Positions 1-64,000 of a stretch of 64,000 bases of DNA are shown in pieces (position 1 is the first letter of the stretch; each line of letters opens with the position of its first letter). Made by a program: the position numbers and the translations under genes. The stretch comes from Marihabitans asiaticum (GTDB taxonomy: Bacteria; Actinomycetota; Actinomycetes; Actinomycetales; Dermatophilaceae): contig NZ_VIUW01000002.1 of assembly GCF_007828725.1 (NCBI RefSeq), forward strand, positions 496,001 through 560,000. The letters run 5' to 3'. The notes beneath the pieces were generated by a model, which had not been told where the DNA came from, made no database searches, and saw only the letters and a program-made list of their open reading frames with translations.

Positions 1-2
1 CC

Positions 3-2267
3 GCGCGGCGGGCCGGCAACGAGGTGCTCTTCCAGATGCTCGCGGAGCAGAACGTCGAGACCCTCAACGAGGTGGGGGCGACGAAGATCGTCGTCACCTG
101 CGCGCACTGCTTCAACACGATCAAGAACGAGTACCCCCAGCTCGGCGGCACGTACGAGGTGCTGCACCACACCCAGCTGCTCAACCGCCTCGTCCGGGAG
201 AAGAAGCTGGCCCCGGTGCGCCGCCCGGACACCCCGGAGAAGTCGTCGCTGAAGAACGTCGCCTCGACCGCGGGGACGGTCACCTACCACGACCCCTGCT
301 ACCTCGGTCGGCACAACAACGTCTACGCCCCGCCGCGTGAGCTGATCGGCGCCCTGCCCGGTGTCGAGCTGCGCGAGATGGAGCGGACCAAGGAGAAGTC
401 CTTCTGCTGCGGCGCCGGTGGTGCGCGCATGTGGATGGAGGAGCAGCTCGGGACTCGGATCAACCTCAACCGGACCGACGAGGCGATCGCGACCGGAGCC
501 GAGCGGATCGCCGTCGGGTGCCCCTTCTGCCGGGTGATGCTCAGCGACGGCCTGACCGCGAAGCAGTCCGAGGGTGCCTCGGAGGACATCGAGGTCGTCG
601 ATGTCGCCCAGATGCTCCTGTCCTCGGTCAAGGAGGCGCCGGAGGCGCCTTCCGCCGGAGCCACGGAGTCGCAGGAGCAGGCGGAGGCCGAGCCCAAGAC
701 GGCCGTCGCCGACCCGACCGAGGGCCAGGACGCGAAGGGGGCGCAGCCCGCCCCCGAGACGCCGGCCGAGAAGGAGGCCGCAGCTGAGGCCGTCGACGAG
801 GCCGGTGAGGACGGCGACGTCGTCCGCGAGGACCAGACCGAGGAGTCCGCTGCGGCCAAGAACGCGGCTCCGAGCTGGGAGACCGGCGCGGCATCCGCAG
901 CCGCCGAAAGCAGCGCGGCCGAGAAGAACGCCGCCCCCTCCTGGGAGACCGGCACCACCCCCGCCGCCACCGAAAGCACCGCGGCCGAGAAGAACGCCGC
1001 CCCCTCCTGGGAGACCGGCACGACACCCGCAGCCGCCGAAAGCACCGCGGCCGAGAAGAACGCCGCTCCGAGCTGGGAGGCTGGCCCCTCGGCCGCTGCC
1101 CCAGCATCTGGGGAAGAGACCAAGCCCGACGAGCCAGCCGAGGACACCCCTTCGACCCCACCAGCGGGGGCAAAGACGGCCGAGTCCGATGTTCCCGCCA
1201 CCGGGAACGAAGACCTCTCCGCCAAGAACGCTGCTCCCTCATGGGAGACCGGCCCCTCGGCCGCTGCCCCAGCATCTGGGGCAGCGACCAAGCCCGCCGA
1301 CACTGAGGCAGAGCGGCCCGCCAGCGACTCTTCTTCGACCCCACCAGCGGGGGCAAAGACCGCCGAGAGCGATGTTCCCGCCACCGGGAACGAAGACCTC
1401 GCCACCAAGAACGCCGCGCCCTCCTGGGAAACCGGCGCCCCCGCGGCAGCACCTGAGGCCGAGTCCCCCGCCGCTGGGGACTCCACCGAGGACCACGTCG
1501 GCGGACAGGACCAGGTCACCGGCAGCGAGGACGTCGACCAACCCCAGGACGAGGTCACCCCCGACGAGCCAGCCGAGGACACCCCCTCGACCCCACCAGC
1601 GGGGGCAAAGACCGCCGAGCCCGATGTTCCCGCCACCGGGAACGAAGACCTCGCCGCCAAGAACGCCGCCCCCTCATGGGAAACCGGCCCCTCGGCCCCT
1701 GCCCCAGCATCTGGGGCAGAGACCAAGCCCACCGACACCGGCCCCGACACCGAGGCCGAGTCCCCCGCCGCTGCGGACTCCACCGAGGACCACGTCGGCG
1801 GACAGGACCAGGTCACCGGCAGCGAGGACGTCGACCAACCCCAGGACGAGGTCACCCCCGACGAACCAGCCGAGGACACCCCTTCGACCCCACCAACGGG
1901 GGCAAAGACGGCCGAGTCCGATGTTCCCGCCACCGGGAACGAAGACCTCGCCGCCAAGAACGCCGCCCCCTCATGGGAAACCGGCCCCTCGGCCCCTGCC
2001 CCAGCATCTGGGGCAGAGACCAAGCCCACCGACACCGGCCCCGACACCGAGGCTGAGTCCCCCGCCGCTGGAGACTCCACCGAGGACCACGTCGGAGGAC
2101 AGGACCAGGTCACCGGCAGCGAGGACGTCGACCAACCCCAGGACGAGGTCACCCCCGACGAGCCAGCCGAGGACACCCCTTCGCCGGCGACCGGTAGCGG
2201 GTCGGCTGGGCAGGGCGTCGACCTCGACGACCTCGCCCAGAAGAACGCCAAGCCGTCCTGGGAGTAG
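3..2267 (+). CDS. Fe-S oxidoreductase with CCG domains, C-terminal part (5' end outside window)
   Basis: The reading frame is open from the window edge, so the N-terminus is missing; the first in-frame GTG at 24 is internal to the fold. The visible globular part carries the cysteine pattern of heterodisulfide-reductase-like CCG domains: VVTCAHCF, then YHDPCYLGR, SFCCGAGGARMW and VGCPFCRVM. Such domains bind an Fe-S centre and pass electrons from soluble donors to a membrane partner; large actinobacterial homologues usually have an N-terminal membrane and ferredoxin part, which would lie upstream. From about codon 210 the protein turns into a roughly 540-residue acidic, Pro/Ala-rich tail containing nine copies of KNAAPSWE (the last is KNAKPSWE and ends the protein). 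The tail is low complexity and partly built from a 297-bp tandem duplication. The donor and physiological role are unknown. Long opposite-strand frames here are by-products of the repeats. Confidence 0.85.
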   Translation, partial: ARRAGNEVLFQMLAEQNVETLNEVGATKIVVTCAHCFNTIKNEYPQLGGTYEVLHHTQLLNRLVREKKLAPVRRPDTPEKSSLKNVASTAGTVTYHDPCYLGRHNNVYAPPRELIGALPGVELREMERTKEKSFCCGAGGARMWMEEQLGTRINLNRTDEAIATGAERIAVGCPFCRVMLSDGLTAKQSEGASEDIEVVDVAQMLLSSVKEAPEAPSAGATESQEQAEAEPKTAVADPTEGQDAKGAQPAPETPAEKEAAAEAVDEAGEDGDVVREDQTEESAAAKNAAPSWETGAASAAAESSAAEKNAAPSWETGTTPAATESTAAEKNAAPSWETGTTPAAAESTAAEKNAAPSWEAGPSAAAPASGEETKPDEPAEDTPSTPPAGAKTAESDVPATGNEDLSAKNAAPSWETGPSAAAPASGAATKPADTEAERPASDSSSTPPAGAKTAESDVPATGNEDLATKNAAPSWETGAPAAAPEAESPAAGDSTEDHVGGQDQVTGSEDVDQPQDEVTPDEPAEDTPSTPPAGAKTAEPDVPATGNEDLAAKNAAPSWETGPSAPAPASGAETKPTDTGPDTEAESPAAADSTEDHVGGQDQVTGSEDVDQPQDEVTPDEPAEDTPSTPPTGAKTAESDVPATGNEDLAAKNAAPSWETGPSAPAPASGAETKPTDTGPDTEAESPAAGDSTEDHVGGQDQVTGSEDVDQPQDEVTPDEPAEDTPSPATGSGSAGQGVDLDDLAQKNAKPSWE
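1481..2180 (+). repeat. 297-bp (99-codon) tandem repeats in the Fe-S protein tail
   Basis: The same run of codons begins at 1481, 1778 and 2075, exactly 297 bp apart each time, with only a few substitutions between copies. The third copy is cut short before the terminal KNAKPSWE. Each unit contains one KNAAPSWE motif. Near identity at the DNA level, including synonymous sites, indicates recent duplication or gene conversion, so length variation between strains is expected. Confidence 0.9.
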
Positions 2268-2284
2268 CTCCGCGCAGAGGACGT

Positions 2285-2319
2285 GCGAAGGGGGTCAGCC
2301 GGTGGCTGACCCCCTTCGC
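2285..2319 (+). terminator. Perfect 16-bp stem hairpin terminator
   Basis: Arms 2285-2300 and 2304-2319 pair perfectly over 16 bp around a GGT loop, 17 bp after the Fe-S gene stop. There is no U-tract, as is common in high-GC actinobacteria. The foot of the stem is the word GCGAAGGGGG and its complement, which recurs throughout the window. Confidence 0.85.
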
Positions 2320-2332
2320 CGTTGGTGGGCGA

Positions 2333-2338
2333 TATCGT
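2333..2338 (+). promoter_or_regulatory. Putative leaderless -10 box for the MOSC gene
   Basis: TATCGT is followed by exactly six bases and then the GTG start at 2345. The same TANNNT-N6-start layout precedes several other genes in this window. No clear -35 box is seen. Confidence 0.45.
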
Positions 2339-2344
2339 CAGCCG

Positions 2345-3025
2345 GTGCGCCTGTCGTCGATCCGCCGATACCCCGTCAAGTCGATGGGTGGGGAGTCGCT
2401 GGACTCGGTCCAGATCGATCGGCGCGGGCTCGACGGGGACCGCTGGTTCGCTGTCGTCGACGACGAGGGCAAGCTCGCATCCGGCAAGACCACCCGCCGC
2501 TTCCGACGGCGAGACGCGGTCTTCGACCACCGGGCCGCGACGACCGACGCCGGAGTGGAGGTCACCAACGATGCGGGCACCTGGCGAGTCGGCGACGCCG
2601 CGCTCGACGAGGTCTTGAGCGACCGGATGGGCGCCCGGGTCCGAGTGGCCTCGGAACAGCGCACCTCGCACTTCGACGACGGGGCGGTCTCGCTCGTGGG
2701 CACCGCGACAGTGGACTGGTTCAAGAGGGAGTGGGGTGTCGACGCCGACCCGCGACGCCTACGCGCCAACCTCGTCATCACCACGGACGAACCGTTCGCG
2801 GAAGAGCGGTGGATGGGCCGGACGATGACGATCGGCTCGGTCGACCTGACCGTGACGGACCGGGTCCCGCGGTGCCGGATGATCGACCTGGCGCAGGACG
2901 GTGTCACGGCGGGGCGCCGCTGGCTCACCCGGCTGGCCCTGGAGCGAGAGATGTGCGCAGCGGTCTATCTCGACGTCCGCCGGCCCGGGACCTTGTCGGT
3001 CGGCGACGCGGTCACCGTCGACTAG
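2345..3025 (+). CDS. MOSC domain-containing protein
   Basis: A 226-residue protein opening with the typical MOSC N-terminal beta-barrel segment (RRYPVKSMGGESL, then GLDGDRWFAV) followed by the MOSC domain proper (RRLRANLVI, TDRVPRCRMIDL, ERCAAV-like end). The family includes the C-terminal half of molybdenum-cofactor sulfurase, YcbX and mARC proteins, which act on N-hydroxylated or sulfur-carrying compounds with the molybdenum cofactor. The conserved cysteine expected for cofactor binding is probably the one in PRCRMIDL at about residue 179. The GTG start is chosen because it follows a leaderless promoter and gives the family N-terminus directly. The gene stands alone between a terminator and a convergent operon, so context does not narrow its substrate. 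Confidence 0.85.
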   Translation: MRLSSIRRYPVKSMGGESLDSVQIDRRGLDGDRWFAVVDDEGKLASGKTTRRFRRRDAVFDHRAATTDAGVEVTNDAGTWRVGDAALDEVLSDRMGARVRVASEQRTSHFDDGAVSLVGTATVDWFKREWGVDADPRRLRANLVITTDEPFAEERWMGRTMTIGSVDLTVTDRVPRCRMIDLAQDGVTAGRRWLTRLALEREMCAAVYLDVRRPGTLSVGDAVTVD

Positions 3026-3042
3026 GCCCCGGGGCCGTCACC

Positions 3043-3978
3043 TCAGCCGAGATCGTTCTCCTCGACGAAGGTCTGCGCGACCTGCTTCGGGTCCTTCTTG
3101 TCGATGTCGGTCGCCTTGAGCATCTCGGCGATGTTGTCGGTGGTGAGCTTCGCGGAGACCTTGTTGAGCACATCCGAGACCTGGTCCTCGACGTCGTCGC
3201 GGACGAGCGGGACGACGTTCTGGCTGCCGAAGAGCTTCTTGGTGTCCTCGAGGACGACGAAGTCGTTGGCGGCGATGGCCGGGTCGGTGCTGAAGATGTT
3301 CGCCGCGTCGACCTGACCGTTCTTCAGCGCCTGGACCGTCGCCTGCCCGGCGGTGAGCGGACGGTAGCTGCCGAAGGTGATGCCGTAGGTCTTCTCCAAC
3401 CCCGGGATTCCCTGGGGACGCTCCTTGAACTCCGGCGGGGCGGCGAGCGTCATCTCCCCCGCCGTGCCCTTGAGGTCCTCGAGGGTGCTCAGGCTCTGCG
3501 ACTCGGCGGTCTCCCTGGTCACGACGATCGAGTCGTTGTCCTCGGCCTGCGACTTCTCCAGCACGCTCATCCCGTCCGGGAGGATGCCCTGCAGCGCCTC
3601 GTAGGTCTTGTCCGGGTCGGTCTCGGAGAAGGTGTCGTCGTAGTACAGCGCGAGCGCCCCGGTGTACTCGGGGAAGACGTCGATCGTCCCCTCGTCGAGC
3701 GCCTTGAGGTAGACCTCCCGCGCGCCGATACCGGTCTTGGCGGAGGCCTCGACCCCGCCCGCCGACAGCGCGGCCGCGTAGATCTCGGCCAGCAGGACCG
3801 ACTCGGAGAAGTCGGCTCCGCCGACGACGACACTCTCGCCAGAGCCGGCAGCACCCCCTTCGCCCGAGGAGGTCGAGGAGCTGGCGAGCGGATCGTCTCC
3901 GGACGCGCCGCAGCCGGCGAGGACGAGCGCGGCCAGACCGCTGAGGGCGAGGGCGGAGCGGCGGGTGGGGTGGTTCAT
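3043..3978 (-). CDS. Osmoprotectant (glycine betaine/choline type) ABC substrate-binding lipoprotein
   Basis: A 311-residue lipoprotein: basic start, hydrophobic segment and lipobox LAGC with the lipidated Cys at residue 22, then a Ser/Gly-rich linker. The mature part is the OsmF/ProX/OpuCC type of type II binding protein (VVVGGADFSESVLLAEIY, DVFPEYTGALALYY, LAAPPEFKERPQGIPGLEK). The conserved Tyr-rich FPEYTG segment belongs to the quaternary-amine cage. It is the last gene of a four-gene leftward operon (ATPase, permease, permease, binding protein), 22 bp after the upstream permease stop. It captures glycine betaine, choline or a related compatible solute outside the membrane and delivers it to the two permeases. 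The exact ligand cannot be read from sequence. Confidence 0.9.
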   Translation of the reverse strand: MNHPTRRSALALSGLAALVLAGCGASGDDPLASSSTSSGEGGAAGSGESVVVGGADFSESVLLAEIYAAALSAGGVEASAKTGIGAREVYLKALDEGTIDVFPEYTGALALYYDDTFSETDPDKTYEALQGILPDGMSVLEKSQAEDNDSIVVTRETAESQSLSTLEDLKGTAGEMTLAAPPEFKERPQGIPGLEKTYGITFGSYRPLTAGQATVQALKNGQVDAANIFSTDPAIAANDFVVLEDTKKLFGSQNVVPLVRDDVEDQVSDVLNKVSAKLTTDNIAEMLKATDIDKKDPKQVAQTFVEENDLG

Positions 3979-4000
3979 GACATGCCTCCTGCGGTGGGGG

Positions 4001-4726
4001 TCAGGTGGTGCGGGAGCGAAGGGAGGGCCGCCGGCTGCGCTGGCGGCCCGGGTTGTCGGTGAGCCCGGGTGAGACGACGAGCCGCTGGATCGCGGCCATC
4101 AGGCCTTCGAGGACGAGCGCGAGCAGTGCAACGAGGATCGCACCTCCAGCGGTCTGGGCGTAGTCCTGCACGGCCAGACCGTCAATGATGAAGCGGCCCA
4201 GCCCGCCGAGCCCGACGTAGGCCGCGATCGTGGCGGTGGCGACGACCTGGAGCATCGCCGAGCTCAGACCCGAGAGGATGAGCGGCAGGGCGCAGGGCAG
4301 CTCGACGTCCCGCAGCACCTGCCGTCCGGTCATCCCCATGCCGCGGGCCGCGTCCCGGGCCGCCGGGTCGACCGCCGCCACCCCGGAGTAGGTGCCCGAC
4401 AGGATCGGGGGGACCGCGAGCAGGACGAGGACGAGCACGCTGGGCAGCACGAAGTACAGCTCACCGCTCAGCCGCGGACCGAGCCACAGGACGAGGGCGA
4501 AGAGCAGACCGAGGGTGGGCACGGCGCGCACCGCGTTGGCGCCCGAGACCAGCCATCGGCCACGCCCGGTGTGACCGACCCACAGACCCAGGGGGATCGC
4601 GATCGCGGCGGCGATGACCACGACGAGGAGGGTGTAGCCGATGTGCTCGAGCAGCCGGGCGAGGATCCCGTCGTCGCCCTGCCAGGTCTGCGCCGAGAGC
4701 AGCCAGTCGAGGATGGTCCCGATCAT
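4001..4726 (-). CDS. Osmoprotectant ABC transporter permease (second)
   Basis: A 241-residue integral membrane permease of the OpuCB/OpuCD type, with five or six hydrophobic segments and the cytoplasmic coupling segment AAVDPAARDAARGMGMTGRQV that docks on the ATPase. The ATG at 4726 is chosen because it overlaps the TGA of the preceding permease as ATGA, indicating translational coupling; a longer frame upstream has no membrane-protein character. It forms the second half of the transmembrane channel with the gene just upstream. The C-terminus is rich in Arg and Ser and is probably cytoplasmic. Confidence 0.9.
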   Translation of the reverse strand: MIGTILDWLLSAQTWQGDDGILARLLEHIGYTLLVVVIAAAIAIPLGLWVGHTGRGRWLVSGANAVRAVPTLGLLFALVLWLGPRLSGELYFVLPSVLVLVLLAVPPILSGTYSGVAAVDPAARDAARGMGMTGRQVLRDVELPCALPLILSGLSSAMLQVVATATIAAYVGLGGLGRFIIDGLAVQDYAQTAGGAILVALLALVLEGLMAAIQRLVVSPGLTDNPGRQRSRRPSLRSRTT

Positions 4727-5373
4727 GCCGAGGCCTCCCGTCCCGTGTGCAGCCACGGCGTGAGCAGGCGCTCCCCGAGCCGGATGAGGGCGTCGAAGAC
4801 CAGGGCGAGGACGATGCACCCGAGGGTCCCGGCGAGCAGCTCTCCCCCGATGGCCCGGTTGAAGCCGTCGACGAGCAGGTCACCCAGCTGGGAGACGCCG
4901 ACGAGCGAGGCGACGCTGACGATGCTCACGTTGCTCACCGACGCGACCCGCAGGCCCGCGGCGATGACCGGCACGGCGAGCGGCAGCTCGACGCCGACGA
5001 ATCGCCGCGCCGGGCCGTAGCCGATCGCCGTCGCGGCCTGACGAGCCGCCGGCGGCACCGAGTCGAGACCGTCGACGACGGTACGCACGAGGAGCGCCAC
5101 GGTGTACAGGGTCATCGCGACGATGACGTTGATCGGCGAGAGGATGCTCGTCCCGAGGACGAGCGGCATGAGGACGAAGAGGGCCAGCGACGGGATCGTG
5201 TAGAGCAAGCCCGACCCGGTCAGGGCGATGCCGCGCAGGCCCCGCACGCGGTGCGCGACCCACCCCAGACCGAGCGAGATGACCAGGCCAAGGACGAGCG
5301 GCACCCCCGCGAGCACGACGTGGCGCGCGGTGAGCCGGCCGATGTCATCGAGGTGCGCGAGGATCCAGTCCAT
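4723..5373 (-). CDS. Osmoprotectant ABC transporter permease (first)
   Basis: A 216-residue membrane permease of the same family as its downstream neighbour, with the EAA-like coupling segment SVPPAARQAATAIGYGPARRF. The start at ATG 5373 (MDWILAHLDD) is preferred over the upstream GTG at 5391 because GAAGGGGG lies about five bases before it and can pair with 16S rRNA; this ribosome-binding site is a copy of the genome-wide CGAAGGGGG word. The gene overlaps the end of the ATPase gene by 29 bp and the next permease by 4 bp, so the three are tightly coupled. Confidence 0.9.
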   Translation of the reverse strand: MDWILAHLDDIGRLTARHVVLAGVPLVLGLVISLGLGWVAHRVRGLRGIALTGSGLLYTIPSLALFVLMPLVLGTSILSPINVIVAMTLYTVALLVRTVVDGLDSVPPAARQAATAIGYGPARRFVGVELPLAVPVIAAGLRVASVSNVSIVSVASLVGVSQLGDLLVDGFNRAIGGELLAGTLGCIVLALVFDALIRLGERLLTPWLHTGREASA

Positions 5374-6505
5374 CGTCGCCCCCTTCGCCACCCTCGTGCG
5401 CGGGCACGCGCTCCTCCTCCGGCCGCTCCTGCTCCTCGATCACCGACAACACCTGATGGGCCCGGCAGGTGCCGACGAGGGTCCCGCTGTCGTCGACGAC
5501 GACCCCCCGCCGGCTCGGCGACGACAGGGCCGCGTCGAGGGCCGAGCGCAGGGAGCCGTCACGGCGGGCGAGGGTTCCGCCGAGGGCCAGCTCGTCCGAG
5601 GCGGTGATCTGGCCGAGCCGGTCGGTGCTCGCCCAGCCGAGGGGGTGACCGCTCTCGTCGACGACGAGGGTCCACGGGTCGTCGTGCGGGGCGGGGTCGG
5701 TGATCGCGCCGTCGCGCAGCACGACCGTGCTCTCGTGGTGCAGCGGCACCTCGGCGCCGTCGAAGCCGAGCGCGCGGTACCCGCGGTCCTTGCCGAGGAA
5801 GTCGGCGACGAAGGTGTCCGCCGGATGGGTCAGCAGCTGGTGCGGGCTCGCGACCTGAGCCAGGCGACCCCCGACGGCGAGCACGGCGATGTGGTCGCCG
5901 AGCTTGATCGCCTCGTCGATGTCGTGGGTCACGAGCACGATGGTCTTGCCCAGCTCGCCCTGGAGTCGGAGGAACTCGTCCTGCAGCTGCTCGCGCACGA
6001 CCGGGTCGACGGCGGAGAAGGGCTCGTCCATGAGCATCACCGGCGGGTCCGCAGCGAGGGCCCGGGCGACCCCGACGCGTTGCTGCTGCCCGCCCGAGAG
6101 CTGGCTGGGGTACCGGCGGCCGAGGCCGGGGTCGATGCCGACGAGCTCGAGCAGCTCACGGGCGCGGGCGATCGACTTCTTCTTGTCGTGGCCGAGCAGC
6201 AGCGGCACCGAGGCGACGTTGCGCTCGACGGTCCGGTGCGGGAAGAGACCACCGTGCTGGATGACGTAGCCGATGCCGCGGCGCAGCTCGGCCGCGTCGA
6301 GGGCGCTCACGTCCTGGTCGTCGATGGTGATCGTGCCGCTCGTCGGCTCGATCATCCGGTTGATCATCCGCAGGGTGGTCGTCTTGCCGCACCCGGAGGG
6401 TCCGACGAGCACGGTGATCTTGCCCGTCGGCGCGGTCAGGCTGAGGTCGTCGACCGCAGTCGTGCCGCCGGGGAACTGCTTTGTGACTCGGTCGAGCCGG
6501 ATCAT
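5345..6505 (-). CDS. Osmoprotectant ABC transporter ATP-binding protein with CBS domains
   Basis: A 386-residue ATPase of the OpuCA/ProV type. Visible motifs are Walker A GPSGCGKTT at about 35-43, the signature [10 protein letters not shown] at about 138, Walker B VMLMDEPFS and the H-loop VTHD. After the nucleotide-binding domain a C-terminal regulatory part of about 150 residues matches a pair of CBS modules (for example GVVVDDSGTLVGTC near the end), which in this family sense ionic strength or a nucleotide. It energises uptake of compatible solutes and is the first gene of the leftward operon. The ribosome-binding site GAAAGG lies about eight bases upstream of the ATG. Confidence 0.92.
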   Translation of the reverse strand: MIRLDRVTKQFPGGTTAVDDLSLTAPTGKITVLVGPSGCGKTTTLRMINRMIEPTSGTITIDDQDVSALDAAELRRGIGYVIQHGGLFPHRTVERNVASVPLLLGHDKKKSIARARELLELVGIDPGLGRRYPSQLSGGQQQRVGVARALAADPPVMLMDEPFSAVDPVVREQLQDEFLRLQGELGKTIVLVTHDIDEAIKLGDHIAVLAVGGRLAQVASPHQLLTHPADTFVADFLGKDRGYRALGFDGAEVPLHHESTVVLRDGAITDPAPHDDPWTLVVDESGHPLGWASTDRLGQITASDELALGGTLARRDGSLRSALDAALSSPSRRGVVVDDSGTLVGTCRAHQVLSVIEEQERPEEERVPAHEGGEGGDDGLDPRAPR

Positions 6506-6533
6506 GTGGGCCCTTTCGCCGCCTGATCAGTCA

Positions 6534-6539
6534 ACCTAA
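6534..6539 (-). promoter_or_regulatory. Candidate -10 box of the osmoprotectant operon
   Basis: On the minus strand TAGGTT lies 28 bases before the ATPase ATG, leaving a short leader with a ribosome-binding site. The match to TANNNT is the only evidence. Confidence 0.35.
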
Positions 6540-6570
6540 CCGAGGCCAGGGACATCGTCCGCCGTCGCGT

Positions 6571-8004
6571 CTAGGGTTCTTCGTCGATCCGGGCGAAGGG
6601 GGCTGCGGCCTCGAGCTCGAAGGCCAGCTCGAGGAGGAGCCGCTCGGCCCCCCTTCGCCCCTGCAGCATCACCCCGACCGGCCGGCCATCGTCGGTCCGA
6701 CCGAGCGGGAGGGAGATCGCGGGCGCGCCGGCGACGTTGTGCAGCGGGGTGAAGCCGACGTAGGCGGAGACCCGCTCGAGGTGGGTGTCGAAGTCGAGGT
6801 CGGCGTCGAGGTACCCGATCGGCGGGGTGGTGTGGGTGAGCACCGGCGTGAGCATGACGTCGACGTCGCCGAGGCGGCCGTCGTACACCGGCCCCGCCGC
6901 CGCTACCCGGGCCAGGGTCAGCGGAAGTCGCGGGAGGTGTCGCACGAAGTGCCGCGACAGGCCGAGGGTGAAGGGGTCCAGCGCCGCGGTGTCGAAGTCG
7001 GGACCGAACATCGCCCGGCCGCGCCGGTGGATGCCGAAGGCGAGCATCGACCAGTAGTGCAGGAAGTCCTCCTTGAACGCCGCAGGCACACCGAGGTCGT
7101 GCTCGCCCACGTCGTGCCCGAGGGTGCTCAGCAGGTCGGCGACGCCGCGCACGGCCGCAGCCGTCTCGCGGTCGGTGGCGGGGGCGAGCGGGCTGTCGAT
7201 CAGGACACCGACACGCACCCTCCGCTCTCCCGGGCCCTCGACGAGACCGACCCGCTCAAGCGCCTTCGGGGCGCGGTGCTCCTCGGCGGCGGCGAGGTAG
7301 CGGGCGGTGTCGCGCACGGTGCGGGTGAGCACCCCGTCGACGACGATGTTGATCGGCATGTCCTTAGTGCTGGGGTCCGCGGCCATCCGGCCGCGGGTCG
7401 CCTTGAGCCCGACGAGACCGCAGGCGGCGGCAGGGATGCGGATCGAGCCACCACCGTCGTTGCCGTGGGCGAAGGGGAGGGCGCCGCTGGCCACGAGGGC
7501 GGCGGTGCCGCCGCTGGACCCGCCGCTGGAGTAGCGCCGGTCCCAGGGGTTGCGGGTGGCCAGCCCGCCCGGGCGCTCGGTGGTCGCGGTCCAGCCGAAG
7601 GGAGGGCAGGTCGTCGACGCGACGGGCACGGCTCCGGTTGAGAGCAGCTGGGCGGCGACGGCACCGTCGTGGTCCTGGGCACGGACGGGTACCGCCGGGG
7701 ACCCCATCGTCAGCGGGAAGCCGGCAGCGTAGATGTTCTCCTTCACCGCGGTCGGCACGCCGTGGAACACCCCGCGCCCCCCGACGCCGAGCGCGTCCGC
7801 GCGACGCCGGGCACGGCGGTCGTCGGTGTGCGCGACGGCCCCGAGCTCGCCCATCGACGCGACCCGCTCGATCGCGGCGTCGACCGCCTCTCGCGCGCTG
7901 ATCTCGCCGGAGCGGATCCGCTCGGCGACGCCGGTCGCGTCCTCCCGGCCCAGGGCGTCGTCGGTGAAGGCGTGCACGCGGGTGCTGGTAGCGGTCTCGC
8001 TCAT
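6571..8004 (-). CDS. Amidase (amidase signature family)
   Basis: A 477-residue enzyme with the complete amidase-signature catalytic layout: the Lys in GVPTAVKENIY at about residue 93, the Gly/Ser-rich core SSGGSSGGTAALVASG with the cis-Ser, and the nucleophile region GNDGGGSIRIPAAACGLVGLK. These hydrolases use a Ser-cisSer-Lys triad to split amides to acid and ammonia. Length is normal for the family. No gatCAB partners are adjacent, so it is a stand-alone, probably catabolic or detoxifying amidase rather than a tRNA transamidosome subunit; its substrate is unknown. A 14-bp palindrome and a candidate -10 box lie just upstream, suggesting a specific regulator. Confidence 0.9.
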   Translation of the reverse strand: MSETATSTRVHAFTDDALGREDATGVAERIRSGEISAREAVDAAIERVASMGELGAVAHTDDRRARRRADALGVGGRGVFHGVPTAVKENIYAAGFPLTMGSPAVPVRAQDHDGAVAAQLLSTGAVPVASTTCPPFGWTATTERPGGLATRNPWDRRYSSGGSSGGTAALVASGALPFAHGNDGGGSIRIPAAACGLVGLKATRGRMAADPSTKDMPINIVVDGVLTRTVRDTARYLAAAEEHRAPKALERVGLVEGPGERRVRVGVLIDSPLAPATDRETAAAVRGVADLLSTLGHDVGEHDLGVPAAFKEDFLHYWSMLAFGIHRRGRAMFGPDFDTAALDPFTLGLSRHFVRHLPRLPLTLARVAAAGPVYDGRLGDVDVMLTPVLTHTTPPIGYLDADLDFDTHLERVSAYVGFTPLHNVAGAPAISLPLGRTDDGRPVGVMLQGRRGAERLLLELAFELEAAAPFARIDEEP

Positions 8005-8015
8005 GACCCGCGAGG

Positions 8016-8029
8016 TTACCGGACGGTAA
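8016..8029. promoter_or_regulatory. 14-bp palindrome TTACCG-GA-CGGTAA at the amidase promoter
   Basis: Perfect 6-bp arms around a 2-bp centre, starting 12 bp upstream of the amidase ATG. It overlaps the minus-strand TAACCT (8013-8018), a candidate -10 box 8 bases from the ATG, so a bound dimeric regulator would block transcription. No regulator gene is adjacent. Confidence 0.4.
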
Positions 8030-8037
8030 GAGACGGC

Positions 8038-8613
8038 TCAGAGACCGCTGCGGTGGAACTTCTCGAAGCTGCGGCTGGCGGTGGGGCCACGCTGGCCCTG
8101 GTAGTGCGAGCCGTAGGCGCTGCTGCCGTACGGGTGCTCAGCCGGACTGGTGAGTCGCATGAAGCAGAACTGACCGATCTTCATCCCCGGCCAGAGCATG
8201 ATCGGCAGCGTCGCGACGTTGGACAGCTCGAGCGTGACGTGCCCGGAGAAGCCGGGGTCGACGAAGCCCGCTGTCGCGTGGGTGAGCAGCCCGAGCCGGC
8301 CGAGGCTGGACTTGCCCTCGACCCGGGCGGCGAGGTCGTCGGGCAGGGTGACGGTCTCCAGGGTCGAGCCGAGGACGAACTCCCCCGGGTGCAGCACGAA
8401 GCCCTCGGCCGGGTCGACCTCGAGCAGCCGGGTGAGATCGGGCTGGTCGGCCGCGGGGTCGATGTGCGGGTACTTGTGGTTGTCGAAGAGGCGGAAGTAC
8501 CGGTCCAGCCGGACGTCGACGCTGCTCGGCTGGACCATGGCCGGGTCCCAGGGGTCGAGCACGATGCGGCCGGCGTCGACCTCGGCGCGGATGTCGCGGT
8601 CGGAGAGGAGCAC
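8038..8613 (-). CDS. dcd: dCTP deaminase
   Basis: A 191-residue protein matching deoxycytidine triphosphate deaminase over its length: [15 protein letters not shown] start, [15 protein letters not shown], and the nucleotide-binding/catalytic core [34 protein letters not shown], where the Glu near HATAGF is replaced at the usual position by the family pattern. The end EKFHRSGL is typical of the actinobacterial form. It makes dUTP (or dUMP in bifunctional members) from dCTP for thymidylate synthesis. The GTG start at 8613 is chosen over longer frames because it gives the family N-terminus and follows a -10 box by six bases, suggesting a leaderless transcript. It is divergent from the flavin reductase gene. 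Confidence 0.93.
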
Positions 8614-8619
8614 AAGGCG

Positions 8620-8625
8620 ACTGTA
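8620..8625 (-). promoter_or_regulatory. Putative leaderless -10 box for dcd
   Basis: Minus-strand TACAGT, six bases, then the GTG start of dcd. There is no Shine-Dalgarno sequence in the interval, which supports leaderless initiation. Confidence 0.45.
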
Positions 8626-8692
8626 CCGACCGAGTCCGCGCCGGTCGGCCGCGTCCGGGAATGCCCGGCTACCCCCCGTGATTGAAAGAGCA

Positions 8693-9802
8693 ATGACCAC
8701 GAACGACACCGCGACCCCCACCCCCTTCGACCCCGTGCGCATCGGTGCCTGGGACCTGCCCAACCGGCTCGTCATGGCGCCCCTGACCCGCAACCGGGCA
8801 GGCGAGGGGCAGGCACCCACCGAGCTCAACGCCCAGTACTACGGGCAGCGCGCGAGCGCGGGCCTGATCATCACCGAGGGCACCCAGCCCAGCGCCGTGG
8901 GCCAGGGGTACCTCGCGACCCCGGGCCTGCACAGCCAGGAGCAGGCGAAGGGGTGGGCCCAGGTCGCGGGCGCCGTCCACGACCGTGGTGGCCGGGTCGT
9001 CGTCCAGCTCATGCACGTCGGCCGGATCGCCCACGCCGACAACAAGGACGGGCTGGAGACCGTCGCCCCGAGCGCGATCCAGGCGCCGGGGCAGATGATC
9101 ACCGCGCAGGGCCCGCGCGAGCACGACGTCCCCCGCGCCCTCGAGACCGAGGAGCTGGCCCAGGTGCGCGACGAGTACGTCGCCTCGGCGCGACTGGCGA
9201 TCGAGTCCGGCCTCGACGGGGTCGAGCTGCACGCCGCCAACGGCTACCTGCTGCACCAGTTCCTCGCCCCGAACACCAACGTGCGCGAGGACGGCTACGG
9301 CGGGTCGGCGCAGGCACGCACCCGCTTCGTCGTCGAGGTGGCCCAGGCCGTCGCGGACGCCATCGGAGCGGACCGGGTGGGCATCCGGATCAGCCCTGCG
9401 CACCCCTTCAACGGGGTCGAGGAGACCGACGCCGAGGAGACCCGCGCGACCTACGAGGCGCTGGTCGACCAGCTTGCCCCGATTGGGCTGGCGTACCTGT
9501 CTGTCCTTGCCTTCGACGAGGAGCGGATGAGCCTCGCCCAGGACCTCGCGGCCCGGTTCGGCGGCCCGATCCTGCTCAACGGCGGCTTCTCCTCGGTCAC
9601 GACCTTCGCCGACGTCGAGGCGCTGCTCGCCGAAGGGGTCGCCGACGCAGTCGTCGTCGGCCGGTCCTTCCTGGCCAACCCCGACCTCGTCGAGCGCTGG
9701 CAGGCCGCCGGCGACGACGCCGGGCTCAACGAGCCCGACCAGGAGACCTTCTACGGAGGCGGGGCGAAGGGGTACACCGACTACCCGACCCGGGTCGCCT
9801 GA
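8693..9802 (+). CDS. NADH:flavin oxidoreductase, Old Yellow Enzyme family (ene-reductase)
   Basis: A 369-residue TIM-barrel FMN enzyme. The substrate-anion ligands expected in Old Yellow Enzymes are present in [15 protein letters not shown] (His and Asn), the phosphate and Tyr region in [15 protein letters not shown], and the C-terminal FMN segment in LLNGGFSS and [16 protein letters not shown]. The classical-type NRxxTNxYGG-like loop is shortened. These enzymes reduce activated C=C bonds with NAD(P)H; the natural substrate is usually unknown. The ATG at 8693 begins MTTNDTATP; a much longer upstream open frame is ruled out because it runs antisense through dcd. The ribosome-binding site is weak (AAAGAG). 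A strong terminator follows at 9820. Confidence 0.92.
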
Positions 9803-9819
9803 TCCAACTGGAGGAGATG

Positions 9820-9861
9820 GCGAAGGGGGCGGTGCCAGTGATCTGGCACCGCCCCCTTCGC
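9820..9861 (+). terminator. 19-bp stem terminator after the flavin reductase
   Basis: Arms 9820-9838 and 9843-9861 pair over 19 bp around TGAT. The foot again consists of GCGAAGGGGG and its complement. Before the transposon insertion this hairpin would have ended two bases from the target site and seven from the tRNA-Gly gene, serving both convergent genes. Confidence 0.9.
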
Positions 9862-9863
9862 GC

Positions 9864-9868
9864 GGTGA
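9864..9868. repeat. Target-site duplication, left copy (GGTGA)
   Basis: GGTGA directly abuts the left terminal inverted repeat; the identical GGTGA abuts the right one at 24876-24880. Confidence 0.85.
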
Positions 9869-9885
9869 GGGGTGTTGCCCGAAAT
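9869..9885 (+). repeat. Left terminal inverted repeat
   Basis: GGGGTGTTGCCCGAAAT; 16 of 17 bases, including the first 15, match the inverted right end at 24859-24875. A second copy of the internal part is not obvious nearby on this side, unlike the right end. Confidence 0.88.
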
Positions 9886-10528
9886 GGTCTCGCCCCGCTA
9901 TTTCGTGGGCTTCACTCTCGCTTCCTGCGGGGTCTTCACACAGCGGAACGAACTTCTTCACATGGCCGCCCCGCCATCCTTTCCGTTATGTGCTGGGGTA
10001 AGAGCATGCCCAGTCCGAACTCCGACATCCCCCGGCTCCATCCGACAGGGATCGGCGTCATCGCGAGTCGCGTAGGCACATCGCCCCATCTTGTCGACTT
10101 GACCGCGCGGACCAATCGATAGCTTTGCGGAGTCGGGCTCGACTTCACAGCCTCCTGCGCGTGGTTCGGCATGGTGGGTTGCAAGAAGTGCGCACGGCTT
10201 GGGCTTCGAGGAGGTCTGACGGAGATCTGCGACATTGACGGTGAGATGGTGCAATGCACGACGTAGTGGAGCGCGACTGACCCCCTCGCTCCACTATTCG
10301 CCAGGACCCCAGCCAGCCTCCAAAGTCAAGTGTTGAGCACTTCGTCTGGGCGCAGCGTAGGCGCGCCCGGACGAAGGGTGCGGTGACGCCTGGGCGTCGC
10401 GCATGATCGATTGTGGCCGCTGGATCCTCAACGAGAGAGTCTGACCAGCTGGGCCACCTCGTCCTCATCAACGGGGCCTTGACCGGTCTCCAGGTACGCC
10501 AGAACGGCGACTCGGTGGGATGCCGGGA
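9886..10528. other. Non-coding left-end region of the element
   Basis: About 640 bp without a convincing gene. Open frames on both strands have no recognisable protein character, poor codon bias and no ribosome-binding sites. A 32-codon Cys-containing frame at 10171-10266 is not supported by anything else. The region probably contains transposase-binding sites or decayed sequence; no clear repeats of the terminal motif were found. Confidence 0.5.
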
Positions 10529-10534
10529 TAGCGT
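10529..10534 (+). promoter_or_regulatory. Putative leaderless -10 box for the HhH-like gene
   Basis: TAGCGT, six bases (CCCGTC), then ATG at 10541. The same TAGCGT-N6-ATG layout precedes pgm at 63272. Confidence 0.45.
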
Positions 10535-10540
10535 CCCGTC

Positions 10541-11200
10541 ATGGACGACCTTCAATCTCTCCAAGCAGCCATCTCGACCAACCTCGGGGATCCCTCCGAA
10601 TGGGACGCGCCAGTGGAGTTTCCAGACTCCCTCGCCCTGTGCGCCCTGAACTCCGTCTACTCATTGCGCTCGCACTCCACCGCCGGGCAGAGGGTGCTCG
10701 CACGGTACCGAGCGTGCCGTTCGAGCGCTGACACGGACACCGGTCCCGACCTCATCGCCGCGATGGACGGCGTAGGCGGGCCTGAGGCCTTCGCCCGCGA
10801 TGTCCTACAGAACGACAGCAAACTTCCGGGCACCAACCGCCTGCGCACCATCGGCATCCACGAGGCCCTCACTCGCCTCGCCGCACCAGAGATTGGTGTA
10901 ACAACGACAGCGCAGCTACGCGCGGCCGCAGATGACAAGCGTGCAGAGAAGGCATGGCGCTCCGTCAGCGGCTTGGGGCCCTTGTCTTGGTCCTTCTTCT
11001 TGATGAACGCCGGCATTAACCACCAGAGCAAGCCAGATGTAATGGTCCAGCGCTACATCAGCCGGGCCATCGACTCGCGGCGCACCCTCACCGCCGACGA
11101 GGCCAGGCAGCTCATCGAGTCCGCCGCTGCCGACCTCCAAGTCACACCCAGAGCACTCGATCGGGCCATCTGGATGCACGAGAGCCCGACGAGCAACTAG
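10541..11200 (+). CDS. HhH-GPD glycosylase-like protein, cargo gene
   Basis: A 219-residue protein of unknown function. The segment at about 142-178 (SGLGPLSWSFFLMNAGI, then KPDVMVQRYISRAI) resembles the helix-hairpin-helix and following loop of base-excision glycosylases (GxGPxTA...KPDxHV), including an Asp in KPDVM at the place of the catalytic Asp. The N-terminal 130 residues are helical and not recognised. A role in recognising damaged or modified bases would fit the restriction genes around it, but this is inference. It is transcribed towards and converges on the EVE/DUF3883 gene. Less GC-rich codons than chromosomal neighbours support its being part of the transposon. Confidence 0.65.
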   Translation: MDDLQSLQAAISTNLGDPSEWDAPVEFPDSLALCALNSVYSLRSHSTAGQRVLARYRACRSSADTDTGPDLIAAMDGVGGPEAFARDVLQNDSKLPGTNRLRTIGIHEALTRLAAPEIGVTTTAQLRAAADDKRAEKAWRSVSGLGPLSWSFFLMNAGINHQSKPDVMVQRYISRAIDSRRTLTADEARQLIESAAADLQVTPRALDRAIWMHESPTSN

Positions 11201-11421
11201 CAGCAGCCGTCGGCAGCGCTGTCTGCGAGCGCACCGACGCAAGCAAGACCTCGTGTGGCTCTCGTACTCACGACGAACTCGTCTCCTCGCCCACCGTGAA
11301 CTCCTCCCCATCGATGGGAGGAACCCTCGGTGGTCCGGCAAGACGCGGTGGCCGCGCCCCACTGCTGCCGACAAACTCGGCTACACCGAGGTTCATCGTG
11401 CAGCAGTCGCCTCCTTGCGTA

Positions 11422-12729
11422 TCAGGTGTCAGTCGGAGGTCCCCACTTCGGCGAGTCAAAGTCGGCCCAGTCGGGGCCGAAGTCGTAGGCGATGGGACTG
11501 AGATCCCCGCGGTCGGGTTCGAAGGGCCCAACCCAAAACTCGCCGGAGGCAGGATCGACATCGCCGTTCTCGTCGAGACGCAGGTCGCGCAGGATCCCCA
11601 GGGTGCAACTTCCTCGGTTACGCCGCGCGTGGGCCACCTCTTTACGGGTCACGATGACTGTCTCCCCGCCGCCCATGGTCCCCTTTGCCTCCAAATAGAG
11701 GCGCGCACCGTTCTTGGTGGCGACCGCATCGTACGGTCCGGCGAACCTCACATCCTCGACTTCCCAGCCGTCGCTTTCGTAGTGCTGCGTCAGTCGATCT
11801 TGCGCTGCGTCCTCGATCTGCTTACGCAGACGCGCATCCATCGCGCGGCCCTGGCCGGCGGCCTTACCGGTCGGCGCTGGCGCCTTGCCCTTCTCGACCG
11901 CGTCTCCGATGTGCTCAGCCCACATAGCCGCCAGATCGTCGGCGATCTCGGGCCTGACAGACTGTCCACTCCCCTGCGGGCTCCAGTGCTGTTGCGGGAA
12001 CCGATCTTTCAGATCTGTGAGAGGGAGAATCGCATCCTCATCGAGGATCGCGTTCCACCAGACCTCCACGTAGTTCGCCAGGCCCGAGACATCGGGATCG
12101 AAGTGCTCGTCTTGGAACACCTCACTGGCGACGGTGCCCGACGCCACCAAGCCCCGTGCAACTGCGCCCTGCTGCAGTAGGTAAAACGCATCACCCGGCC
12201 CGATCCCGCGGGTCCGGGAGCCGACCGACCACCGATCGGCCACCTCCATGCCCTCGGCCAGCAGTGCTTGAGCCTCAGGCACGTCGGTCTCGTAGAAGTC
12301 GAAGCGTGCTGGGTTGTAGGTCAGGAGGAAGGTCTGACCGGATGTGCCACTGGAGAGCGCATAGCCCTCAAGTCCCGTGGTGTCGAAATAGGAAACCGGG
12401 TTGCGGTGTCCCTCCAAGGGCATTCCCACGAGCGCCTCGCTCACCGGATGGTCCGCAGGCAACACTCGGCCCTCGAGCACCTTGTAGTCACCCGAGACGG
12501 TGCGGAAGTCGTCGATCTCGGCCACGAGGCGCACGCTGCCGTCGTAGGACATCGTGGCGTACCGCTCTTGCCGAAGGCGGTCACCGTTGACGACCCAATG
12601 GCCTCGGTTGACCTCCCAGATCTCCTCCATAGGGGCGTCGTCGTCCCACCCGACCCATGTACGTCCCATGGAGTCGTCGTCATCCACCGGCACCCGGTCG
12701 CGGTCGACGAGCTTGAAGTTGATGGCCAT
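11422..12729 (-). CDS. EVE-like plus DUF3883 (NOV_C, PD-(D/E)xK) protein, probable modification-dependent nuclease
   Basis: A 435-residue protein. Residues about 165-275 (RTRGIGPGDAFYLLQQ, GLVASGTV, FPQQHWSPQGSGQSV, LAAMWAEH) match the EVE/PUA-like reader domain found in type IV restriction proteins, which bind modified cytosine. Residues about 297-385 match DUF3883, the NO-VEIN C-terminal domain, with a nuclease-like core: Asp334 in PYDAV and Glu347/Lys349 in LYLEAKG, the D...ExK of the PD-(D/E)xK fold. The first 150 residues are beta-rich and unassigned. It probably recognises and cuts modified DNA, or helps the adjacent methyltransferase-helicase pair. A strong ribosome-binding site (AGGAGG) precedes the ATG. 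It lies 219 bp downstream of the methyltransferase on the same strand. Confidence 0.8.
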   Translation of the reverse strand: MAINFKLVDRDRVPVDDDDSMGRTWVGWDDDAPMEEIWEVNRGHWVVNGDRLRQERYATMSYDGSVRLVAEIDDFRTVSGDYKVLEGRVLPADHPVSEALVGMPLEGHRNPVSYFDTTGLEGYALSSGTSGQTFLLTYNPARFDFYETDVPEAQALLAEGMEVADRWSVGSRTRGIGPGDAFYLLQQGAVARGLVASGTVASEVFQDEHFDPDVSGLANYVEVWWNAILDEDAILPLTDLKDRFPQQHWSPQGSGQSVRPEIADDLAAMWAEHIGDAVEKGKAPAPTGKAAGQGRAMDARLRKQIEDAAQDRLTQHYESDGWEVEDVRFAGPYDAVATKNGARLYLEAKGTMGGGETVIVTRKEVAHARRNRGSCTLGILRDLRLDENGDVDPASGEFWVGPFEPDRGDLSPIAYDFGPDWADFDSPKWGPPTDT

Positions 12730-12948
12730 AGCTCCTCCTGGTCCAGACGTTCCTTGTCAGCCGCAAAGGTCTACCGTTGTTTGCGCACTGGCGGGCACCC
12801 TCGTCGTGACTACGTATGCGCGTTTACCGCTATAGGTCCTACACCTTTCAATTCAACTGTCGTGCAGCCATCGCGAGCTCGACAACCATGACCTCGGCCC
12901 ACCGCCCACGAGTCGGGCGCGGCCTGACCAGATTGGCAAGGTCGAAAC

Positions 12949-15717
12949 TCATCGTCGTTGCTGGGACATGAGTGGTGCAGTCAACTCTTCATAGGCCGCG
13001 AAGAGCGCTTCTTGTCGATGCAGAAGGGTTGGATTGGTCCTATCGAGCCCGAATGCTCGGTCGACAAGGTGATTGAGCCCGAGGTGGGCCTCCGCGACAC
13101 TCGTCTTCATCGCGCCGGGCCTGTAGTGGTCCTCGAGGGTCAGTTCCGGGTGCTCAGCGCGTGCGGCGAGAACTTCTCGTCCGGCTTCCTCGATGTCTGC
13201 TCGACTCTTGGCGTCGATAGGTCGCAGAGGGAAGTTGTTCCAAGTGATCGTGCTGGAGAAGCGTAGGTCAGACTTCATCCGCCCGCCGATAGTTTTCATC
13301 CAAGTCATGAACATGCTGGACGAAGCGATGGCGAAGGCGAAGCCGGTCGGGTCAACCGCCCCGTACACCGTGTTGGAAATAATCGTCTCCCCTGCCAGCT
13401 TGCCGACCGGAAGGTAGTCGCGGTTCTCGCTCGAGACCTCGGGAATGCACACGATCGGCTCGTCCGCGGTTATGCCGAACTGGCGGAACAGGTGATGGTG
13501 TGGGTAGTCGCGCGTGCTGGCCGCCTTGCTGTCGAGACGCATCTTGCGTACCTCTGCAACCCGCTGCCGTAGTTCGGGGCTGGTGCGGATCTCTTCCTGT
13601 GTGGCGTCGACGAGCCAGAGGCACCACCGCCTTCGCCCGTTGATCAGCTCCTTGGAGCCAACGTAGGAGCGCAGGTATCGACGCGCGACCGGATCCTGGG
13701 CGACGCTGTCGTACTCGTCAGGTGTGACGATGAAGTTGCCACCGTCGGTTGCCATCGACCCCTTGACCACTTCGGGCATTCCGGGGGACAGCGGTGTGCT
13801 CCTCTTGCCGACCAAGACGTTGGAACCGTCGACGAGGTAGGCGTTGATGACGCTGACGGCACGTTCAGTAGGAGCACCCTTCCAGTGGGCGTACTCGAAC
13901 AAGCGCGGTTTAGAGGCGAGATTTCGAGCGAAGCCGACGATCACGCAGTGCACCGCCGCCCCTCCGGCTGCTTCGGAGGTCCAGGCGAAGGTGCGGTGGG
14001 CGGACTTGATCTTCCAGCCTGCGTCGAAGATCTCTGAGAAGAGCCTCTGGGCCTGGTCGCCTTGGGTGATGGAGTTGGTTGTCACGAATCCCCAGAGGCC
14101 GTCGTGGTGACGGAAGTACTGGAGTGCCCGCGCGTGCCAGCCGGTGACGTAGTCCATGCGGCTGAGGACCTTGCTTCCGCCCCAGGCTGCCTGCAGCTCA
14201 TCTAACTGTCGCTTGGTGCGGGTGTGGTCACCGAGGAATGGCGGGTTCCCGGCAACGACGGTGTCCTCACCCGGTGGGCAGACGTCGGCCCAGTTGGTGG
14301 TGAGGGCGTTACCGACGACAATGGTGGCCTGTTCCTGGATGGGAAGGCGATCGGGGGCATAACCGAGAGAAGCGGTGAGCTTGAGGTCACACTGACGGTC
14401 CACGAGGAACATAGCGGCCTCGGCAATGCGGGCTGGCCACTCGTCGATCTCGATGCCGTAGAAATGATCGAGCGTGACCTTTAGGCCGACGTTGGCCAAG
14501 AGCATGGGGTTGTCCCCCGTGATTTGCTGGAGGCGTTCCATGATCGCCAGTTCGAGGTCACGCAGCTCGCGGTAGGCGACGATGATGAAGTTGCCACACC
14601 CGCAGGCTGGGTCCATGTATCTGATGCGACCGAGCTTGTCGCGCAGCTTGCGGAGCCGGTCAGCTTCGTACTTGCCAAGGGTCTTGATGTGGTTGAACTC
14701 GGCGCGAAGCTCATCAAGGAAGAGCGGATCGAGGGTCTTGAGGATGTTCTCCTCGGAGGTGTAGTGCTCCCCGAGCTGGCGGCGAGTCTCGGGATCACGC
14801 ACGGACTGGAACATGGAGCCGAAGATGGCTGGGCTGATGGCGGCCCAATCGCGGTCGCATGCTTCGAGCACGACGGTGCGGAACTCCGCGGTCATGCTCG
14901 GAGGGAGGGCGATGGCTTCTTCGAAAATGCCGCCGTTGACGTAGGGGAAGTCGGCGAGAGGCTCAGATGTGGCAGCCCGGTCGGTGTCGCTGGTGTCGAG
15001 GTGGGCGAAGAGATCGGTGATCCGCTGCCCGATGTCTGAGCCGTCTTGGTTGGTGTGGTTGTAGATGTAGTCGCGGAAGAGGTTGGGCCGCCACATGTCG
15101 GTGTCGTCGCCGAACATCAGGAACAGCAATCTGGCGAGCGTGACCGAGATCTGATGATCCCGCTCCGCAGCGGACGTTCGGCCATCGGTGTAAGCGTCTG
15201 TCATGGCGGTATACATGCGGGCCATGAGCTTGGACGCGGCCTTGGTTTCGTTCTGCGCTTCGATGTCGAAGGCTTCGCGGACCTTGGCCACGACCTCGTT
15301 CACGTTGAGCCCGCGGTCGTGGGGGAGGCGGATGCCGTCGAGCTTGGCTGCGAAGGTGGGGTCGGCGCTGCCGGTGGTGTGCCGGTGGCGGCTCAGGCGG
15401 GTGGCGGTACTGTTTCCCGTGACGCGGCGTGCTGGCCAGCGCCACACCTGCGTCTCGTCGTCGTAGAAGATGACGATCCGGTCGGTGCTGTTCTGCGCCA
15501 GGAGCCGGTCGATCTCGGCCTCGAGCTTCGACTCGGGCTTCTCGTTGATCGCCCACACCCGTAGGCCCTTGTAGGACGAGACGTTGCTCGCGGTGACGGA
15601 GTCTCCGTCGTGGTCGTAGACCACGGGTGGGTGATCGGGTGCGGACCAGTGCAGGTCTTGCAGGAAGAGGCGCTGGTAGTCACGGGCCTCGGTGCGGGCG
15701 ACGAGCGGGTCGGTCAT
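12949..15717 (-). CDS. MmeI-like type II DNA (adenine) methyltransferase, possibly fused restriction-modification enzyme
   Basis: A 922-residue class I DNA methyltransferase. AdoMet motif I is MDPACGCGNF (368-377) and catalytic motif IV is NPPF (491-494), the adenine-N6 type. ACGCGNF, the GGEHYTSE-like RQLGEHYTSEENILK lead-in, FAWTSEAAGGAAVHCVIVGF and SKELINGRRRWCLWL are all typical of the MmeI/DNA-methyltransferase superfamily, where methylase and target-recognition domains share one chain. Residues 45-100 (GLRVWAINE, RIVIFYDDETQVWRW) form an alpha/beta segment I cannot assign; no clear D...ExK site is visible, so own nuclease activity is uncertain. The ATG overlaps the helicase stop as ATGA, so the two are co-translated and probably act together: the methylase marks self DNA, the helicase-PLD protein attacks the rest. 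Confidence 0.85.
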   Translation of the reverse strand: MTDPLVARTEARDYQRLFLQDLHWSAPDHPPVVYDHDGDSVTASNVSSYKGLRVWAINEKPESKLEAEIDRLLAQNSTDRIVIFYDDETQVWRWPARRVTGNSTATRLSRHRHTTGSADPTFAAKLDGIRLPHDRGLNVNEVVAKVREAFDIEAQNETKAASKLMARMYTAMTDAYTDGRTSAAERDHQISVTLARLLFLMFGDDTDMWRPNLFRDYIYNHTNQDGSDIGQRITDLFAHLDTSDTDRAATSEPLADFPYVNGGIFEEAIALPPSMTAEFRTVVLEACDRDWAAISPAIFGSMFQSVRDPETRRQLGEHYTSEENILKTLDPLFLDELRAEFNHIKTLGKYEADRLRKLRDKLGRIRYMDPACGCGNFIIVAYRELRDLELAIMERLQQITGDNPMLLANVGLKVTLDHFYGIEIDEWPARIAEAAMFLVDRQCDLKLTASLGYAPDRLPIQEQATIVVGNALTTNWADVCPPGEDTVVAGNPPFLGDHTRTKRQLDELQAAWGGSKVLSRMDYVTGWHARALQYFRHHDGLWGFVTTNSITQGDQAQRLFSEIFDAGWKIKSAHRTFAWTSEAAGGAAVHCVIVGFARNLASKPRLFEYAHWKGAPTERAVSVINAYLVDGSNVLVGKRSTPLSPGMPEVVKGSMATDGGNFIVTPDEYDSVAQDPVARRYLRSYVGSKELINGRRRWCLWLVDATQEEIRTSPELRQRVAEVRKMRLDSKAASTRDYPHHHLFRQFGITADEPIVCIPEVSSENRDYLPVGKLAGETIISNTVYGAVDPTGFAFAIASSSMFMTWMKTIGGRMKSDLRFSSTITWNNFPLRPIDAKSRADIEEAGREVLAARAEHPELTLEDHYRPGAMKTSVAEAHLGLNHLVDRAFGLDRTNPTLLHRQEALFAAYEELTAPLMSQQRR

Positions 15718-18700
15718 GCGTTCTGTACCCCCAGTGAGCAGACGATCTTGATGGTGTCGGAGTCTCGGGTGCCGATGACGAGGCGGTCTTCGCTGTGCAG
15801 CTGGGCGATGAGTGCTGCGAGGTCGTCGAGGCTGTATTTGTTGCGTCGCGCCTGCGTCAGGCGCACCGTCGCGTGGGCAGTGAGTGGCCGCTCGTGGAGG
15901 GCGTCGAGTCCGGGGCCGGCTGCATTGCCGAAGACGGTGCCACCGAGTCGTTGCCAGGTCCACTTTCGGATGCCTTTGAGGTTGCCGGCAGCCAAGGATT
16001 CGATGCGCAGGGGTCCGTGGACGAGTGCGGCTTCCCACTCGAAGTGGTCGTCGCGAATCGCCACGGTCGGGGTGGTCGGTTCGGCGCGGAAGAGGGCCAT
16101 CGCTTCGAGCGGGGTGAGGAGCTTGGTGCTGCCGTGCCCGTCGGGGGTGATGCTGGCGGTGGCGAATGCGTCGACCCCCGATTCGGTCGAGACGAAGCAA
16201 CTGACCGAGCCGCCTGGTTCGTTGAGGCGCCGGTCGCGGGTGGTGTGGACCATGTCCTGCATGCTCAGGACCTTCTTGGTGATGTCGGGATGCTTGTCCC
16301 GCGCTTGGGACCACACCAACCAAGCCTCGCTGACGGCGTCGACGTCGGCCTCGGCTTCCTCGTCATCGCCGACGCGACCCTTGTAGAGGTCGTCGAGGAT
16401 CCTGACTTCCTCGTCGCCGCCGAAGAAGCGCTCGTCCGAGCCAAAGGCTTGGGCTGCTGCACCCAGGCGGTGCTTGATCCGCTTGCGCAGGTTGATCTGC
16501 TCTTCGATCTTCTCGTGGGTGATCAAATAGACGTTAACCACGTCGGACTTCTGCCCGATGCGGTCGACGCGGCCGGCGCGCTGGATGATGCGGATGATCG
16601 CCCACGGCAAGTCGTAGTTGACGACGATGTGACTGTCCTGCAGGTTCTGCCCCTCGGAGAGAACATCGGTGGCCACGAGCACATCGATCGGGTCCTTCAC
16701 CGTAACCGGGGCGGTGGCGTCTTGCCCGGGGAGAAGGTTGGACTCTGGGGAGAAGCGACGGGCAATATCCGACGGATTCTCGCTGTCACCGGTGGCCAAC
16801 CCGACGTTGTTGATGCCCGCCGCGGTGAGGGCGGAGGCGACGTAGGACGCGGTGTCGCTGTACTCAGTGAACACCAGGACCTTCTGGCCCTTGTGGTCGT
16901 GAGCGAGCAGGTCGATGAGCGCGTTGATCTTGGAGTCGCGACTGGCGTCCCAGTTGCCGAACCGGTCGAGCATGTCGTTGATGGCCTCGTTGTCCTGCTC
17001 GAGTTCGGCCAGCAGCGTTGGCTTGAAGACACCGGAGTTGATCCAGCGGGTCTTGGCCGGTGCGGAATCGACCATGGCGTCATACCGGGTGGCGAGGCTT
17101 CCACCCGTGTCCGCGTTGGCCTCGACGTCCTCGTCGCTGACCATCACCTGCCGGTTGCTCAATGAACCGATAGGAATCGGTTTGCCGGCCTCGATGGCGT
17201 AGATGAACAGCTCGTTGCGGGCCCGTTGGCGCTGCAGGGACAGGACGAAGGAGTGCCCCGAGGAGCTGAGCCGCTTGAACAGGCCCATGCGCACAAAACC
17301 GCTGACATTGCCACGCCCTGAACGGATGTCTTCGAGGATCGTGCGGTCCTCGTCAGTCTTACGTGCTTTGGGGTCCTCGTAGTCCGCGAGCCGGTATCGG
17401 GGCAGCGCAAGATCACGAACAGCGTCGAGAGTGCTCTCGTCTTCCATCAGCCGGGCCGGGTCGTCCCTGCTGAAAGGGTGGCTGATCGGGGTGGCGACGC
17501 GGGTGGGGAAGTGGAACTTCGCGCCGTTGGCGAACTGCAGGTACTCCCGTTCCACGGGCGAGCCGTCCGGGCCGCGCACCGTTTCGGTGCGGGCGGTGCG
17601 CTTGATGAAGGAGCGGGTGCGGCGGATGAGGTGATCACTCATCAGCCGTCGCCAGTCCTCGGGCTCCTCCGACAGGCGGAAGGCAGCCAAGGTGTCGATC
17701 TTGCCATCGACCTTGGACCGCAGGTTCGGGTCCTTGGCCAAGGCCGCGCTGGGTGTGAAGCCCAGGTCGTCGTCCTCGTCGATGTACAGGGCGAGCTGGT
17801 TGGCCACGTCGGTGAAGGCCAAGTTGTACGGGGTCGCGGTCAACAACAGCACCTTGGAGTTGTTGGCGCGGATGTAGTCGTGGATGGCCTCGTAGGCGAC
17901 GGTGCTGTTGTTGCGCAGGTTGTGCGACTCGTCGCAGATGACGAGGTTGAACCTCTTCAGTTCCGGCAGCACCTTCTCAGCCATGGAGTAGGGCACCACG
18001 CGGCCGGTGATGTCGTACTTCTCGAGGTGCTCGTTCCACATCTTCTCGAGGTTCTTGGGGCAGAGCACGAGGGTGGAGTAGTCCTCGGCGGCCTGCAGCA
18101 TCAGCGCGGTTGCGACGGCGGTCAGTGTTTTGCCCAGGCCGACGACATCGCCGAGCATGGTGCCCCCACGGCGCACGATGCGTCGGGAGAGGGTGCGCAC
18201 TGCGTTCTCCTGGTAGTCGAGCAGCAGGGTGCTCATCGACTTCGGAAGGACATAGCCCATGCCATCCCGGGCGTCTTGGCTCAAGGCGTGGCAAACCTTC
18301 AGGTAGACCTCGAAGGGGGTGGGCTGGTCCTGCTCGGCCCACGAGTTGGCGATCAGCTCGATGATCTCTTCGGAGATGGGCAGCGAGAAGGGGTCCTCCC
18401 ACTGCTCGTCGAACCAAGTGGCCAGCTTCGCGGTTGCGTCGGAGTCCTGAACGTCGATGTTCAACTCGAGGTTGTTGTGCAGGCCGGCGCCGGTCAGGTT
18501 GGAGGACCCGACGTAGCCCCACTTGCTCGCGAACGGATCATCCGGTGCGTGGAAGATGTACGTCTTTCCGTGAAGAGGTCGCTGGGTGAACACCTTCATC
18601 TGGACCCGGCCCGTCTGGAGCTGGCCCTTGAGCGTCTGGAGGGTCTGCTGACCCTTGACGGTAGCCAAGCCGCGCATCAACTGATTGCGCAGGTGCTTGA

Positions 18701-19016
18701 CGAGCTGGTCGCGCCGCTCTCGGGCCCTGTCCATGTCGACGATGTCCGCGCCGTAGGCAGGCGGCTGCACCTCCTCCTTGAGGGAGTCCAGCAGCTGCTG
18801 TGAATCCGCCGGGGCAACCATCCCCACCAGCACCCGCGCCACCGGAGGATCGCCTTCCACGAACGCCTTGGCCTCGACCACGTCCGCGAACGAGTCCCAA
18901 CCCCTCAGGTCCAGGTATCCGGTCGCCGCGTCGACCGTCTCGAAGTGCTCAAGCGAGGTGCGCAGAGCCGGACCAAGCATGGTTGCGTGGTTCAGGTTGT
19001 CGTAGATGTGGGGCAC
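15714..19016 (-). CDS. Phospholipase-D-like nuclease fused to SNF2-family helicase
   Basis: A 1100-residue two-part protein. An N-terminal PLD domain shows one HxK...GSxN set: HGK at 149-151 and GSSNLT at 170-175; one such motif implies dimerisation to form an active site. From about 265 there is a SNF2/superfamily 2 helicase core: GDVVGLGKT (289-297), DESH (362-365), TATP (393-396), ATDVLSEGQNLQ (782-793) and QRAGRVDRIGQ (812-822). The last 200 residues are unassigned. Comparable PLD and SNF2 proteins occur in DISARM and other restriction-like systems. The GTG start immediately follows the stop of a 69-codon gene with no gap. The product probably translocates on unmodified DNA and cleaves it. 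Confidence 0.88.
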   Translation of the reverse strand: MPHIYDNLNHATMLGPALRTSLEHFETVDAATGYLDLRGWDSFADVVEAKAFVEGDPPVARVLVGMVAPADSQQLLDSLKEEVQPPAYGADIVDMDRARERRDQLVKHLRNQLMRGLATVKGQQTLQTLKGQLQTGRVQMKVFTQRPLHGKTYIFHAPDDPFASKWGYVGSSNLTGAGLHNNLELNIDVQDSDATAKLATWFDEQWEDPFSLPISEEIIELIANSWAEQDQPTPFEVYLKVCHALSQDARDGMGYVLPKSMSTLLLDYQENAVRTLSRRIVRRGGTMLGDVVGLGKTLTAVATALMLQAAEDYSTLVLCPKNLEKMWNEHLEKYDITGRVVPYSMAEKVLPELKRFNLVICDESHNLRNNSTVAYEAIHDYIRANNSKVLLLTATPYNLAFTDVANQLALYIDEDDDLGFTPSAALAKDPNLRSKVDGKIDTLAAFRLSEEPEDWRRLMSDHLIRRTRSFIKRTARTETVRGPDGSPVEREYLQFANGAKFHFPTRVATPISHPFSRDDPARLMEDESTLDAVRDLALPRYRLADYEDPKARKTDEDRTILEDIRSGRGNVSGFVRMGLFKRLSSSGHSFVLSLQRQRARNELFIYAIEAGKPIPIGSLSNRQVMVSDEDVEANADTGGSLATRYDAMVDSAPAKTRWINSGVFKPTLLAELEQDNEAINDMLDRFGNWDASRDSKINALIDLLAHDHKGQKVLVFTEYSDTASYVASALTAAGINNVGLATGDSENPSDIARRFSPESNLLPGQDATAPVTVKDPIDVLVATDVLSEGQNLQDSHIVVNYDLPWAIIRIIQRAGRVDRIGQKSDVVNVYLITHEKIEEQINLRKRIKHRLGAAAQAFGSDERFFGGDEEVRILDDLYKGRVGDDEEAEADVDAVSEAWLVWSQARDKHPDITKKVLSMQDMVHTTRDRRLNEPGGSVSCFVSTESGVDAFATASITPDGHGSTKLLTPLEAMALFRAEPTTPTVAIRDDHFEWEAALVHGPLRIESLAAGNLKGIRKWTWQRLGGTVFGNAAGPGLDALHERPLTAHATVRLTQARRNKYSLDDLAALIAQLHSEDRLVIGTRDSDTIKIVCSLGVQNA

Positions 19017-19226
19017 TCAAGGTCCTTCTGAGTTGCAGGTGCAGGGGTCAAGCAGGGCGGAGAAAGGAATGGGTCTTGGGCGATGAGCTTCGGGGATAGC
19101 GCCCTGGGCCACGACAGCGATGTGACGCTCGAGCCACGGCAGATAGTCGATCTCGCCTTGGAGAGCTAGCCGCTCAGGCGGCTGTTCTTCGCGGTCAAGT
19201 CGCTTACGCGTCTGTGCGACCGACAT
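19017..19226 (-). CDS. Small protein coupled to the PLD-SNF2 gene
   Basis: A 69-residue frame with a good ribosome-binding site (GGAAGGTGG, about six bases before ATG) whose TGA touches the GTG of the helicase gene. This arrangement strongly suggests translational coupling, so it is likely real although too short to recognise. The sequence is charged at the N-terminus (TRKRLDREE), has a short helical middle (IDYLPWLERHIAVVAQGAI) and ends with a CTC motif. It could be an accessory subunit, a regulator, or simply a leader that sets helicase translation. Confidence 0.5.
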   Translation of the reverse strand: MSVAQTRKRLDREEQPPERLALQGEIDYLPWLERHIAVVAQGAIPEAHRPRPIPFSALLDPCTCNSEGP

Positions 19227-19322
19227 GCTCGTCCACCTTCCCCACGCAGCGATGCAACTCGGCGGCAGCCTACTGGCGGACCCACTGTTCGGCAGTCGTC
19301 AGCCGCGCTTCGTAGTACGACT

Positions 19323-19397
19323 GTCACCACCGTCGGGACGCGATGGCGGCCATGGCACCACCACAGGCCATGGCCGCCATCCGTCCCGACGGGTGAC
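19323..19397. promoter_or_regulatory. Long imperfect inverted repeat between the restriction operon and a divergent small gene
   Basis: Arms 19323-19356 and 19367-19397 pair over about 30 bp around a 10-base loop, interrupted by a 2-base and a 1-base bulge (core CGTCGGGACG and GATGGCGGCCATGGC). It lies about 100 bp upstream of the 69-codon gene and 240 bp from the divergent gene at 19635. It could be an operator, an attenuator hairpin in the leader of the restriction operon, or a structural DNA site. The rest of 19227-19634 shows no gene. Confidence 0.6.
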
Positions 19398-19634
19398 GTG
19401 AGAAACCACTGTGGAGTTGACAAGAAGCACCGGCTTCGCGAGCCGCACCCGATAGATGTGTCCGGCGCACGTCCACTTGCGCAATCACCCCGGGGTGAGT
19501 CGCTCCGAGGTCCCGTCACCACCCATCAGTTCGGCGTAGCCCTTGTGGGCGACACCAGCGCCGCTACTGGTCTCTCGTGAGCGCGGCCGCGCTCCGCGTC
19601 ACCCCTCCAACCCGGTAGGGGACGCCAACCCGAA

Positions 19635-19955
19635 ATGGGGCAACAAATGAGCAAGAACCACAAGCCGGTGCAGTGGAGTCTTCGACGGTGGCTCCGCCGC
19701 CGCGAGACCCTCGCCCTGCGCTACCTCGACATGAGGGCGCACAACCAGATGGGTCTCCAACCCGTCCACCAGTCGCTGCGGCGGACCGAACTGAAGATCG
19801 GGTCGATGTGGCCCGACCTCTACGACGACTTCGTCGAGCGGTGGGCCGAGTTCGACAACGCCCACCGGCACCAGCCACGCGATTTCCGCGAGGGGTGCAT
19901 CTACTGCTTGCTGGACAAGGTTCGGCGGCAGTCGCCGTCGCTGAACGCTGCTTGA
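19635..19955 (+). CDS. Small cargo protein of unknown function
   Basis: A 106-residue protein (or 102 if translation starts at ATG 19647). The N-terminal third is very basic (SLRRWLRRRETLALRYLDMR), the remainder mixed, with a CxxC-like GCIYCLLDK near the end. No family recognised. It is followed by a bidirectional terminator and is divergent from the restriction operon, across the long inverted repeat. Basic character is compatible with DNA binding, for example a repressor of the neighbouring operon, but no helix-turn-helix is evident by eye. Confidence 0.5.
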   Translation: MGQQMSKNHKPVQWSLRRWLRRRETLALRYLDMRAHNQMGLQPVHQSLRRTELKIGSMWPDLYDDFVERWAEFDNAHRHQPRDFREGCIYCLLDKVRRQSPSLNAA

Positions 19956-20001
19956 GCTGACTCGAGCCCACGACACCAGTCGTGCGTTCACCAAGCACAC
20001 C

Positions 20002-20033
20002 AGAAGGGGCGGGCCGCACGGCCCGCCCCTTCT
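20002..20033. terminator. Bidirectional terminator between convergent cargo genes
   Basis: Arms 20002-20015 and 20020-20033 pair perfectly over 14 bp (AGAAGGGGCGGGCC) around GCAC, followed by pyrimidines on the plus strand. It lies between the stop of the small gene at 19955 and the stop of the HNH-like gene at 20049. Confidence 0.85.
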
Positions 20034-20048
20034 CTGCGCTCGTTCCAT

Positions 20049-20921
20049 TCACAACCCGGCCTCGGCGCCACCATCCTCTCCAATCATCCGGCGGTGAAGG
20101 GAGACCATGCGACGCCAGGCGAGGCGGTCTCGGAGGGAGCCATTGATCAGCGGCAAGTCGATTTCGGGCTGGTAGGTCCACAACGGGAACACGGCCCCTT
20201 CGCGCCAGGCGGCGGCGACCCAGACGTACCCGAGGTGGTAGCCGTAATCCAGTCCCGTGAATCGTCCATCGGTCTCGTAGGTCATGGACGGGAGAATGCC
20301 GACGAAGGAGGAAAGGCCATCCGCTGATCCCTCGTCGCGCATCACGGTGTGTTGGTATCCAGCCCGCCAGTTGCGCGCCAGACTGAACTTCACGCTGGGG
20401 CACTCGGGCGCGCCATCCAGAAACTCGATGAGATCCACTGGGACCGACAGGTCGTACGAATCGAGCAAGCAGCCCAGCTGCTTGCCGAAGTAGCGCGCCA
20501 GGTCGGCCGCCTCCTGCTCCCAACGGGCGCCGAAGAGGTCCTGCCATCGCAGCCGGCACCATCGCATCATTTCGTCCACGTTGGCGACCACGAAGTCCTC
20601 GAAGCGGTCATGGGCTCTGTCGAACGGTTGACTGCGCGCGTTGTTGCAGGAGGCACACAGGTTCACGGGCCAACGGACCTCCGAGCCCTTCTTCAAGCTA
20701 CGCAGTTCTCCCTCGTAGCGAGTGCTCTTCTTGAACACGTTGCGTGGATCACGACTTCCGTCGTCGTTGGTGGCTACTCGTTGCAGTGAGCGGGCCTTGA
20801 TTTTGTGCTCCGCCGTGGTTGCCGGCGCGCCACACCACCAGCATCTCGTCGAAGGCCTCGGACCGTCGCGCCGCGCCCACCTCGTCGGTCCGCTCTCCCT
20901 CGCAGTCACGCACCCGATCAT
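20049..20921 (-). CDS. HNH-like / zinc-finger protein, cargo gene
   Basis: About 290 residues. Near the N-terminus CWWCGAPATTAEHKIK and, 50 residues on, LCASCNNARSQPFDRAH make two CxxC knuckles around a histidine, the layout of HNH-type nuclease or related zinc folds (C..C...H...C..CN..R). The remaining 180 residues (RLRWQDLFGARW, LARYFGKQLGCLL) are not recognised. The start is uncertain: ATG 20921 is used, with GTG 20909 or GTG 21011 possible, and none has a clear ribosome-binding site. It may be a restriction component, but no activity can be assigned. It is divergent from the transposition module. Confidence 0.55.
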   Translation of the reverse strand: MIGCVTARESGPTRWARRDGPRPSTRCWWCGAPATTAEHKIKARSLQRVATNDDGSRDPRNVFKKSTRYEGELRSLKKGSEVRWPVNLCASCNNARSQPFDRAHDRFEDFVVANVDEMMRWCRLRWQDLFGARWEQEAADLARYFGKQLGCLLDSYDLSVPVDLIEFLDGAPECPSVKFSLARNWRAGYQHTVMRDEGSADGLSSFVGILPSMTYETDGRFTGLDYGYHLGYVWVAAAWREGAVFPLWTYQPEIDLPLINGSLRDRLAWRRMVSLHRRMIGEDGGAEAGL

Positions 20922-21038
20922 CGCTGACTGACCCGACAACCGTCGTGACGGGCGACCGTCTGCCCAGTCCCGGTTGCCAGTCACGTTCCCCCGACGAGGG
21001 GATTGACGCACCGGGAAGTGTCCGGACGGTACAGGTCC

Positions 21039-21785
21039 ATGACGACTACTACTTCACTCAATGTCCTGTCCGATGCCGACTTCGCCGCCCGCATGGCCAC
21101 CTACCGACCCAACGGTCTCGAGCCCGAGGTCTGGGATGAGTGGGCCGACGAGGTCGCTGACATCGTCCGTGCCGCTGAGCCCTCCAGCGCCCAAGACCTG
21201 ACCTACTTGCTGGGAGTTGTATGCGGGTACCTGCGGTGGTCCACGCCTGTCCACGGCACCAACGACTTCGCAGCCCAAGTCACCGAGGACCTGATCACTC
21301 AGTACCTCAAGCGGCTCGAGCGGGCCGGCACCGCGGTCGGCACTCTCGAGAACCGTCGCAGCCAGCTTCTGCGTGTCCACCGGGGCTTGGCAGGACTGCC
21401 GACGCGCAAGGCGATCATGCGCGGACGCTCCCCGTACACGGCGCCGTACTCGCCCAGCGGAGTCCATGCCCTACGCGCAATCTGCGCACCCTCGGAGGAG
21501 CTGCAGGTCCTCCTCCGCATCTTGGACGACCGCACGCTGACCACCTCCGAGGTGATGGACCGGCTCAAGGGAGTGGCGACAGACCGCCTGCGTGAGGATT
21601 TCGCCCGCGCCGGACTGAAGTGGAGCCGCGAGCGGTGGAGAGTCACCTGGGCTGCCGGTTTGGTGAACGACGAAGCGGACTTCGTCACTCTCGCCCTTCG
21701 GCACGGTTTCAGTCGCAATGACTGCGAGCGCTTCCTTGCCCATCACCCGGCTACGCCAGGCACGCCTCTGCAGCTGCGCGGCTGA
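21039..21785 (+). CDS. Transposition module protein 1: tyrosine-recombinase-like, catalytic residues absent
   Basis: A 248-residue protein. Residues about 75-120 (LITQYLKRLERAGTAVGTLENRRSQLLRVHRGLAG) look like the SAM-like core-binding domain of tyrosine recombinases. Residues 195-235 (SRERWRVTWAAGLVNDEADFVTLALRHGFSRNDCERFL) align by eye with the HxLRHT...LGHSS...Y region, but only the arginine and the T-W pattern remain; no nucleophilic Tyr follows and the box I arginine segment is missing. It shares the RxRxTW signature and the PYT segment with the next protein, so the two are probably related. A likely role is sequence-specific binding to the element ends. It is the first of three co-oriented genes. 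Confidence 0.65.
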   Translation: MTTTTSLNVLSDADFAARMATYRPNGLEPEVWDEWADEVADIVRAAEPSSAQDLTYLLGVVCGYLRWSTPVHGTNDFAAQVTEDLITQYLKRLERAGTAVGTLENRRSQLLRVHRGLAGLPTRKAIMRGRSPYTAPYSPSGVHALRAICAPSEELQVLLRILDDRTLTTSEVMDRLKGVATDRLREDFARAGLKWSRERWRVTWAAGLVNDEADFVTLALRHGFSRNDCERFLAHHPATPGTPLQLRG

Positions 21786-21798
21786 CCCACGGACATCG

Positions 21799-21833
21799 CA
21801 ATCCCCGCCAGAAATTTTTCCTGGCGGGGATTG
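21799..21833 (+). terminator. Hairpin between module genes 1 and 2 (attenuator or terminator)
   Basis: Perfect 13-bp arms 21799-21811 and 21821-21833 (CAATCCCCGCCAG) around an AT-rich 9-base loop, 13 bp after the first gene. It may limit read-through into the transposase, lowering its expression. Confidence 0.7.
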
Positions 21834-21906
21834 CCGTACCGCTTCCGGTGCGCACCGTTCCGGTTTGTCCCCACCACCGGGGACCGCCAACCAACCGGAG
21901 GCCAAC

Positions 21907-22926
21907 ATGTCGAATAACCAACTCGTCGCGCGTCGCAAGCGCACTCCCCGCACCCAGAGCGGGGCTGCTTCGCTGCGTGCCCGAGAGGAAGCACTCACCG
22001 CTGCACCCGAACCGCTGCCCGCGGAGTACCTGGAGTGGCTGCGCACGACGTACAAGTCCAAGAAGGTCACCGAAACCGAGCTGGCCCGCATGCGGCCGGC
22101 GATCGTCGAGGCGATGACGCACTGCCCCGGCCGGGGCATGCGCAGCATGGAGCTGCGCACCAGTCAGGTCGTCACCCTCCTGATGTGGGCCAAGCAGGTT
22201 CGCGGCCTGACCGACGTCGCGCAGATCTTCACCCGTGAGCACATCGAGGACTTCTGCAGCACGGCGTTGTCGACTGTCAGCGAGAAGACCCGCTCGGACT
22301 ACCGCGGCCGGCTGCGTCCGATCGCTGATTCCCTCCACCCCGAGACCGCGCCCGAGCCTGCGCCGGTGCTGCGCCGCAAGGACGTGCAGGGGCCGTACAC
22401 GCCCGACGAGATGAACGTCATCCGGCGGGCAATCCTGGTCCAGCCCACTGACGAGCTCGTGCGTCAGCTGTGCGTGTGCGTCGGACTCGGCGTCGGGGCG
22501 GGCATCAACTCCTCCGAGCTGAAAACCATCAGGACCAGCGACGTGCACCTCGAGGCTGACGGCGCCGTCCGTGTTGAGATCCGCGGCGACAAGGCTCGCA
22601 CCCTGTGGGTGCACCGCGACTGGGAGGACGTCGCCGCCCGCGGGGTGCAGGGACGCGCAGCCAACGCCCTCCTGCTCGGCGAGAACCCTAACCGCCGCAA
22701 CGTCACCAGCAACCTCTTTCAGCGCGCCCACCTCTACGGCGACGTCCCCGAACTGTCCCAGGACCGCCTGCGCGCAACATGGATCGTGGGCCACCTGAAC
22801 CGGGCCACGCCCTTCTCCGTGCTCTGCCACGCCGCGGGCCTGTCATCCACCCGCGCCCTTTTCGATCTGCTCGAGTTCGTCACCGTCGCCCCGGCCAAGG
22901 GTGCCCTGCGCGGGGAGGGACGATGA
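21907..22926 (+). CDS. Transposition module protein 2: tyrosine-recombinase fold with degenerate active site
   Basis: A 339-residue protein. Residues about 110-145 resemble a core-binding domain (IEDFCSTALSTVSEKTRSDYRGRLRPI), followed by a catalytic-like domain: GLGVGAGINSSELKTIRTSDV at 193-213 corresponds to TGLRxSELxxLxxxDI, with Asn201 in place of the box I arginine; Lys229 in RGDKARTLWV matches the beta-hairpin lysine; DRLRATW (286-292) matches HxLRHT with Arg289 kept and His lost; GLSSTRALF has Leu312 for the LGH histidine and Phe319 at the tyrosine. So it should not cleave DNA and is more likely a DNA-binding partner. ATG 21907 has GGAGG six bases upstream. Its stop overlaps the next gene as ATGA. 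Confidence 0.72.
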   Translation: MSNNQLVARRKRTPRTQSGAASLRAREEALTAAPEPLPAEYLEWLRTTYKSKKVTETELARMRPAIVEAMTHCPGRGMRSMELRTSQVVTLLMWAKQVRGLTDVAQIFTREHIEDFCSTALSTVSEKTRSDYRGRLRPIADSLHPETAPEPAPVLRRKDVQGPYTPDEMNVIRRAILVQPTDELVRQLCVCVGLGVGAGINSSELKTIRTSDVHLEADGAVRVEIRGDKARTLWVHRDWEDVAARGVQGRAANALLLGENPNRRNVTSNLFQRAHLYGDVPELSQDRLRATWIVGHLNRATPFSVLCHAAGLSSTRALFDLLEFVTVAPAKGALRGEGR

Positions 22927-24761
22927 CCAAGTCGACGAACCGCCGTCCTTCGCCATCGGAGGGCCAGACCATCCAAGCACTGCTCACGCACGTGGAGCGG
23001 CTCGAGTGGGTCCTCGACAACGCTCGAATCGCCGACCCCGAGGACCCCAACGCAGAGGTCGACGCGGTCGAGCTGCTGGGTCGCTTCGAGCGTGCCAGCA
23101 AACGCGGCTGCAAGAAGCAAGGAGTTACCGTCCGACTGTTCCTGCTCCTGCTGCTGCTCTGCTGCCGGTTCCACACCAAGAGCGTGACCATCACGGCCAT
23201 GCACGATCTGGCTGTGGGCAACCTTCCGCGTGACACGCAGTGGCGGCTGGGCATCCTCACCCGCAACCGCGCCGGAGAGACGCGCGTGATGACCGCCAAA
23301 CAGCTGAACACCATCGCCCAGAACATCCACAAGAACCTCGACCCGCAGTCCGCCGTCGATGCCGACGAAGCGGCATTCCGGCGCAGGAACCTTGCCGCGG
23401 TCCGGGACGCACTCGTGACAGCCACGCACGTCGTGCCCCGACAGGGGTCCTCTTTCGCCGTCGACGAGACAGGGGTCTGGAGCTGGACGAAGTCCAACCG
23501 CAACCCCACACACACCCCGGACGTCGTAATCCTCGACGAGGACGAGCACGAGGTGGCCGCCGAACTCGATACCGATGCCCGCCCGGCCACCGGCATCTCC
23601 ACCACGGAACGAAATGCACGTCAGGACGCCAAGATGTGCGCCTTCGCGGCCTGGGGCTCCAAGACCCACAAGACCGGCGGAGCATCCAGCTACTTCGGGT
23701 ATGCCCTGCACGCACTCATCCGTGTGCCGGACATGGTCAAGCGAGGCGGGGTCCACGCTTCCGACCCCTATCGCGAGCCGCTGCTGATCGAGCAGTTCGC
23801 CCTCACCCCCGCCAGCACCGACATTGTCGACGTCACTCTTGGCATGATCCGCACCGTCGTGAGTCGCGGCACGACCATCCAAGATCTCATCGGAGACCGT
23901 CACTACAGCTACAAGAAGTACGAGCGGTGGGCCCTGCCGCTGGCGCAACTGGGCATTCGCCAGGTCCTCGACATGCGCGCCAGCGACCACGGGCCCAAGG
24001 ACTACAAGGGCGCTGTAGTCATCGACGGCACCCCGCACTGCCCGATGGTCCCCCAGGCCCTCCGACGCATCGACCGGCCTGGTCTTGGCGCCACCCGCGA
24101 TGAGATCGAACGCTACGAGCACCAAATCGAGGAGCGACAGCATTACGCGATGGCACGCAAACAGACTGCCCAGCAAAACCGTGATGGCAAGACTCGGTGG
24201 CTGTGCCCCGCGGCGGCCGGCAAACTCGGCTGCGCCAAGGTCGACGCCAGCATCACGGTCGCCCACGGCAAGGGGAAGCCTGTCGTCCGTCCCAGTGACA
24301 AGGTCACCAGCAGTTCCGCCTTCTGTGGAAGCAAGCCCTCTGTGGTCCAGATCCCTGCTCACCCCGTCATGAAGTATCAGCAGGAGGAGTACTACGGGCT
24401 CGGGGTCTGGAACGTCAGTTGGAACCGCCGCACCTACGTCGAAGGCGTCTTCGGCAACCTGAAAAACCAGTCGACACGCACCATCAAGCGCGGCTTCACC
24501 CGCTTCATCGGCGAACCACTGATCACCCTCGCCCTGACCGCCCAGGCCGTCGACTACAACCTCAAGGAACTCGAGGACTGGTGCATCCGGGCACAGGCAC
24601 ACCTGCCCAACCACCAGCCCACGCAGGACTTCTTGAACCACCCGTTGCACACCGCGCACACCGAGCACGAGTTCGGCTTCATGATGCTCACCGCCGAGCA
24701 GCAGGCGGACGTCGATCACCGACACGGCGCGATCGACTCGCCGGCCAACAAAGCCGCCTGA
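22923..24761 (+). CDS. Transposition module protein 3: DDE-family transposase
   Basis: A 612-residue protein with the outline of an IS1182/DDE_Tnp_1-like transposase: Asp181 in SSFAVDETGVW, Asp325 in LIGDRHYSYKKY, and Glu507 in RRTYVEGVFGNLK, the latter followed by the typical GFTRFIGEPLITLALTAQAVDYNLKEL tail. Spacings of 144 and 182 residues are long and the chain is larger than usual. A Cys-containing insert (LCPAAAGKLGC, AFCGSK) at about 427-468 resembles the zinc segment of such enzymes. It overlaps the previous gene by 4 bp and ends 114 bp from the element's right end. It is the probable strand-transfer enzyme; 5-bp target duplications fit a DDE mechanism. Confidence 0.8.
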   Translation: MTKSTNRRPSPSEGQTIQALLTHVERLEWVLDNARIADPEDPNAEVDAVELLGRFERASKRGCKKQGVTVRLFLLLLLLCCRFHTKSVTITAMHDLAVGNLPRDTQWRLGILTRNRAGETRVMTAKQLNTIAQNIHKNLDPQSAVDADEAAFRRRNLAAVRDALVTATHVVPRQGSSFAVDETGVWSWTKSNRNPTHTPDVVILDEDEHEVAAELDTDARPATGISTTERNARQDAKMCAFAAWGSKTHKTGGASSYFGYALHALIRVPDMVKRGGVHASDPYREPLLIEQFALTPASTDIVDVTLGMIRTVVSRGTTIQDLIGDRHYSYKKYERWALPLAQLGIRQVLDMRASDHGPKDYKGAVVIDGTPHCPMVPQALRRIDRPGLGATRDEIERYEHQIEERQHYAMARKQTAQQNRDGKTRWLCPAAAGKLGCAKVDASITVAHGKGKPVVRPSDKVTSSSAFCGSKPSVVQIPAHPVMKYQQEEYYGLGVWNVSWNRRTYVEGVFGNLKNQSTRTIKRGFTRFIGEPLITLALTAQAVDYNLKELEDWCIRAQAHLPNHQPTQDFLNHPLHTAHTEHEFGFMMLTAEQQADVDHRHGAIDSPANKAA

Positions 24762-24783
24762 TCCATCAACACCATGAACAACA

Positions 24784-24820
24784 ACGAGGGCCGCACCCAC
24801 ACAGTGGGAGCGGCCCTCGT
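24784..24820 (+). terminator. Terminator after the transposase gene
   Basis: Arms 24784-24799 and 24805-24820 pair with one mismatch around CACAG, with a short T-run downstream (CGTTT), 22 bp after the transposase stop. Confidence 0.8.
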
Positions 24821-24835
24821 CGTTTACGGGTGCTG

Positions 24836-24875
24836 GAATTCGGGCAACACTTCTACCGAATTCGGGCAACACCCC
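24836..24875 (-). repeat. Right terminal inverted repeat with a second, 22-bp-spaced copy
   Basis: The motif GAATTCGGGCAACAC occurs at 24836-24850 and 24858-24872, exactly 22 bp (two helical turns) apart; the outer copy continues to the element end at 24875. Paired sites on one face of the helix suit cooperative binding of transposition proteins. Confidence 0.85.
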
Positions 24876-24880
24876 GGTGA
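24876..24880. repeat. Target-site duplication, right copy (GGTGA)
   Basis: Identical to 9864-9868. Its last base is the complement of the tRNA-Gly discriminator base, so insertion occurred exactly at the tRNA 3' end. Confidence 0.85.
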
Positions 24881-24950
24881 GCCGATGACGGGAATCGAAC
24901 CCGCGTGTCCAGCTTGGGAAGCTGGCGCTCTACCATTGAGCTACATCGGC
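24880..24950 (-). tRNA. tRNA-Gly (anticodon CCC)
   Basis: The minus strand folds as a full cloverleaf: acceptor GCCGATG with CATCGGC, D arm GCTC/GAGC, anticodon stem CCAGC/GCTGG with loop TTCCCAA (anticodon CCC), T arm with loop TTCGATT, and discriminator T. CCA is not encoded. The gene is intact despite the transposon lying immediately at its 3' end; the original trailer sequence is replaced by GGTGA complement plus the element end, so 3' processing may now depend on element sequence. Confidence 0.95.
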
Positions 24951-25174
24951 GAGCGCCCCACGATGAGGCGCGACGGACATCGTATCCCACCGGTGAGCTC
25001 TGGCCTCCACGGTCCCTGAGGTGCGAGCACTGGCATGTGCCGGAGGTCACCACCGATCACCTTGCGGGACAACGCGATCGAGGCGGACGATACGAGACGA
25101 CCGCGGTAAGCAAGCGCTCACCTAGCGCGTACCGGCCGCATGACCGTCCAGCTCGCAAGGAGAGACACCCCCAC

Positions 25175-27061
25175 ATGGGTCACTACAAGAGCAACCTGCG
25201 CGACATCGAGTTCAACCTCTTCGAGGTCTTCGACCGCCAGGACGTCCTCGGCCAGGCCCCGTACGATGAGGTCGACGCCGACACCGCCCGCGAGATGCTC
25301 AAGGAGGTCGCCCGGCTCGCCGAGAACGAGCTGGCCGAGTCCTTCGCCGACGCCGACCGCAACCCGCCGGTCTTCGACCCCGAGACCTCCACGGTGACCA
25401 TGCCAGAGTCCTTCGCCAAGGGCTACCAGGCCTACGTCGACTCCGGCTTCTGGTCCGTCGACGCCCCTGCCGAGTACGGCGGCACGACCGCTCCCCCTTC
25501 GCTGAAGTGGGCGATGAACGAGATGGTCCTCGGCGCCAACCCGGCCATCGCGATGTTCGCCGCCTCCTACTCCTTCGGCAACCTGCTCAACATCCTCGGC
25601 AACGCCGAGCAGCGCAAGCTCGCCCGCTGGATCATCGAGAAGGGCTGGCACTGCACCATGGTGCTGACCGAGCCCGACGCCGGCTCCGACGTCGGCGCCG
25701 GTCGCACCAAGGCCAGCGACAACGGCGACGGCACGTGGAACGTCACCGGCGTCAAGCGCTTCATCACCTCCGCCGAGTCGGACATGACCGACAACGTCAT
25801 CCACTTCGTCCTCGCCCGCCCGGAGGGCGCCGGCGCCGGTACGAAGGGCCTGTCCCTCTTCATCGTCCCGAAGTACCACGTCGACCTCGAGACCGGTGAG
25901 CTCGGCGAGCGCAACGGCGCCTACGTCACCAACGTCGAGAAGAAGATGGGCCTGAAGGTCTCGACCACCTGCGAGGTCACCTTTGGCGAGAAGGAGCCGG
26001 CCATCGGCACCCTCCTCGGCGACGTGCACGACGGCATCGCCCAGATGTTCCGCGTCATCGAGCACGCCCGGATGCTCGTCGGCACCAAGGCCATCGCCAC
26101 CCTCTCGACCGGGTACCTCAACGCACTCGAGTACGCCAAGCAGCGCGTGCAGGGCCCGGACCTGACTCAGCAGACCGACAAGTCCGCCCCGCGGGTGACG
26201 ATCACCCACCACCCCGACGTGCGCCGCAGCCTCATGCTGCAGAAGGCCTACGCCGAGGGCCTGCGCGCCCTCGTGCTCTTCACCGCCACCCAGCAGGACA
26301 CCGTCGACATCGCCGAGCGGCAGACCGGCGAGACCGACCACCCGGGTGAGATCCCCGCGGACTCCCTCGCGGCGATGGCCGGCAAGGTCAACGACCTGCT
26401 CCTGCCGATCGTCAAGGGCCTGGGGTCCGAGCGGGCCTGGGTCCTGCTCGGCACCGAGTCGCTGCAGACCCTCGGCGGCTCCGGATTCCTCCAGGAGTAC
26501 CCGATCGAGCAGTACGTGCGCGACGCGAAGATCGACACCCTCTACGAGGGCACGACCGCGATCCAGGGCATGGACTTCTTCTTCCGCAAGATCATCCGGG
26601 ACCAGGCCACCGCGCTCGGCACCCTTGCCGCGCAGATCCAGGAGCTGGCGAAGGACGTCGACGCCCAGGGCGGGGAGCTGCGCCACGAGCGCGAGCTGCT
26701 CGGCAAGGCCCTCGAGGACACCCAGGGCATCATCGGCGCGATGGTCGCCCCGCTCATGGCCTCCGACCCGCGGCAGGAGGGCGGCGACGTGACCAACCTC
26801 TACAAGGTCGGGCAGAACACCACCCGCCTGCTCCTGGCGGCCGGTGACCTCGTCGTCGGCTGGCTGCTCATGCGCCAGGCGGCCGTCGCGCACGACGCGC
26901 TCGCTGCCGGCGCCAGCGAGAAGGACCGCGACTTCTACACCGGCAAGATCGCCGCGGCCCGGTTCTTCGTCACCCAGGTCCTCCCCCGCCTCGCCTCGGA
27001 GCGGGCGATCGCCGAGTCGACGGACAACGCGCTCATGGAGGTGCCGGAGGCCGCCTTCTGA
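25175..27061 (+). CDS. Acyl-CoA dehydrogenase, FadE5-like with C-terminal extension
   Basis: A 628-residue flavoenzyme. It starts [21 protein letters not shown], an N-terminal segment characteristic of the long FadE5-type dehydrogenases, followed by the FAD-binding core ([38 protein letters not shown]), the catalytic Glu in [19 protein letters not shown] and a C-terminal acyl-CoA dehydrogenase extension. It catalyses the first, FAD-linked step of fatty acyl-CoA beta-oxidation with broad chain-length range. The ATG at 25175 is preferred over longer frames that would run across the tRNA gene; AAGGAG lies 11 bases upstream. The gene is monocistronic, between tRNA-Gly and a strong terminator. The 220 bp upstream show no other gene. 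Confidence 0.93.
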
Positions 27062-27077
27062 CCTCCGTCACCACGCG

Positions 27078-27117
27078 CGAAGGGGTGGGAGCCGCCGATG
27101 CGGCTCCCACCCCTTCG
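27078..27117. terminator. 17-bp stem terminator between fadE-like gene and small membrane gene
   Basis: Arms 27078-27094 and 27101-27117 (CGAAGGGGTGGGAGCCG) pair perfectly. The foot is again CGAAGGGG, and the hairpin can serve both convergent genes. Confidence 0.88.
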
Positions 27118-27130
27118 TCGCCTGGTCGGG

Positions 27131-27385
27131 TCAGCGGTCCCGGTCGACGTGGACCTCGTCGTACTGGTCACCGGTGCGGGGGTCACGGTTGGTGACCCGA
27201 CGCTCGGTATAGCCGCGCGGGCCGCGGTCGCGCATCACGAGGGAGAGCAGGATGGCGAGCACGCCACCAGCCATGAAGATGTAACCGATCATCTCCAGGT
27301 TGATCCCCTCGAAGGCGTCCGCGCCGATGGCGAAGGAGAGGACGGCGCCGATGACGAGCAGGGCGATGCCGAGTCCGATGTACAT
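27131..27385 (-). CDS. Small membrane protein, DUF6458-like
   Basis: An 84-residue protein with two transmembrane segments (YIGLGIALLVIGAVLSFAIGA and MIGYIFMAGGVLAILLSLVM) and a charged tail (RDRGPRGYTERRV...DEVHVDRDR) that is probably cytoplasmic. This matches the short actinobacterial DUF6458 family, of unknown function. The start ATG 27385 has GGAGGTG seven bases upstream; the longer frame upstream is antisense noise. It is read leftward after the CopD-CtaG gene region but separated from it by 83 bp. Confidence 0.8.
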   Translation of the reverse strand: MYIGLGIALLVIGAVLSFAIGADAFEGINLEMIGYIFMAGGVLAILLSLVMRDRGPRGYTERRVTNRDPRTGDQYDEVHVDRDR

Positions 27386-27468
27386 GTGCACCTCCGGTGC
27401 GTCAGGGTCCACGAGAGCGTGGCGACTACCCACGAGTATGCCCTGCTCACGCCCCGACGGCGGGGATC

Positions 27469-29460
27469 TCAGCGCCGGGACTGCTCGCGGGCCCGCTCGC
27501 CCATCTGCTGCAGCCGGGCGTTGTAGGCCGCCAGCTCGGCCTCGCCGTCGCGGTCCGCGCGCCGGTCCAGCCGCCGGGTCTCGCGCTCGTCGCTGCGCAT
27601 CCACTGCCACGCCACCGCGACCGCGAGCACGAGCGTCGGGACCTCACCGACCCCCCACGCGATCTCGCCCCCGGTGCGCTGGTCGGCGAGCGGGTCCGGG
27701 ATCCACGGCACGTCGAGCACCCCGTAGAACTCCGGGGCGAGCAGCACCTCGCTGCGGGTGAGGATCACCCCGAAGAAGGCGTGGAAGCTGATCGTGATGA
27801 AGAGGACGACGAGCAGCGCCAGCGGCGGCCACCGCTTCGGCCCCGGGTCGATCCCGATGAGCACCCAGGTGAAGACGTACCCGCTGAGCAGGAAGTGCAC
27901 CATCATCAGCACGTGCCCGGAGTGGGTGCTCATGCCCAGCTCGAGCAGCGGGCTGTAGTAGAAGAGCGCCATGCTGAAGAAGAAGATCGCCGCCGCCACC
28001 GCGGGGTTGGCCACGACCTGCAGGTAGCGCGAGTGCACCGCGGCAAGGAGCAGCTCGCGGGGCCCGAGCGTCTTGTCCTTGCGCGCCGGCAGCGCGCGGA
28101 GCGCGAGGGTGATCGGGGCACCCGGCACGAGGAAGAGCGGCACGATCATCGCCACCGCCATGTGCGAGATCATGTGCCAGCTGAATGAGACCTTGCCGAA
28201 GACGCCGGCCGCGCCGCTCGTCGCGTAGACGAAGAGCAGCCAGCCCACCACCCACGAGACCGTGCGCAGGAGGGACCAGGCGTCCCCCCTTCGCCGTAGT
28301 CGGACCACCCAGCGCAGGTACTGGACGACGGCAACCGCGGCGACCCCCAGCCACAGCCAGTCGACCTGCCAGTCGGTCAGCCAGCTCGCCGCGCTCGGCG
28401 CGCCCGGGTCGGGGTAGCCGGTGAGGGCGTAGATCGTGGAGTCGGGAGTCTCGACGAGCACCTCCGCGGGCGGTGGGGTGCGACCGATCGCCGCGCCGAT
28501 CCCGAAGGCGCCGCCCATGACGGCCAGCTCACCGAGGACAAGACGGGCGAAGGGGGCAGCCTCCCCCTCCTCGAGCCGGTCGACGAACCTGCGACGGTGC
28601 CACCAGCCGAAGACGCCGAGGGCCACCCCCAGGGCCAGCTTGATCGCGAGCAACGCCCCGTAGCGGGTGAAGAGGTTGTCCCAGGCGACGAGGTTGATCC
28701 ACGCGAGGAGCAGGCCCGAGGCGATGATGCCGACGTAGCACCAGGCGGCGGCCACCGAGTAGCGGCGCACCGAGATGGCGAGGTGCGCGCCGAGGTCGCG
28801 GCGCAGCCAGGCCAGGGCGGCCAGACCGCCGACCCAGATCGTCGCGGCGAGCAGGTGCACCCCGAGGGCGTTGACCCCGGACATGTGGTCCAGTGCGGCC
28901 GCGGAGTGGCCGGTCAGCGCGAGCGGGATGAGCGCGAAGCAGGCCCCGAAGAAGGCCCACGCGAGCACCGCCTTGGAGTCGCTGCCCACCGCCGCGAGGA
29001 GGACCGCGGCGACGACGATCGCGGAGATGAGGTTCATCCGCAGCAGCTCGAGATCCCAGACGACGGGCAGCATCTGCCCGAGGAGGTCCGGGCTGGTGAG
29101 CGGCAGCCCCGCGAGGTCGGCGAAGGTGAGCACGACGAGGGCGAGCAGGCATGCCAGCCACACGGCGCCCGAGATCATCGCGACCCGTGCCGCGCTGGCC
29201 CGGCGCCGGGTCCGCGTGGTCTCGGGCACGACGAAGGCCGCGACGAAGAGGAAGCCGACGGTCAGCGCCGCAGCGACGTCGTGCACCGCGGTGAGCACCG
29301 GGATGCCCCAGCGCACGACCGCGCCCGGGTCGCCGGCCTCGTAGGCGAGCGTCGCGCTGCCGAGCACCGCGCCGACGACGACCGCGACGAGCGTGGCCGC
29401 CGCGAGCACGCCGACGGCGAGCGGGCCGCCGCGCCGCTGGGCGAGCGAGGGTGAGGGCAT
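27469..29460 (-). CDS. CopD-CtaG fusion: copper import / cytochrome oxidase assembly membrane protein
   Basis: A 663-residue polytopic membrane protein. Residues 1-330 have eight or so hydrophobic segments with the CopD pattern (GVHLLAATIWVGGLAAL, histidines at helix ends such as TGHSAAALDHMSG). Residues about 370-630 match CtaG, the caa3 oxidase assembly factor (FSWHMISHMAVAMIVPLFLVPGAPITLAL, MVHFLLSGYVFTW, SFHAFFGVIL), with clustered His/Met that could bind copper. Such fusions are widespread in actinobacteria and link copper supply to CuA/CuB assembly of haem-copper oxidase. The cytoplasmic tail is charged and coiled-coil-like. The start ATG 29460 gives a normal N-terminus; no oxidase gene is adjacent. 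Confidence 0.9.
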   Translation of the reverse strand: MPSPSLAQRRGGPLAVGVLAAATLVAVVVGAVLGSATLAYEAGDPGAVVRWGIPVLTAVHDVAAALTVGFLFVAAFVVPETTRTRRRASAARVAMISGAVWLACLLALVVLTFADLAGLPLTSPDLLGQMLPVVWDLELLRMNLISAIVVAAVLLAAVGSDSKAVLAWAFFGACFALIPLALTGHSAAALDHMSGVNALGVHLLAATIWVGGLAALAWLRRDLGAHLAISVRRYSVAAAWCYVGIIASGLLLAWINLVAWDNLFTRYGALLAIKLALGVALGVFGWWHRRRFVDRLEEGEAAPFARLVLGELAVMGGAFGIGAAIGRTPPPAEVLVETPDSTIYALTGYPDPGAPSAASWLTDWQVDWLWLGVAAVAVVQYLRWVVRLRRRGDAWSLLRTVSWVVGWLLFVYATSGAAGVFGKVSFSWHMISHMAVAMIVPLFLVPGAPITLALRALPARKDKTLGPRELLLAAVHSRYLQVVANPAVAAAIFFFSMALFYYSPLLELGMSTHSGHVLMMVHFLLSGYVFTWVLIGIDPGPKRWPPLALLVVLFITISFHAFFGVILTRSEVLLAPEFYGVLDVPWIPDPLADQRTGGEIAWGVGEVPTLVLAVAVAWQWMRSDERETRRLDRRADRDGEAELAAYNARLQQMGERAREQSRR

Positions 29461-29506
29461 GGCAGCACACTAGATCTGCCGCCGGCCCCGCTCGGACCTG
29501 GGGTCT

Positions 29507-30934
29507 TCAGGCCCAGACGAGCGCCTGCCCCGGGTCGTGCAGGAGGGCGGCGAGGTCGGCGAGCACCTTGCTGCCGAGCTCGCCGTCGACGAGCCGGTGG
29601 TCGAAGGAGAGCGCGAGCTGGGTCACCCAGCGCGGCTCGATCGACTCGACGCCGTCGCGCTGGACCACCCAGGGCTGGCGCCGCACCGCCCCGAAGGCGA
29701 GGATCGCCGCCTCGCCGGGGTTGAGGATCGGCGTGCCGGTGTCGACGCCGAAGACCCCGACGTTGGTGATCGTCACCGTGCCCCCGGCGAAGTCGGCCGG
29801 GGTGGTCTTGCCCTCGCGCGCGGTGGCGACGAGCTCGGCCATGGCGTCGGCCAGCTCCCGCATCGACATCGCGTCGGCCGCCTTGATGTTCGGCACGACG
29901 AGCCCGCGGGGGGTCGCTGCCGCGATGCCGAGGTTGACGTCGCGGCTGTAGACGATCTCCTGGGCGTCCTCGTCCCAGGAGGCGTTGACCTCCGGGTTGC
30001 GCCGGATCGCCAGGCAGAGCGCCTTGGCCACGACGAGCAGCGGCGTCACCTTGGTGTCGCGGAAGGCCTTGTCGCCCTTGAGCCGCTCGACCAGCTCCAT
30101 CGTCGCCGTGACGTCGACGGTGATGAACTCCGTGACGTGCGGGGCGGTGAAGGCCGAGGCCACCATCGCCTCGGCGGTGCGCTTGCGCACCCCCTTGATC
30201 GGCACCCGGGTCTGCTCAGGGGCGTCGCCCGCCCGGGAGGCGGTGCGCTGGGAGTCCTGCGACGAGCCACCATCTGCCGGCGATGCGGACGCCGCGGCCT
30301 GCACGTCCTCGCGGGTGACGACGCCACCGTCGCCGGTGGGCGTGATCGAGGCGAGGTCCACGCCGAGGTCCTTGGCCAGCTTGCGCACCGGAGGCTTGGC
30401 CAGCGCGCGGGCCCGCTCGCCGGTCGCCTGCTCCGGGGCCCGCTCGGGATCGGGCGAAGGGGTGGGAGGCGCCGCCTGCGGCTCGGCGCCCGCCTCCGGG
30501 GAGTCTCCCGCCGGACCGGGCTGAGCCGCCCCCTTCGCCCCTCCGCGGCGGGCGCGACGCTTCGTCGACCCCGCCTTCGCGCCGTAGCCGACGAGGTTCG
30601 GCCCCGAGGACTCGTCGCCCCCTTCGCTGCTCGGGGTCTGTCCAGACTCGCCGGACTCGGCGGAACCACCGTCCGGGTCGGCCGGGGCGTCACCGCCGGT
30701 GTCGATGACGATGATCGGCGAGCCCACCTCGACGGTGTCGCCCTCGCTGGCCAGCAGCTCCACGACCGTGCCCGCGAAGGGGATCGGCAGCTCGACCAGT
30801 GACTTGGCGGTCTCGACCTCGACGACCATGTCGTTGACCTTCACCTCGTCGCCGACGGCGACCCGCCAGGTCACGAGGTCGGCCTCGGTCAGGCCCTCAC
30901 CGGGGTCAGGGAGGTTGAACTTCTGCATCGCCAT
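29507..30934 (-). CDS. 2-oxoacid dehydrogenase E2 (dihydrolipoamide acyltransferase)
   Basis: A 475-residue E2 with one lipoyl domain (Lys in EVETAKSLVELP at about residue 44), a long Pro/Ala/Gly linker, a peripheral-subunit-binding domain (KPPVRKLAKDLGVDLASITPTGDGGVVTREDV, about 186-217) and a catalytic domain ending in SFDHRLVDGEL with the active His and Asp. It transfers the acyl group from E1 to CoA. It is the last gene of a three-gene operon with E1 alpha and beta, one base after the E1 beta stop. As actinobacterial pyruvate dehydrogenase normally uses single-chain AceE, this complex more likely handles branched-chain 2-oxoacids. Start ATG 30934 follows immediately. No E3 gene is adjacent. 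Confidence 0.92.
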   Translation of the reverse strand: MAMQKFNLPDPGEGLTEADLVTWRVAVGDEVKVNDMVVEVETAKSLVELPIPFAGTVVELLASEGDTVEVGSPIIVIDTGGDAPADPDGGSAESGESGQTPSSEGGDESSGPNLVGYGAKAGSTKRRARRGGAKGAAQPGPAGDSPEAGAEPQAAPPTPSPDPERAPEQATGERARALAKPPVRKLAKDLGVDLASITPTGDGGVVTREDVQAAASASPADGGSSQDSQRTASRAGDAPEQTRVPIKGVRKRTAEAMVASAFTAPHVTEFITVDVTATMELVERLKGDKAFRDTKVTPLLVVAKALCLAIRRNPEVNASWDEDAQEIVYSRDVNLGIAAATPRGLVVPNIKAADAMSMRELADAMAELVATAREGKTTPADFAGGTVTITNVGVFGVDTGTPILNPGEAAILAFGAVRRQPWVVQRDGVESIEPRWVTQLALSFDHRLVDGELGSKVLADLAALLHDPGQALVWA

Positions 30935-30935
30935 G

Positions 30936-31925
30936 TCAGTACTCCAGGCTGCGGTCGACGGCGTCGAGGACTCGGTCGAGGTCGGGGAGGAAGTTCTCCT
31001 CGAAGCGGCTCGGCGGATAGGGGATGTTGTAGCCGCCGACCCGCAGCACCGGCGCCTCGAGGTGGTAAAAGCACTCCTGCTGGATCTGCGCGGCCAGCTC
31101 GGCGCCCAGCCCAAGGAAGGTCTGCGCCTCGTGCACGACGACCGCGTGGCCGGTCTTCTTCACCGACGCCAGGATCGTCTCGGTGTCCAGCGGGCTGAGG
31201 CTGCGCAGGTCGACCACCTCGAGGCTGCGTCCCTCCTCGGCCGCGGCGTCGGCGGCGGCGAGGCAGACCTTGGCCATCGGGCCGTAGCAGAGCAAGGTGA
31301 GGTCCTCCCCTTCGCGGACCACCCGCGCCTCGTGCAGGCCGCGCTCGGGCCCGGCGTCGGGGTCGACCTCGATCGCGCCGCGCTCGTGGTAGCGGCGCTT
31401 GGGCTCGAAGAAGATCACCGGGTCGTCGGACTCGATGGCCTGCTGGATCATCCAGTAGCCGTCGGCGGCGTTCGAGCAGGCGACGACCCGCAGCCCGGCG
31501 GTGTGGGCGAAGTAGGTCTCGTTGGACTCGCTGTGGTGCTCGACCGCGCCGATGCCACCGCCGCAGGGGATGCGGATGACCATCGGCACCGTGAGGTGAC
31601 CCAGGGAGCGGGCGTGCATCTTCGCGACCTGGCTGACGATCTGGTCGAAGGCCGGGTAGACGAAGCCGTCGAACTGGATCTCGACCACCGGTCGGTACCC
31701 GCGCAGCGCGAGGCCGACGGCCGAGCCGACGATCCCGGACTCCGCGAGCGGGGTGTCGAGCACCCGGTCCTCGCCGAAGTCCTTCTGCAGGCCCTCGGTG
31801 ATCCGGAAGACCCCACCGAGCTTGCCGACGTCCTCACCCATGAGGACGACCTTCGGGTCCTTCTCCATCGCCGCCCGCAGGCCGGCGTTCAACCCCTTCG
31901 CCAGGGTGAGCTTGCTGCCAGCCAT
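30936..31925 (-). CDS. Branched-chain-type 2-oxoacid dehydrogenase E1 beta subunit
   Basis: A 329-residue transketolase-like subunit: VLMGEDVGKLGGVFRITEGL, DTPLAESGIVGSAVGLALRGYRPVVEIQF, RIPCGGGIGAVEHHSES (with the catalytic-site histidines) and a C-terminal domain SLSPLDTETILASVKKTG. With E1 alpha it makes the thiamine-diphosphate active site that decarboxylates 2-oxoacids. ATG 31925 overlaps the E1 alpha TGA as ATGA, so the subunits are co-translated in equal amounts. A longer frame upstream is out-of-frame noise within E1 alpha. Confidence 0.93.
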   Translation of the reverse strand: MAGSKLTLAKGLNAGLRAAMEKDPKVVLMGEDVGKLGGVFRITEGLQKDFGEDRVLDTPLAESGIVGSAVGLALRGYRPVVEIQFDGFVYPAFDQIVSQVAKMHARSLGHLTVPMVIRIPCGGGIGAVEHHSESNETYFAHTAGLRVVACSNAADGYWMIQQAIESDDPVIFFEPKRRYHERGAIEVDPDAGPERGLHEARVVREGEDLTLLCYGPMAKVCLAAADAAAEEGRSLEVVDLRSLSPLDTETILASVKKTGHAVVVHEAQTFLGLGAELAAQIQQECFYHLEAPVLRVGGYNIPYPPSRFEENFLPDLDRVLDAVDRSLEY

Positions 31926-33160
31926 CAGTGCGCCCCCTCCTGCACGAAGCTCTCCTGGTACTCGACGAACTCGGCCCGCTCCCGCTCGGTCACCGGGTGC
32001 GGCTCGGCGTAGATGTGGTCGAACATCGCCTCCTGCGGCGGATCGGGCATCGTCTGGCAGGCGTGCCGGATCCGGGCGGCGATCTCGTCGGCCTCGGCGT
32101 CGATCTCGTCGAAGAAGTCGGGCTCGGCGTGCCCGCGCTCCTCCATGAACCCGCGCATCCGCTTGATCGGGTCCTTCTCGCGCCAGATCTCGACCTCGGC
32201 GTCGGAGCGGTACTTCGTCGGGTCGTCGGAGGTGGTGTGAGCACCCATGCGGTAGGTGTAGGCCTCGATGAGGGTCGGCCCCTGGCCGCTGCGTGCGCGG
32301 TCCAGCGCGGCGACCGAGACCGCGTAGGTCGCGAGCGGGTCGTTGCCGTCGACGAGGACGCCGGGGATGCCGAAGCCGCGGGAGCGCTGGTAGGGCGGGA
32401 TGGTGAACTGCTTCTCGTTCGGCTCCGAGATCGCCCACTGGTTGTTCTGCACGAAGAAGACGACCGGGGCCGCGGCGACGGAGGCGAAGACGAGCGCCTC
32501 GTTGTAGTCACCCTGGGCCGTGCCGCCGTCGCCGGTGAAGGCCATCACCGCGGTGTCCCGCTCCGGGTCGCCGGTGGCGACGTCGCCGTCGGTCTGGACG
32601 CCCATCGCGTAGCCGGTCGCGTGGAGCATCTGGTTGCCGATGACGATCGTGTAGAGGTGGAAGTTGTTCTCGTTGGAGTTCCACCCGCCGTGGTTGACCC
32701 CGCGGTACATGCCGAGGAGGTTCTCTGGGGGGACCCCCTTGCACCAGGCAACGCCGTGCTCGCGGTAGCCGGGGAAGGCGTAGTCCTGAGGCTTCAGGGC
32801 CCGGCCGGCGCCGACCTGGGCGGCCTCCTGGCCGAGCAGGCTGGGCCACAGGCCGAGCTCGCCCTGGCGTTGCAGCGCGTGCCCCTCGGCGTCGATCCGG
32901 CGCACGAGGACGAGGTCGCGGTAGATCTCGCGCGCGTCCTGCGAGGTCATGTCCTCGACGATCTGGGCGTACGGCGCGTTGGCCTCGGTGGTCTCGAGCC
33001 GGTTGCCGTCGGCATCGACGAACTGGACCATGTCGGGGTTGTCCGACGAGTAGTGCCCGGTGATCTCGGAGGGGGGCCGCGGACCGGCCGCCGAGGTGTC
33101 GAAGGCCGAGCGCATGTCGGCGTTGGCTGCCCGGTCCTCCGCGACATCCTTGTCGCTCAT
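31925..33160 (-). CDS. Branched-chain-type 2-oxoacid dehydrogenase E1 alpha subunit
   Basis: A 411-residue E1 alpha with the thiamine-diphosphate motif GDGGTAQGDYNEALVFASVAAAPVVFFVQNN and the phosphorylation-loop-like region YRMGAHTTSDDPTKYRSDAEVE typical of branched-chain and pyruvate dehydrogenases. The start ATG 33160 (MSDKDVAED) is chosen because GAGGAG lies seven bases before it; an ATG six bases upstream would overlap that site. First gene of the E1 alpha-E1 beta-E2 operon. Upstream lie three 31-bp repeats that may be operator sites. The product oxidatively decarboxylates branched-chain keto acids from Val, Leu and Ile, feeding branched fatty acid primers or catabolism. Confidence 0.92.
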   Translation of the reverse strand: MSDKDVAEDRAANADMRSAFDTSAAGPRPPSEITGHYSSDNPDMVQFVDADGNRLETTEANAPYAQIVEDMTSQDAREIYRDLVLVRRIDAEGHALQRQGELGLWPSLLGQEAAQVGAGRALKPQDYAFPGYREHGVAWCKGVPPENLLGMYRGVNHGGWNSNENNFHLYTIVIGNQMLHATGYAMGVQTDGDVATGDPERDTAVMAFTGDGGTAQGDYNEALVFASVAAAPVVFFVQNNQWAISEPNEKQFTIPPYQRSRGFGIPGVLVDGNDPLATYAVSVAALDRARSGQGPTLIEAYTYRMGAHTTSDDPTKYRSDAEVEIWREKDPIKRMRGFMEERGHAEPDFFDEIDAEADEIAARIRHACQTMPDPPQEAMFDHIYAEPHPVTERERAEFVEYQESFVQEGAH

Positions 33161-33340
33161 CTGCATCTCCTCTTCGTCGACCGAGGCGAAGGGGGTGACC
33201 TGCCCGGTCGTGAGCCCGCACCGTCTCGGGTGCGTCAGGGACGAACGCGCCGCAGCGGTTGTGAGCCACGGCACATGGTGCGGCGCTCACGCTACCGCGT
33301 GGTCGCCAGACGCCTCCAACCCACCCATCCCCCTCCGTCG

Positions 33341-33424
33341 CACCTGCCAAGGCAGGTGCGAGAAGACCGGGTACTTGCCTTGGCAGGTGCGAGAGGTCCG
33401 GGTACTTGCCTTGGCAGGTGCGAG
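33341..33424. repeat. Three 31-bp direct repeats containing a palindrome, upstream of the E1-E2 operon
   Basis: GGCAGGTGCGAG recurs at 33351, 33382 and 33413, spaced exactly 31 bp, and each is part of a dyad (CACCTGCC-AA-GGCAGGTG in the first, TTGCCTTGGCAGG in the others). Three helical turns between copies puts all on one face of the DNA. They lie 180-260 bp upstream of the E1 alpha start and just after the aminotransferase stop. Either an operator array or a repeated terminator element. Confidence 0.75.
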
Positions 33425-33426
33425 GG

Positions 33427-34530
33427 TCAGGGGCCGAAGGCGGCGGCCACATCGATCAGCCGGTCGTTGGCCTCGGGCTCGCCGATGGTCACCCGCACCC
33501 CGTCGCTGCCGTAGGGGCGGACGGACAGGCCCGCCTGCTCGCAGGCCTGCACGAAGGCTGCGGTCCGCTCGCGGAGCGGGAACCAGACGAAGTTCGCCCC
33601 GCTCTGCGGCACGTCCCAGCCCTGCTCACGCAGCGCGGCGACCACCCGGGCGCGCTCGGCGACGAGGTCGGCGACCCGGGCGTCGAGCTCGTCCTGCGCG
33701 TCGAGCGAGGCCAGGGCGGCGACCTGGGCGAGCGTGTTCACCCCGAAGGGGGTGGCCGTCTTGCGCAGCGCCTCGGCGAGCGGCTCGTGGGCCACCGCAT
33801 AGCCGACCCGCAGCCCGGCGAGGCCGTACGCCTTGGAGAAGGTGCGCAGCACCGCGACGTGCGGGTAGGCCTGGTGGATCTCCAGCGCCCGAACCGCGTC
33901 CTCGCCCTCGACGAACTCCAGGTAGGCCTCGTCGATGACGACGAGAACGTCCCGGGGCACCTGCTCGACGAAGTCGACCAGCTCCTCGTGGGTCACGGTC
34001 GGCCCGGTGGGGTTGTTGGGCGTGCACACGAGCACCACCCGCGTCCGGTCGGTGATCGCCGCTCGCATCGCCGGCAGGTCGTGCCGGTGCTCCTCGGTGA
34101 GCGGCACCGCGACGGGCACGGCGCCGGCCAGGCTCACGACGATCGGGTAGGCCTCGAAGCTGCGCCAGGCGAAGACCACCTCGTCACCGTCGTCGCAGGT
34201 CGCCTGAATGATCTGCCCGAGCACCCCGACGCTGCCGGTGCCCGTCGCGATCCGGGCGGCGGGGACGGCGAGCCGCTTCGCGAGCGCCTCGGTCAGCGCG
34301 CTCACCCCCATGTCGGGGTAGCGGTTGATCGCGCCGGCCGCGTCGCGGACCGCCTCGAGCACCGACGGCAGCGGTGGGTAAGGGTTCTCGTTGGAGCTGA
34401 CCTTGTAGACGGTGAGCCCGTCCCGGGGAGCCGGGGGCTTGCCGGCGACGTAGGCCGGGACGGCGTCGAGCGCGGCCCGGATCCGCACCTCGGCGGTGGT
34501 GTCGGGCTGGTCGCGGGCCTGCTCGCCCAT
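33427..34530 (-). CDS. PLP-dependent aminotransferase, histidinol-phosphate/aromatic type
   Basis: A 367-residue fold-type I aminotransferase. [15 protein letters not shown] (substrate loop), the phosphate-binding region [36 protein letters not shown] with the PLP-binding Asp/Tyr, and the Schiff-base Lys in [16 protein letters not shown] are all present. This matches HisC and the actinobacterial Pat aromatic aminotransferase; with no his genes adjacent and a location beside the branched-chain dehydrogenase operon, a general aromatic or branched-chain transaminase role is as likely as histidine synthesis. ATG 34530 overlaps the stop of the upstream gene by one base (TGATG). Confidence 0.88.
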
Positions 34531-34919
34531 CACTCGTCGTCGTCCGGGAGGACGAAGCTGAGCACCATCGCGACGATGGTGATGATCAGCGCCCCGATGA
34601 CCGCATCCCAGAAGAAGTCGTCGATGGCGAAGCTCAGGCCCAGCGGATCGGCGATCCACTCGGTGAGCTGAAGCATGAACGCGTTGACGATGAACGTGAA
34701 GAGCCCGAGCGTCAGCACGATGAAGGGGAAGGACAGCAGCTTGGCGATCGGCTTGACGATCGCGTTGACCACCCCGAAGAGCAGCGCGACGAGGATCACC
34801 GTGGTGAACTTCGAGGCGAACTTCGAGTCGTCGGTGGCCAGGTGGATCCCGCCCACGAGGAAGGCCGCGAGCCAGAGTCCCACCGCGTTGATCGCGGTCC
34901 TGATGGCAAAGTTGAGCAT
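34530..34919 (-). CDS. Phage-holin-4 (YvlD) family membrane protein
   Basis: A 129-residue protein with four predicted transmembrane segments and the family features [40 protein letters not shown]. Despite the family name these are host envelope proteins of unknown function, widespread in bacteria, and no phage genes are adjacent. The acidic end DDDE is cytoplasmic. It overlaps the aminotransferase start by one base and is probably co-transcribed with it. Confidence 0.88.
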
Positions 34920-34985
34920 GGGTGCAGTGTGGCAGGCGGGGTGATCATCGGCACCCCTGTGGCCACTCCGGGTGACTCATGGGGC

Positions 34986-35089
34986 ACCGAGGTTGCATCT
35001 CGGTCTCGGATTCTCCCGATCTGCTCCCCCTTCGCCCTGAGTCGGTGCACCCTGTTCCCACCGCGCGCGACCGCGCCCGGTGGGAACAG
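34986..35089 (+). promoter_or_regulatory. Structured leader of the amino-acid ABC operon
   Basis: Several hairpins are stacked before the binding-protein gene: ACCGAG/CTCGGT (34986-35004), TCGG/CCGA (35006-35019) and a strong 12-bp pair CTGTTCCCACCG/CGGTGGGAACAG (35052-35063 with 35078-35089) that ends eight bases before the ribosome-binding site AAGGA. This could be an operator or an RNA regulator; it does not match a riboswitch I can name. Confidence 0.45.
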
Positions 35090-35110
35090 CACTCTCATAA
35101 GGACCAGCCC

Positions 35111-36010
35111 ATGCGCCGCTCACCCCTTGCCCTCTCCGCCGTCCTGGCCTTGACCTTCCCCCTCGCCGCCTGCGGCTCCGACAGCCTCGAGGAGGGAGGC
35201 GAGAGCGCGACCTCGGCCACCGAGTCCGTCGAGGTCGAGGCCGACGAGTCCCTCAGCGAGATGGTCCCCGCCGAGATCAAGGACAAGGGCACCCTGACCG
35301 TGGGGTCGGACGCGTCGTACGCGCCCAACGAGTTCCTCGGCGACGACGGCAAGACCGTCGAGGGCATGGACGTCGACCTCTTCGACGCCGTCGCCGACAA
35401 GCTCGGCCTGAAGACGCAGTGGCAGAACGGGCCCTTCGACGCGCTCATCCTCGGCGTGGACTCGGGCAAGTACGACGTCTCGGTCAGCTCCTTCACGATC
35501 AACGACGAGCGCAAGGAGCAGGTGAACATGATCAGCTACTTCAGCGCCGGCACCCAGTGGGTCACCACCACCGGCAACCCCGAGGGGATCGACCCCGAGG
35601 ACGCGTGCGGCAAGACCGTCGGCGTGCAGAAGGGCACCGTCCAGCTCGACGAGATCAAGGACGCGACGAAGAAGTGCGAGGAGGACGGCAAGGAGCCGAT
35701 CAACTCCGTCGTCGAGCAGGAGCAGTCCAAGGTCACCGCCAGCTTGGTCTCGGGCAAGACCGACGCGATGCTCGCCGACTCCCCGATCGCGCTGTACGCG
35801 GTGAAGCAGAACGAGGACAAGCTCGAGGCGCTCGGTGAGACCTACGACTCGGCGCCCTACGGCTTCGTCGTGCCGAAGGACCAGACCGAGTTCGCCGACG
35901 CGATCGCCGAGGCGCTCAAGGCGATCAAGGAGGACGGGACCTACGACACCGTCCTGAAGAACTGGGGCCAGGAGTCCGGCGGCGTCGACGACTTCGCCGT
36001 CAACCCCTGA
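35111..36010 (+). CDS. Polar amino-acid ABC transporter substrate-binding lipoprotein
   Basis: A 299-residue lipoprotein: [23 protein letters not shown] with the lipidated Cys in LAAC at about residue 21. The mature domain is the GlnH/ArtJ type ([58 protein letters not shown]). The Asp in GMDVDL and Arg in DERKEQ are the usual alpha-amino and carboxylate contacts. Specificity (glutamine, glutamate, cystine or basic amino acids) cannot be decided. First gene of a three-gene importer operon, stop overlapping the permease start by one base. AAGGA lies nine bases before ATG. Preceded by a structured leader. Confidence 0.9.
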
Positions 36011-37029
36011 TGCCCGCCAGCACCGAGGAGGCCGGCTCTCCCCCTTCGCGCGAAGGGGGAGGCGGCGCCTCCCCCACGGACCGTCCCGGACCGATCGACG
36101 CGGTCCCGGTCCGCCACCCCGGGCGGTACGTGGCCGTCGCGATCATCGCGATGCTCGCCGCGATGATCATCTCGAGCTTCGTCACCAACGAGCGGTGGGA
36201 CTTCCCCTACGCCTTCCGGGTGATGAACTACACGCCCGTCCTCGAGGGTCTGCTCAAGGGCACGATCATCGCCACGCTCGGGTCGATGGCCATCGGCATC
36301 ACCCTCGGCGTGGTCATCGGGATCATGCGCCTGTCCGACAACCCGGTGCTGCGGGTCGTCGGCTTCCTCTACACGTGGTTCTTCCGCGGGGTGCCGCGAC
36401 TGGTGCTCGTCATCCTCTTCGGCACCGGAATCGGGTACCTCTACCCGACCTTCGACATCGGGCCGCTGCCGTTCAGCCAGCAGCTCGCCGAGTGGCTCGG
36501 GCTCTCCAGCGACCTGACCCTCTTCAGCCTCAACGTCAACCAGATCAGCTCGACGCTCATCTGGGGCATCATCGCGATGGGCCTGTCGGAGGCGGCCTAC
36601 ATGGCCGAGATCGCGCGCGCCGGCATCATGTCGGTCGACGACGGTCAGCGCGAGGCGGCGGCCGCGATCGGGATGGGCCCGGGGCTGGGAATGCGCCGGG
36701 TGATCCTGCCGCAGGCGATGCGGGTGATCATCCCGCCGACCGGCAACGAGACGATCGCGATGCTCAAGGACACCTCGCTGCTCGCATACCTGCCGCTGGC
36801 GACGGAGCTGTTCTTCCAGACCCAGGCGATCGGCAACCGGACGTTGAAGATCATGCCGGCGCTCACCGCGGCGACGATGTGGTACCTCGTGCTCACCACG
36901 GTGCTGATGATCGGCCAGTTCTACCTCGAGCGGCACTTCAGCCGGGGGTACGGGGCGACCCGGGCGCAGAGCAAGAGCGCGACGCTGCGCTCGCGGTTGA
37001 TCGGTCTGAGCGAAGGAGGGGCGAAGTGA
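36010..37029 (+). CDS. Polar amino-acid ABC transporter permease
   Basis: A 339-residue HisM/GlnP-type permease. After a 45-residue cytoplasmic N-terminus come about five transmembrane segments and the coupling segment [24 protein letters not shown]. The N-terminal extension is unusual: it is low complexity ([13 protein letters not shown]) and is partly encoded by a perfect 22-bp palindrome made of the genome word in both orientations. ATG 36010 overlaps the binding-protein TGA. A single permease gene implies a homodimeric channel. Confidence 0.9.
36039..36060. repeat. 22-bp perfect palindrome inside the permease 5' coding region
   Basis: Two copies of the CCCCCTTCGC/GCGAAGGGGG word joined head to head. 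In frame it encodes part of the Pro/Ser/Gly-rich N-terminal extension, so it appears tolerated or inserted without frameshift. Confidence 0.85.
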
Positions 37030-37862
37030 GCTCATCTGCCAGCGGCGGCATGCCGCTCGTCCATGCCGTCAACGTGCACAAGTCCTTCGGGTCGGTCGAG
37101 GTGCTCAAGGGCATCGACGTCGACGTCCACGCCGGTGAGGTCGTCTGCCTGCTCGGGCCGTCCGGCTCGGGCAAGACGACCTTCCTGCGGTGCATCAACC
37201 AGCTCGAGACGATCCAGGGGGGTCGGATCTGGATCGACGGCGAGCTCGCGGGGTACCGGGAGAAGAACACGAAGGGGGGTCGCCGTCTCTACCGCCTGAA
37301 AAACAAGGAGATCGCGGCTCAGCGGCGTGAGATCGGCATGGTCTTCCAGCGGTTCAACCTCTTCCCCCACATGACGGCGTTGGAGAACGTCATGGAGGGC
37401 CCGGTCAAGGTGCAGCGGCGGCCCAAGGGTCAGATGCGCGAGGAGGCGATGGGCCTGCTCGAGACGGTGGGCCTGGGCGACAAGAGCTCGGCCTACCCCG
37501 GCCAGCTCTCCGGTGGCCAGCAGCAGCGGGTGGCGATCGCCCGGGCGCTGGCGATGCAGCCCAAGCTCATGCTCTTCGACGAGCCGACGTCGGCGCTGGA
37601 CCCCGAGCTCGTCGGCGAGGTGCTGCAGGTGATGCGCGACCTCGCCGCGCAGGGCACGACGATGATCGTCGTCACCCACGAGATGGCCTTCGCCCGCGAC
37701 GTCGCCGACCGGGTCGTCTTCATGGACGGTGGGGTCGTCGTCGAGCAGGGAGACCCGGCCGAGGTGATCAACAGCCCGTCGCACAAGCGCACCCAGGCCT
37801 TCCTCTCCCGCCTGCGCAGCGAGCACGAGCAGGTGGCCAAGGCGGCCGCCGACCTCGTCTGA
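37026..37862 (+). CDS. Polar amino-acid ABC transporter ATP-binding protein
   Basis: A 278-residue GlnQ-type ATPase: Walker [11 protein letters not shown]-loop [16 protein letters not shown], signature [16 protein letters not shown], Walker [15 protein letters not shown] and H-loop [15 protein letters not shown]. An insert of about 15 residues ([24 protein letters not shown]) before the Q-loop is seen in a subset of actinobacterial members. GTG 37026 overlaps the permease stop (GTGA) and has GGAGG nine bases upstream. Completes the importer with the two preceding genes. Confidence 0.93.
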
Positions 37863-37903
37863 CCCGCACTCCCCCTTCGCGTCCTCGGGAGCGGGGCAGG
37901 GCG

Positions 37904-37909
37904 TAGCCT
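37904..37909 (+). promoter_or_regulatory. Putative leaderless -10 box for the MFS gene
   Basis: TAGCCT, six bases, then GTG 37916. This favours GTG 37916 over the in-frame ATG 37934 as start. Confidence 0.45.
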
Positions 37910-37915
37910 CACCCG

Positions 37916-39208
37916 GTGCGACGGGTGAGGGGGATGCTGGCAGACACCCGGCCGCTACGGATCCCCGAGTTCCGGCGCCTCTTCACCGCCCAGGCGATCA
38001 CCGTCGTCGGGGCGCAGCTGACCGTCGTCGCCGTCCCCGCGCAGATCTACGGCATCACAGGGTCGTCGGCCTACGTGGGGCTGACCGGTCTCTTCGGCCT
38101 GGTCCCGCTGCTCGTCTTCGGCCTGTGGGGCGGCTCGCTGGCCGACCACATGGACCGGCGCACCCTGCTCGGCGTCGCCACCCTCGGCCTGATCCTCAGC
38201 TCGGCTGCGCTCGCCGCCCTGGCCTTCGCCGGGAACGGCAACGTGTGGCTCCTGCTCGCGGTCTACTCGATCCAGCAGGCCTTCTTCGCCGTCGGCCAGC
38301 CGACGCGCGGCGCGATCATCCCCCGCCTCGTCCCGGCCGAGCATCTCGCGGCGGCCAGCTCGCTGAGCATGACCGTCTTCATGGCGGGCGCGATCGCGGG
38401 TCCGCTCCTCGGCGGCGCGCTCATCCCGGTGCTCGGCTACTCCTGGCTGTACCTGCTCGACACGGTGACCCTCTTCGCCACCCTCTGGGCGGTCATCACC
38501 CTGCCGGCGATCCCGGTGGAGCGGGCGGCGGGCTCTCCCCCTTCGTCCCCCGGTCTGCGCTCGGTGTGGGACGGCCTGGTCTACCTGCGCGGGCATCCGG
38601 TGCTGCTCATGTCCTTCATGCTCGACCTCGTCGCGATGGTCTTCGGCATGCCGCGGGCCCTCGTGCCGGAGATGGCGCACGTGGACTTCGGCGGGCCGGA
38701 CGAAGGGGGGCTGGCCTTCGCTGTCCTGTACGCCGCCATGCCCGTGGGCGCCTTCCTCGGCGGTGTCTTCTCCGGCTGGGTGTCGCGGGTCGAGCGGCAC
38801 GGGGTCGCCGTGGCCGGCGCGATCGTCGCCTGGGGACTGGCGATGGTCGGGATGGGCGTGGCGGTCACCGCGGCCGGGGGGTCGGCCGGTGCGCTGCTGT
38901 GGGTCGCGGCAGCGTTCTTCGTCCTCGGAGGCGCAGCCGACATCGCCAGCGCGGCCTTCCGCACCGCGATGATGCAGAGCGCGGCGACCGACGCGATGCG
39001 CGGGCGGATCCAGGGTGTCTTCCTCGTGGTCGTCGCGGGGGGTCCGCGTGTGGCGGACGTCCTGCACGGGGCGGCCTCCCCCACCCTCGGGGCCGGTCCG
39101 ACCACGGCCCTCGGCGGGCTCCTCGTCGTCGTGCTGACCCTCGCGCTGGCCCGGCCGGGCACCCCCTTCGTCCGCTACCGGGTCCCGCTCGCCGGCGCAC
39201 GGGGATGA
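37916..39208 (+). CDS. MFS transporter (MFS_3, EntS-like exporter)
   Basis: A 430-residue major facilitator with 12 hydrophobic segments. It opens RPLRIPEFRRLFTAQAITVVGAQLTVVAVPAQIY and has the loop GGSLADHMDRRTLLG (motif A variant), features of the MFS_3 group that includes siderophore exporter EntS and macrolide pumps. The substrate is unknown; no siderophore genes are adjacent. The loop between segments 6 and 7 contains GSPPSSPG and a later loop GGPDEGGLAF, both encoded over the genome word CCCCCTTCG/CGAAGGGGG. Monocistronic with a leaderless promoter. Confidence 0.87.
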   Translation: MRRVRGMLADTRPLRIPEFRRLFTAQAITVVGAQLTVVAVPAQIYGITGSSAYVGLTGLFGLVPLLVFGLWGGSLADHMDRRTLLGVATLGLILSSAALAALAFAGNGNVWLLLAVYSIQQAFFAVGQPTRGAIIPRLVPAEHLAAASSLSMTVFMAGAIAGPLLGGALIPVLGYSWLYLLDTVTLFATLWAVITLPAIPVERAAGSPPSSPGLRSVWDGLVYLRGHPVLLMSFMLDLVAMVFGMPRALVPEMAHVDFGGPDEGGLAFAVLYAAMPVGAFLGGVFSGWVSRVERHGVAVAGAIVAWGLAMVGMGVAVTAAGGSAGALLWVAAAFFVLGGAADIASAAFRTAMMQSAATDAMRGRIQGVFLVVVAGGPRVADVLHGAASPTLGAGPTTALGGLLVVVLTLALARPGTPFVRYRVPLAGARG

Positions 39209-39233
39209 GGCCCGTTCCTCCCCCTTCGCCCAA

Positions 39234-39311
39234 GATGCTGCCAACAGCATCCTGATGAGCCAGCCGCAGCTCGACATGCTGCCAGTTCATCGACGTGCTG
39301 CCAGCAGCATT
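39234..39311. repeat. Three TGCTGCCA dyad repeats upstream of cydA
   Basis: TGCTGCCA occurs at 39236, 39277 and 39296. The first and third are inside inverted repeats (GATGCTG-CCAA-CAGCATC and TGCTG-CCAG-CAGCA). They lie 200-280 bp before cydA and after the MFS stop; possible operators of the oxidase operon. The rest of 39209-39511 holds the cyd promoter and no gene. Confidence 0.55.
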
Positions 39312-39445
39312 TTGGGAAGAGGTGGCCGTTGGTCTGAGGTTCCCCGGGGATCTGCGAAGGGGGACGGCTTGGGCAGGGGCGAAGGGTGGGCCGCGCCGCC
39401 CAGCGGCGGCCGGGCGTGAGGGGGGTCTCGTTAGGGGGGCCTACG

Positions 39446-39474
39446 TTGGTTAGTACTACCGAGGCTCGTAGTGT
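39446..39474 (+). promoter_or_regulatory. Probable cyd operon promoter
   Basis: TTGGTT (-35, 39446-39451), 17 bp, then TAGTGT (-10, 39469-39474), leaving a leader of about 30 bases to cydA. A near palindrome GGTTAGTACTACC (39449-39461) overlaps the -35 region and could be a repressor site. Confidence 0.55.
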
Positions 39475-39511
39475 GTCGTCGTAATCGCTGGCCCGTCTCG
39501 CAGGAGTGCCG

Positions 39512-40975
39512 ATGGACGTCCTGGACCTTGCACGGTGGCAGTTCGCCATCACCACCGTGTACCACTTCTTCTTCGTGCCGATCACCATCGGCATGTCCGC
39601 GCTGGTGGCGTGGTTCCACACCCGGTGGCTGATCAAGCGCAACCCCGAGGACATGCGCCTGGCGAAGTTCTTCGGCAAGCTCTTCACGATCAACTTCGCC
39701 CTCGGCCTGGTCACCGGGATCGTCCAGGAGTTCCAGTTCGGGATGAACTGGAGCTCCTACAGCCGGTTCGTCGGTGACATCTTCGGCGCGCCGCTGGCCT
39801 TCGAGGCGCTCCTCGCCTTCTTCCTGGAGTCGACCTTCCTCGGTCTGTGGATCTTCGGCTGGGGCAAGCTCCCGGAGAAGCTGCACGTCGCCAGCATCTG
39901 GCTGGTGCACATCGGCACCGTGCTCTCGGCCTACTTCATCCTCGCGGCCAACTCCTTCATGCAGAACCCCGTCGGCTACCGGTTCAACCCCGAGACCGGC
40001 CGCGCCGAGATGGCCGACTTCATCGCCGTGCTGACCAACAAGGTCCAGCTGGTGACCTTCCCGCACGTCATCACCGCCAGCTACATGGTCGGCGGGGCCT
40101 TCGTCATGGCCATCGCCTTCCACAAGATGCGCCAGGCCCACCGAGGGCAGGCCGCGACCTACGACGGCGTCGGCGGCCCCGACGAGGTGCCGATGTGGCG
40201 GCGCTCGGCCCGTCTCGGCGCGGTCGTCACCCTGATCAGCGCCCTCGCCGTCGTCATCACCGGCGACATCCAGGGCAAGATCATGACCGAGGTGCAGCCC
40301 ATGAAGATGGCCGCGGCCGAGGCGCTCTACGACACCCCGCCAGACGGTGAGTGCGCACCCTTCTCGGTGCTCACCGTCGCTGGCCTCGGTGGTGAGAACC
40401 CCCAGCACATCATCGAGATCCCCTGCCTGCTCTCCTACCTGGGCACCGGCGCCTGGGACGGCCAGGTCCAAGGCATGGTCGAGATCGAGAACGAGTACCG
40501 GGCGAAGTTCGCCGACAACGAGCTCACCCAGTCCGACACCTACATCCCGCCGATCGCGATGTCGTACTGGAACTTCCGGCTCATGATGGGCGCCGGCTTC
40601 CTCACCGCGGGCATCGCCCTGCTCGTGCTGTGGTTCACCCGCAAGAAGGCCGAGATGCCGCTCCAGGGGTGGTGGAAGCCGCTGCTGGTCCTGGCCCCAA
40701 TCTCCGTCGTCCTCGGCCACAGCTTCGGCTGGATCTTCACCGAGATCGGCCGCCAGCCGTGGGTGGTCTTCGGTGAGATGACCACCGCTCAGGGAGTGTC
40801 GCCGTCGGTCGGCGCCACCGACGTGTGGATCTCGATGATCGTCTACACCCTGCTCTACGGGGTGCTCGCGGTCGTCGAGGTCAAGCTCTTCCTCGACTAC
40901 ATCAAGAAGGGCGCGGAGCCGTTCGAGGAGCCCCAGCTCCTCGAGGACGACGACAAGCTCGCCTTCTCCTACTGA
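39512..40975 (+). CDS. cydA: Cytochrome bd ubiquinol/menaquinol oxidase subunit I
   Basis: A 487-residue nine-helix membrane protein that carries all three haems of cytochrome bd. Visible are the N-terminal haem ligand His in YHFFFVPITIGMSALVAWFHTRW, the second ligand region FPHVITASYMVGGAF, the quinol-side motif GRQPWVVFGEMTTAQGVSP and the short Q-loop expected for a short-loop (CydA, non-CioA long) actinobacterial type. It oxidises menaquinol and reduces oxygen to water with high affinity. ATG 39512 has AGGAG six bases upstream; the in-frame GTG 39506 would overlap that site. First gene of the six-gene operon cydABDC-blaI-M56. Confidence 0.96.
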   Translation: MDVLDLARWQFAITTVYHFFFVPITIGMSALVAWFHTRWLIKRNPEDMRLAKFFGKLFTINFALGLVTGIVQEFQFGMNWSSYSRFVGDIFGAPLAFEALLAFFLESTFLGLWIFGWGKLPEKLHVASIWLVHIGTVLSAYFILAANSFMQNPVGYRFNPETGRAEMADFIAVLTNKVQLVTFPHVITASYMVGGAFVMAIAFHKMRQAHRGQAATYDGVGGPDEVPMWRRSARLGAVVTLISALAVVITGDIQGKIMTEVQPMKMAAAEALYDTPPDGECAPFSVLTVAGLGGENPQHIIEIPCLLSYLGTGAWDGQVQGMVEIENEYRAKFADNELTQSDTYIPPIAMSYWNFRLMMGAGFLTAGIALLVLWFTRKKAEMPLQGWWKPLLVLAPISVVLGHSFGWIFTEIGRQPWVVFGEMTTAQGVSPSVGATDVWISMIVYTLLYGVLAVVEVKLFLDYIKKGAEPFEEPQLLEDDDKLAFSY

Positions 40976-40998
40976 CAGGCAAGGACCAGGTACTCATC

Positions 40999-42063
40999 AT
41001 GGATCTCGTCACCTTCTGGTTCATCCTCCTCGCCGTCCTGTGGACCGGCTACCTCGTCCTCGAAGGCTTCGACTTCGGGGTGGGCATGCTCGTCCCGGTC
41101 CTCGGCGGCACCAAGCGAGGGCCGGCACCCGAGGCGCAGGAGCAGGAGAAGAAGCGCCGCGTGCTGCTCACGACGATCGGCCCGCACTGGGACGGCAACG
41201 AGGTGTGGCTGCTCACCGCCGGTGGCGCCACCTTCGCCGCCTTCCCGCACTGGTACGCCACGATGTTCTCCGGCATGTACCTCGCCCTGCTGCTCATCCT
41301 CGTCGCCCTCATCGTGCGGAACATGGGCTTCGAGTACCGGTACAAGCGGGACTCCGAGTCGTGGCGCACAAGGTGGGACGCCGCCATCATCTTCGGCTCG
41401 ATCGCCGCGCCCCTGCTCGTCGGCACCGGCCTGACCAACCTGGTCTACGGCATGCCGATGGAGGAGCACATGTCCGGGCAGACCGCCTACACCGAGTTCA
41501 CGGGCAACCTCTTCAGCCTGCTCAACCCGGTGAGCCTGCTCGGCGGCATCACGATCACCGTGCTGTGCCTCGTGCACGGCGCGCACTTCGTCGCGCTGAA
41601 GACCGAGGGCGCCATCCGGCATGAGGCCCGAGCCCTGGCCACCAAGGCGGGCGTCGCCGCCGCCGTGCTCGCCGTGCTGCTCCTGCTGTGGCTGGGCATC
41701 ATGCACGGCAGCATCTGGTCCTGGATCACCACGGTCCTGGCCGCCGGGGCGCTGCTGGCCGCGATCTTCTTCAACCTCAAGGACGCCGAGGGCAAGGCGT
41801 TCGTCGGGACGTCGCTGACGATCCTCTTCGCGGTCGCCACGTACTTCCTCATGCTCTTCCCCAACGCGATCAACGGTCGGGGCGAGGACCCGGCGCTGAC
41901 CCTCGAGGCTGCCGCCAGCTCGCCGCTCACGCTGAAGATCATGACCGGCGCGGCGCTGGTCTTCACGCCGATCATGCTCATCTACACGGTGTGGAGCTAC
42001 TGGGTCTTCCGCAAGCGGATCTCCACCGAGCACATCGCCACCCCGGTCGAGGTCAACGCCTGA
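40999..42063 (+). CDS. cydB: Cytochrome bd oxidase subunit II
   Basis: A 354-residue membrane protein, the haem-free partner of CydA: MDLVTFWFILLAVLWTGYLVLEGFDFGVGML start, GPHWDGNEVWLLTAGGATFAAFP, and C-terminal YTVWSYWVFRKRIS. The start ATG 40999 gives the canonical N-terminus 23 bp after cydA; a longer frame inside cydA is noise. AAGGA lies 13 bases upstream. Confidence 0.95.
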   Translation: MDLVTFWFILLAVLWTGYLVLEGFDFGVGMLVPVLGGTKRGPAPEAQEQEKKRRVLLTTIGPHWDGNEVWLLTAGGATFAAFPHWYATMFSGMYLALLLILVALIVRNMGFEYRYKRDSESWRTRWDAAIIFGSIAAPLLVGTGLTNLVYGMPMEEHMSGQTAYTEFTGNLFSLLNPVSLLGGITITVLCLVHGAHFVALKTEGAIRHEARALATKAGVAAAVLAVLLLLWLGIMHGSIWSWITTVLAAGALLAAIFFNLKDAEGKAFVGTSLTILFAVATYFLMLFPNAINGRGEDPALTLEAAASSPLTLKIMTGAALVFTPIMLIYTVWSYWVFRKRISTEHIATPVEVNA

Positions 42064-42086
42064 CCCGGCCCGGACCACCTGCACCG

Positions 42087-43721
42087 ATGGCCCCCTTCGA
42101 CCTCAGACTCCTCCGCCAGGTGCCGCAGACGCGGCGCCCGGTGGCGGTCCTGGGGGCGTTGGGGGCCCTCGGCGGTCTGGCGACGATCGCCTCGGCCTTC
42201 GCGCTGACCACCCTCGTGGTCTCCGCGGTGCGCGGCTCCGACCTCACCTGGCCGGCCGTCGCGACGGCCGGCGCCTTCGCCCTTCGCGCCGTCCTGTCCT
42301 GGACCACCGAGCGGGTGGCGGCCTGGGCCGGTGCCCGGGTCAGCACGGACCTGCGGGCCGAGCTGCTCCGCACCTGGCTGAGCCGACCCGCCGAGCAGCG
42401 CCCCGACCCGGACGAGGCGCTCACCCTCTCCGCCCAGGGCGCCGCCAGCGTCGAGCCGTACGTGGCGAAGTACCTGCCGACCCTCGTCGCCGCGGCGGTC
42501 GTGCCGCCGCTGGCTATCCTCTGCCTCCTCGTCCTGGACTGGCCGAGCGCCCTCGTCGTCGTCCTCACCCTGCCGCTGCTCCCCCTCTTCGCGGCGCTCA
42601 TCGGCATGACCACGCAGGCCGACACCGATCGGCGCTGGCGGGCCCTGAGCGACCTCTCCGGGCACTTCCTCGACGTCATGGCCGGGCTGCCCACGCTCGT
42701 CTCCTACGGCCGCGGCGAGCGCCAGGTCGCGACCATCGAGCGGGTGAGCCAGCGGCACCGCCGGGCCACCGTGCGGACCCTGCGCCTGGCCTTCATGTCC
42801 TCGGCGGCTCTCGAGCTGCTCGCGACGATCTCGGTCGCCATCGTCGCCGTCCTCGTCGGCCTGCGCCTCACCCACGGCCAGATGGACCTGTGGGTCGGCA
42901 TGATCGCGATCCTCCTCGCGCCGGAGGCCTACTGGCCGATCCGGCGGGTCGGGGCCGAGTTCCACTCCGCCGCCGACGGCGCGCAGGCCGTCCAGTCGAT
43001 CCTCGACGAGATCTCCTCCGAGCCCGGTGACCCGATGGGACAACGCCGGGCGAAGGGGGGTGAGCCCGGCCGGGTCGTCGCGACCGACCTCGGCTACACC
43101 TACCCCGCAGGTCAGCGGGCCGTCCTCGACGGGGTCTCGCTGCGCCTCGGGAGCGGCTTGACCGCGATCACCGGCCCCTCGGGTGTCGGCAAGACGACTC
43201 TGCTCGAGCTGCTCGCCGGTCTGCGCACGCCGTCTGCGGGGACGGTCGATGCGCCGGCGTGCCATCTCGTGACCCAGCGCCCGTTCTTCGGCGCGACGAC
43301 GCTGCGAGACAACCTCACCCTGGGCAACGACGCCGACGACGCCTCGGTCTGGGAGGCCCTGCGGGTCGTCCAGCTGGAAGGCTTCGTCGCGAGCCTGCCG
43401 CAGGGCCTGTACACCGCGGTCGGCGACGACGGCTTCGGCTTCTCCGCCGGGCAGCGCGCCCGCCTCGTGCTCGCCCGGGCGGTGCTCTCCGGAGCCTCCG
43501 TGGTCCTCCTCGACGAGCCCACCGCCCACCTCGACGACGACGGGGCCGCCGCCGTCCACGAGGCGCTGCGCACCCTGTGCGAGACGAGGACAGTGATCGC
43601 CGTGACCCACCGCAGCGAGCTCGTCACCCTCGCCGACCACCATGTGCACCTCGGCGCGGACCGGACCGGCCGGTCGGCGACCTCCGTGAGCACGGCCGCA
43701 GCCAGCGGGGAGCCCGCGTGA
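42087..43721 (+). CDS. cydD: Cytochrome bd biogenesis ABC exporter subunit CydD
   Basis: A 544-residue half-size ABC exporter: six transmembrane segments in residues 1-310 and an ATPase domain with Walker A GPSGVGKTT, signature FSAGQRARLVLARAVLSGA and Walker B VVLLDEPTAHLD. With CydC it exports cysteine/glutathione and is required for haem insertion in cytochrome bd. The signature FSAG is slightly degenerate relative to LSGG. ATG 42087 is used; the codons right after it contain the CCCCCTTCG word. The stop overlaps cydC as GTGA. Confidence 0.93.
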   Translation: MAPFDLRLLRQVPQTRRPVAVLGALGALGGLATIASAFALTTLVVSAVRGSDLTWPAVATAGAFALRAVLSWTTERVAAWAGARVSTDLRAELLRTWLSRPAEQRPDPDEALTLSAQGAASVEPYVAKYLPTLVAAAVVPPLAILCLLVLDWPSALVVVLTLPLLPLFAALIGMTTQADTDRRWRALSDLSGHFLDVMAGLPTLVSYGRGERQVATIERVSQRHRRATVRTLRLAFMSSAALELLATISVAIVAVLVGLRLTHGQMDLWVGMIAILLAPEAYWPIRRVGAEFHSAADGAQAVQSILDEISSEPGDPMGQRRAKGGEPGRVVATDLGYTYPAGQRAVLDGVSLRLGSGLTAITGPSGVGKTTLLELLAGLRTPSAGTVDAPACHLVTQRPFFGATTLRDNLTLGNDADDASVWEALRVVQLEGFVASLPQGLYTAVGDDGFGFSAGQRARLVLARAVLSGASVVLLDEPTAHLDDDGAAAVHEALRTLCETRTVIAVTHRSELVTLADHHVHLGADRTGRSATSVSTAAASGEPA

Positions 43722-45430
43722 GCACGACATCCTCGACCGACCGGCGCGTCCTCGGCATCAGCCCAAGGATCATCGTCGCTGGCCTGCTCGCCGGCGCGGC
43801 CGCCGCCTCCGGGGTGGCGCTCACCACCACCTCCGGCTGGCTCATCGTCCGGGCCGACCAGCGCCCCCAGATCCTCCTCCTGCTCACCGCCATCGTCGGG
43901 GTGCGCACCTTCGGCCTCGGGCGGCCGGTTTTCCGCTACTTCGAGCGGGTCCGCAGCCACGACGCCGCGCTCGACGTGCTCGCGCGGCGCCGGGCGCAGA
44001 CCTACGCCGACCTGGTGCCACTCACCCCGGCCCGGCTCGGCCGACGGGGCCGAGCCGACCTGCTCACCGGAGTGGTCGACGACCTGACCGACGTCACCGA
44101 GGCACCGGTGCGTTTCACCGTCCCGGTCCTCGGCGCGCTCGCCGCCGGAGCGGTGGCCACGACCCTCACCGCGAGCCTCGTCCCCGCGGTCGGGGCGGTC
44201 CTCGCCGCGATGCTGCTCGTCTGCGCCGCGCTCGTCGCCCTCTGCTACCGGCTGGAGTCCCGGAGTCAGGCGCGGGTGCTCGCCGCGCGCTCCGAGGTGG
44301 TGCGGGTCGGACACCTCACCGCGCGGCACGCGGGCGAGCTCCAGGCAGTCGGTGGTCAGGACGCGGCGCTGCGCTGGCTGGACGATGCGCACGACGAGCT
44401 GCGGGGGCGGCTGCTCGAGCAGTCCCAGGGTCGGGCCCTGGTCAGCGGCGGGGTGCTGCTGACCACCGTCGGAGCCACCGTCGCCTCCGCCTATCTCGCG
44501 GTCGGCTCCGGGGTCTCGAGCCCGGTCCAGGCGCTGCTCGTGCTCGCCCCGGTCGCCACCGGGGAGATCCTCGGGGTGCTCACCGACGCGACCCGGGCGC
44601 TTGCTCGCGCCACCGCCGGGCAGGACCGTCTCGACACCCTCCTGGCCCAGGAGCCTGCGGTGGTCGACCACGACGTCGACGAGGATGCGGCGCACGCCCT
44701 GGTGCGCAGCGGGCGCACCCCTGCGCTGCAGCTCGAGCAGGCGGTGGCGCGGTGGAGCGAGGGGCGTCCTGCCGTCGGACCCGTCGATCTCGTGCTCGAG
44801 CCGGGCGAGCACGTCGCGCTCGTCGGACCCAACGGCAGCGGCAAGACCACGCTGCTCAGCGTCCTCGCCCGCCACCTCGAGCTGACCTCTGGCTCCTACC
44901 TCGTCGACGGACGCGATGCCCGTGAGCTCCCGGCGCACGCCGTCCGCTCGCTCTTCGCCGTCGTCGACGACGAGCCGCACGTCTTCGCCTCCACGCTGCG
45001 CAACAACCTGCTCCTCGCCGCCGGGCCACCCCCGTCCGACGCCGGGTCCACCTCCCCCGACCCCGACGCCGAGCCCGCGTCGACCGGACCCTCCGACGAG
45101 GTCCTGCTCACCTCCCTTCGCCGGGCCGGTCTCGCCGACTGGCTGCAGGCCCTCCCCGACGGGCTGGACACCCGGATCGGGACCGGTGGTCACGGGATCT
45201 CAGGCGGCGAGCGGGCCCGCCTCGCCGTCGCCCGCGCCCTGCTCTCCCAGCGCCCCGTCCTGCTCTTGGACGAGCCGGGAGCCCATCTCGACCACCCCAC
45301 CGCCCAGGCGGTCATCCACGACCTGCTCACCGCCGCATCCGGGCGCACCGTCGTCATCGTCACCCACCACGGGGTGGGTGCTGAGCAGGTCGACCGCGTC
45401 GTCGACCTCACCCGAGAGAAGGTGGCCTAG
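43718..45430 (+). CDS. cydC: Cytochrome bd biogenesis ABC exporter subunit CydC
   Basis: A 570-residue half-size exporter: membrane domain with WLIVRADQRPQILLLLTAIVGVRTFGLGRPVFRYFERVRSHD, then an ATPase domain with GPNGSGKTT, ISGGERARLAVARAL and VLLLDEPGAHLDH. An acidic Pro/Ser-rich insert (DAGSTSPDPDAEPASTGPSDE) sits in the ATPase domain between Q-loop and signature. It forms the heterodimer with CydD. GTG 43718 overlaps the cydD stop. Confidence 0.93.
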   Translation: MSTTSSTDRRVLGISPRIIVAGLLAGAAAASGVALTTTSGWLIVRADQRPQILLLLTAIVGVRTFGLGRPVFRYFERVRSHDAALDVLARRRAQTYADLVPLTPARLGRRGRADLLTGVVDDLTDVTEAPVRFTVPVLGALAAGAVATTLTASLVPAVGAVLAAMLLVCAALVALCYRLESRSQARVLAARSEVVRVGHLTARHAGELQAVGGQDAALRWLDDAHDELRGRLLEQSQGRALVSGGVLLTTVGATVASAYLAVGSGVSSPVQALLVLAPVATGEILGVLTDATRALARATAGQDRLDTLLAQEPAVVDHDVDEDAAHALVRSGRTPALQLEQAVARWSEGRPAVGPVDLVLEPGEHVALVGPNGSGKTTLLSVLARHLELTSGSYLVDGRDARELPAHAVRSLFAVVDDEPHVFASTLRNNLLLAAGPPPSDAGSTSPDPDAEPASTGPSDEVLLTSLRRAGLADWLQALPDGLDTRIGTGGHGISGGERARLAVARALLSQRPVLLLDEPGAHLDHPTAQAVIHDLLTAASGRTVVIVTHHGVGAEQVDRVVDLTREKVA

Positions 45431-45432
45431 CC

Positions 45433-45849
45433 ATGCCGAACTCCCGCTCGTCCCTCGGCTCCCTGGAGCGATCCGTCATGGATGTCATATGGGACGACCC
45501 AGCCGCGAAGGGACTGACCGTCCGCGAGGTCCTCGACCGCCTCCAGACCAAGCGCCCGCTCGCCTACACCACCGTGATGACCGTCCTGTCCCGCCTGGCG
45601 GAGAAGGGCACCCTGGAGCGCACCCGCGACGGCCGCGCCTGGCGCTACCGCACCACGACGACCCGCCAGCAGCTCACCGCGGAGGCGATGCGGGACCCGC
45701 TGGGCGAGCTCGATCAGGAGCAGCGCACCTCGGCGATCCTGCACTTCATCGAGGACGCCACCGAGGATGAGCTGGCCAGCCTGCGGGCCGCGCTGGACGC
45801 CGTCGAGGTGCGCGCCGCGGGAGAGCACGGCGCCACGCCCAGCTCGTGA
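45433..45849 (+). CDS. BlaI/MecI-family transcriptional repressor
   Basis: A 138-residue winged-helix repressor: LGSLERSVMDVIWDDPAAKGLTVREVLDRL, LAYTTVMTVLSRLAEKGTLERTRDGRAWRYR. BlaI-type repressors are inactivated by proteolysis through a partner M56 membrane peptidase, and such a gene follows with a 4-bp overlap. Lying two bases after cydC and co-transcribed with the oxidase genes, it probably responds to cell-envelope or respiratory stress and may repress its own operon. Confidence 0.9.
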   Translation: MPNSRSSLGSLERSVMDVIWDDPAAKGLTVREVLDRLQTKRPLAYTTVMTVLSRLAEKGTLERTRDGRAWRYRTTTTRQQLTAEAMRDPLGELDQEQRTSAILHFIEDATEDELASLRAALDAVEVRAAGEHGATPSS

Positions 45850-46694
45850 CCGCGCTGGCCCTCACCTTCCTCGGGCTGCTGCTCATCGGGGGCGCACCCC
45901 GCGTGCTCAGCGGGCTCCCCGCGCTGCGCCGCTCCCCGCGGCCCACCCTGATGCTCTGGCAGGCCACGGCGTTCGTCGGGACGGTGTGCGTCATCGCCGC
46001 GGGCCCGGTGGCCGCCGTGTCGATCTGGCCCCTCGACCGGGCCGGGGTCGACGTCGCTGCCGCGTACGTGGCCCTCGCGGTCAGCGGGCTGTCCCTGGCG
46101 ATGGTGCTCGTCAACGGGCACCTCATCGGGAGCCACCTCCGCCGGGCCAGACGCACGCACGAGGAGCTGCTGGACCTCGTCGGTGACGAGCAGTCCGGGC
46201 GGCTCACCGTGCTCAGCCATCCCACACCCACCGCGTACTGCGTCCCGGGCCGTCGTCGCCGCGTGGTCCTCTCGACGGGGGTCCTCGAGCAGCTCGCCGA
46301 GGACGAGCTCGCGGCCGTGCTGGCGCACGAGCGCGCCCACCTCGGCGAGCGTCACGACCTGCTGCTGGAGTACTTCACGGTGAGCCACCGCAGCGCACCC
46401 CCGTGGCTGCGCTCGCGTCGGGCGCTGCGTGAGGTGCGCCTGCTCATCGAGGTCCTCGCCGACCGCGCCGCTCGAGGGCACGCGGGCGACGTGCCCCTTG
46501 CTCGCGCCCTGGTCCGCCTCTCGGGCGCGCACACCCCTCAGGCGATGATGGGAGCGGCCGACATCGCCCACGTCACCGCCCGGATGAACCTCCTCGCCGC
46601 GCCGCCTGCTCCCCGCTGGCAGGTCCCCTGCGTCTACGCCGCGACCGTCCTCGTCGTCGCCCTGCCCCTGCTGACCGTCCTCCTCACCGGCTGA
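45846..46694 (+). CDS. M56-family membrane metallopeptidase (BlaR1-like, no sensor domain)
   Basis: A 282-residue membrane protein with N-terminal transmembrane segments, a zinc-peptidase motif HERAH (HExxH) in AVLAHERAHLGERHDLL, a following Glu-containing EVLADRAARGHAGD (third ligand region), and a C-terminal membrane helix. It lacks the penicillin-binding sensor of BlaR1, so the signal is not beta-lactam binding in the usual way. Presumed to cleave the BlaI-type repressor encoded just upstream. GTG 45846 overlaps its stop. Confidence 0.88.
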   Translation: MTALALTFLGLLLIGGAPRVLSGLPALRRSPRPTLMLWQATAFVGTVCVIAAGPVAAVSIWPLDRAGVDVAAAYVALAVSGLSLAMVLVNGHLIGSHLRRARRTHEELLDLVGDEQSGRLTVLSHPTPTAYCVPGRRRRVVLSTGVLEQLAEDELAAVLAHERAHLGERHDLLLEYFTVSHRSAPPWLRSRRALREVRLLIEVLADRAARGHAGDVPLARALVRLSGAHTPQAMMGAADIAHVTARMNLLAAPPAPRWQVPCVYAATVLVVALPLLTVLLTG

Positions 46695-46719
46695 TCCCTC
46701 GAGGGTCCGCCGCGAGCTC

Positions 46720-46758
46720 GCAATTTTGCACGCGGGCGACCATCGTGCAATTCTGCAC
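46720..46758 (+). promoter_or_regulatory. TetR autoregulatory promoter with two TGCAATTNTGCAC operators
   Basis: TTGCAC (46726-46731), 17 bp, AATTCT (46749-46754), then ATG 46762, fit a promoter with a very short leader. Two related palindromes overlap it: GCAATTTTGCAC at 46720-46731 over the -35 and GTGCAATTCTGCAC at 46745-46758 over the -10, with centres 26 bp apart. Binding by the TetR product would block RNA polymerase. Confidence 0.65.
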
Positions 46759-46761
46759 TCC

Positions 46762-47346
46762 ATGACCGAGAGTGCAGCCCGGAGGCGGGTCGATCGTTCG
46801 ACCGCGATCTTCCGAGCCGCGCAGGAGCTCACCCTCGAGCGTGGCTACCAGGGCTGGACCCTCGAGGAGCTCGCCGAGCGGGTCGGGGTCTCCCGGCGCA
46901 CCCTCTTCAACCACGTCGAGTCCAAGGAGCATGCCGTCCTCGGCCCACGCCCGACGATCGACGACGCGGCGCTTGCCGAGTTCCGTAGCGGCGGCCCGAC
47001 CGGGCGCCTCCTCCACGACGCGGTACACCTGGCCATCACCGCGATCGCCACGAGCGAGCCGGCACCGGCCGACCTGCGCCGCTGCCAGCAGATCCTCCTC
47101 TGCGAGCCCGCCCTCGCCCAGGCGGGCATCGCCGGCCTCGAAGAGGTCCTCGAGGAGACCGTGGACCAGAGCCTGGGCCGCCCGCACGCGACCCCGGAGG
47201 CCATCCGGCTGGCCCTCGACCTCACCCTCATCCTCGTCCGGCACGCCAGCGTCGAGACCCTCGGCGAGGACGCCGACACCCGCCTGACCGACCGCCTCCG
47301 GGCGCTGCTCCCCCTCCTCGACGAGGTCGTCGCAGCGCCGAGCTGA
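46762..47346 (+). CDS. TetR-family transcriptional regulator
   Basis: A 194-residue TetR repressor: N-terminal helix-turn-helix FRAAQELTLERGYQGWTLEELAERVGVSRRTLFNHVESKEHAVLG, then a helical ligand-binding domain without recognised specificity. The start ATG 46762 lies just after the operators; the longer frame from 46726 would span them. It sits 76 bp before an MMPL-type efflux transporter on the same strand, so it most likely represses itself and that transporter and is released by the exported compound. Confidence 0.9.
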   Translation: MTESAARRRVDRSTAIFRAAQELTLERGYQGWTLEELAERVGVSRRTLFNHVESKEHAVLGPRPTIDDAALAEFRSGGPTGRLLHDAVHLAITAIATSEPAPADLRRCQQILLCEPALAQAGIAGLEEVLEETVDQSLGRPHATPEAIRLALDLTLILVRHASVETLGEDADTRLTDRLRALLPLLDEVVAAPS

Positions 47347-47422
47347 CCCCCTTCGCACTCATCCCCGGGCGACGACGGAGTCCCCCGCGACACCCGCCCA
47401 CCCCTGATCCCAGGAGCACCCC

Positions 47423-49759
47423 ATGGCTCACGCCCTCTACCGCCTCGGCAAGACCGCCTACCGGCGCTGGCCGGTCGTCTTCGCCGTCTGGCTCGCGTTG
47501 ATCGTCGGCCTCGGCGCCATCGCGGCCACCCAGAGCAAGCCGATGGTCGACAAGTTCACCATCCCCGGCATCCCGTCGGAGCAGGCGCAGGACCTGCAGA
47601 ACGAGCTCTTCCCCGGCTCGGGCGACGCGCTCGAGGAGGCCAGCGCCACCGTCGTCGTCGCCGCACCGGAGGGCGAGAAGCTCAGCGACCCGGAGAACCA
47701 GGAGGCCGTTCAGGCCCTCATCGGCGAGCTGCGCCAGCTCCCTCAGCTGGACGAGCAGACTGCGCAGACCCAGCTCGTGCCCCCGACCCAGGCCGCGGCC
47801 GGGCTGGAGAAGCAGCTGCAGGAGGCGGCACAGGAGAACGGCACCCCGCCGGAGGCCGTCCAGCAGAACCTCAAGGCGATCTCCCCGCTCAGCGAGGACG
47901 GCCGGATCGGCACGATGACCTTCACCTTCGACGTGGACAGCGTCGTCGACGTCGAGGAGTCCACCCGCGAGGAGTTCAAGGCGGCGCTGGAGACGGCCCG
48001 CGACGCGGGCCTGCAGGCAGAGGCCAACGGCAGCGCGATGCAGGGCATCCCCGAGACCGGCGGCACGAGCGAGCTCATCGGCATCGCCTTCGCCCTGCTC
48101 GTGCTCGTGCTGACCTTCGGCTCGCTCGTCGCGGCAGGGATGCCGATCCTCACCGCCCTCGTCGGGGTCGGCATCGGCATCATGGGCGTCTCGATCGCAA
48201 CGATCTTCACCGACATCGGCACCACCACGCCGATCCTCGCGACGATGCTCGGCCTGGCCGTCGGCATCGACTACTCGCTCTTCATCCTCTCGCGCTACCG
48301 CGCGGAGCTGCGCCACGCCGACCGCGAGGAGGCGATCGGGCTCGCCGTCGGCCGCGCCGGCTCGGCGGTCGTCTTCGCCGGGCTCACGGTGATCATCGCG
48401 CTCTCCGCCTTCGCGGTGGTGCGGATCTCCTTCCTCACCTCGATGGGTCTGGCCGCCGCCGGCACGGTGCTCGTCGCGGTCCTCGTCGCCCTCACCCTCC
48501 TCCCCGCCTTCATGGGGATGCTGGGGGGCAAGGCCTTCGCCGGCCGGGTCCGCAAGGACCACATGATCACCGAGGGTGAGGTCGTCAACAACGGCGTCCG
48601 CTGGGCCCGGTGGCTCCAGCGCGCGCCGCTGCTCGTCGCCCTCGCCGTGGTGCTCGGCCTGGGCGCCCTCGCGGTCCCGGCCAAGGACATCCACCTCGCG
48701 CTGCCGACGGACAGCACGGCCGAGCCGGACACGACGATGCGCAAGGCGGCCGACCTCGTGACCGAGGGATTCGGCGAAGGGCGGCAGGCCCCCTTCCTCG
48801 TCGTCGTCGACGCCCGCGAGATCGCGGACGAGAACCCGCAGACCGCGGCGCAGGCCTTTGGCGTCGTCACCCAGTGGGCAGCCGAGCAGGACGGCGTCGC
48901 CAACGCCCAGGTCGCCCAGGTCAACGAGGAGGGCACCGGCGCCCAGCTGCTCGTCACCCCGACCACGGGGGCGGCGGACGAGGCCACCGAGGAGCTGCTC
49001 ACGACCCTGCGGGACGGGCAGGCAGACATCGAGCAGCGCACCGGGACCACCGTCGGCGTGACCGGCCTGACCGCCATCCAGACCGACGTCTCGGACCGTC
49101 TGCTCGGGGCGCTCGTGCCCTACCTCGCGATCGTCGTCGGGCTCGCCTTCCTGCTGCTCATGATGGTCTTCCGCTCGATCCTCGTGCCGCTCACGGCGAC
49201 CATCGGGTTCCTCGGGTCGGTCCTGGCCACGCTCGGCGCGACCGTCCTCGTCTTCCAGGAGGGGCTCTTCGGCCTTGTCGAGCCCGCACCGCTCATGAGC
49301 TTCCTCCCGATGCTCATCGTCGGGATCGTCTTCGGGCTGGCGATGGACTACCAGGTCTTCCTCGTCACCCGGATGCGTGAGGCCTACGTCCACGGCGACA
49401 CAGCCACCGACGCCGTGGTCGACGGGTTCCGCTTCGGGTCCCGTGTGGTCACCGCGGCGGCGGCGATCATGATCTCGGTCTTCGCGGCGTTCATGCTCCA
49501 GGACGACACGCTGGTGAAGTCCATCGGCTTCGCGCTCGCGGTCGCGGTCTTCTTCGACGCCTTCCTCGTCCGCCAGGTCTTCATCCCCGCGGTGATGTAC
49601 CTCATGGGCGACCGGGCGTGGTGGCTGCCGCGCTGGCTGGACCGGGTCCTGCCCGACGTCGACGTCGAGGGCGAGTCGCTGGCCCGCGAGGGCAGCGAGA
49701 AGGAGAGCCCCGCCGAAGGCGAGACCAAGGGACGCCACGTCCCGCGGCACGCGAAGTGA
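47423..49759 (+). CDS. MMPL-family RND transporter
   Basis: A 778-residue RND-type membrane protein with two similar halves: transmembrane helix, large extracytoplasmic domain, then five helices, twice. The family motifs GLAVGIDYSLFILSRYRAEL and GLAMDYQVFLVTRMREAY carry the Asp residues used for proton coupling. Actinobacterial MMPL proteins export lipids or act in drug resistance; the neighbour TetR suggests drug or metabolite efflux. AGGAG lies six bases before ATG. The end is a charged cytoplasmic tail. Confidence 0.92.
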   Translation: MAHALYRLGKTAYRRWPVVFAVWLALIVGLGAIAATQSKPMVDKFTIPGIPSEQAQDLQNELFPGSGDALEEASATVVVAAPEGEKLSDPENQEAVQALIGELRQLPQLDEQTAQTQLVPPTQAAAGLEKQLQEAAQENGTPPEAVQQNLKAISPLSEDGRIGTMTFTFDVDSVVDVEESTREEFKAALETARDAGLQAEANGSAMQGIPETGGTSELIGIAFALLVLVLTFGSLVAAGMPILTALVGVGIGIMGVSIATIFTDIGTTTPILATMLGLAVGIDYSLFILSRYRAELRHADREEAIGLAVGRAGSAVVFAGLTVIIALSAFAVVRISFLTSMGLAAAGTVLVAVLVALTLLPAFMGMLGGKAFAGRVRKDHMITEGEVVNNGVRWARWLQRAPLLVALAVVLGLGALAVPAKDIHLALPTDSTAEPDTTMRKAADLVTEGFGEGRQAPFLVVVDAREIADENPQTAAQAFGVVTQWAAEQDGVANAQVAQVNEEGTGAQLLVTPTTGAADEATEELLTTLRDGQADIEQRTGTTVGVTGLTAIQTDVSDRLLGALVPYLAIVVGLAFLLLMMVFRSILVPLTATIGFLGSVLATLGATVLVFQEGLFGLVEPAPLMSFLPMLIVGIVFGLAMDYQVFLVTRMREAYVHGDTATDAVVDGFRFGSRVVTAAAAIMISVFAAFMLQDDTLVKSIGFALAVAVFFDAFLVRQVFIPAVMYLMGDRAWWLPRWLDRVLPDVDVEGESLAREGSEKESPAEGETKGRHVPRHAK

Positions 49760-49782
49760 GCACAAACTCCCTTCGCTCGCCA

Positions 49783-49788
49783 TAGGCT
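49783..49788 (+). promoter_or_regulatory. Putative leaderless -10 box for the AIM24 gene
   Basis: TAGGCT, six bases, then ATG 49795; no Shine-Dalgarno in between. Confidence 0.45.
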
Positions 49789-49794
49789 GCTGCC

Positions 49795-50523
49795 ATGGCG
49801 ATCCACGGAAATCTCTTCACGCAGTTCGAGGAGGAGAGCAGCACCGACCAGTTCTCCCTGCAGAACAAGAAGCTCCTCAAGATCCTCATGGGCTACGGGC
49901 CCGTGTGGGCCAAGGCCGGCTCGATGGTCGCCTACCAGGGCGACATCCGCTTCGAGAACACCGGCTCCGGTGGGCTGGGCAAGCTGCTCAAGTCCGCCGC
50001 GACCGGCGAGGGCGTGAAGATGATGCGCTGCACCGGCAGCGGTGACCTCTTCGTCGCCGACGACGCGGCCGAGGTGCAGATCATGTACCTGGAGAACGAC
50101 ATGATCTCGGTCAACGGACAGAACGTCCTCGCCTTCTCGGACTCGATCCAGTGGGACATCCACCGCCTGCAGGCGCGTGGGGCCGCGATGACCGGGGGCC
50201 TCTACAACGTCTCGCTACGGGGCTCCGGGTACGTCGCGATCACGACGAAGGGGGATCCGGTCGCCCTCGATGTCGCGGGAGCGCCCACCTACGGTGACGC
50301 GCAGGCGGTGGTCATGTGGACCGCCGGGGTGACCATGGACATCCGGGTCGACAGCGGCGGCCTGAAGTCCATGGTCCGCGGTGGGACCGGTGAGATGCTG
50401 CAGATGGCCTTCGGCGGTCAGGGCAGGGTGCTGGTCCAGCCGGCCGAGTCGGTCACCGACGGGGGCCACGGGTCCTCCTCCGGCCGGTCCAGCGGCGGCC
50501 TCGGCGACCTGCTCGGTGGTTGA
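49795..50523 (+). CDS. AIM24-family protein
   Basis: A 242-residue all-beta protein of the AIM24/DUF124 family (GPVWAKAGSMVAYQGDIRFE, FVADDAAEVQIMYLENDMISVNGQNVLAFSDSIQWDI, GLYNVSLRGSGYVAITTKGDPVAL, GMLQMAFGGQGRVLVQP-like end). Bacterial members are of unknown function, often linked to stress or the envelope. A Gly/Ser-rich tail (SSSGRSSGGLGDLLGG) is disordered. No operon partner: the next gene is 79 bp away with its own ribosome-binding site. Confidence 0.87.
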   Translation: MAIHGNLFTQFEEESSTDQFSLQNKKLLKILMGYGPVWAKAGSMVAYQGDIRFENTGSGGLGKLLKSAATGEGVKMMRCTGSGDLFVADDAAEVQIMYLENDMISVNGQNVLAFSDSIQWDIHRLQARGAAMTGGLYNVSLRGSGYVAITTKGDPVALDVAGAPTYGDAQAVVMWTAGVTMDIRVDSGGLKSMVRGGTGEMLQMAFGGQGRVLVQPAESVTDGGHGSSSGRSSGGLGDLLGG

Positions 50524-50602
50524 GGCCACACCCGGCGCTGCACGCGAGCACCGGCCCAGCGTCGTACCCTGACGCCCAGACCACTCTCACGGAAAGGCCA
50601 GG

Positions 50603-50872
50603 ATGAGCGAGCTTCCTTACGCAGCCGACACGTCCTACCCGGACCCGGACACCCTCGGGGCGATCCCTGCCGTCATGACGGCGACCTACTGCGAGCACTG
50701 CGGGCGCTCGCAGCAGAAGGTCTCCCACGGCCAGTGCCAGCGCGAGCGTGGCGGCGAGGCCCCCACGTACTGCACCTCGTGCCGCCGTGAGCTGGACGTC
50801 ACCGTCGACGGGGACCGGTGGAGCGCCGTGTGCAAGAAGCACGGGCAGACCACCGGGACGCTCGAGCGCTGA
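50603..50872 (+). CDS. Small Cys-rich (zinc-ribbon-like) protein
   Basis: An 89-residue protein with three CxxC-type sites: YCEHCGRS, SHGQCQRERGG, TYCTSCRREL and a final VCKKHG, the layout of a small zinc-binding protein with two knuckles. No family recognised. AAAGG lies eight bases before ATG. It ends two bases before the ketopantoate reductase GTG, so it is probably co-transcribed with it and the phosphatase. Confidence 0.72.
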   Translation: MSELPYAADTSYPDPDTLGAIPAVMTATYCEHCGRSQQKVSHGQCQRERGGEAPTYCTSCRRELDVTVDGDRWSAVCKKHGQTTGTLER

Positions 50873-50874
50873 GC

Positions 50875-51912
50875 GTGCGCGTCGCGATCGTCGGCGCGGG
50901 CAAGATCGGCTGCTACCTCGCCGCCCATCTCGCCTCGGTCGCCGAGGTCTCCCTCGTCGCCCGCGCGCCCGTGGTCGAAGCCGCCCGGTCCCGCGGCCTG
51001 ACCGCGATCCGCCTGGACGGCACCCGGGCGCACGCCGGGCCCGACCGGCTCGTCGCCGACACCGAGATGACTGCTGCGGCGGGCGCGGACGTCGTCCTCG
51101 TCACGACCAAGGCGACCGACAACCCGGCCACCGCGGCCCAGCTCGGTCCGCACGTCGTCACCGACACCCTCGTCGTCTCCTTGCAGAACGGCATCCGCAA
51201 CGCCCAGGTCATCGAGGAGGGGCTGCAGGACGCCTTCCCGAGCAGGGCCTCCCGCCCGCTCGTGCTCCCCGGCGTCGTCCACCACAACGTCGTCGAGGAG
51301 GAGCCGGGCGTCTATGCCGCGACGACGAGCGGCGGGGTGACGATCAAGGACCACCCGAGGTCCGACCCCTTCGCCCGGCTGGCCCGCCGCAGCGGGTTGA
51401 ACGTCGAGCTCCACCCCGACATGCGCGCCGTACTCATGGCCAAGCTGCTGCTCAACCTCAACAACGCCGTCAATGCGCTGTCGGGGCTGCCGCTGCGCCG
51501 CCAGCTGAAGGACCGCGACCTCCGGCTCGTGCTCGCCGCCTGCCAGCAGGAGGCGCTGCGCGTCAGCCGCGCCGCCGGGGTCTCTCCCGCCCGACTGGGC
51601 GCGATCCCGGCCGAGCTGATGCCGCACGTCCTGCGCACCCCTACCCCGGTCTTCTCGGCGCTGGCCCGGACAACGCTCACGGTCTCTGCCGGGGCCCGCA
51701 GCTCCATGGCGGACGACCTCGATCGCGGTGGGCGGACCGAGATCGACGAGCTCCAGGGGGTCGTGGTCGCCTTCGGCGAGCACTACGACGTCCCGACACC
51801 GGTCTGCGAGCGGGTGGTGCAGCTCGTCGTGGACTGCGAGATCCGCGCCGCCGCCGGCGCTGAGCAGCGCCGCTGGACCGGGCCGGAGCTTCGTGCTGAG
51901 GTGGGGTTGTGA
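50875..51912 (+). CDS. 2-dehydropantoate 2-reductase-like protein (ApbA/PanE family)
   Basis: A 345-residue two-domain NADP-dependent reductase: Rossmann motif VAIVGAGKIGCYLA, VLVTTKATDNPATA, SLQNGIRNAQVI, PGVVHHNVVEEEPG, and the C-terminal domain with AKLLLNLNNAVNALSG holding the expected catalytic Lys and Asn. Family members make pantoate for coenzyme A; several paralogues per genome act on other oxo acids, and no pan genes are near. GTG 50875 is chosen because it gives MRVAIVGAGKIG. Overlaps the phosphatase gene by 4 bp. Confidence 0.85.
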   Translation: MRVAIVGAGKIGCYLAAHLASVAEVSLVARAPVVEAARSRGLTAIRLDGTRAHAGPDRLVADTEMTAAAGADVVLVTTKATDNPATAAQLGPHVVTDTLVVSLQNGIRNAQVIEEGLQDAFPSRASRPLVLPGVVHHNVVEEEPGVYAATTSGGVTIKDHPRSDPFARLARRSGLNVELHPDMRAVLMAKLLLNLNNAVNALSGLPLRRQLKDRDLRLVLAACQQEALRVSRAAGVSPARLGAIPAELMPHVLRTPTPVFSALARTTLTVSAGARSSMADDLDRGGRTEIDELQGVVVAFGEHYDVPTPVCERVVQLVVDCEIRAAAGAEQRRWTGPELRAEVGL

Positions 51913-52415
51913 GCACTCCCTACCGCATCTGCGTCGTCTGCACGGGCAACATCTGCCGCTCCCCGATGGCCGAGCTGATCCTGCGCCGCCGGTTCGAGGA
52001 CGCGGGCCTGGCCGACCAGGTGGAGATCGACTCCGCGGGCACCACCGCCTGGGAGGTCGGCAACCCCGCCGATCCGCGCACCCTGGCGGCGCTGCGCGGG
52101 CACGGGGTCGACGGGCCGGACCTCGATGCCCATCGCGCGCGGGTCTTCGAGAGGTCCTGGTTCGCCGAGCGTGACCTCGTGCTCGCCGCCGATCACGGCC
52201 ACTACAGCACCCTGCGTCGCCTCGCACCGACCCCGAAGGACCGGGACAAGGTGGCGATGCTGCGCTCCTTCGACCCGGCTGGGGTTCCCGAGGCGGAGCA
52301 GGGGATGGACGACCCCTGGTACGGCGACGACGACAGCTTCGAGACCACCTACGCCGAGGTGGTCGGCGCCGCGGACGGCGTCGTCGAGCACGTGCGGGAC
52401 CAGCTGAGCCACTGA
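51909..52415 (+). CDS. Low-molecular-weight protein-tyrosine phosphatase
   Basis: A 168-residue phosphatase with the P-loop CTGNICRSP (C-x5-R-S) near residues 11-18 and the general-acid loop DDPWYGDDDSFETTY. This family dephosphorylates phosphotyrosine on proteins, or in some cases works in arsenate or sugar pathways. GTG 51909 overlaps the reductase stop (GTGA), so the two are co-translated, though no functional tie is obvious. Confidence 0.9.
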   Translation: MSTPYRICVVCTGNICRSPMAELILRRRFEDAGLADQVEIDSAGTTAWEVGNPADPRTLAALRGHGVDGPDLDAHRARVFERSWFAERDLVLAADHGHYSTLRRLAPTPKDRDKVAMLRSFDPAGVPEAEQGMDDPWYGDDDSFETTYAEVVGAADGVVEHVRDQLSH

Positions 52416-52462
52416 CCGCGCCGACCACGGCATCGGAGGACGACCGGGGCGTCGGTGAACGA

Positions 52463-52496
52463 CGAAGGGAGTGGACCTGATGGTCCACTCCCTTCG
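52463..52496. terminator. 15-bp stem terminator between convergent genes
   Basis: Arms 52463-52477 and 52482-52496 (CGAAGGGAGTGGACC) around TGAT, between the phosphatase stop and the DUF2382 gene stop. The foot is CGAAGGG, a variant of the recurrent word. Confidence 0.88.
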
Positions 52497-52510
52497 CGTG
52501 TCCTGACTGA

Positions 52511-53557
52511 TCAGCGCCGGTCGTCGACCCGCTTGCCGTCGCGGTCGAGCCAGCCACCGTCGTCGCCTCGGGTGTAGCCCTCACGCTCGTAGTCGGCGTC
52601 GCTCCAGCCGGAGCGGTCGACGTCACCGCGGTCGCCGTCGCGCTCGATCTCGACCTCCTCGCGACCGACCTCGGCCTGGACGTCGCGGTTCTCGGTGACG
52701 GTCTCCTTGTCGAGGCCGACGCGCTCCTTGGCCACGACCTCCTTCTCGACCACCGGGCGCTCCTCGGTGAGGGTCACCTCGACATCACCGTCTCCGAGGT
52801 CACCGCCGGTCTCGCCGTCGGCGATCGGCTCGCGGACGATCTCGACCTCCTCGCGCTCCACGGGCACCTGGACCGTCTCGGTGTCGGTCACGACGTGCTT
52901 GCGTAGGCGGACCCGGCCGGTCTCGACCTTCTCCGTGCCGACCCGCAGCTCCTCCTCGTGGCGCACCACCGAGGAGTCGCCGTCGAGGTCGCCCGCGCCA
53001 CCGTCGGCGCCGCCATCGGCGCCCCGGTCCGCGTGACCGTCGGCAGCGAACTCCGCGCCACCGTCCGCGCCGCCATCGGCGCCCCGGTCGGCGTGACCGT
53101 CGGCAGCGAACTCCGCGCCACCGTCCGCGCCGCCATCGGCACCCCGGTCGGCGCCGCCGTCACGGGTTCCGGCAGCCGCGCCAGCCGCCCCGGCAGCGCC
53201 ACCGGCCGCACCTGCACGACCGCCGTCGCGGTCGCCGGCGAAGCCACGCCGGTCCTCGACGCCGTAGTAGCGGTAGAGCTCGGCCTCCTGCTCCTCGTCG
53301 ATGTGGCCGTCCGCATCGACCTGGGGCGCGTCCTTGATGGTGCCCTTGTCGTGGGGGACGTGGATCTCGTCGTCCTCGACGCGCGCACCGTCGAGCGGGA
53401 CGAAGGTCTCCTTGGTCCCGAAGAGGCCGGTGTTGACGGTGACCCAGTTGGGCTCACCGGTCGTGTCGTCGAGGTAGATCTGACCGACCGACCCGACCTT
53501 GTCACCGTCGGAGTCGTAGACGGTCCCGCCCTGAACCTGCTCGATGTTCAACGTCAT
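52511..53557 (-). CDS. PRC-barrel plus DUF2382 stress protein
   Basis: A 348-residue protein. Residues 1-100 are a PRC-barrel (GGTVYDSDGDKVGSVGQIYLDDTTGEPNWVTVNTGLFG). Then comes a low-complexity Gly/Ala/Asp stretch partly made of 20-residue repeats, and residues about 205-300 are DUF2382/YsnF-like (SVVRHEEELRVGTEKVETGRVRLRKHVV, VPVEREEVEIVREPI). Such proteins are general-stress proteins in actinobacteria and deinococci. The C-terminal DYEREGYTRGDDGGWLDRDGKRVDDRR is acidic/basic mixed. AAGGAG precedes ATG 53557 by about ten bases. The 283 bp upstream contain three GGTAA words but no clear promoter. Confidence 0.88.
   Translation of the reverse strand: MTLNIEQVQGGTVYDSDGDKVGSVGQIYLDDTTGEPNWVTVNTGLFGTKETFVPLDGARVEDDEIHVPHDKGTIKDAPQVDADGHIDEEQEAELYRYYGVEDRRGFAGDRDGGRAGAAGGAAGAAGAAAGTRDGGADRGADGGADGGAEFAADGHADRGADGGADGGAEFAADGHADRGADGGADGGAGDLDGDSSVVRHEEELRVGTEKVETGRVRLRKHVVTDTETVQVPVEREEVEIVREPIADGETGGDLGDGDVEVTLTEERPVVEKEVVAKERVGLDKETVTENRDVQAEVGREEVEIERDGDRGDVDRSGWSDADYEREGYTRGDDGGWLDRDGKRVDDRR
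52991..53155 (-). repeat. 60-bp tandem repeats in the DUF2382 gene
   Basis: About 2.7 copies of a 60-bp unit, identical except for single bases, encoding RGADGGADGGAEFAADGHAD repeats. Copy number probably varies between strains; the effect is the length of the flexible linker between the PRC and DUF2382 domains. Confidence 0.9.
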
Positions 53558-53849
53558 GCTGCATGCTCCTTCGTCATCCCACCGCGCACGGCGGTCGGTG
53601 GAGCCGGTGCCTCGGCGCGGTGCCGACGGCATGTCCGACCGGACTGGTCTGTCAGCCCTACCTCGCAACGTAGGCCCATGGGCAGGGGTAACGGTGAGAT
53701 AACAAGGTAAGCGTACGGTAAAGAAACCGCAGGTCAGAGGGCATATCGCCACGTCCGTCCCTCTGGTCACTCGGTGCTCGACCTGACCAGGCCCGTGCCA
53801 CAACGGTCCAGTCGGTGTCCGCTCGGCCGGGCCTGCCAAGATGGCACGC

Positions 53850-55310
53850 ATGCAGTCCCTCGCCGACGCGACCCCACCCATCGCCCTGGGCGCCCTGGAC
53901 GGCCGATACCGTCCGGTCATCGCCCCGCTCGTGGACCATCTCTCCGAGCCTGCGCTGAATCGGATGCGCACCCATGTCGAGGTCGAGTGGCTGATCCACC
54001 TCACCGAGCACGAGGTCGTGCCCGGGGTCCGCCGCCTGAGCGCGCAGGAGCAGACCGCGCTTCGGGAGGTCGTCGAGACCTTCGGCCCGGACGAGATCGA
54101 AGAGATAGCCGCGACCGAGAAGGTCACCCAGCACGACGTCAAGGCGGTCGAGTACTTCCTCAAGGCACGGCTCCAGCAGATCGCCCCGGCGGAGGAGGAC
54201 CGCGGGCTGGCCGAGCTGATCCACTTCTGCTGCACGAGCGAGGACATCAACAACCTCTCCTACGCGCTGATGGTCAAGGGAGCCGTCGACCAGGTGTGGC
54301 TGTCCGCGGCGCGCGACCTCGTCGGCCAGCTCGCCGACATGGCCGACGACCTCCGCGAGGTGCCGTTGCTGGCGCACACCCACGGTCAGCCGGCCACCCC
54401 GACGACCATGGGCAAGGAGCTTGCGGTCCTGGCCCACCGGCTGGGCCGGCAGCTGCGCCGGGTCGCCGGGGCCGAGTACCTTGGCAAGCTCAACGGCGCC
54501 ACGGGCACCTACGGGGCGCACCTCGCGGCCGTACCGGACGCGGACTGGCAGCAGGTCAGCCGGACCTTCGTCGAGCATCTCGGCCTGACCTGGAACCCCC
54601 TGACGACGCAGATCGAGAGCCACGACTGGCAGGCCGAGCTCTACGCCGACATCGCGCGGTTCAACCGGGTGCTGCACAACCTCTGCACCGACATCTGGTC
54701 CTACATCTCGCTGGGCTACTTCGCCCAGGTCCGCGGTCAGGGCAGCGTGGGCAGCAGCACCATGCCGCACAAGGTCAACCCGATCCGGTTCGAGAACGCC
54801 GAGGCCAACCTCGAGGTGAGCAACGCCCTGCTCGACGTCCTCGCCACCACCCTCGTCCAGTCCCGCCTGCAGCGCGACCTCACCGACTCCTCCATGCAGC
54901 GCAACATCGGCACGGCGCTGGGCCACTCGCTGCTCGCCCTGGACAACGTCCGCCGCGGGCTGGCCGGGCTCGACGCCGCGCCGGAGGCGATGGCCGCCGA
55001 CCTCGACGCCAACTGGGAGGTCCTCGGCGAGCCGGTCCAGTCTGCGATGCGCGCGCTCGGCGCCCGCGGCGTCCCCCGCATGGAGGCTCCCTACGAGCGC
55101 CTCAAGGAGCTCACCCGCGGCCGACGGATCGGCCAGAGCGAGCTGGTCGACTTCGTCCGCGGTCTCGGCCTGCCGCCAGAGGTGCAGGAGCGGCTCGCCA
55201 CCCTCACGCCGGCCACCTACGTCGGACTGGCTCCCACGCTCGTCGACCATCTAGCGCGCAGCGGTGGGGTAGAGCGCACCGAGGACCCCACCGGCGTAGG
55301 GCCGGCCTGA
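53850..55310 (+). CDS. purB: Adenylosuccinate lyase
   Basis: A 486-residue fumarase/aspartase-superfamily lyase: the signature loop GSSTMPHKVNPIRFENAEAN with catalytic Ser, TSEDINNLSYALMVKG, and LLAHTHGQPATPTTMGKE with the general-acid His. It cleaves adenylosuccinate and SAICAR in purine synthesis. Subclass and length match the E. coli-type enzyme. ATG 53850 is preferred since CAAGAT lies seven bases before it (leaderless candidate); ATG 53841, three codons earlier, is possible. No other pur gene adjacent. Confidence 0.95.
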   Translation: MQSLADATPPIALGALDGRYRPVIAPLVDHLSEPALNRMRTHVEVEWLIHLTEHEVVPGVRRLSAQEQTALREVVETFGPDEIEEIAATEKVTQHDVKAVEYFLKARLQQIAPAEEDRGLAELIHFCCTSEDINNLSYALMVKGAVDQVWLSAARDLVGQLADMADDLREVPLLAHTHGQPATPTTMGKELAVLAHRLGRQLRRVAGAEYLGKLNGATGTYGAHLAAVPDADWQQVSRTFVEHLGLTWNPLTTQIESHDWQAELYADIARFNRVLHNLCTDIWSYISLGYFAQVRGQGSVGSSTMPHKVNPIRFENAEANLEVSNALLDVLATTLVQSRLQRDLTDSSMQRNIGTALGHSLLALDNVRRGLAGLDAAPEAMAADLDANWEVLGEPVQSAMRALGARGVPRMEAPYERLKELTRGRRIGQSELVDFVRGLGLPPEVQERLATLTPATYVGLAPTLVDHLARSGGVERTEDPTGVGPA

Positions 55311-55336
55311 CCCAATCCCTTGCCGAAGGGGGGCCG

Positions 55337-56194
55337 TCAGGCCAGGCGCACACCCTGTGAGTAGTCGTCGGCGGGCAGGTCGCCCTCGACGAGCGCGGCG
55401 TGGACCCGCTGCCGGTTGAAGGTGGTGAGACCGTTGTGGGTCGTGAGGAAGGCCGTGTCGGCCGCGTCACGCCCCGTCGCGATGCGCACCAGCGACTCCC
55501 GTGGCGCGAGCTGGGTGGCGTCGACGATGTGCCACGCCCCGTCGACCCACGCCTCGGCCACCGCGTGGAAGTCCATCGGCTCCAGCCCCGGCGCGTAGAC
55601 CGAGACCAGGCGGGCCGGGGTGCCCATGCCCCGGAGCATCGCGATGACGACATGCGCGTAGTCGCGGCACACCCCCTGCCCGGCGAGCACCGTGTCGACG
55701 GCCCCGTCGGTGCCGCGCGAGCTGCCGGAGATGTACGCGAAGTGCTTGTGGACGTACTCGCCGACGCCGTTGATGAGGTCCATCCCCGTCAGGCCGCCGA
55801 AGTTCCGGGCAGCCAGCGGCGCGAGCCGGTCGGACTCGGCGTAACGGCTCGGCCGCATGTAGACCCACTGGTCGTACTCGACGCCCAGCCCGCTCGGGAT
55901 GTCGGTCGGGCGGGTGATCTCCACGGTCGCCTCGTAGGTGACCTCGAGCCAGCCGCTACCCACCCCTTCGACGAGGTGCAGCCGGGTGCCGTGGTCACCG
56001 CGCAGCTCGGTGGGAGTGATCTCCTTGCCCGCCGCGTGGACGAGCACCCGCTCGTCGACGATGACGTGCGCGTCGGAGACGGCGAAGGAGAGCAGGGCCG
56101 CGTCGACGTTGGTCGTGCCGTAGGCGAAGGTGGTCCCGACCTTCGCGGTCATCGCGGTCGCGTCGCTCGATGAGTCCGGCGAGGTCTGTGTCAT
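55337..56194 (-). CDS. Transglutaminase-like cysteine peptidase family protein
   Basis: A 285-residue protein with the transglutaminase-core triad: Cys in LAGQGVCRDYAHV, His in LEPMDFHAVAEAWVDGAWHIVDATQ and the Asp of VDATQ. The N-terminal 120 residues form the beta-rich domain usual before this core (TTNVDAALLSFAVSDAHVIVD). Function is unassigned; bacterial members are probable peptidases or protein cross-linkers, often next to circularly permuted ATP-grasp genes, which are not seen here. It is convergent with purB. Confidence 0.87.
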   Translation of the reverse strand: MTQTSPDSSSDATAMTAKVGTTFAYGTTNVDAALLSFAVSDAHVIVDERVLVHAAGKEITPTELRGDHGTRLHLVEGVGSGWLEVTYEATVEITRPTDIPSGLGVEYDQWVYMRPSRYAESDRLAPLAARNFGGLTGMDLINGVGEYVHKHFAYISGSSRGTDGAVDTVLAGQGVCRDYAHVVIAMLRGMGTPARLVSVYAPGLEPMDFHAVAEAWVDGAWHIVDATQLAPRESLVRIATGRDAADTAFLTTHNGLTTFNRQRVHAALVEGDLPADDYSQGVRLA

Positions 56195-56284
56195 GCACAG
56201 AACGATCCCCTAGCCATCGGCACTGGTCAAAACCGTGTTCAGGGCGGACTAGCCTGACCTGGGAGCGACGGTGAGGAGGCACGC

Positions 56285-58501
56285 ATGACCCCGCCGTCGC
56301 GGCGACCCCGCACCCCTCGCCCGTCGGCGCCAGCCCTACGCGACCTCGCACCCCCGGTCGTCACCCTCCTCCTCGCCCTCGCGGTCCTTGTCCAGCTCTC
56401 GTGGGCCTACCTCGCGGTCACCGACGCCGACCGGCTGCACCCGCGCGACGTCCCCGCCGTGGTCGCCGCCGGCGACCCAGTGGTCGCCGAGGCCATCGCC
56501 CGGCAGTACGACGGCCTGCCGGGGCACCCCTTCGACCTCCGGTCGGTCGACACGGCGGACCAGGCACGCGCGGCTGTCGAGGACGGTGACGCACGGCTGG
56601 CGATCCTCGTTGACCCCGATCAGCCGCGGGACACCCTCTACCTCGCCCCCGACAGCTCGCCGGCACTGTCCTCGGCAGTGACCGACCAGGTCCGCGAGAT
56701 CGCGCGCTCCCTCGGCCGCGAGCTCGCCGTGCAGACCGCCCCGACCCAGACCTCGACCGGGGACGTCGGACCGTCGGCTCGGCTAGCGGTGGTGCTGACC
56801 TGCGTCACTGGGTTCGGGCTGGCCGTCGTGGCCAGCCTGCTCTTCGGCCCGGTCGCGCGCGATCGACGAAGGGGGGTGCTGCGCACCTTGGCCGTGGGGT
56901 CGGCGGCCGTGGTGCTCGGCGGGGCGGTCGGCGCGATCACGCTCGGCGGGACGCCCGCGGCCACCCTTCTCGGCGGCCTGCTCGCTGCCACAGCCGCGGC
57001 CACGACGGTAGCGCTGGAGGCGCTCTTCGGATGGGCCGGTCTGGGCCTGGCGGTCGCGACCTTCTTCGCGACGGCGGTGCCGGTCCTCACCGGGCTCGAC
57101 CGTTACCTCGTGGACGAGCCGTGGCGCACCCTCGGTGGCGCCGGCATCCCGGGCGCCGGGCTGGACGCGGCGAAGACTGCGGCCGTACGCGCCGAGCTGA
57201 ACCTCGGTGCCCTGGCACGTGTCCTCGTGTGGCTGGCCAGCGCGATGCTGCTCGTGTGGGTCTCACGCGCGGCGCGCGCCCGGCGGTCCATCCCGGCGGA
57301 CGCCGTGAGTCGGAGTCACGCGGGTGCCGCGTCCTGGCGACTGCGGGTGGTGGCTCTCGTCGCCCCGCTCACCGCCGCGCTCGTCGCCGTCGCCGTGCTC
57401 GTGCCCGACCGCGAGGTCGCCGGCGCGAGCGCCCGACCGCTGCTCGCGGCGACCACCGAGTGCGTCTCGACCGGCGCGGTGCGCGACGTCGACGACCTCA
57501 ACCGGATCGCCTCGCTCCGAGGGACCGACCAGTTCCGCGGCGGTGATGTCGGGGCGAGTGCCCAGCTGCAGGACGGCCGGCGGGCCTGGCTCTTCGGCGA
57601 CACCCTGCAGGACGGCCGGCGGGGCACCGGATTCGTGCGCAACTCGATGCTGCTCACCGACGACGAGTGCATCCAGGCCGTCGTGCCGGACGGCGGCGGT
57701 GCGCTCATCCCCGACCGCTCTGGCGACGGCGGGCGGCACGTCGGCTACTGGCCGATGTCGACGGTGGTCGTGCCGCGTGCCGGCTACGACCTGCTCTACG
57801 TCACCACCCAGCGGGTGCGCACGACCGGGACCGAGGCGTTCGACTTCGAGAACCTCGGGCTCTCCGTCGCCGTCTTCGTCGTCCCGGTCGGGCAGACGCC
57901 CCAGCTGATCGAGCAGCGGGACATCGGCCCGGACCGGACCGGACGCGAGCACCCGACGTGGGGTGCGGCGATCACCCTCGCCGGGTCGGGCGATGACCGG
58001 TGGCTCTACGTCTTCGGCACGGCCAACCCGGGCACGGACCAGGCCTTCGGGTACTCCCTTCGCGTCGCCCGGGTCCGTCCCGACGACCTCCTGGAGCCGG
58101 GCCGCTGGCGCTACTGGGACGGGTCAGGTTGGTCGGCGCAGGAGTCCGCGGCCCGGGAGCTGATCGCGGCGAGGGACGGGGTGTCGCAGACGCTGAGCGT
58201 CTTCGAACGGGACGGCCGGTGGTACGCCCTGAGCAAGCGCAACGAGTTCCTCGGCTCGGACATCACCGTGTGGACCGCCGACTCCCCGACCGGGCCGTGG
58301 TCCGGTGGCGCGGCGGTGCGGCGCATCGACGACGGGCCGTCGAGCCAGCTGCGGTACATGCCGCTCGCGCACCCCGAGCTCTTCCCGCAAGAGGGCACGG
58401 TCGTGGCCTCCTACAGCACCAACGAGACCGACCTGCAGCGGGTGACGGCCGACCCGAGGCGGTACCGACCCCACTTCGTCCGGGTGGAGCTGCCCGACTG
58501 A
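56285..58501 (+). CDS. Multi-span membrane domain fused to DUF4185-like beta-propeller
   Basis: A 738-residue protein of two unrelated parts. Residues 1-390 carry a YhgE/Pip or ABC-2-type region: one N-terminal transmembrane helix, an extracytoplasmic domain of about 110 residues (ADRLHPRDVPAVVAAGDPVVAEAIARQY), then five or so helices. Residues about 405-735 resemble DUF4185, a five-bladed propeller related to glycoside hydrolases (FRGGDVGASAQLQDGRRAWLFGDTLQDGRRGTGFVRNSMLLTDD, HVGYWPMSTVVVPR, MPLAHPELFPQEGTVVASYSTNE). The propeller would lie outside the membrane. The pairing suggests a surface sugar-binding or transfer role, but no activity can be claimed. Stands alone. Confidence 0.75.
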   Translation: MTPPSRRPRTPRPSAPALRDLAPPVVTLLLALAVLVQLSWAYLAVTDADRLHPRDVPAVVAAGDPVVAEAIARQYDGLPGHPFDLRSVDTADQARAAVEDGDARLAILVDPDQPRDTLYLAPDSSPALSSAVTDQVREIARSLGRELAVQTAPTQTSTGDVGPSARLAVVLTCVTGFGLAVVASLLFGPVARDRRRGVLRTLAVGSAAVVLGGAVGAITLGGTPAATLLGGLLAATAAATTVALEALFGWAGLGLAVATFFATAVPVLTGLDRYLVDEPWRTLGGAGIPGAGLDAAKTAAVRAELNLGALARVLVWLASAMLLVWVSRAARARRSIPADAVSRSHAGAASWRLRVVALVAPLTAALVAVAVLVPDREVAGASARPLLAATTECVSTGAVRDVDDLNRIASLRGTDQFRGGDVGASAQLQDGRRAWLFGDTLQDGRRGTGFVRNSMLLTDDECIQAVVPDGGGALIPDRSGDGGRHVGYWPMSTVVVPRAGYDLLYVTTQRVRTTGTEAFDFENLGLSVAVFVVPVGQTPQLIEQRDIGPDRTGREHPTWGAAITLAGSGDDRWLYVFGTANPGTDQAFGYSLRVARVRPDDLLEPGRWRYWDGSGWSAQESAARELIAARDGVSQTLSVFERDGRWYALSKRNEFLGSDITVWTADSPTGPWSGGAAVRRIDDGPSSQLRYMPLAHPELFPQEGTVVASYSTNETDLQRVTADPRRYRPHFVRVELPD

Positions 58502-58513
58502 CCCAGACCGCTC

Positions 58514-59047
58514 TCAGCCCAGCGTGAGGTCGAGCACGACGGCCCCGGGCAGCGCCGCGAGGTCGGCCGCGGCGACGACGAGCTTGCTGGTACGCACCCC
58601 GGAGCCGATGACGACATCACCAGCGGCGAGCACCCGCGCGTCGACGAGCACGGGCCAGTCCTCGGGCAGGCCGACCGGGGTGATGCCGCCGTACTCCATC
58701 CCGGTCAGCTCGACCGCCTGCTCCATCGGGGCGAAGGAGATCTTGCGGACGTCGAGGTGGCGACGCACCACGCCGTTGATGTCCGCGCGGTCGGTGGCCA
58801 GGACGAGGACCGCCGCGTGGCGCACCTCCCCCGCCCGCTTGCCGGCCACGACGACGCAGTTCGCCGAGTGCGAAGGGGGTGAGTCGTAGGCCTCGCAGAA
58901 GGCCGCCGTGTCCGCGAGGTCCGGGTCGATCTCGGCCACCCGGGCCGAGGGGACAATCGCGAGGCCGGCGGCGACCGGCTCGGCGAGCAGGTCGGGGCGC
59001 TCCCCGGCGGGGGTCCAGCTGAGGTTGCCGTCGGCCGGGGTGCTCAT
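58514..59047 (-). CDS. YbaK/EbsC family aminoacyl-tRNA deacylase
   Basis: A 177-residue protein of the YbaK/ProX editing family: HSANCVVVAGKRAGEVRHAAVLVLATDRADINGVVRRHLD and ELTGMEYGGITPVGLPEDWPVLVDA match the editing core, with the Lys in AGKRAG at the usual place. These free-standing enzymes hydrolyse mischarged tRNA such as Cys- or Ala-tRNA(Pro). Divergent from the MmcQ/YjbR gene, with back-to-back leaderless promoters. A broken second copy of its 5' end lies at 59710-59775. Confidence 0.88.
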   Translation of the reverse strand: MSTPADGNLSWTPAGERPDLLAEPVAAGLAIVPSARVAEIDPDLADTAAFCEAYDSPPSHSANCVVVAGKRAGEVRHAAVLVLATDRADINGVVRRHLDVRKISFAPMEQAVELTGMEYGGITPVGLPEDWPVLVDARVLAAGDVVIGSGVRTSKLVVAAADLAALPGAVVLDLTLG

Positions 59048-59053
59048 GGACCG

Positions 59054-59059
59054 ACCCTA
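59054..59059 (-). promoter_or_regulatory. Putative leaderless -10 box for the YbaK gene
   Basis: Minus-strand TAGGGT, six bases, then ATG 59047. Confidence 0.45.
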
Positions 59060-59081
59060 TGCACGTGCCAGGGCTGCTCTC

Positions 59082-59087
59082 TACCGT
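59082..59087 (+). promoter_or_regulatory. Putative leaderless -10 box for the MmcQ/YjbR gene
   Basis: TACCGT, six bases (GAGTCC), then ATG 59094. Confidence 0.45.
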
Positions 59088-59093
59088 GAGTCC

Positions 59094-59510
59094 ATGACTC
59101 AGGACCACCGACCGGCGACCCTCGAGGACGTGCACTCGATCGCCCGCGCCCTGCCCGAGGTCGAGCTCGGCACCTCGTGGGGAGACCGGCCGACCTACCT
59201 GGTCCGGGGCAAGGGCTTCATCGTCTGGCGCGGCGAGCAGCGGGATGCCGTGGAACCGGACGGAACACTCATGGACGACGTCATGGTCATCTCCGTGCCG
59301 GACCCAGAGGACAAGCTGGCCCTCGTGGGCGACGACTCGCCGTTCTTCACGACACCGCACTTCGACCGCGCTCCCCGAGCGGTGCTGCTTCGCGAGCGCG
59401 ACCTAGGCCGGCTGACCCGCCAGGAGCTCGCCGGGATCATCGTCGAGGCGTGGGCGAGCCGGGCGCCGCGGACCGTGGCCCGAGCCCATCTCGGCGAACG
59501 AGCCGAGTAG
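59094..59510 (+). CDS. MmcQ/YjbR family protein
   Basis: A 138-residue single-domain protein of the MmcQ/YjbR family (DVHSIARALPEVELGTSWGDRPTYLVRGKGFIVWRGEQ, FTTPHFDRAPRAVLLRERDLGRLTRQELAGIIVEAWASRAP), a small double-stranded-DNA-binding-like fold of unknown function. The start ATG 59094 follows a leaderless promoter. The gene overlaps nothing and ends just before a truncated pgm copy. Confidence 0.87.
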   Translation: MTQDHRPATLEDVHSIARALPEVELGTSWGDRPTYLVRGKGFIVWRGEQRDAVEPDGTLMDDVMVISVPDPEDKLALVGDDSPFFTTPHFDRAPRAVLLRERDLGRLTRQELAGIIVEAWASRAPRTVARAHLGERAE

Positions 59511-59519
59511 CGTCTGAGC

Positions 59520-59717
59520 ATGAGCGAGAACCGCGCCGGACAGCAGGCACGCCCCGAGGACCTCGTCGACATCGCCCACCTGGTGACGGCCTACTACACG
59601 CAACAGCCCAACGCAGACGACGTCGACCAGCAGGTCGCCTTCGGCACCTCGGGGCATCGCGGCAGCTCGCTGAAGACGTCCTTCAACGAGGCGCACATCC
59701 TCGCGACGACCCGGTGA
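59520..59717 (+). pseudogene. Truncated copy of the 5' end of pgm
   Basis: The first 63 codons, and the promoter TAGCGT-N6-ATG, match the phosphoglucomutase gene at 63284 at about 90 percent of bases (MSENRAGQ, DLVD, AHLVTAYYTQQP, VDQQVAFGTSGHRGSSLKT), then end abruptly at ATTR followed by a stop. No active-site serine is reached, so it cannot be an enzyme. Substitutions are mostly synonymous, so it diverged while still functional or was recently copied. Confidence 0.85.
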
Positions 59718-59775
59718 GGAGGCCGGTCGCCTCGGCGGCAGGGGTCCAGGTCAGGGTGCCGGCTGCGCTGCTCAT
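59710..59775 (-). pseudogene. Truncated copy of the 5' end of a YbaK-like gene
   Basis: On the minus strand about 22 codons (MSSAAGTLTWTPAAEATGLL) resemble the start of the YbaK gene at 59047 (MSTPADGNLSWTPAGERPDLL), and the frame then runs straight into the broken pgm copy. The two remnants face each other and are cut at the same point, about 59711, so both ends were lost in one deletion or recombination. Confidence 0.7.
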
Positions 59776-59791
59776 GGCGCACGACCTTACG

Positions 59792-59891
59792 CGCGGGTAC
59801 GACGACCGTTGCCCCTCACAGGGGTCCAGGACCTCCCGAGATATCGAGCCACCATCACCACGATCGGACAGCAATGGTCGTCGTACCCGCG
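59792..59891. repeat. 21-bp inverted repeat with 58-bp spacer upstream of the GAF regulator
   Basis: CGCGGGTACGACGACCGTTGC at 59792-59812 matches the inverse of 59871-59891 at 20 of 21 bases. Lying 77 bp before the regulator gene, it could be a pair of operators, a MITE-like remnant or a hairpin. No flanking direct repeat was found. Confidence 0.7.
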
Positions 59892-59967
59892 AGTCACCGT
59901 TGTCTGGCGGGGCGGCCTCCCCCGTCGGTAACGTGATCACACGCACCGACGCGAAGGGGGACCGCTC

Positions 59968-61215
59968 ATGTCCCGACCGTCCGGCGGGTCCTCCGAGGGC
60001 CTGCACGGCCGACGACGCGCGGCCGAGCGCGCCTGGGAGAGCTGGGTGGGTCGCGAGCCGGCGGAGCCAGAGGTGCGCCCCGAGATCCTCGAGTCGTGGC
60101 AGCGCAGCGACGCCGCCACGACGCCGGCGGTGACGAGCGCCCCGATGGCCGACGAGGACGAGACCTCCGCGTACTTCGCCTCCTCGCCCCTCCATCAGGC
60201 CGTGCACGACCTCGCCGAGGACCTGCGCAGCGTCGCCGACGACGGCGACCTGGTCGTCGCCGTCACCGACCCGCAGACCCGGATCCTGTGGACCTACGGG
60301 GGCCGGATCATGCGGCGCAAGGCCGAGTCGGTGAACTTCGTCGCCGGGGGCCGGTGGGACGAGGCGAGCATCGGCACCAACGCCCTCAACCTCGCCCTGC
60401 GCACGGACGCGACGACAACCGTCTTCTCCGCCGAGCACTACGCCTCGATCGTCCACTCGTGGGTGTGCTGGGCCGCGCCGCTGCACGACCCGAGGACCGG
60501 CGCCCAGCTCGGGGTGCTCGACCTGTCGACGACCTGGGACCGGGCCCACCCCCTCGGCGCGACGACGGCGCAGGCTCTGGCCCGGCTCGTGGAGAGTCGG
60601 CTCGGGGCCGTCGGGCCGTCACCGTCGACGCTCGACCATGCGCCGGTGCGCGGGCTGCACCTGCGCCTCCTCGGCCGGGTCGAGGGCTGGCTCGATGGGG
60701 CCCGGCTACTGCTCACCCGACGTCAGTCGGAGATCCTCGCGCTGCTCGTCCTCCACCCTGAGGGGCTCTCCCTCGAGCAGCTCCACGCCCGCCTCTACGG
60801 CGACCGTCAGGTCTCGTCGGGCACGCTCAAGGCCGAGGTCTCCCACCTGCGGTCGGCGCTCGGCGGACGACTCGCCTCACGCCCGTACCGGCTCGACCTG
60901 CCGGTGACGTCCGACTTCCTTGCCGTGCGTGATGCCGTGCGCCGCGGCGACGTCCGGGCAGCCGTCGAGGCCTACGGCGGCGACCTCGTGCCGGGGACGG
61001 ACTCCCCCGAGCTCGCCGACACTGCCGACTACCTCGCCGTCGCGGTCCGCGAGGCCCTGCTCGCCGATCCCGACCCGGTCGCTGCCGTCCGCTACGCCGA
61101 GGCCGCCCCCTACGACACCGACGTCCTCGACGCCGCTCTCGCCCGGGTCGACCGGGACGGCGTCGCCCACCCCCTTCGCCCCGAGCTGCTCGCGCTCCGC
61201 AGGGCCCGGGGCTGA
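59968..61215 (+). CDS. GAF-domain transcriptional regulator of the aldehyde dehydrogenase operon
   Basis: A 415-residue protein. Residues about 30-220 form a GAF sensor of the AcoR type ([73 protein letters not shown]). Residues about 232-310 form a winged helix ([47 protein letters not shown]), followed by a BTAD-like tail. No AAA sigma-54 domain. This type of gene regularly precedes an aldehyde dehydrogenase plus DUF779 pair, which it presumably activates when aldehyde is sensed. The ribosome-binding site is GAAGGGGG, from the recurrent word. Confidence 0.85.
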
Positions 61216-61272
61216 CCAGCTCCGCGCCGACCTACCTTCGACCAACCTGGGTGGCCCTAACGTCCCGCCAAC

Positions 61273-61296
61273 GGTCGACGCAACGGCGCGTCGACC
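61273..61296. promoter_or_regulatory. 9-bp inverted repeat upstream of the aldehyde dehydrogenase
   Basis: GGTCGACGC (61273-61281) and GCGTCGACC (61288-61296) around AACGGC, ending 20 bases before the ATG. Likely operator or a leader hairpin. Confidence 0.5.
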
Positions 61297-61315
61297 ACGG
61301 ACGCCGGAGGCACGC

Positions 61316-62839
<1,524 letters not shown>

Positions 62840-62862
62840 CAGGTCTGAGCGAGGAGGACGTC

Positions 62863-63237
62863 ATGAGCGAAAAGGTCGAGCTCACCGAGAGCGCGGTCGA
62901 GCTGCTGGAGCGGCTGGAGCAGCGGCACGGGCCGCTGATGTTCCACCAGTCCGGTGGCTGCTGCGACGGGTCGGCGCCGATGTGCTACCCCGTCGGGGAG
63001 TTCATGACCGGCGACTCCGACGTCCTCCTCGCCACTCTGCCGGCCGGGTCGGCGACCCCGGTGGAGTTCTGGATGAGCGCCAGCCAGTACGAGTACTGGA
63101 AGCACACCCACCTCACCGTCGACGTCGTCCCCGGCCGCGGGTCGGGCTTCTCGGTCGAGGCGCCGGAGGGGGTCCGCTTCCTCATCCGGTCGCGGCTGAT
63201 GTCCTCCGACGAGCTGCAGGAGCACGGTCTCCTCTGA
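62863..63237 (+). CDS. DUF779 protein, aldehyde dehydrogenase partner
   Basis: A 124-residue protein with the family motif QSGGCCDGSAPMCYP (paired cysteines, possibly metal- or thiol-based), FWMSASQYEYWKHTHLTVDVVPGRGSGFSVEAPEGVRFLIRSRL. DUF779 genes almost always follow an aldehyde dehydrogenase, as here at 23 bp. The function is not established. GAGGAGG lies about six bases before ATG. Confidence 0.88.
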   Translation: MSEKVELTESAVELLERLEQRHGPLMFHQSGGCCDGSAPMCYPVGEFMTGDSDVLLATLPAGSATPVEFWMSASQYEYWKHTHLTVDVVPGRGSGFSVEAPEGVRFLIRSRLMSSDELQEHGLL

Positions 63238-63271
63238 GCGAACACCCCCGCCCGCACCGCCCTCCGACGAG

Positions 63272-63277
63272 TAGCGT
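63272..63277 (+). promoter_or_regulatory. Putative leaderless -10 box for pgm
   Basis: TAGCGT, six bases, then ATG 63284; the same box precedes the truncated copy at 59508. Confidence 0.5.
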
Positions 63278-63283
63278 CGGAGC

Positions 63284-64000
63284 ATGAGCGAGAACCGCGC
63301 CGGACAGCCCGCACGCCCAGAGGACCTCGTCGACGTCGCCCACCTGGTGACGGCCTACTACACGCAGCAGCCGGACCCCGAGGACGTCGACCAGCAGGTC
63401 GCCTTCGGCACCTCCGGGCACCGCGGCAGCTCGCTCAAGACGTCCTTCAACGAGGCGCACATCCTCGCGACGACCCAGGCGATCGTCGACCACCGCCGGG
63501 CGAAGGGGGTCGACGGGCCCCTCTTCCTCGGGCGCGACACCCACGGCCTCTCCGAGCCGGCCTGGATCAGCGCGATCGAGGTGCTCGTGGCGGGCGGCGT
63601 CACCGTGCTGATTGACGAGCGTGACGGGTACACCCCGACACCGGCCGTCAGCCACGCCATCCTCACCGCCAACCGGGGCAAGGACCTGGGTACGAAGGGG
63701 GCGACCGGCGCCTCCGGCCTCGCCGACGGGATCGTCGTCACCCCCTCCCACAACCCCCCGAGCGACGGTGGCTTCAAGTACAACCCGCCGCACGGCGGAC
63801 CGGCCGACTCCGACGCGACGAAGGCCATCGCCGCCGCCGCGAACGACTACCTCCGGGCCGACCTCAAGGGGGTGGCCCGCACCCCCTTCGCCCGTGCGGT
63901 GGCTCAGTGCCAGCGCTACGACTTCCTCGGCAGCTATGTCGATGACCTGCCGTCGGTGGTCGACCTCGACGCGATCCGCGAGGCCGGGGTGCGCATCGGT
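63284..64000 (+). CDS. pgm: Phosphoglucomutase (alpha-D-glucose phosphate-specific), 5' part
   Basis: The first 239 codons of a phosphoglucomutase that continues past the window: FGTSGHRGSSLKTSFNEAHI near the N-terminus, the catalytic phosphoserine loop GIVVTPSHNPPSDGGFKYNPPHGGPAD, and GLFLGRDTHGLSEPA-type segment PLFLGRDTHGLSEPAW. It interconverts glucose 1- and 6-phosphate for glycogen, trehalose and cell-wall sugars. Three copies of the CGAAGGGGG word lie within these 717 bases, in loops reading RAKGVDG, GTKGATG and RTPFAR. Confidence 0.93.
   Translation, partial: MSENRAGQPARPEDLVDVAHLVTAYYTQQPDPEDVDQQVAFGTSGHRGSSLKTSFNEAHILATTQAIVDHRRAKGVDGPLFLGRDTHGLSEPAWISAIEVLVAGGVTVLIDERDGYTPTPAVSHAILTANRGKDLGTKGATGASGLADGIVVTPSHNPPSDGGFKYNPPHGGPADSDATKAIAAAANDYLRADLKGVARTPFARAVAQCQRYDFLGSYVDDLPSVVDLDAIREAGVRIG

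Follow-up and report, generated by a model that had tools for sequence, protein, structure and literature searches.

The 3' ends of tRNA genes are classical sites of tyrosine integrases, and the genomic islands often found at tRNA genes are usually credited to active integrases. Tn7-like and CAST elements that target tRNA genes use TnsB/TnsC/TniQ machinery and insert at a distance from the gene, and IS1182 relatives are single-gene elements. Two target selectors of the tyrosine recombinase family are described in PMC10293859, namely TnsF (Tn6022), an inactive tyrosine recombinase with zinc fingers that targets comM and works with TnsA, TnsB, TnsC and TniQ, and Tsy, which lies outside Tn7, needs recombinase catalysis and works without Tn7 components. 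A further paper (PMC13313380) concerns phages, one with an IS3-like element, and is unrelated. No description of the tRNA-homing family reported here was found in a literature search whose coverage left subscription papers and bioRxiv largely outside.

The window analysed is a stretch of 64,000 nucleotides from Marihabitans asiaticum (contig NZ_VIUW01000002.1, positions 496,001 to 560,000). It includes an element of approximately 15 kb (9869-24875) that we consider, with a probability of about 75 %, to belong to a DDE transposon family, distinct from Tn7, that targets tRNA and tmRNA genes at their 3' ends and whose inactivated tyrosine recombinases are the likely target selectors. The features are as follows.

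9864-9868, no strand: left target-site duplication, GGTGA
9869-9883, + strand: left terminal inverted repeat (TIR), GGGGTGTTGCCCGAA
10541-11200, + strand: 219-aa cargo protein, no family found; 32 % match in L057 (G139)
11422-12729, - strand: 435-aa cargo protein with NOV_C domain (Pfam E 1.6e-6) and a counterpart of 57 % identity in the Janibacter element
12949-15714, - strand: MmeI-like type IIG restriction enzyme-methyltransferase, cargo; presumed start near 15714, open frame to 16323
15714-19016, - strand: PLD nuclease-like and SNF2 helicase protein, 1100 aa, cargo
20049-21011, - strand: 320-aa protein, no family found; HNH-like pattern (by eye only)
21039-21785, + strand: A, tyrosine-recombinase-like but shortened, with a match to the B profile (E 6.4e-8)
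21907-22926, + strand: B, tyrosine-recombinase-like, 339 aa, most catalytic residues absent, candidate target selector
22923-24761, + strand: C, DDE transposase, distant IS1182 relative, 612 aa, conserved D181, D325 and E507
24784-24820, no strand: terminator-like hairpin with an 11-bp stem, downstream of C and before the right end
24839-24853, - strand: end motif repeated internally with 2 mismatches, 22 bp in from the right end
24861-24875, - strand: right TIR
24876-24880, no strand: right GGTGA, the tRNA discriminator base plus 4 bp
24879/24880-24950, - strand: tRNA-Gly(CCC), target gene, left intact

The initial annotation had bounded the element at 9,869-24,875 by inverted repeats (15/15) with GGTGA duplicated at both flanks, and this is right to the base, but it had missed the target, as the right repeat overlaps the final base of the tRNA-Gly(CCC) gene. 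The TIR sequence occurs exactly only twice in the 2.95-Mb genome, at the two ends of the element. With the right end fixed, the annotated left end scored highest (15/16) among those having an exact 5-bp repeat, and 40 shifted right-end positions gave at most 10/16. The GC content is 0.643 within the element and 0.711 in the rest of the window. Empty sites in relatives had been suggested as a check by the initial annotation. The tRNA-Gly(CCC) gene is free of the element in the syntenic place in two genomes of the same genus (G001 and G002), and a terminator-like hairpin, compared by eye, lies directly beside its 3' end in both. These are not exact empty sites because the left neighbourhood differs in each, the last gene of the left flank being absent from G001 and approximately 3.8 kb of other DNA separating that gene from the tRNA in G002. 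An empty site for the copy in pSCL3 was sought and not found.

The two recombinase-like proteins earlier reported beside the DDE protein are tyrosine-recombinase-like by profile, and B also by predicted structure. The B profile is XerC-like (1.6e-14), the predicted structure of B (pLDDT 87.7) lies nearest to XerA, Cre and XerH, and the Phage_integrase model matches 10 of 30 B proteins at E up to 1 (best 1.1e-7). Catalytic positions were read from the XerC-like profile alignment together with XerD motifs. Among 23 B proteins, Arg II is R in all, the Tyr is retained in eight, Arg I is R in only three, His II is H in two, the Lys is K in one and the His/Trp is retained in none; hence, B is not a catalytically complete tyrosine recombinase. 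B has lost most of the catalytic residues. The end of the B gene overlaps the start of the C gene by 4 bases in the window.

The D, D and E residues of C are invariant in 23/23 proteins, and by fold C resembles the Tn5 transposase (E 3e-3). The earlier suggestion that C is IS1182-like holds distantly for the family, as the NCBIfam IS1182 model NF033551 matches 13/23 C proteins at E up to 1, though the best (4e-13) is far from the 270-bit family cut-off and the window C itself matches no transposase family in Pfam or NCBIfam. The link is a distant one, because the predicted structure of C has no PDB match under E 0.001 and the C profile, run against control IS1182 loci, gave nothing at E up to 10. 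The controls, ten loci (nine elements) over or near the cut-off of the IS1182 model, had neither a tRNA gene (0/10) nor a B-like ORF (0/10) in the stretches examined.

Could this simply be an integrative island that tyrosine recombinases move to a tRNA attachment site and on which the DDE protein only rides along? Both A and B are members of the tyrosine recombinase superfamily, and the location is a classical one for integrases; as in such islands, the element lies at a tRNA 3' end and leaves the tRNA intact. However, islands of that kind have an active integrase and a repeat that is a segment of the tRNA, whereas here there is a 5-bp duplication with inverted terminal repeats, the His/Trp is lost from every B protein and Arg I from most, and C keeps its catalytic triad throughout; we regard this explanation as very improbable. 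Resolution by A and B of the cointegrates of a replicative, Tn3-like transposition is, if anything, less credible still. The GGGG ends and the 5-bp length of the duplications resemble those of Tn3, and some Tn3 members use tyrosine recombinases, but B has mostly lost the catalytic residues and Pfam and NCBIfam scans of eight element proteins revealed no Tn3 TnpA, as the initial annotation had stated. The likeness is superficial. A TnsB-type rve transposase, TnsC and TniQ were likewise absent from Pfam and NCBIfam scans of the eight element proteins and the C alignment. The Tn3, Tn7 and integrase-island readings were each tested and rejected.

Relatives of the element were sought in genomes of one phylum, which the three named records (Janibacter, Streptomyces and Rhodococcus) suggest to be Actinomycetota. 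Long stretches were examined in 24 of 26 genomes with a C match (window included), and in 19 of 20 and 13 of 15 new ones, G247, G364, G662, G949, G1093 and some second places being excluded. The C relatives are mostly 16-25 % identical, and B usually adjoins. The tally comprises 67 C genes with a 3' end, taken as ORFs reaching profile position 505 of 565; it omits L105 (the same as L154), L017 and L018 (the same as L073 and L074) and L148 (too short), and sets aside L112, where the contig ends 246 bp past C. In 54 of the 67, a tRNA or tmRNA gene has its 3' end 60-266 bp from the C gene, which faces that end in every case and is never in the opposite orientation. Approximately 0.16 would be expected from the host's 45 tRNAs and one tmRNA per 2.95 Mb, applied to all genomes (binomial 2e-129 if copies were independent, which some close relatives are not). 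There are sixteen targets among these copies. Two of three small loci outside the 67 also face a tRNA (L038 and L047, not L052).

The remaining 13 copies have no tRNA within 300 bp, and for seven of them there is probably a reason, partly judged by eye. Two are the upstream copies in a row of three that ends at tRNA-Ser (L154); L139 and L150 are fragments, each with another, tRNA-adjacent copy downstream; L077 is directly followed by another left end, L140 lies beside a 3' piece of tRNA-Met and L145 has extra sequence before the tmRNA. No such reason was found for the other six, L015 and L022 (both on plasmids), L055, L123, L149 and L151. Using the window proteins as queries, C was found in two plasmid records, B in two and A in none; two plasmid records list the module genes as coding for hypothetical proteins. 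No close relatives of C were found in phage records or IMG/VR (one scan used two short peptide patterns only).

Target isotypes are clustered on a tree of 40 C proteins, with 18 changes against a shuffled mean of 22.7 and 0/200 shuffles as low; L140 (by eye) and L145 were given their targets by hand. Two close pairs have different targets (L068/L069 and L020/L072), with one B missing.

The position rule for the ends was formed on six loci and then tested on 43. In ten further copies the two ends occur together with a 5-bp duplication at the corresponding point of the tRNA, shifted by one base in two of them (L073 and L111). Thus, in copies with both ends at a tRNA the duplicated 5 bp are, within one base, the discriminator base and the next 4 bases, and for this reason the tRNA gene is rebuilt. 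The TIR with an exact repeat outscored all 40 shifted controls in six loci (the window, L059, L061, L062, L107 and L117), and in L071 and L118 only a single control was not outscored; rank alone would give about one and about two loci, respectively; L107, L117, L118 and the Janibacter element had not been used in forming the rule. A shifted control once reached 13/16 (L122), so single TIR scores are not decisive. Convincing left ends were not found in 32/43 loci, several of which cover only a few kb upstream, and no convincing pair of ends was found for L055 or L022. A search with a relaxed repeat yielded mostly chance-like candidates, only L111 being newly accepted, with its CCTGC motif counted in the score. 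At right ends the end motif tends to recur 22-23 bp further in (counts omit L115 and L121). The window element and those relatives whose two ends were found have the defined inverted ends and fixed-length target duplication of a DDE transposon. The same ends were to be looked for elsewhere, and a sister in Janibacter indicus (16.5 kb, duplication GCTGA) has them, with a 5-bp repeat, at the same tRNA but with other main cargo; related copies elsewhere have related ends.

End-defined elements are 6.5-18 kb long and carry cargo, which for the most part lies on the left-end side of the module. In the window, the 1100-aa protein has partial matches, under the NCBIfam cut-offs, to the DISARM DrmD and HKD+Snf2 defence models, and a 53 % identical copy of the 320-aa protein adjoins A in the Janibacter element. 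The evidence supports the original view of a mobile vehicle for restriction and defence genes with an undescribed transposition apparatus.

In the mechanism we propose, B (with A where present) would bind the tRNA gene at its T-arm/acceptor DNA, in the way of active integrases at tRNA attachment sites, and bring C with the paired ends to this spot, where C would cut the ends and insert them into the two strands at points 5 bp apart. Elements could stack up through repeated insertion at the same tRNA. That B and A read the tRNA is something we infer, since C could do so itself, for example by way of the T-arm inverted repeat or of a hairpin, with A and B doing something else, for instance regulating the transposition complex or helping to assemble it. 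We consider this rather unlikely. It fits the single-gene nature of IS1182 relatives and the 17/54 tRNA cases in which no adjacent B was detected, though some of these cases are truncated or split and L060, L108 and L118 do have a B that the adjacency test missed. Against it, B lies beside C in the window and in most complete relatives, including very divergent members, which sets them apart from single-gene ISs. The absence of B-like ORFs and tRNAs from the IS1182 control loci points the same way, though weakly, given how remote the controls are from C.

B as the tRNA target selector would have a precedent in TnsF, and target-site duplications and fixed-site homing are shared with Tn6022, but here the targets are tRNA/tmRNA 3' ends, the transposase is IS1182-related and the scans of the element proteins gave no TnsA, TnsB, TnsC or TniQ; Tsy differs in that here a DDE enzyme accompanies degenerate recombinases (PMC10293859). 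The tRNA-targeting Tn7-like and CAST elements are also DDE transposons near tRNA genes, but the present element inserts directly at the discriminator base.

The family is apparently unnamed, spread over related bacteria, and ferries phage-defence and other genes. With somewhat less assurance than for the window element itself, we lean towards a class separate from Tn7 that independently converted tRNA-attacking integrases into dead target readers, retargetable among at least 15 tRNA species and the tmRNA with near single-base precision, and serving its phylum as a general vehicle for defence islands located at tRNA genes. This suggests a second route to tRNA-located islands, by a DDE transposase with disarmed recombinases, in which the tRNA survives because the element lands on the discriminator base, and it accounts for islands that carry defence genes next to module genes labelled only as hypothetical, as in the two plasmid records. 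The family offers a natural set of candidate selectors, related to one another but differing in tRNA target, in which to study how protein-guided transposition is retargeted, and B and C may provide a compact tool for safe-site insertion.

Copies of the module in the window element (9869-24875) home to the ends of tRNA genes, as follows from their distribution and from the structure of their ends. The module and its target are:

21039..21785, plus strand, A, tyrosine-recombinase-like protein
21907..22926, plus strand, B, tyrosine-recombinase-like protein
22923..24761, plus strand, C, DDE transposase
24880..24950, minus strand, tRNA-Gly(CCC), target at the right end

Among the 67 C genes tallied, 54 have their end faced by the 3' end of a tRNA or tmRNA gene and 13 do not, where 0.16 of 67 would be expected by chance if the tRNA density of the host is applied to every genome. 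Beyond this tally, L038 and L047 face a tRNA and L052 does not.

Targets of the 54 C genes
Leu(CAG): 16
Ser(CGA): 6
Gly(CCC): 5
Leu(GAG) and Ala(CGC): 4 each
tmRNA: 3
Ala(TGC), Lys(TTT), Pro(TGG), Met(CAT), Ser(GGA) and Tyr(GTA): 2 each
Ser(GCT), Val(CAC), Lys(CTT) and Leu(TAA): 1 each

Copies were seen at the 3' end of tmRNA (ssrA) in L060, L120, L141 and L145, and hence what is recognised is probably the T-arm/acceptor common to tRNA and tmRNA. When 40 C proteins, picked for having a known target, are placed on a tree, the target isotype needs 18 changes against a shuffled mean of 22.7 (0 of 200 shuffles as low). Clades tend to hold on to a target, but they also switch frequently among tRNAs and tmRNA. 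In one genome (G558; L154 and L106, contig C121), three C genes lie in a row leading to a tRNA-Ser, the last being at tRNA-Ser(CGA), and CTGGC follows the first right end as it does at the tRNA (by eye). Elements appear to be stacked at this tRNA, and the row suggests how older copies get separated from it.

The terminal inverted repeats (TIRs) and flanking 5-bp direct repeat claimed in the initial annotation were both confirmed, the ends being exact, with no further exact copy found on searching the host genome, and GGTGA being present on both sides. The right GGTGA consists of the discriminator base of the tRNA-Gly plus 4 bp. Two genomes of the same genus (G001 and G002) have a syntenic tRNA-Gly(CCC) that lacks the element and is immediately adjoined by a terminator-like hairpin, while in the window the element sits between a similar hairpin and the tRNA (compared by eye). 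Both differ from an exact empty site, as the last left-flank gene is missing in G001 and about 3.8 kb of other DNA lies at the left flank in G002.

The rule that the duplication is the discriminator base plus 4 bp was derived from six loci and then applied to 43. An exact repeat with a left-end TIR above all 40 shifted controls was found in six (the window, L059, L061, L062, L107 and L117; about one expected by rank alone), and in two further loci (L071 and L118; about two expected by rank alone) one of the 40 controls equals the TIR. The fit of L116 is weaker (3/40), and L073 and L111 obey the rule with a one-base shift. L107, L117, L118 and the Janibacter element fit, yet lie outside the rule-making set. 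As the repeat includes the discriminator, plus CCA where this is encoded, the tRNA is restored. A second motif lies 22-23 bp inside the right ends (mean 6.0/13 matches at offset 23 in 41 ends; background 3.26; maximum of 200 shuffles 4.2). CCTGC, which played no part in locating the left ends, is found about 20 bp inside six of the ten examined and is absent from that of the window. A hairpin (perfect stem of at least 9) precedes the right end in 20/43 loci versus 4/129 shuffles.

Relatives of the module were found in plasmids and genomes. The element in Janibacter indicus (NZ_FWXN01000002.1) is 16,482 bp long, lies at tRNA-Gly(CCC) and is flanked on both sides by the target-site duplication (TSD) GCTGA. 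Its A, B and C share 61 %, 73 % and 65 % identity with those of the window (71 % for module DNA), and two more genes, for a NOV_C protein and a 320-aa protein, are in common, but the large restriction genes are not the same. The 320-aa protein (window 20049-21011, divergent to A, HNH-like by eye) was not detected by tblastn in the other fetched loci. It could be part of the cargo, or else serve this subfamily as an accessory. The copy in Streptomyces clavuligerus pSCL3 (NZ_CP086232.1, 251823-258364; L015 6958-13499; 6,542 bp) has a 12/16 TIR and the TSD GGTGG, and no tRNA was recognised at its insertion site; with ends and a TSD, it may have inserted off target or represent a second mode of targeting. 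In an R. opacus plasmid (L022 18757-22384) the module has three genes, two of them full B-like genes, and neither a tRNA nor a convincing pair of ends was found there.

Cargo was surveyed, using ORFs from a simple caller, in 11 end-defined elements. Genes of defence type, either recognised or candidate, occur in six of them:

Window: type IIG enzyme and PLD-SNF2 helicase, in agreement with the restriction/defence cluster originally proposed
Janibacter: type ISP enzyme with an Mrr domain
L117: type ISP enzyme, and a ThsB-like TIR protein
L059: IetA- and IetS-like defence pair, 5520-9081
L071: candidate PDC-S28
L062: DNA cytosine methyltransferase

In the remaining five (L061, L073, L107, L116 and L118) there was no PADLOC match among the proteins scanned singly, which are part of the set, and a few pooled-scan matches are untraced. 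Hence, defence cargo is common, not universal. In L107 the cargo includes another transposase, along with a protein that combines CBM96 and phospholipase A2 domains. An ORF downstream of C in L149 resembles a CBASS-type nucleotidyltransferase (by eye), so cargo may also be placed between C and the right end.

The window A, B and C proteins have no Pfam match at E ≤0.1 and no NCBIfam or PADLOC match at E ≤0.01; at E ≤1, C has two weak NCBIfam matches, both kinase. D181, D325 and E507 (window C numbering) are invariant across an alignment of 23 C proteins. At E ≤1, the IS1182 model is reached by 13 of the 23 (best 4e-13) and DDE_Tnp_1_6 by ten (best 2.1e-5). The nearest structure to the C model (pLDDT 72.4) is the Tn5 transposase (E 3e-3). 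However, the C profile matched no ORF at E ≤10 in ten control IS1182 loci. Hence, the IS1182-like protein first described is related to IS1182, but distantly.

The two recombinase-like proteins reported beside the DDE gene were also recovered. The nearest structures to the B model (pLDDT 87.7) are XerA, Cre and XerH, the B profile matches a XerC-like recombinase (1.6e-14), and Phage_integrase is matched by 10/30 B relatives at E ≤1 (best 1.1e-7) and a PHROG integrase family by 10/23 B proteins. A aligns to the B profile in two places, the N-terminal part and a short C-terminal segment. Since the number of full B-like genes is two in some members and one in others, B and C are likely to be the minimal core. 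The second arginine is the sole catalytic position, out of six, that all 23 B proteins retain.

Ten control loci (nine elements) with IS1182-model transposases include neither a tRNA nor a B-like ORF within stretches of 2.8-4.3 kb. This lack, the apparent loss of catalysis, the retention of B next to C and the precedent of TnsF (PMC10293859) lead us to infer that B/A select the insertion site.
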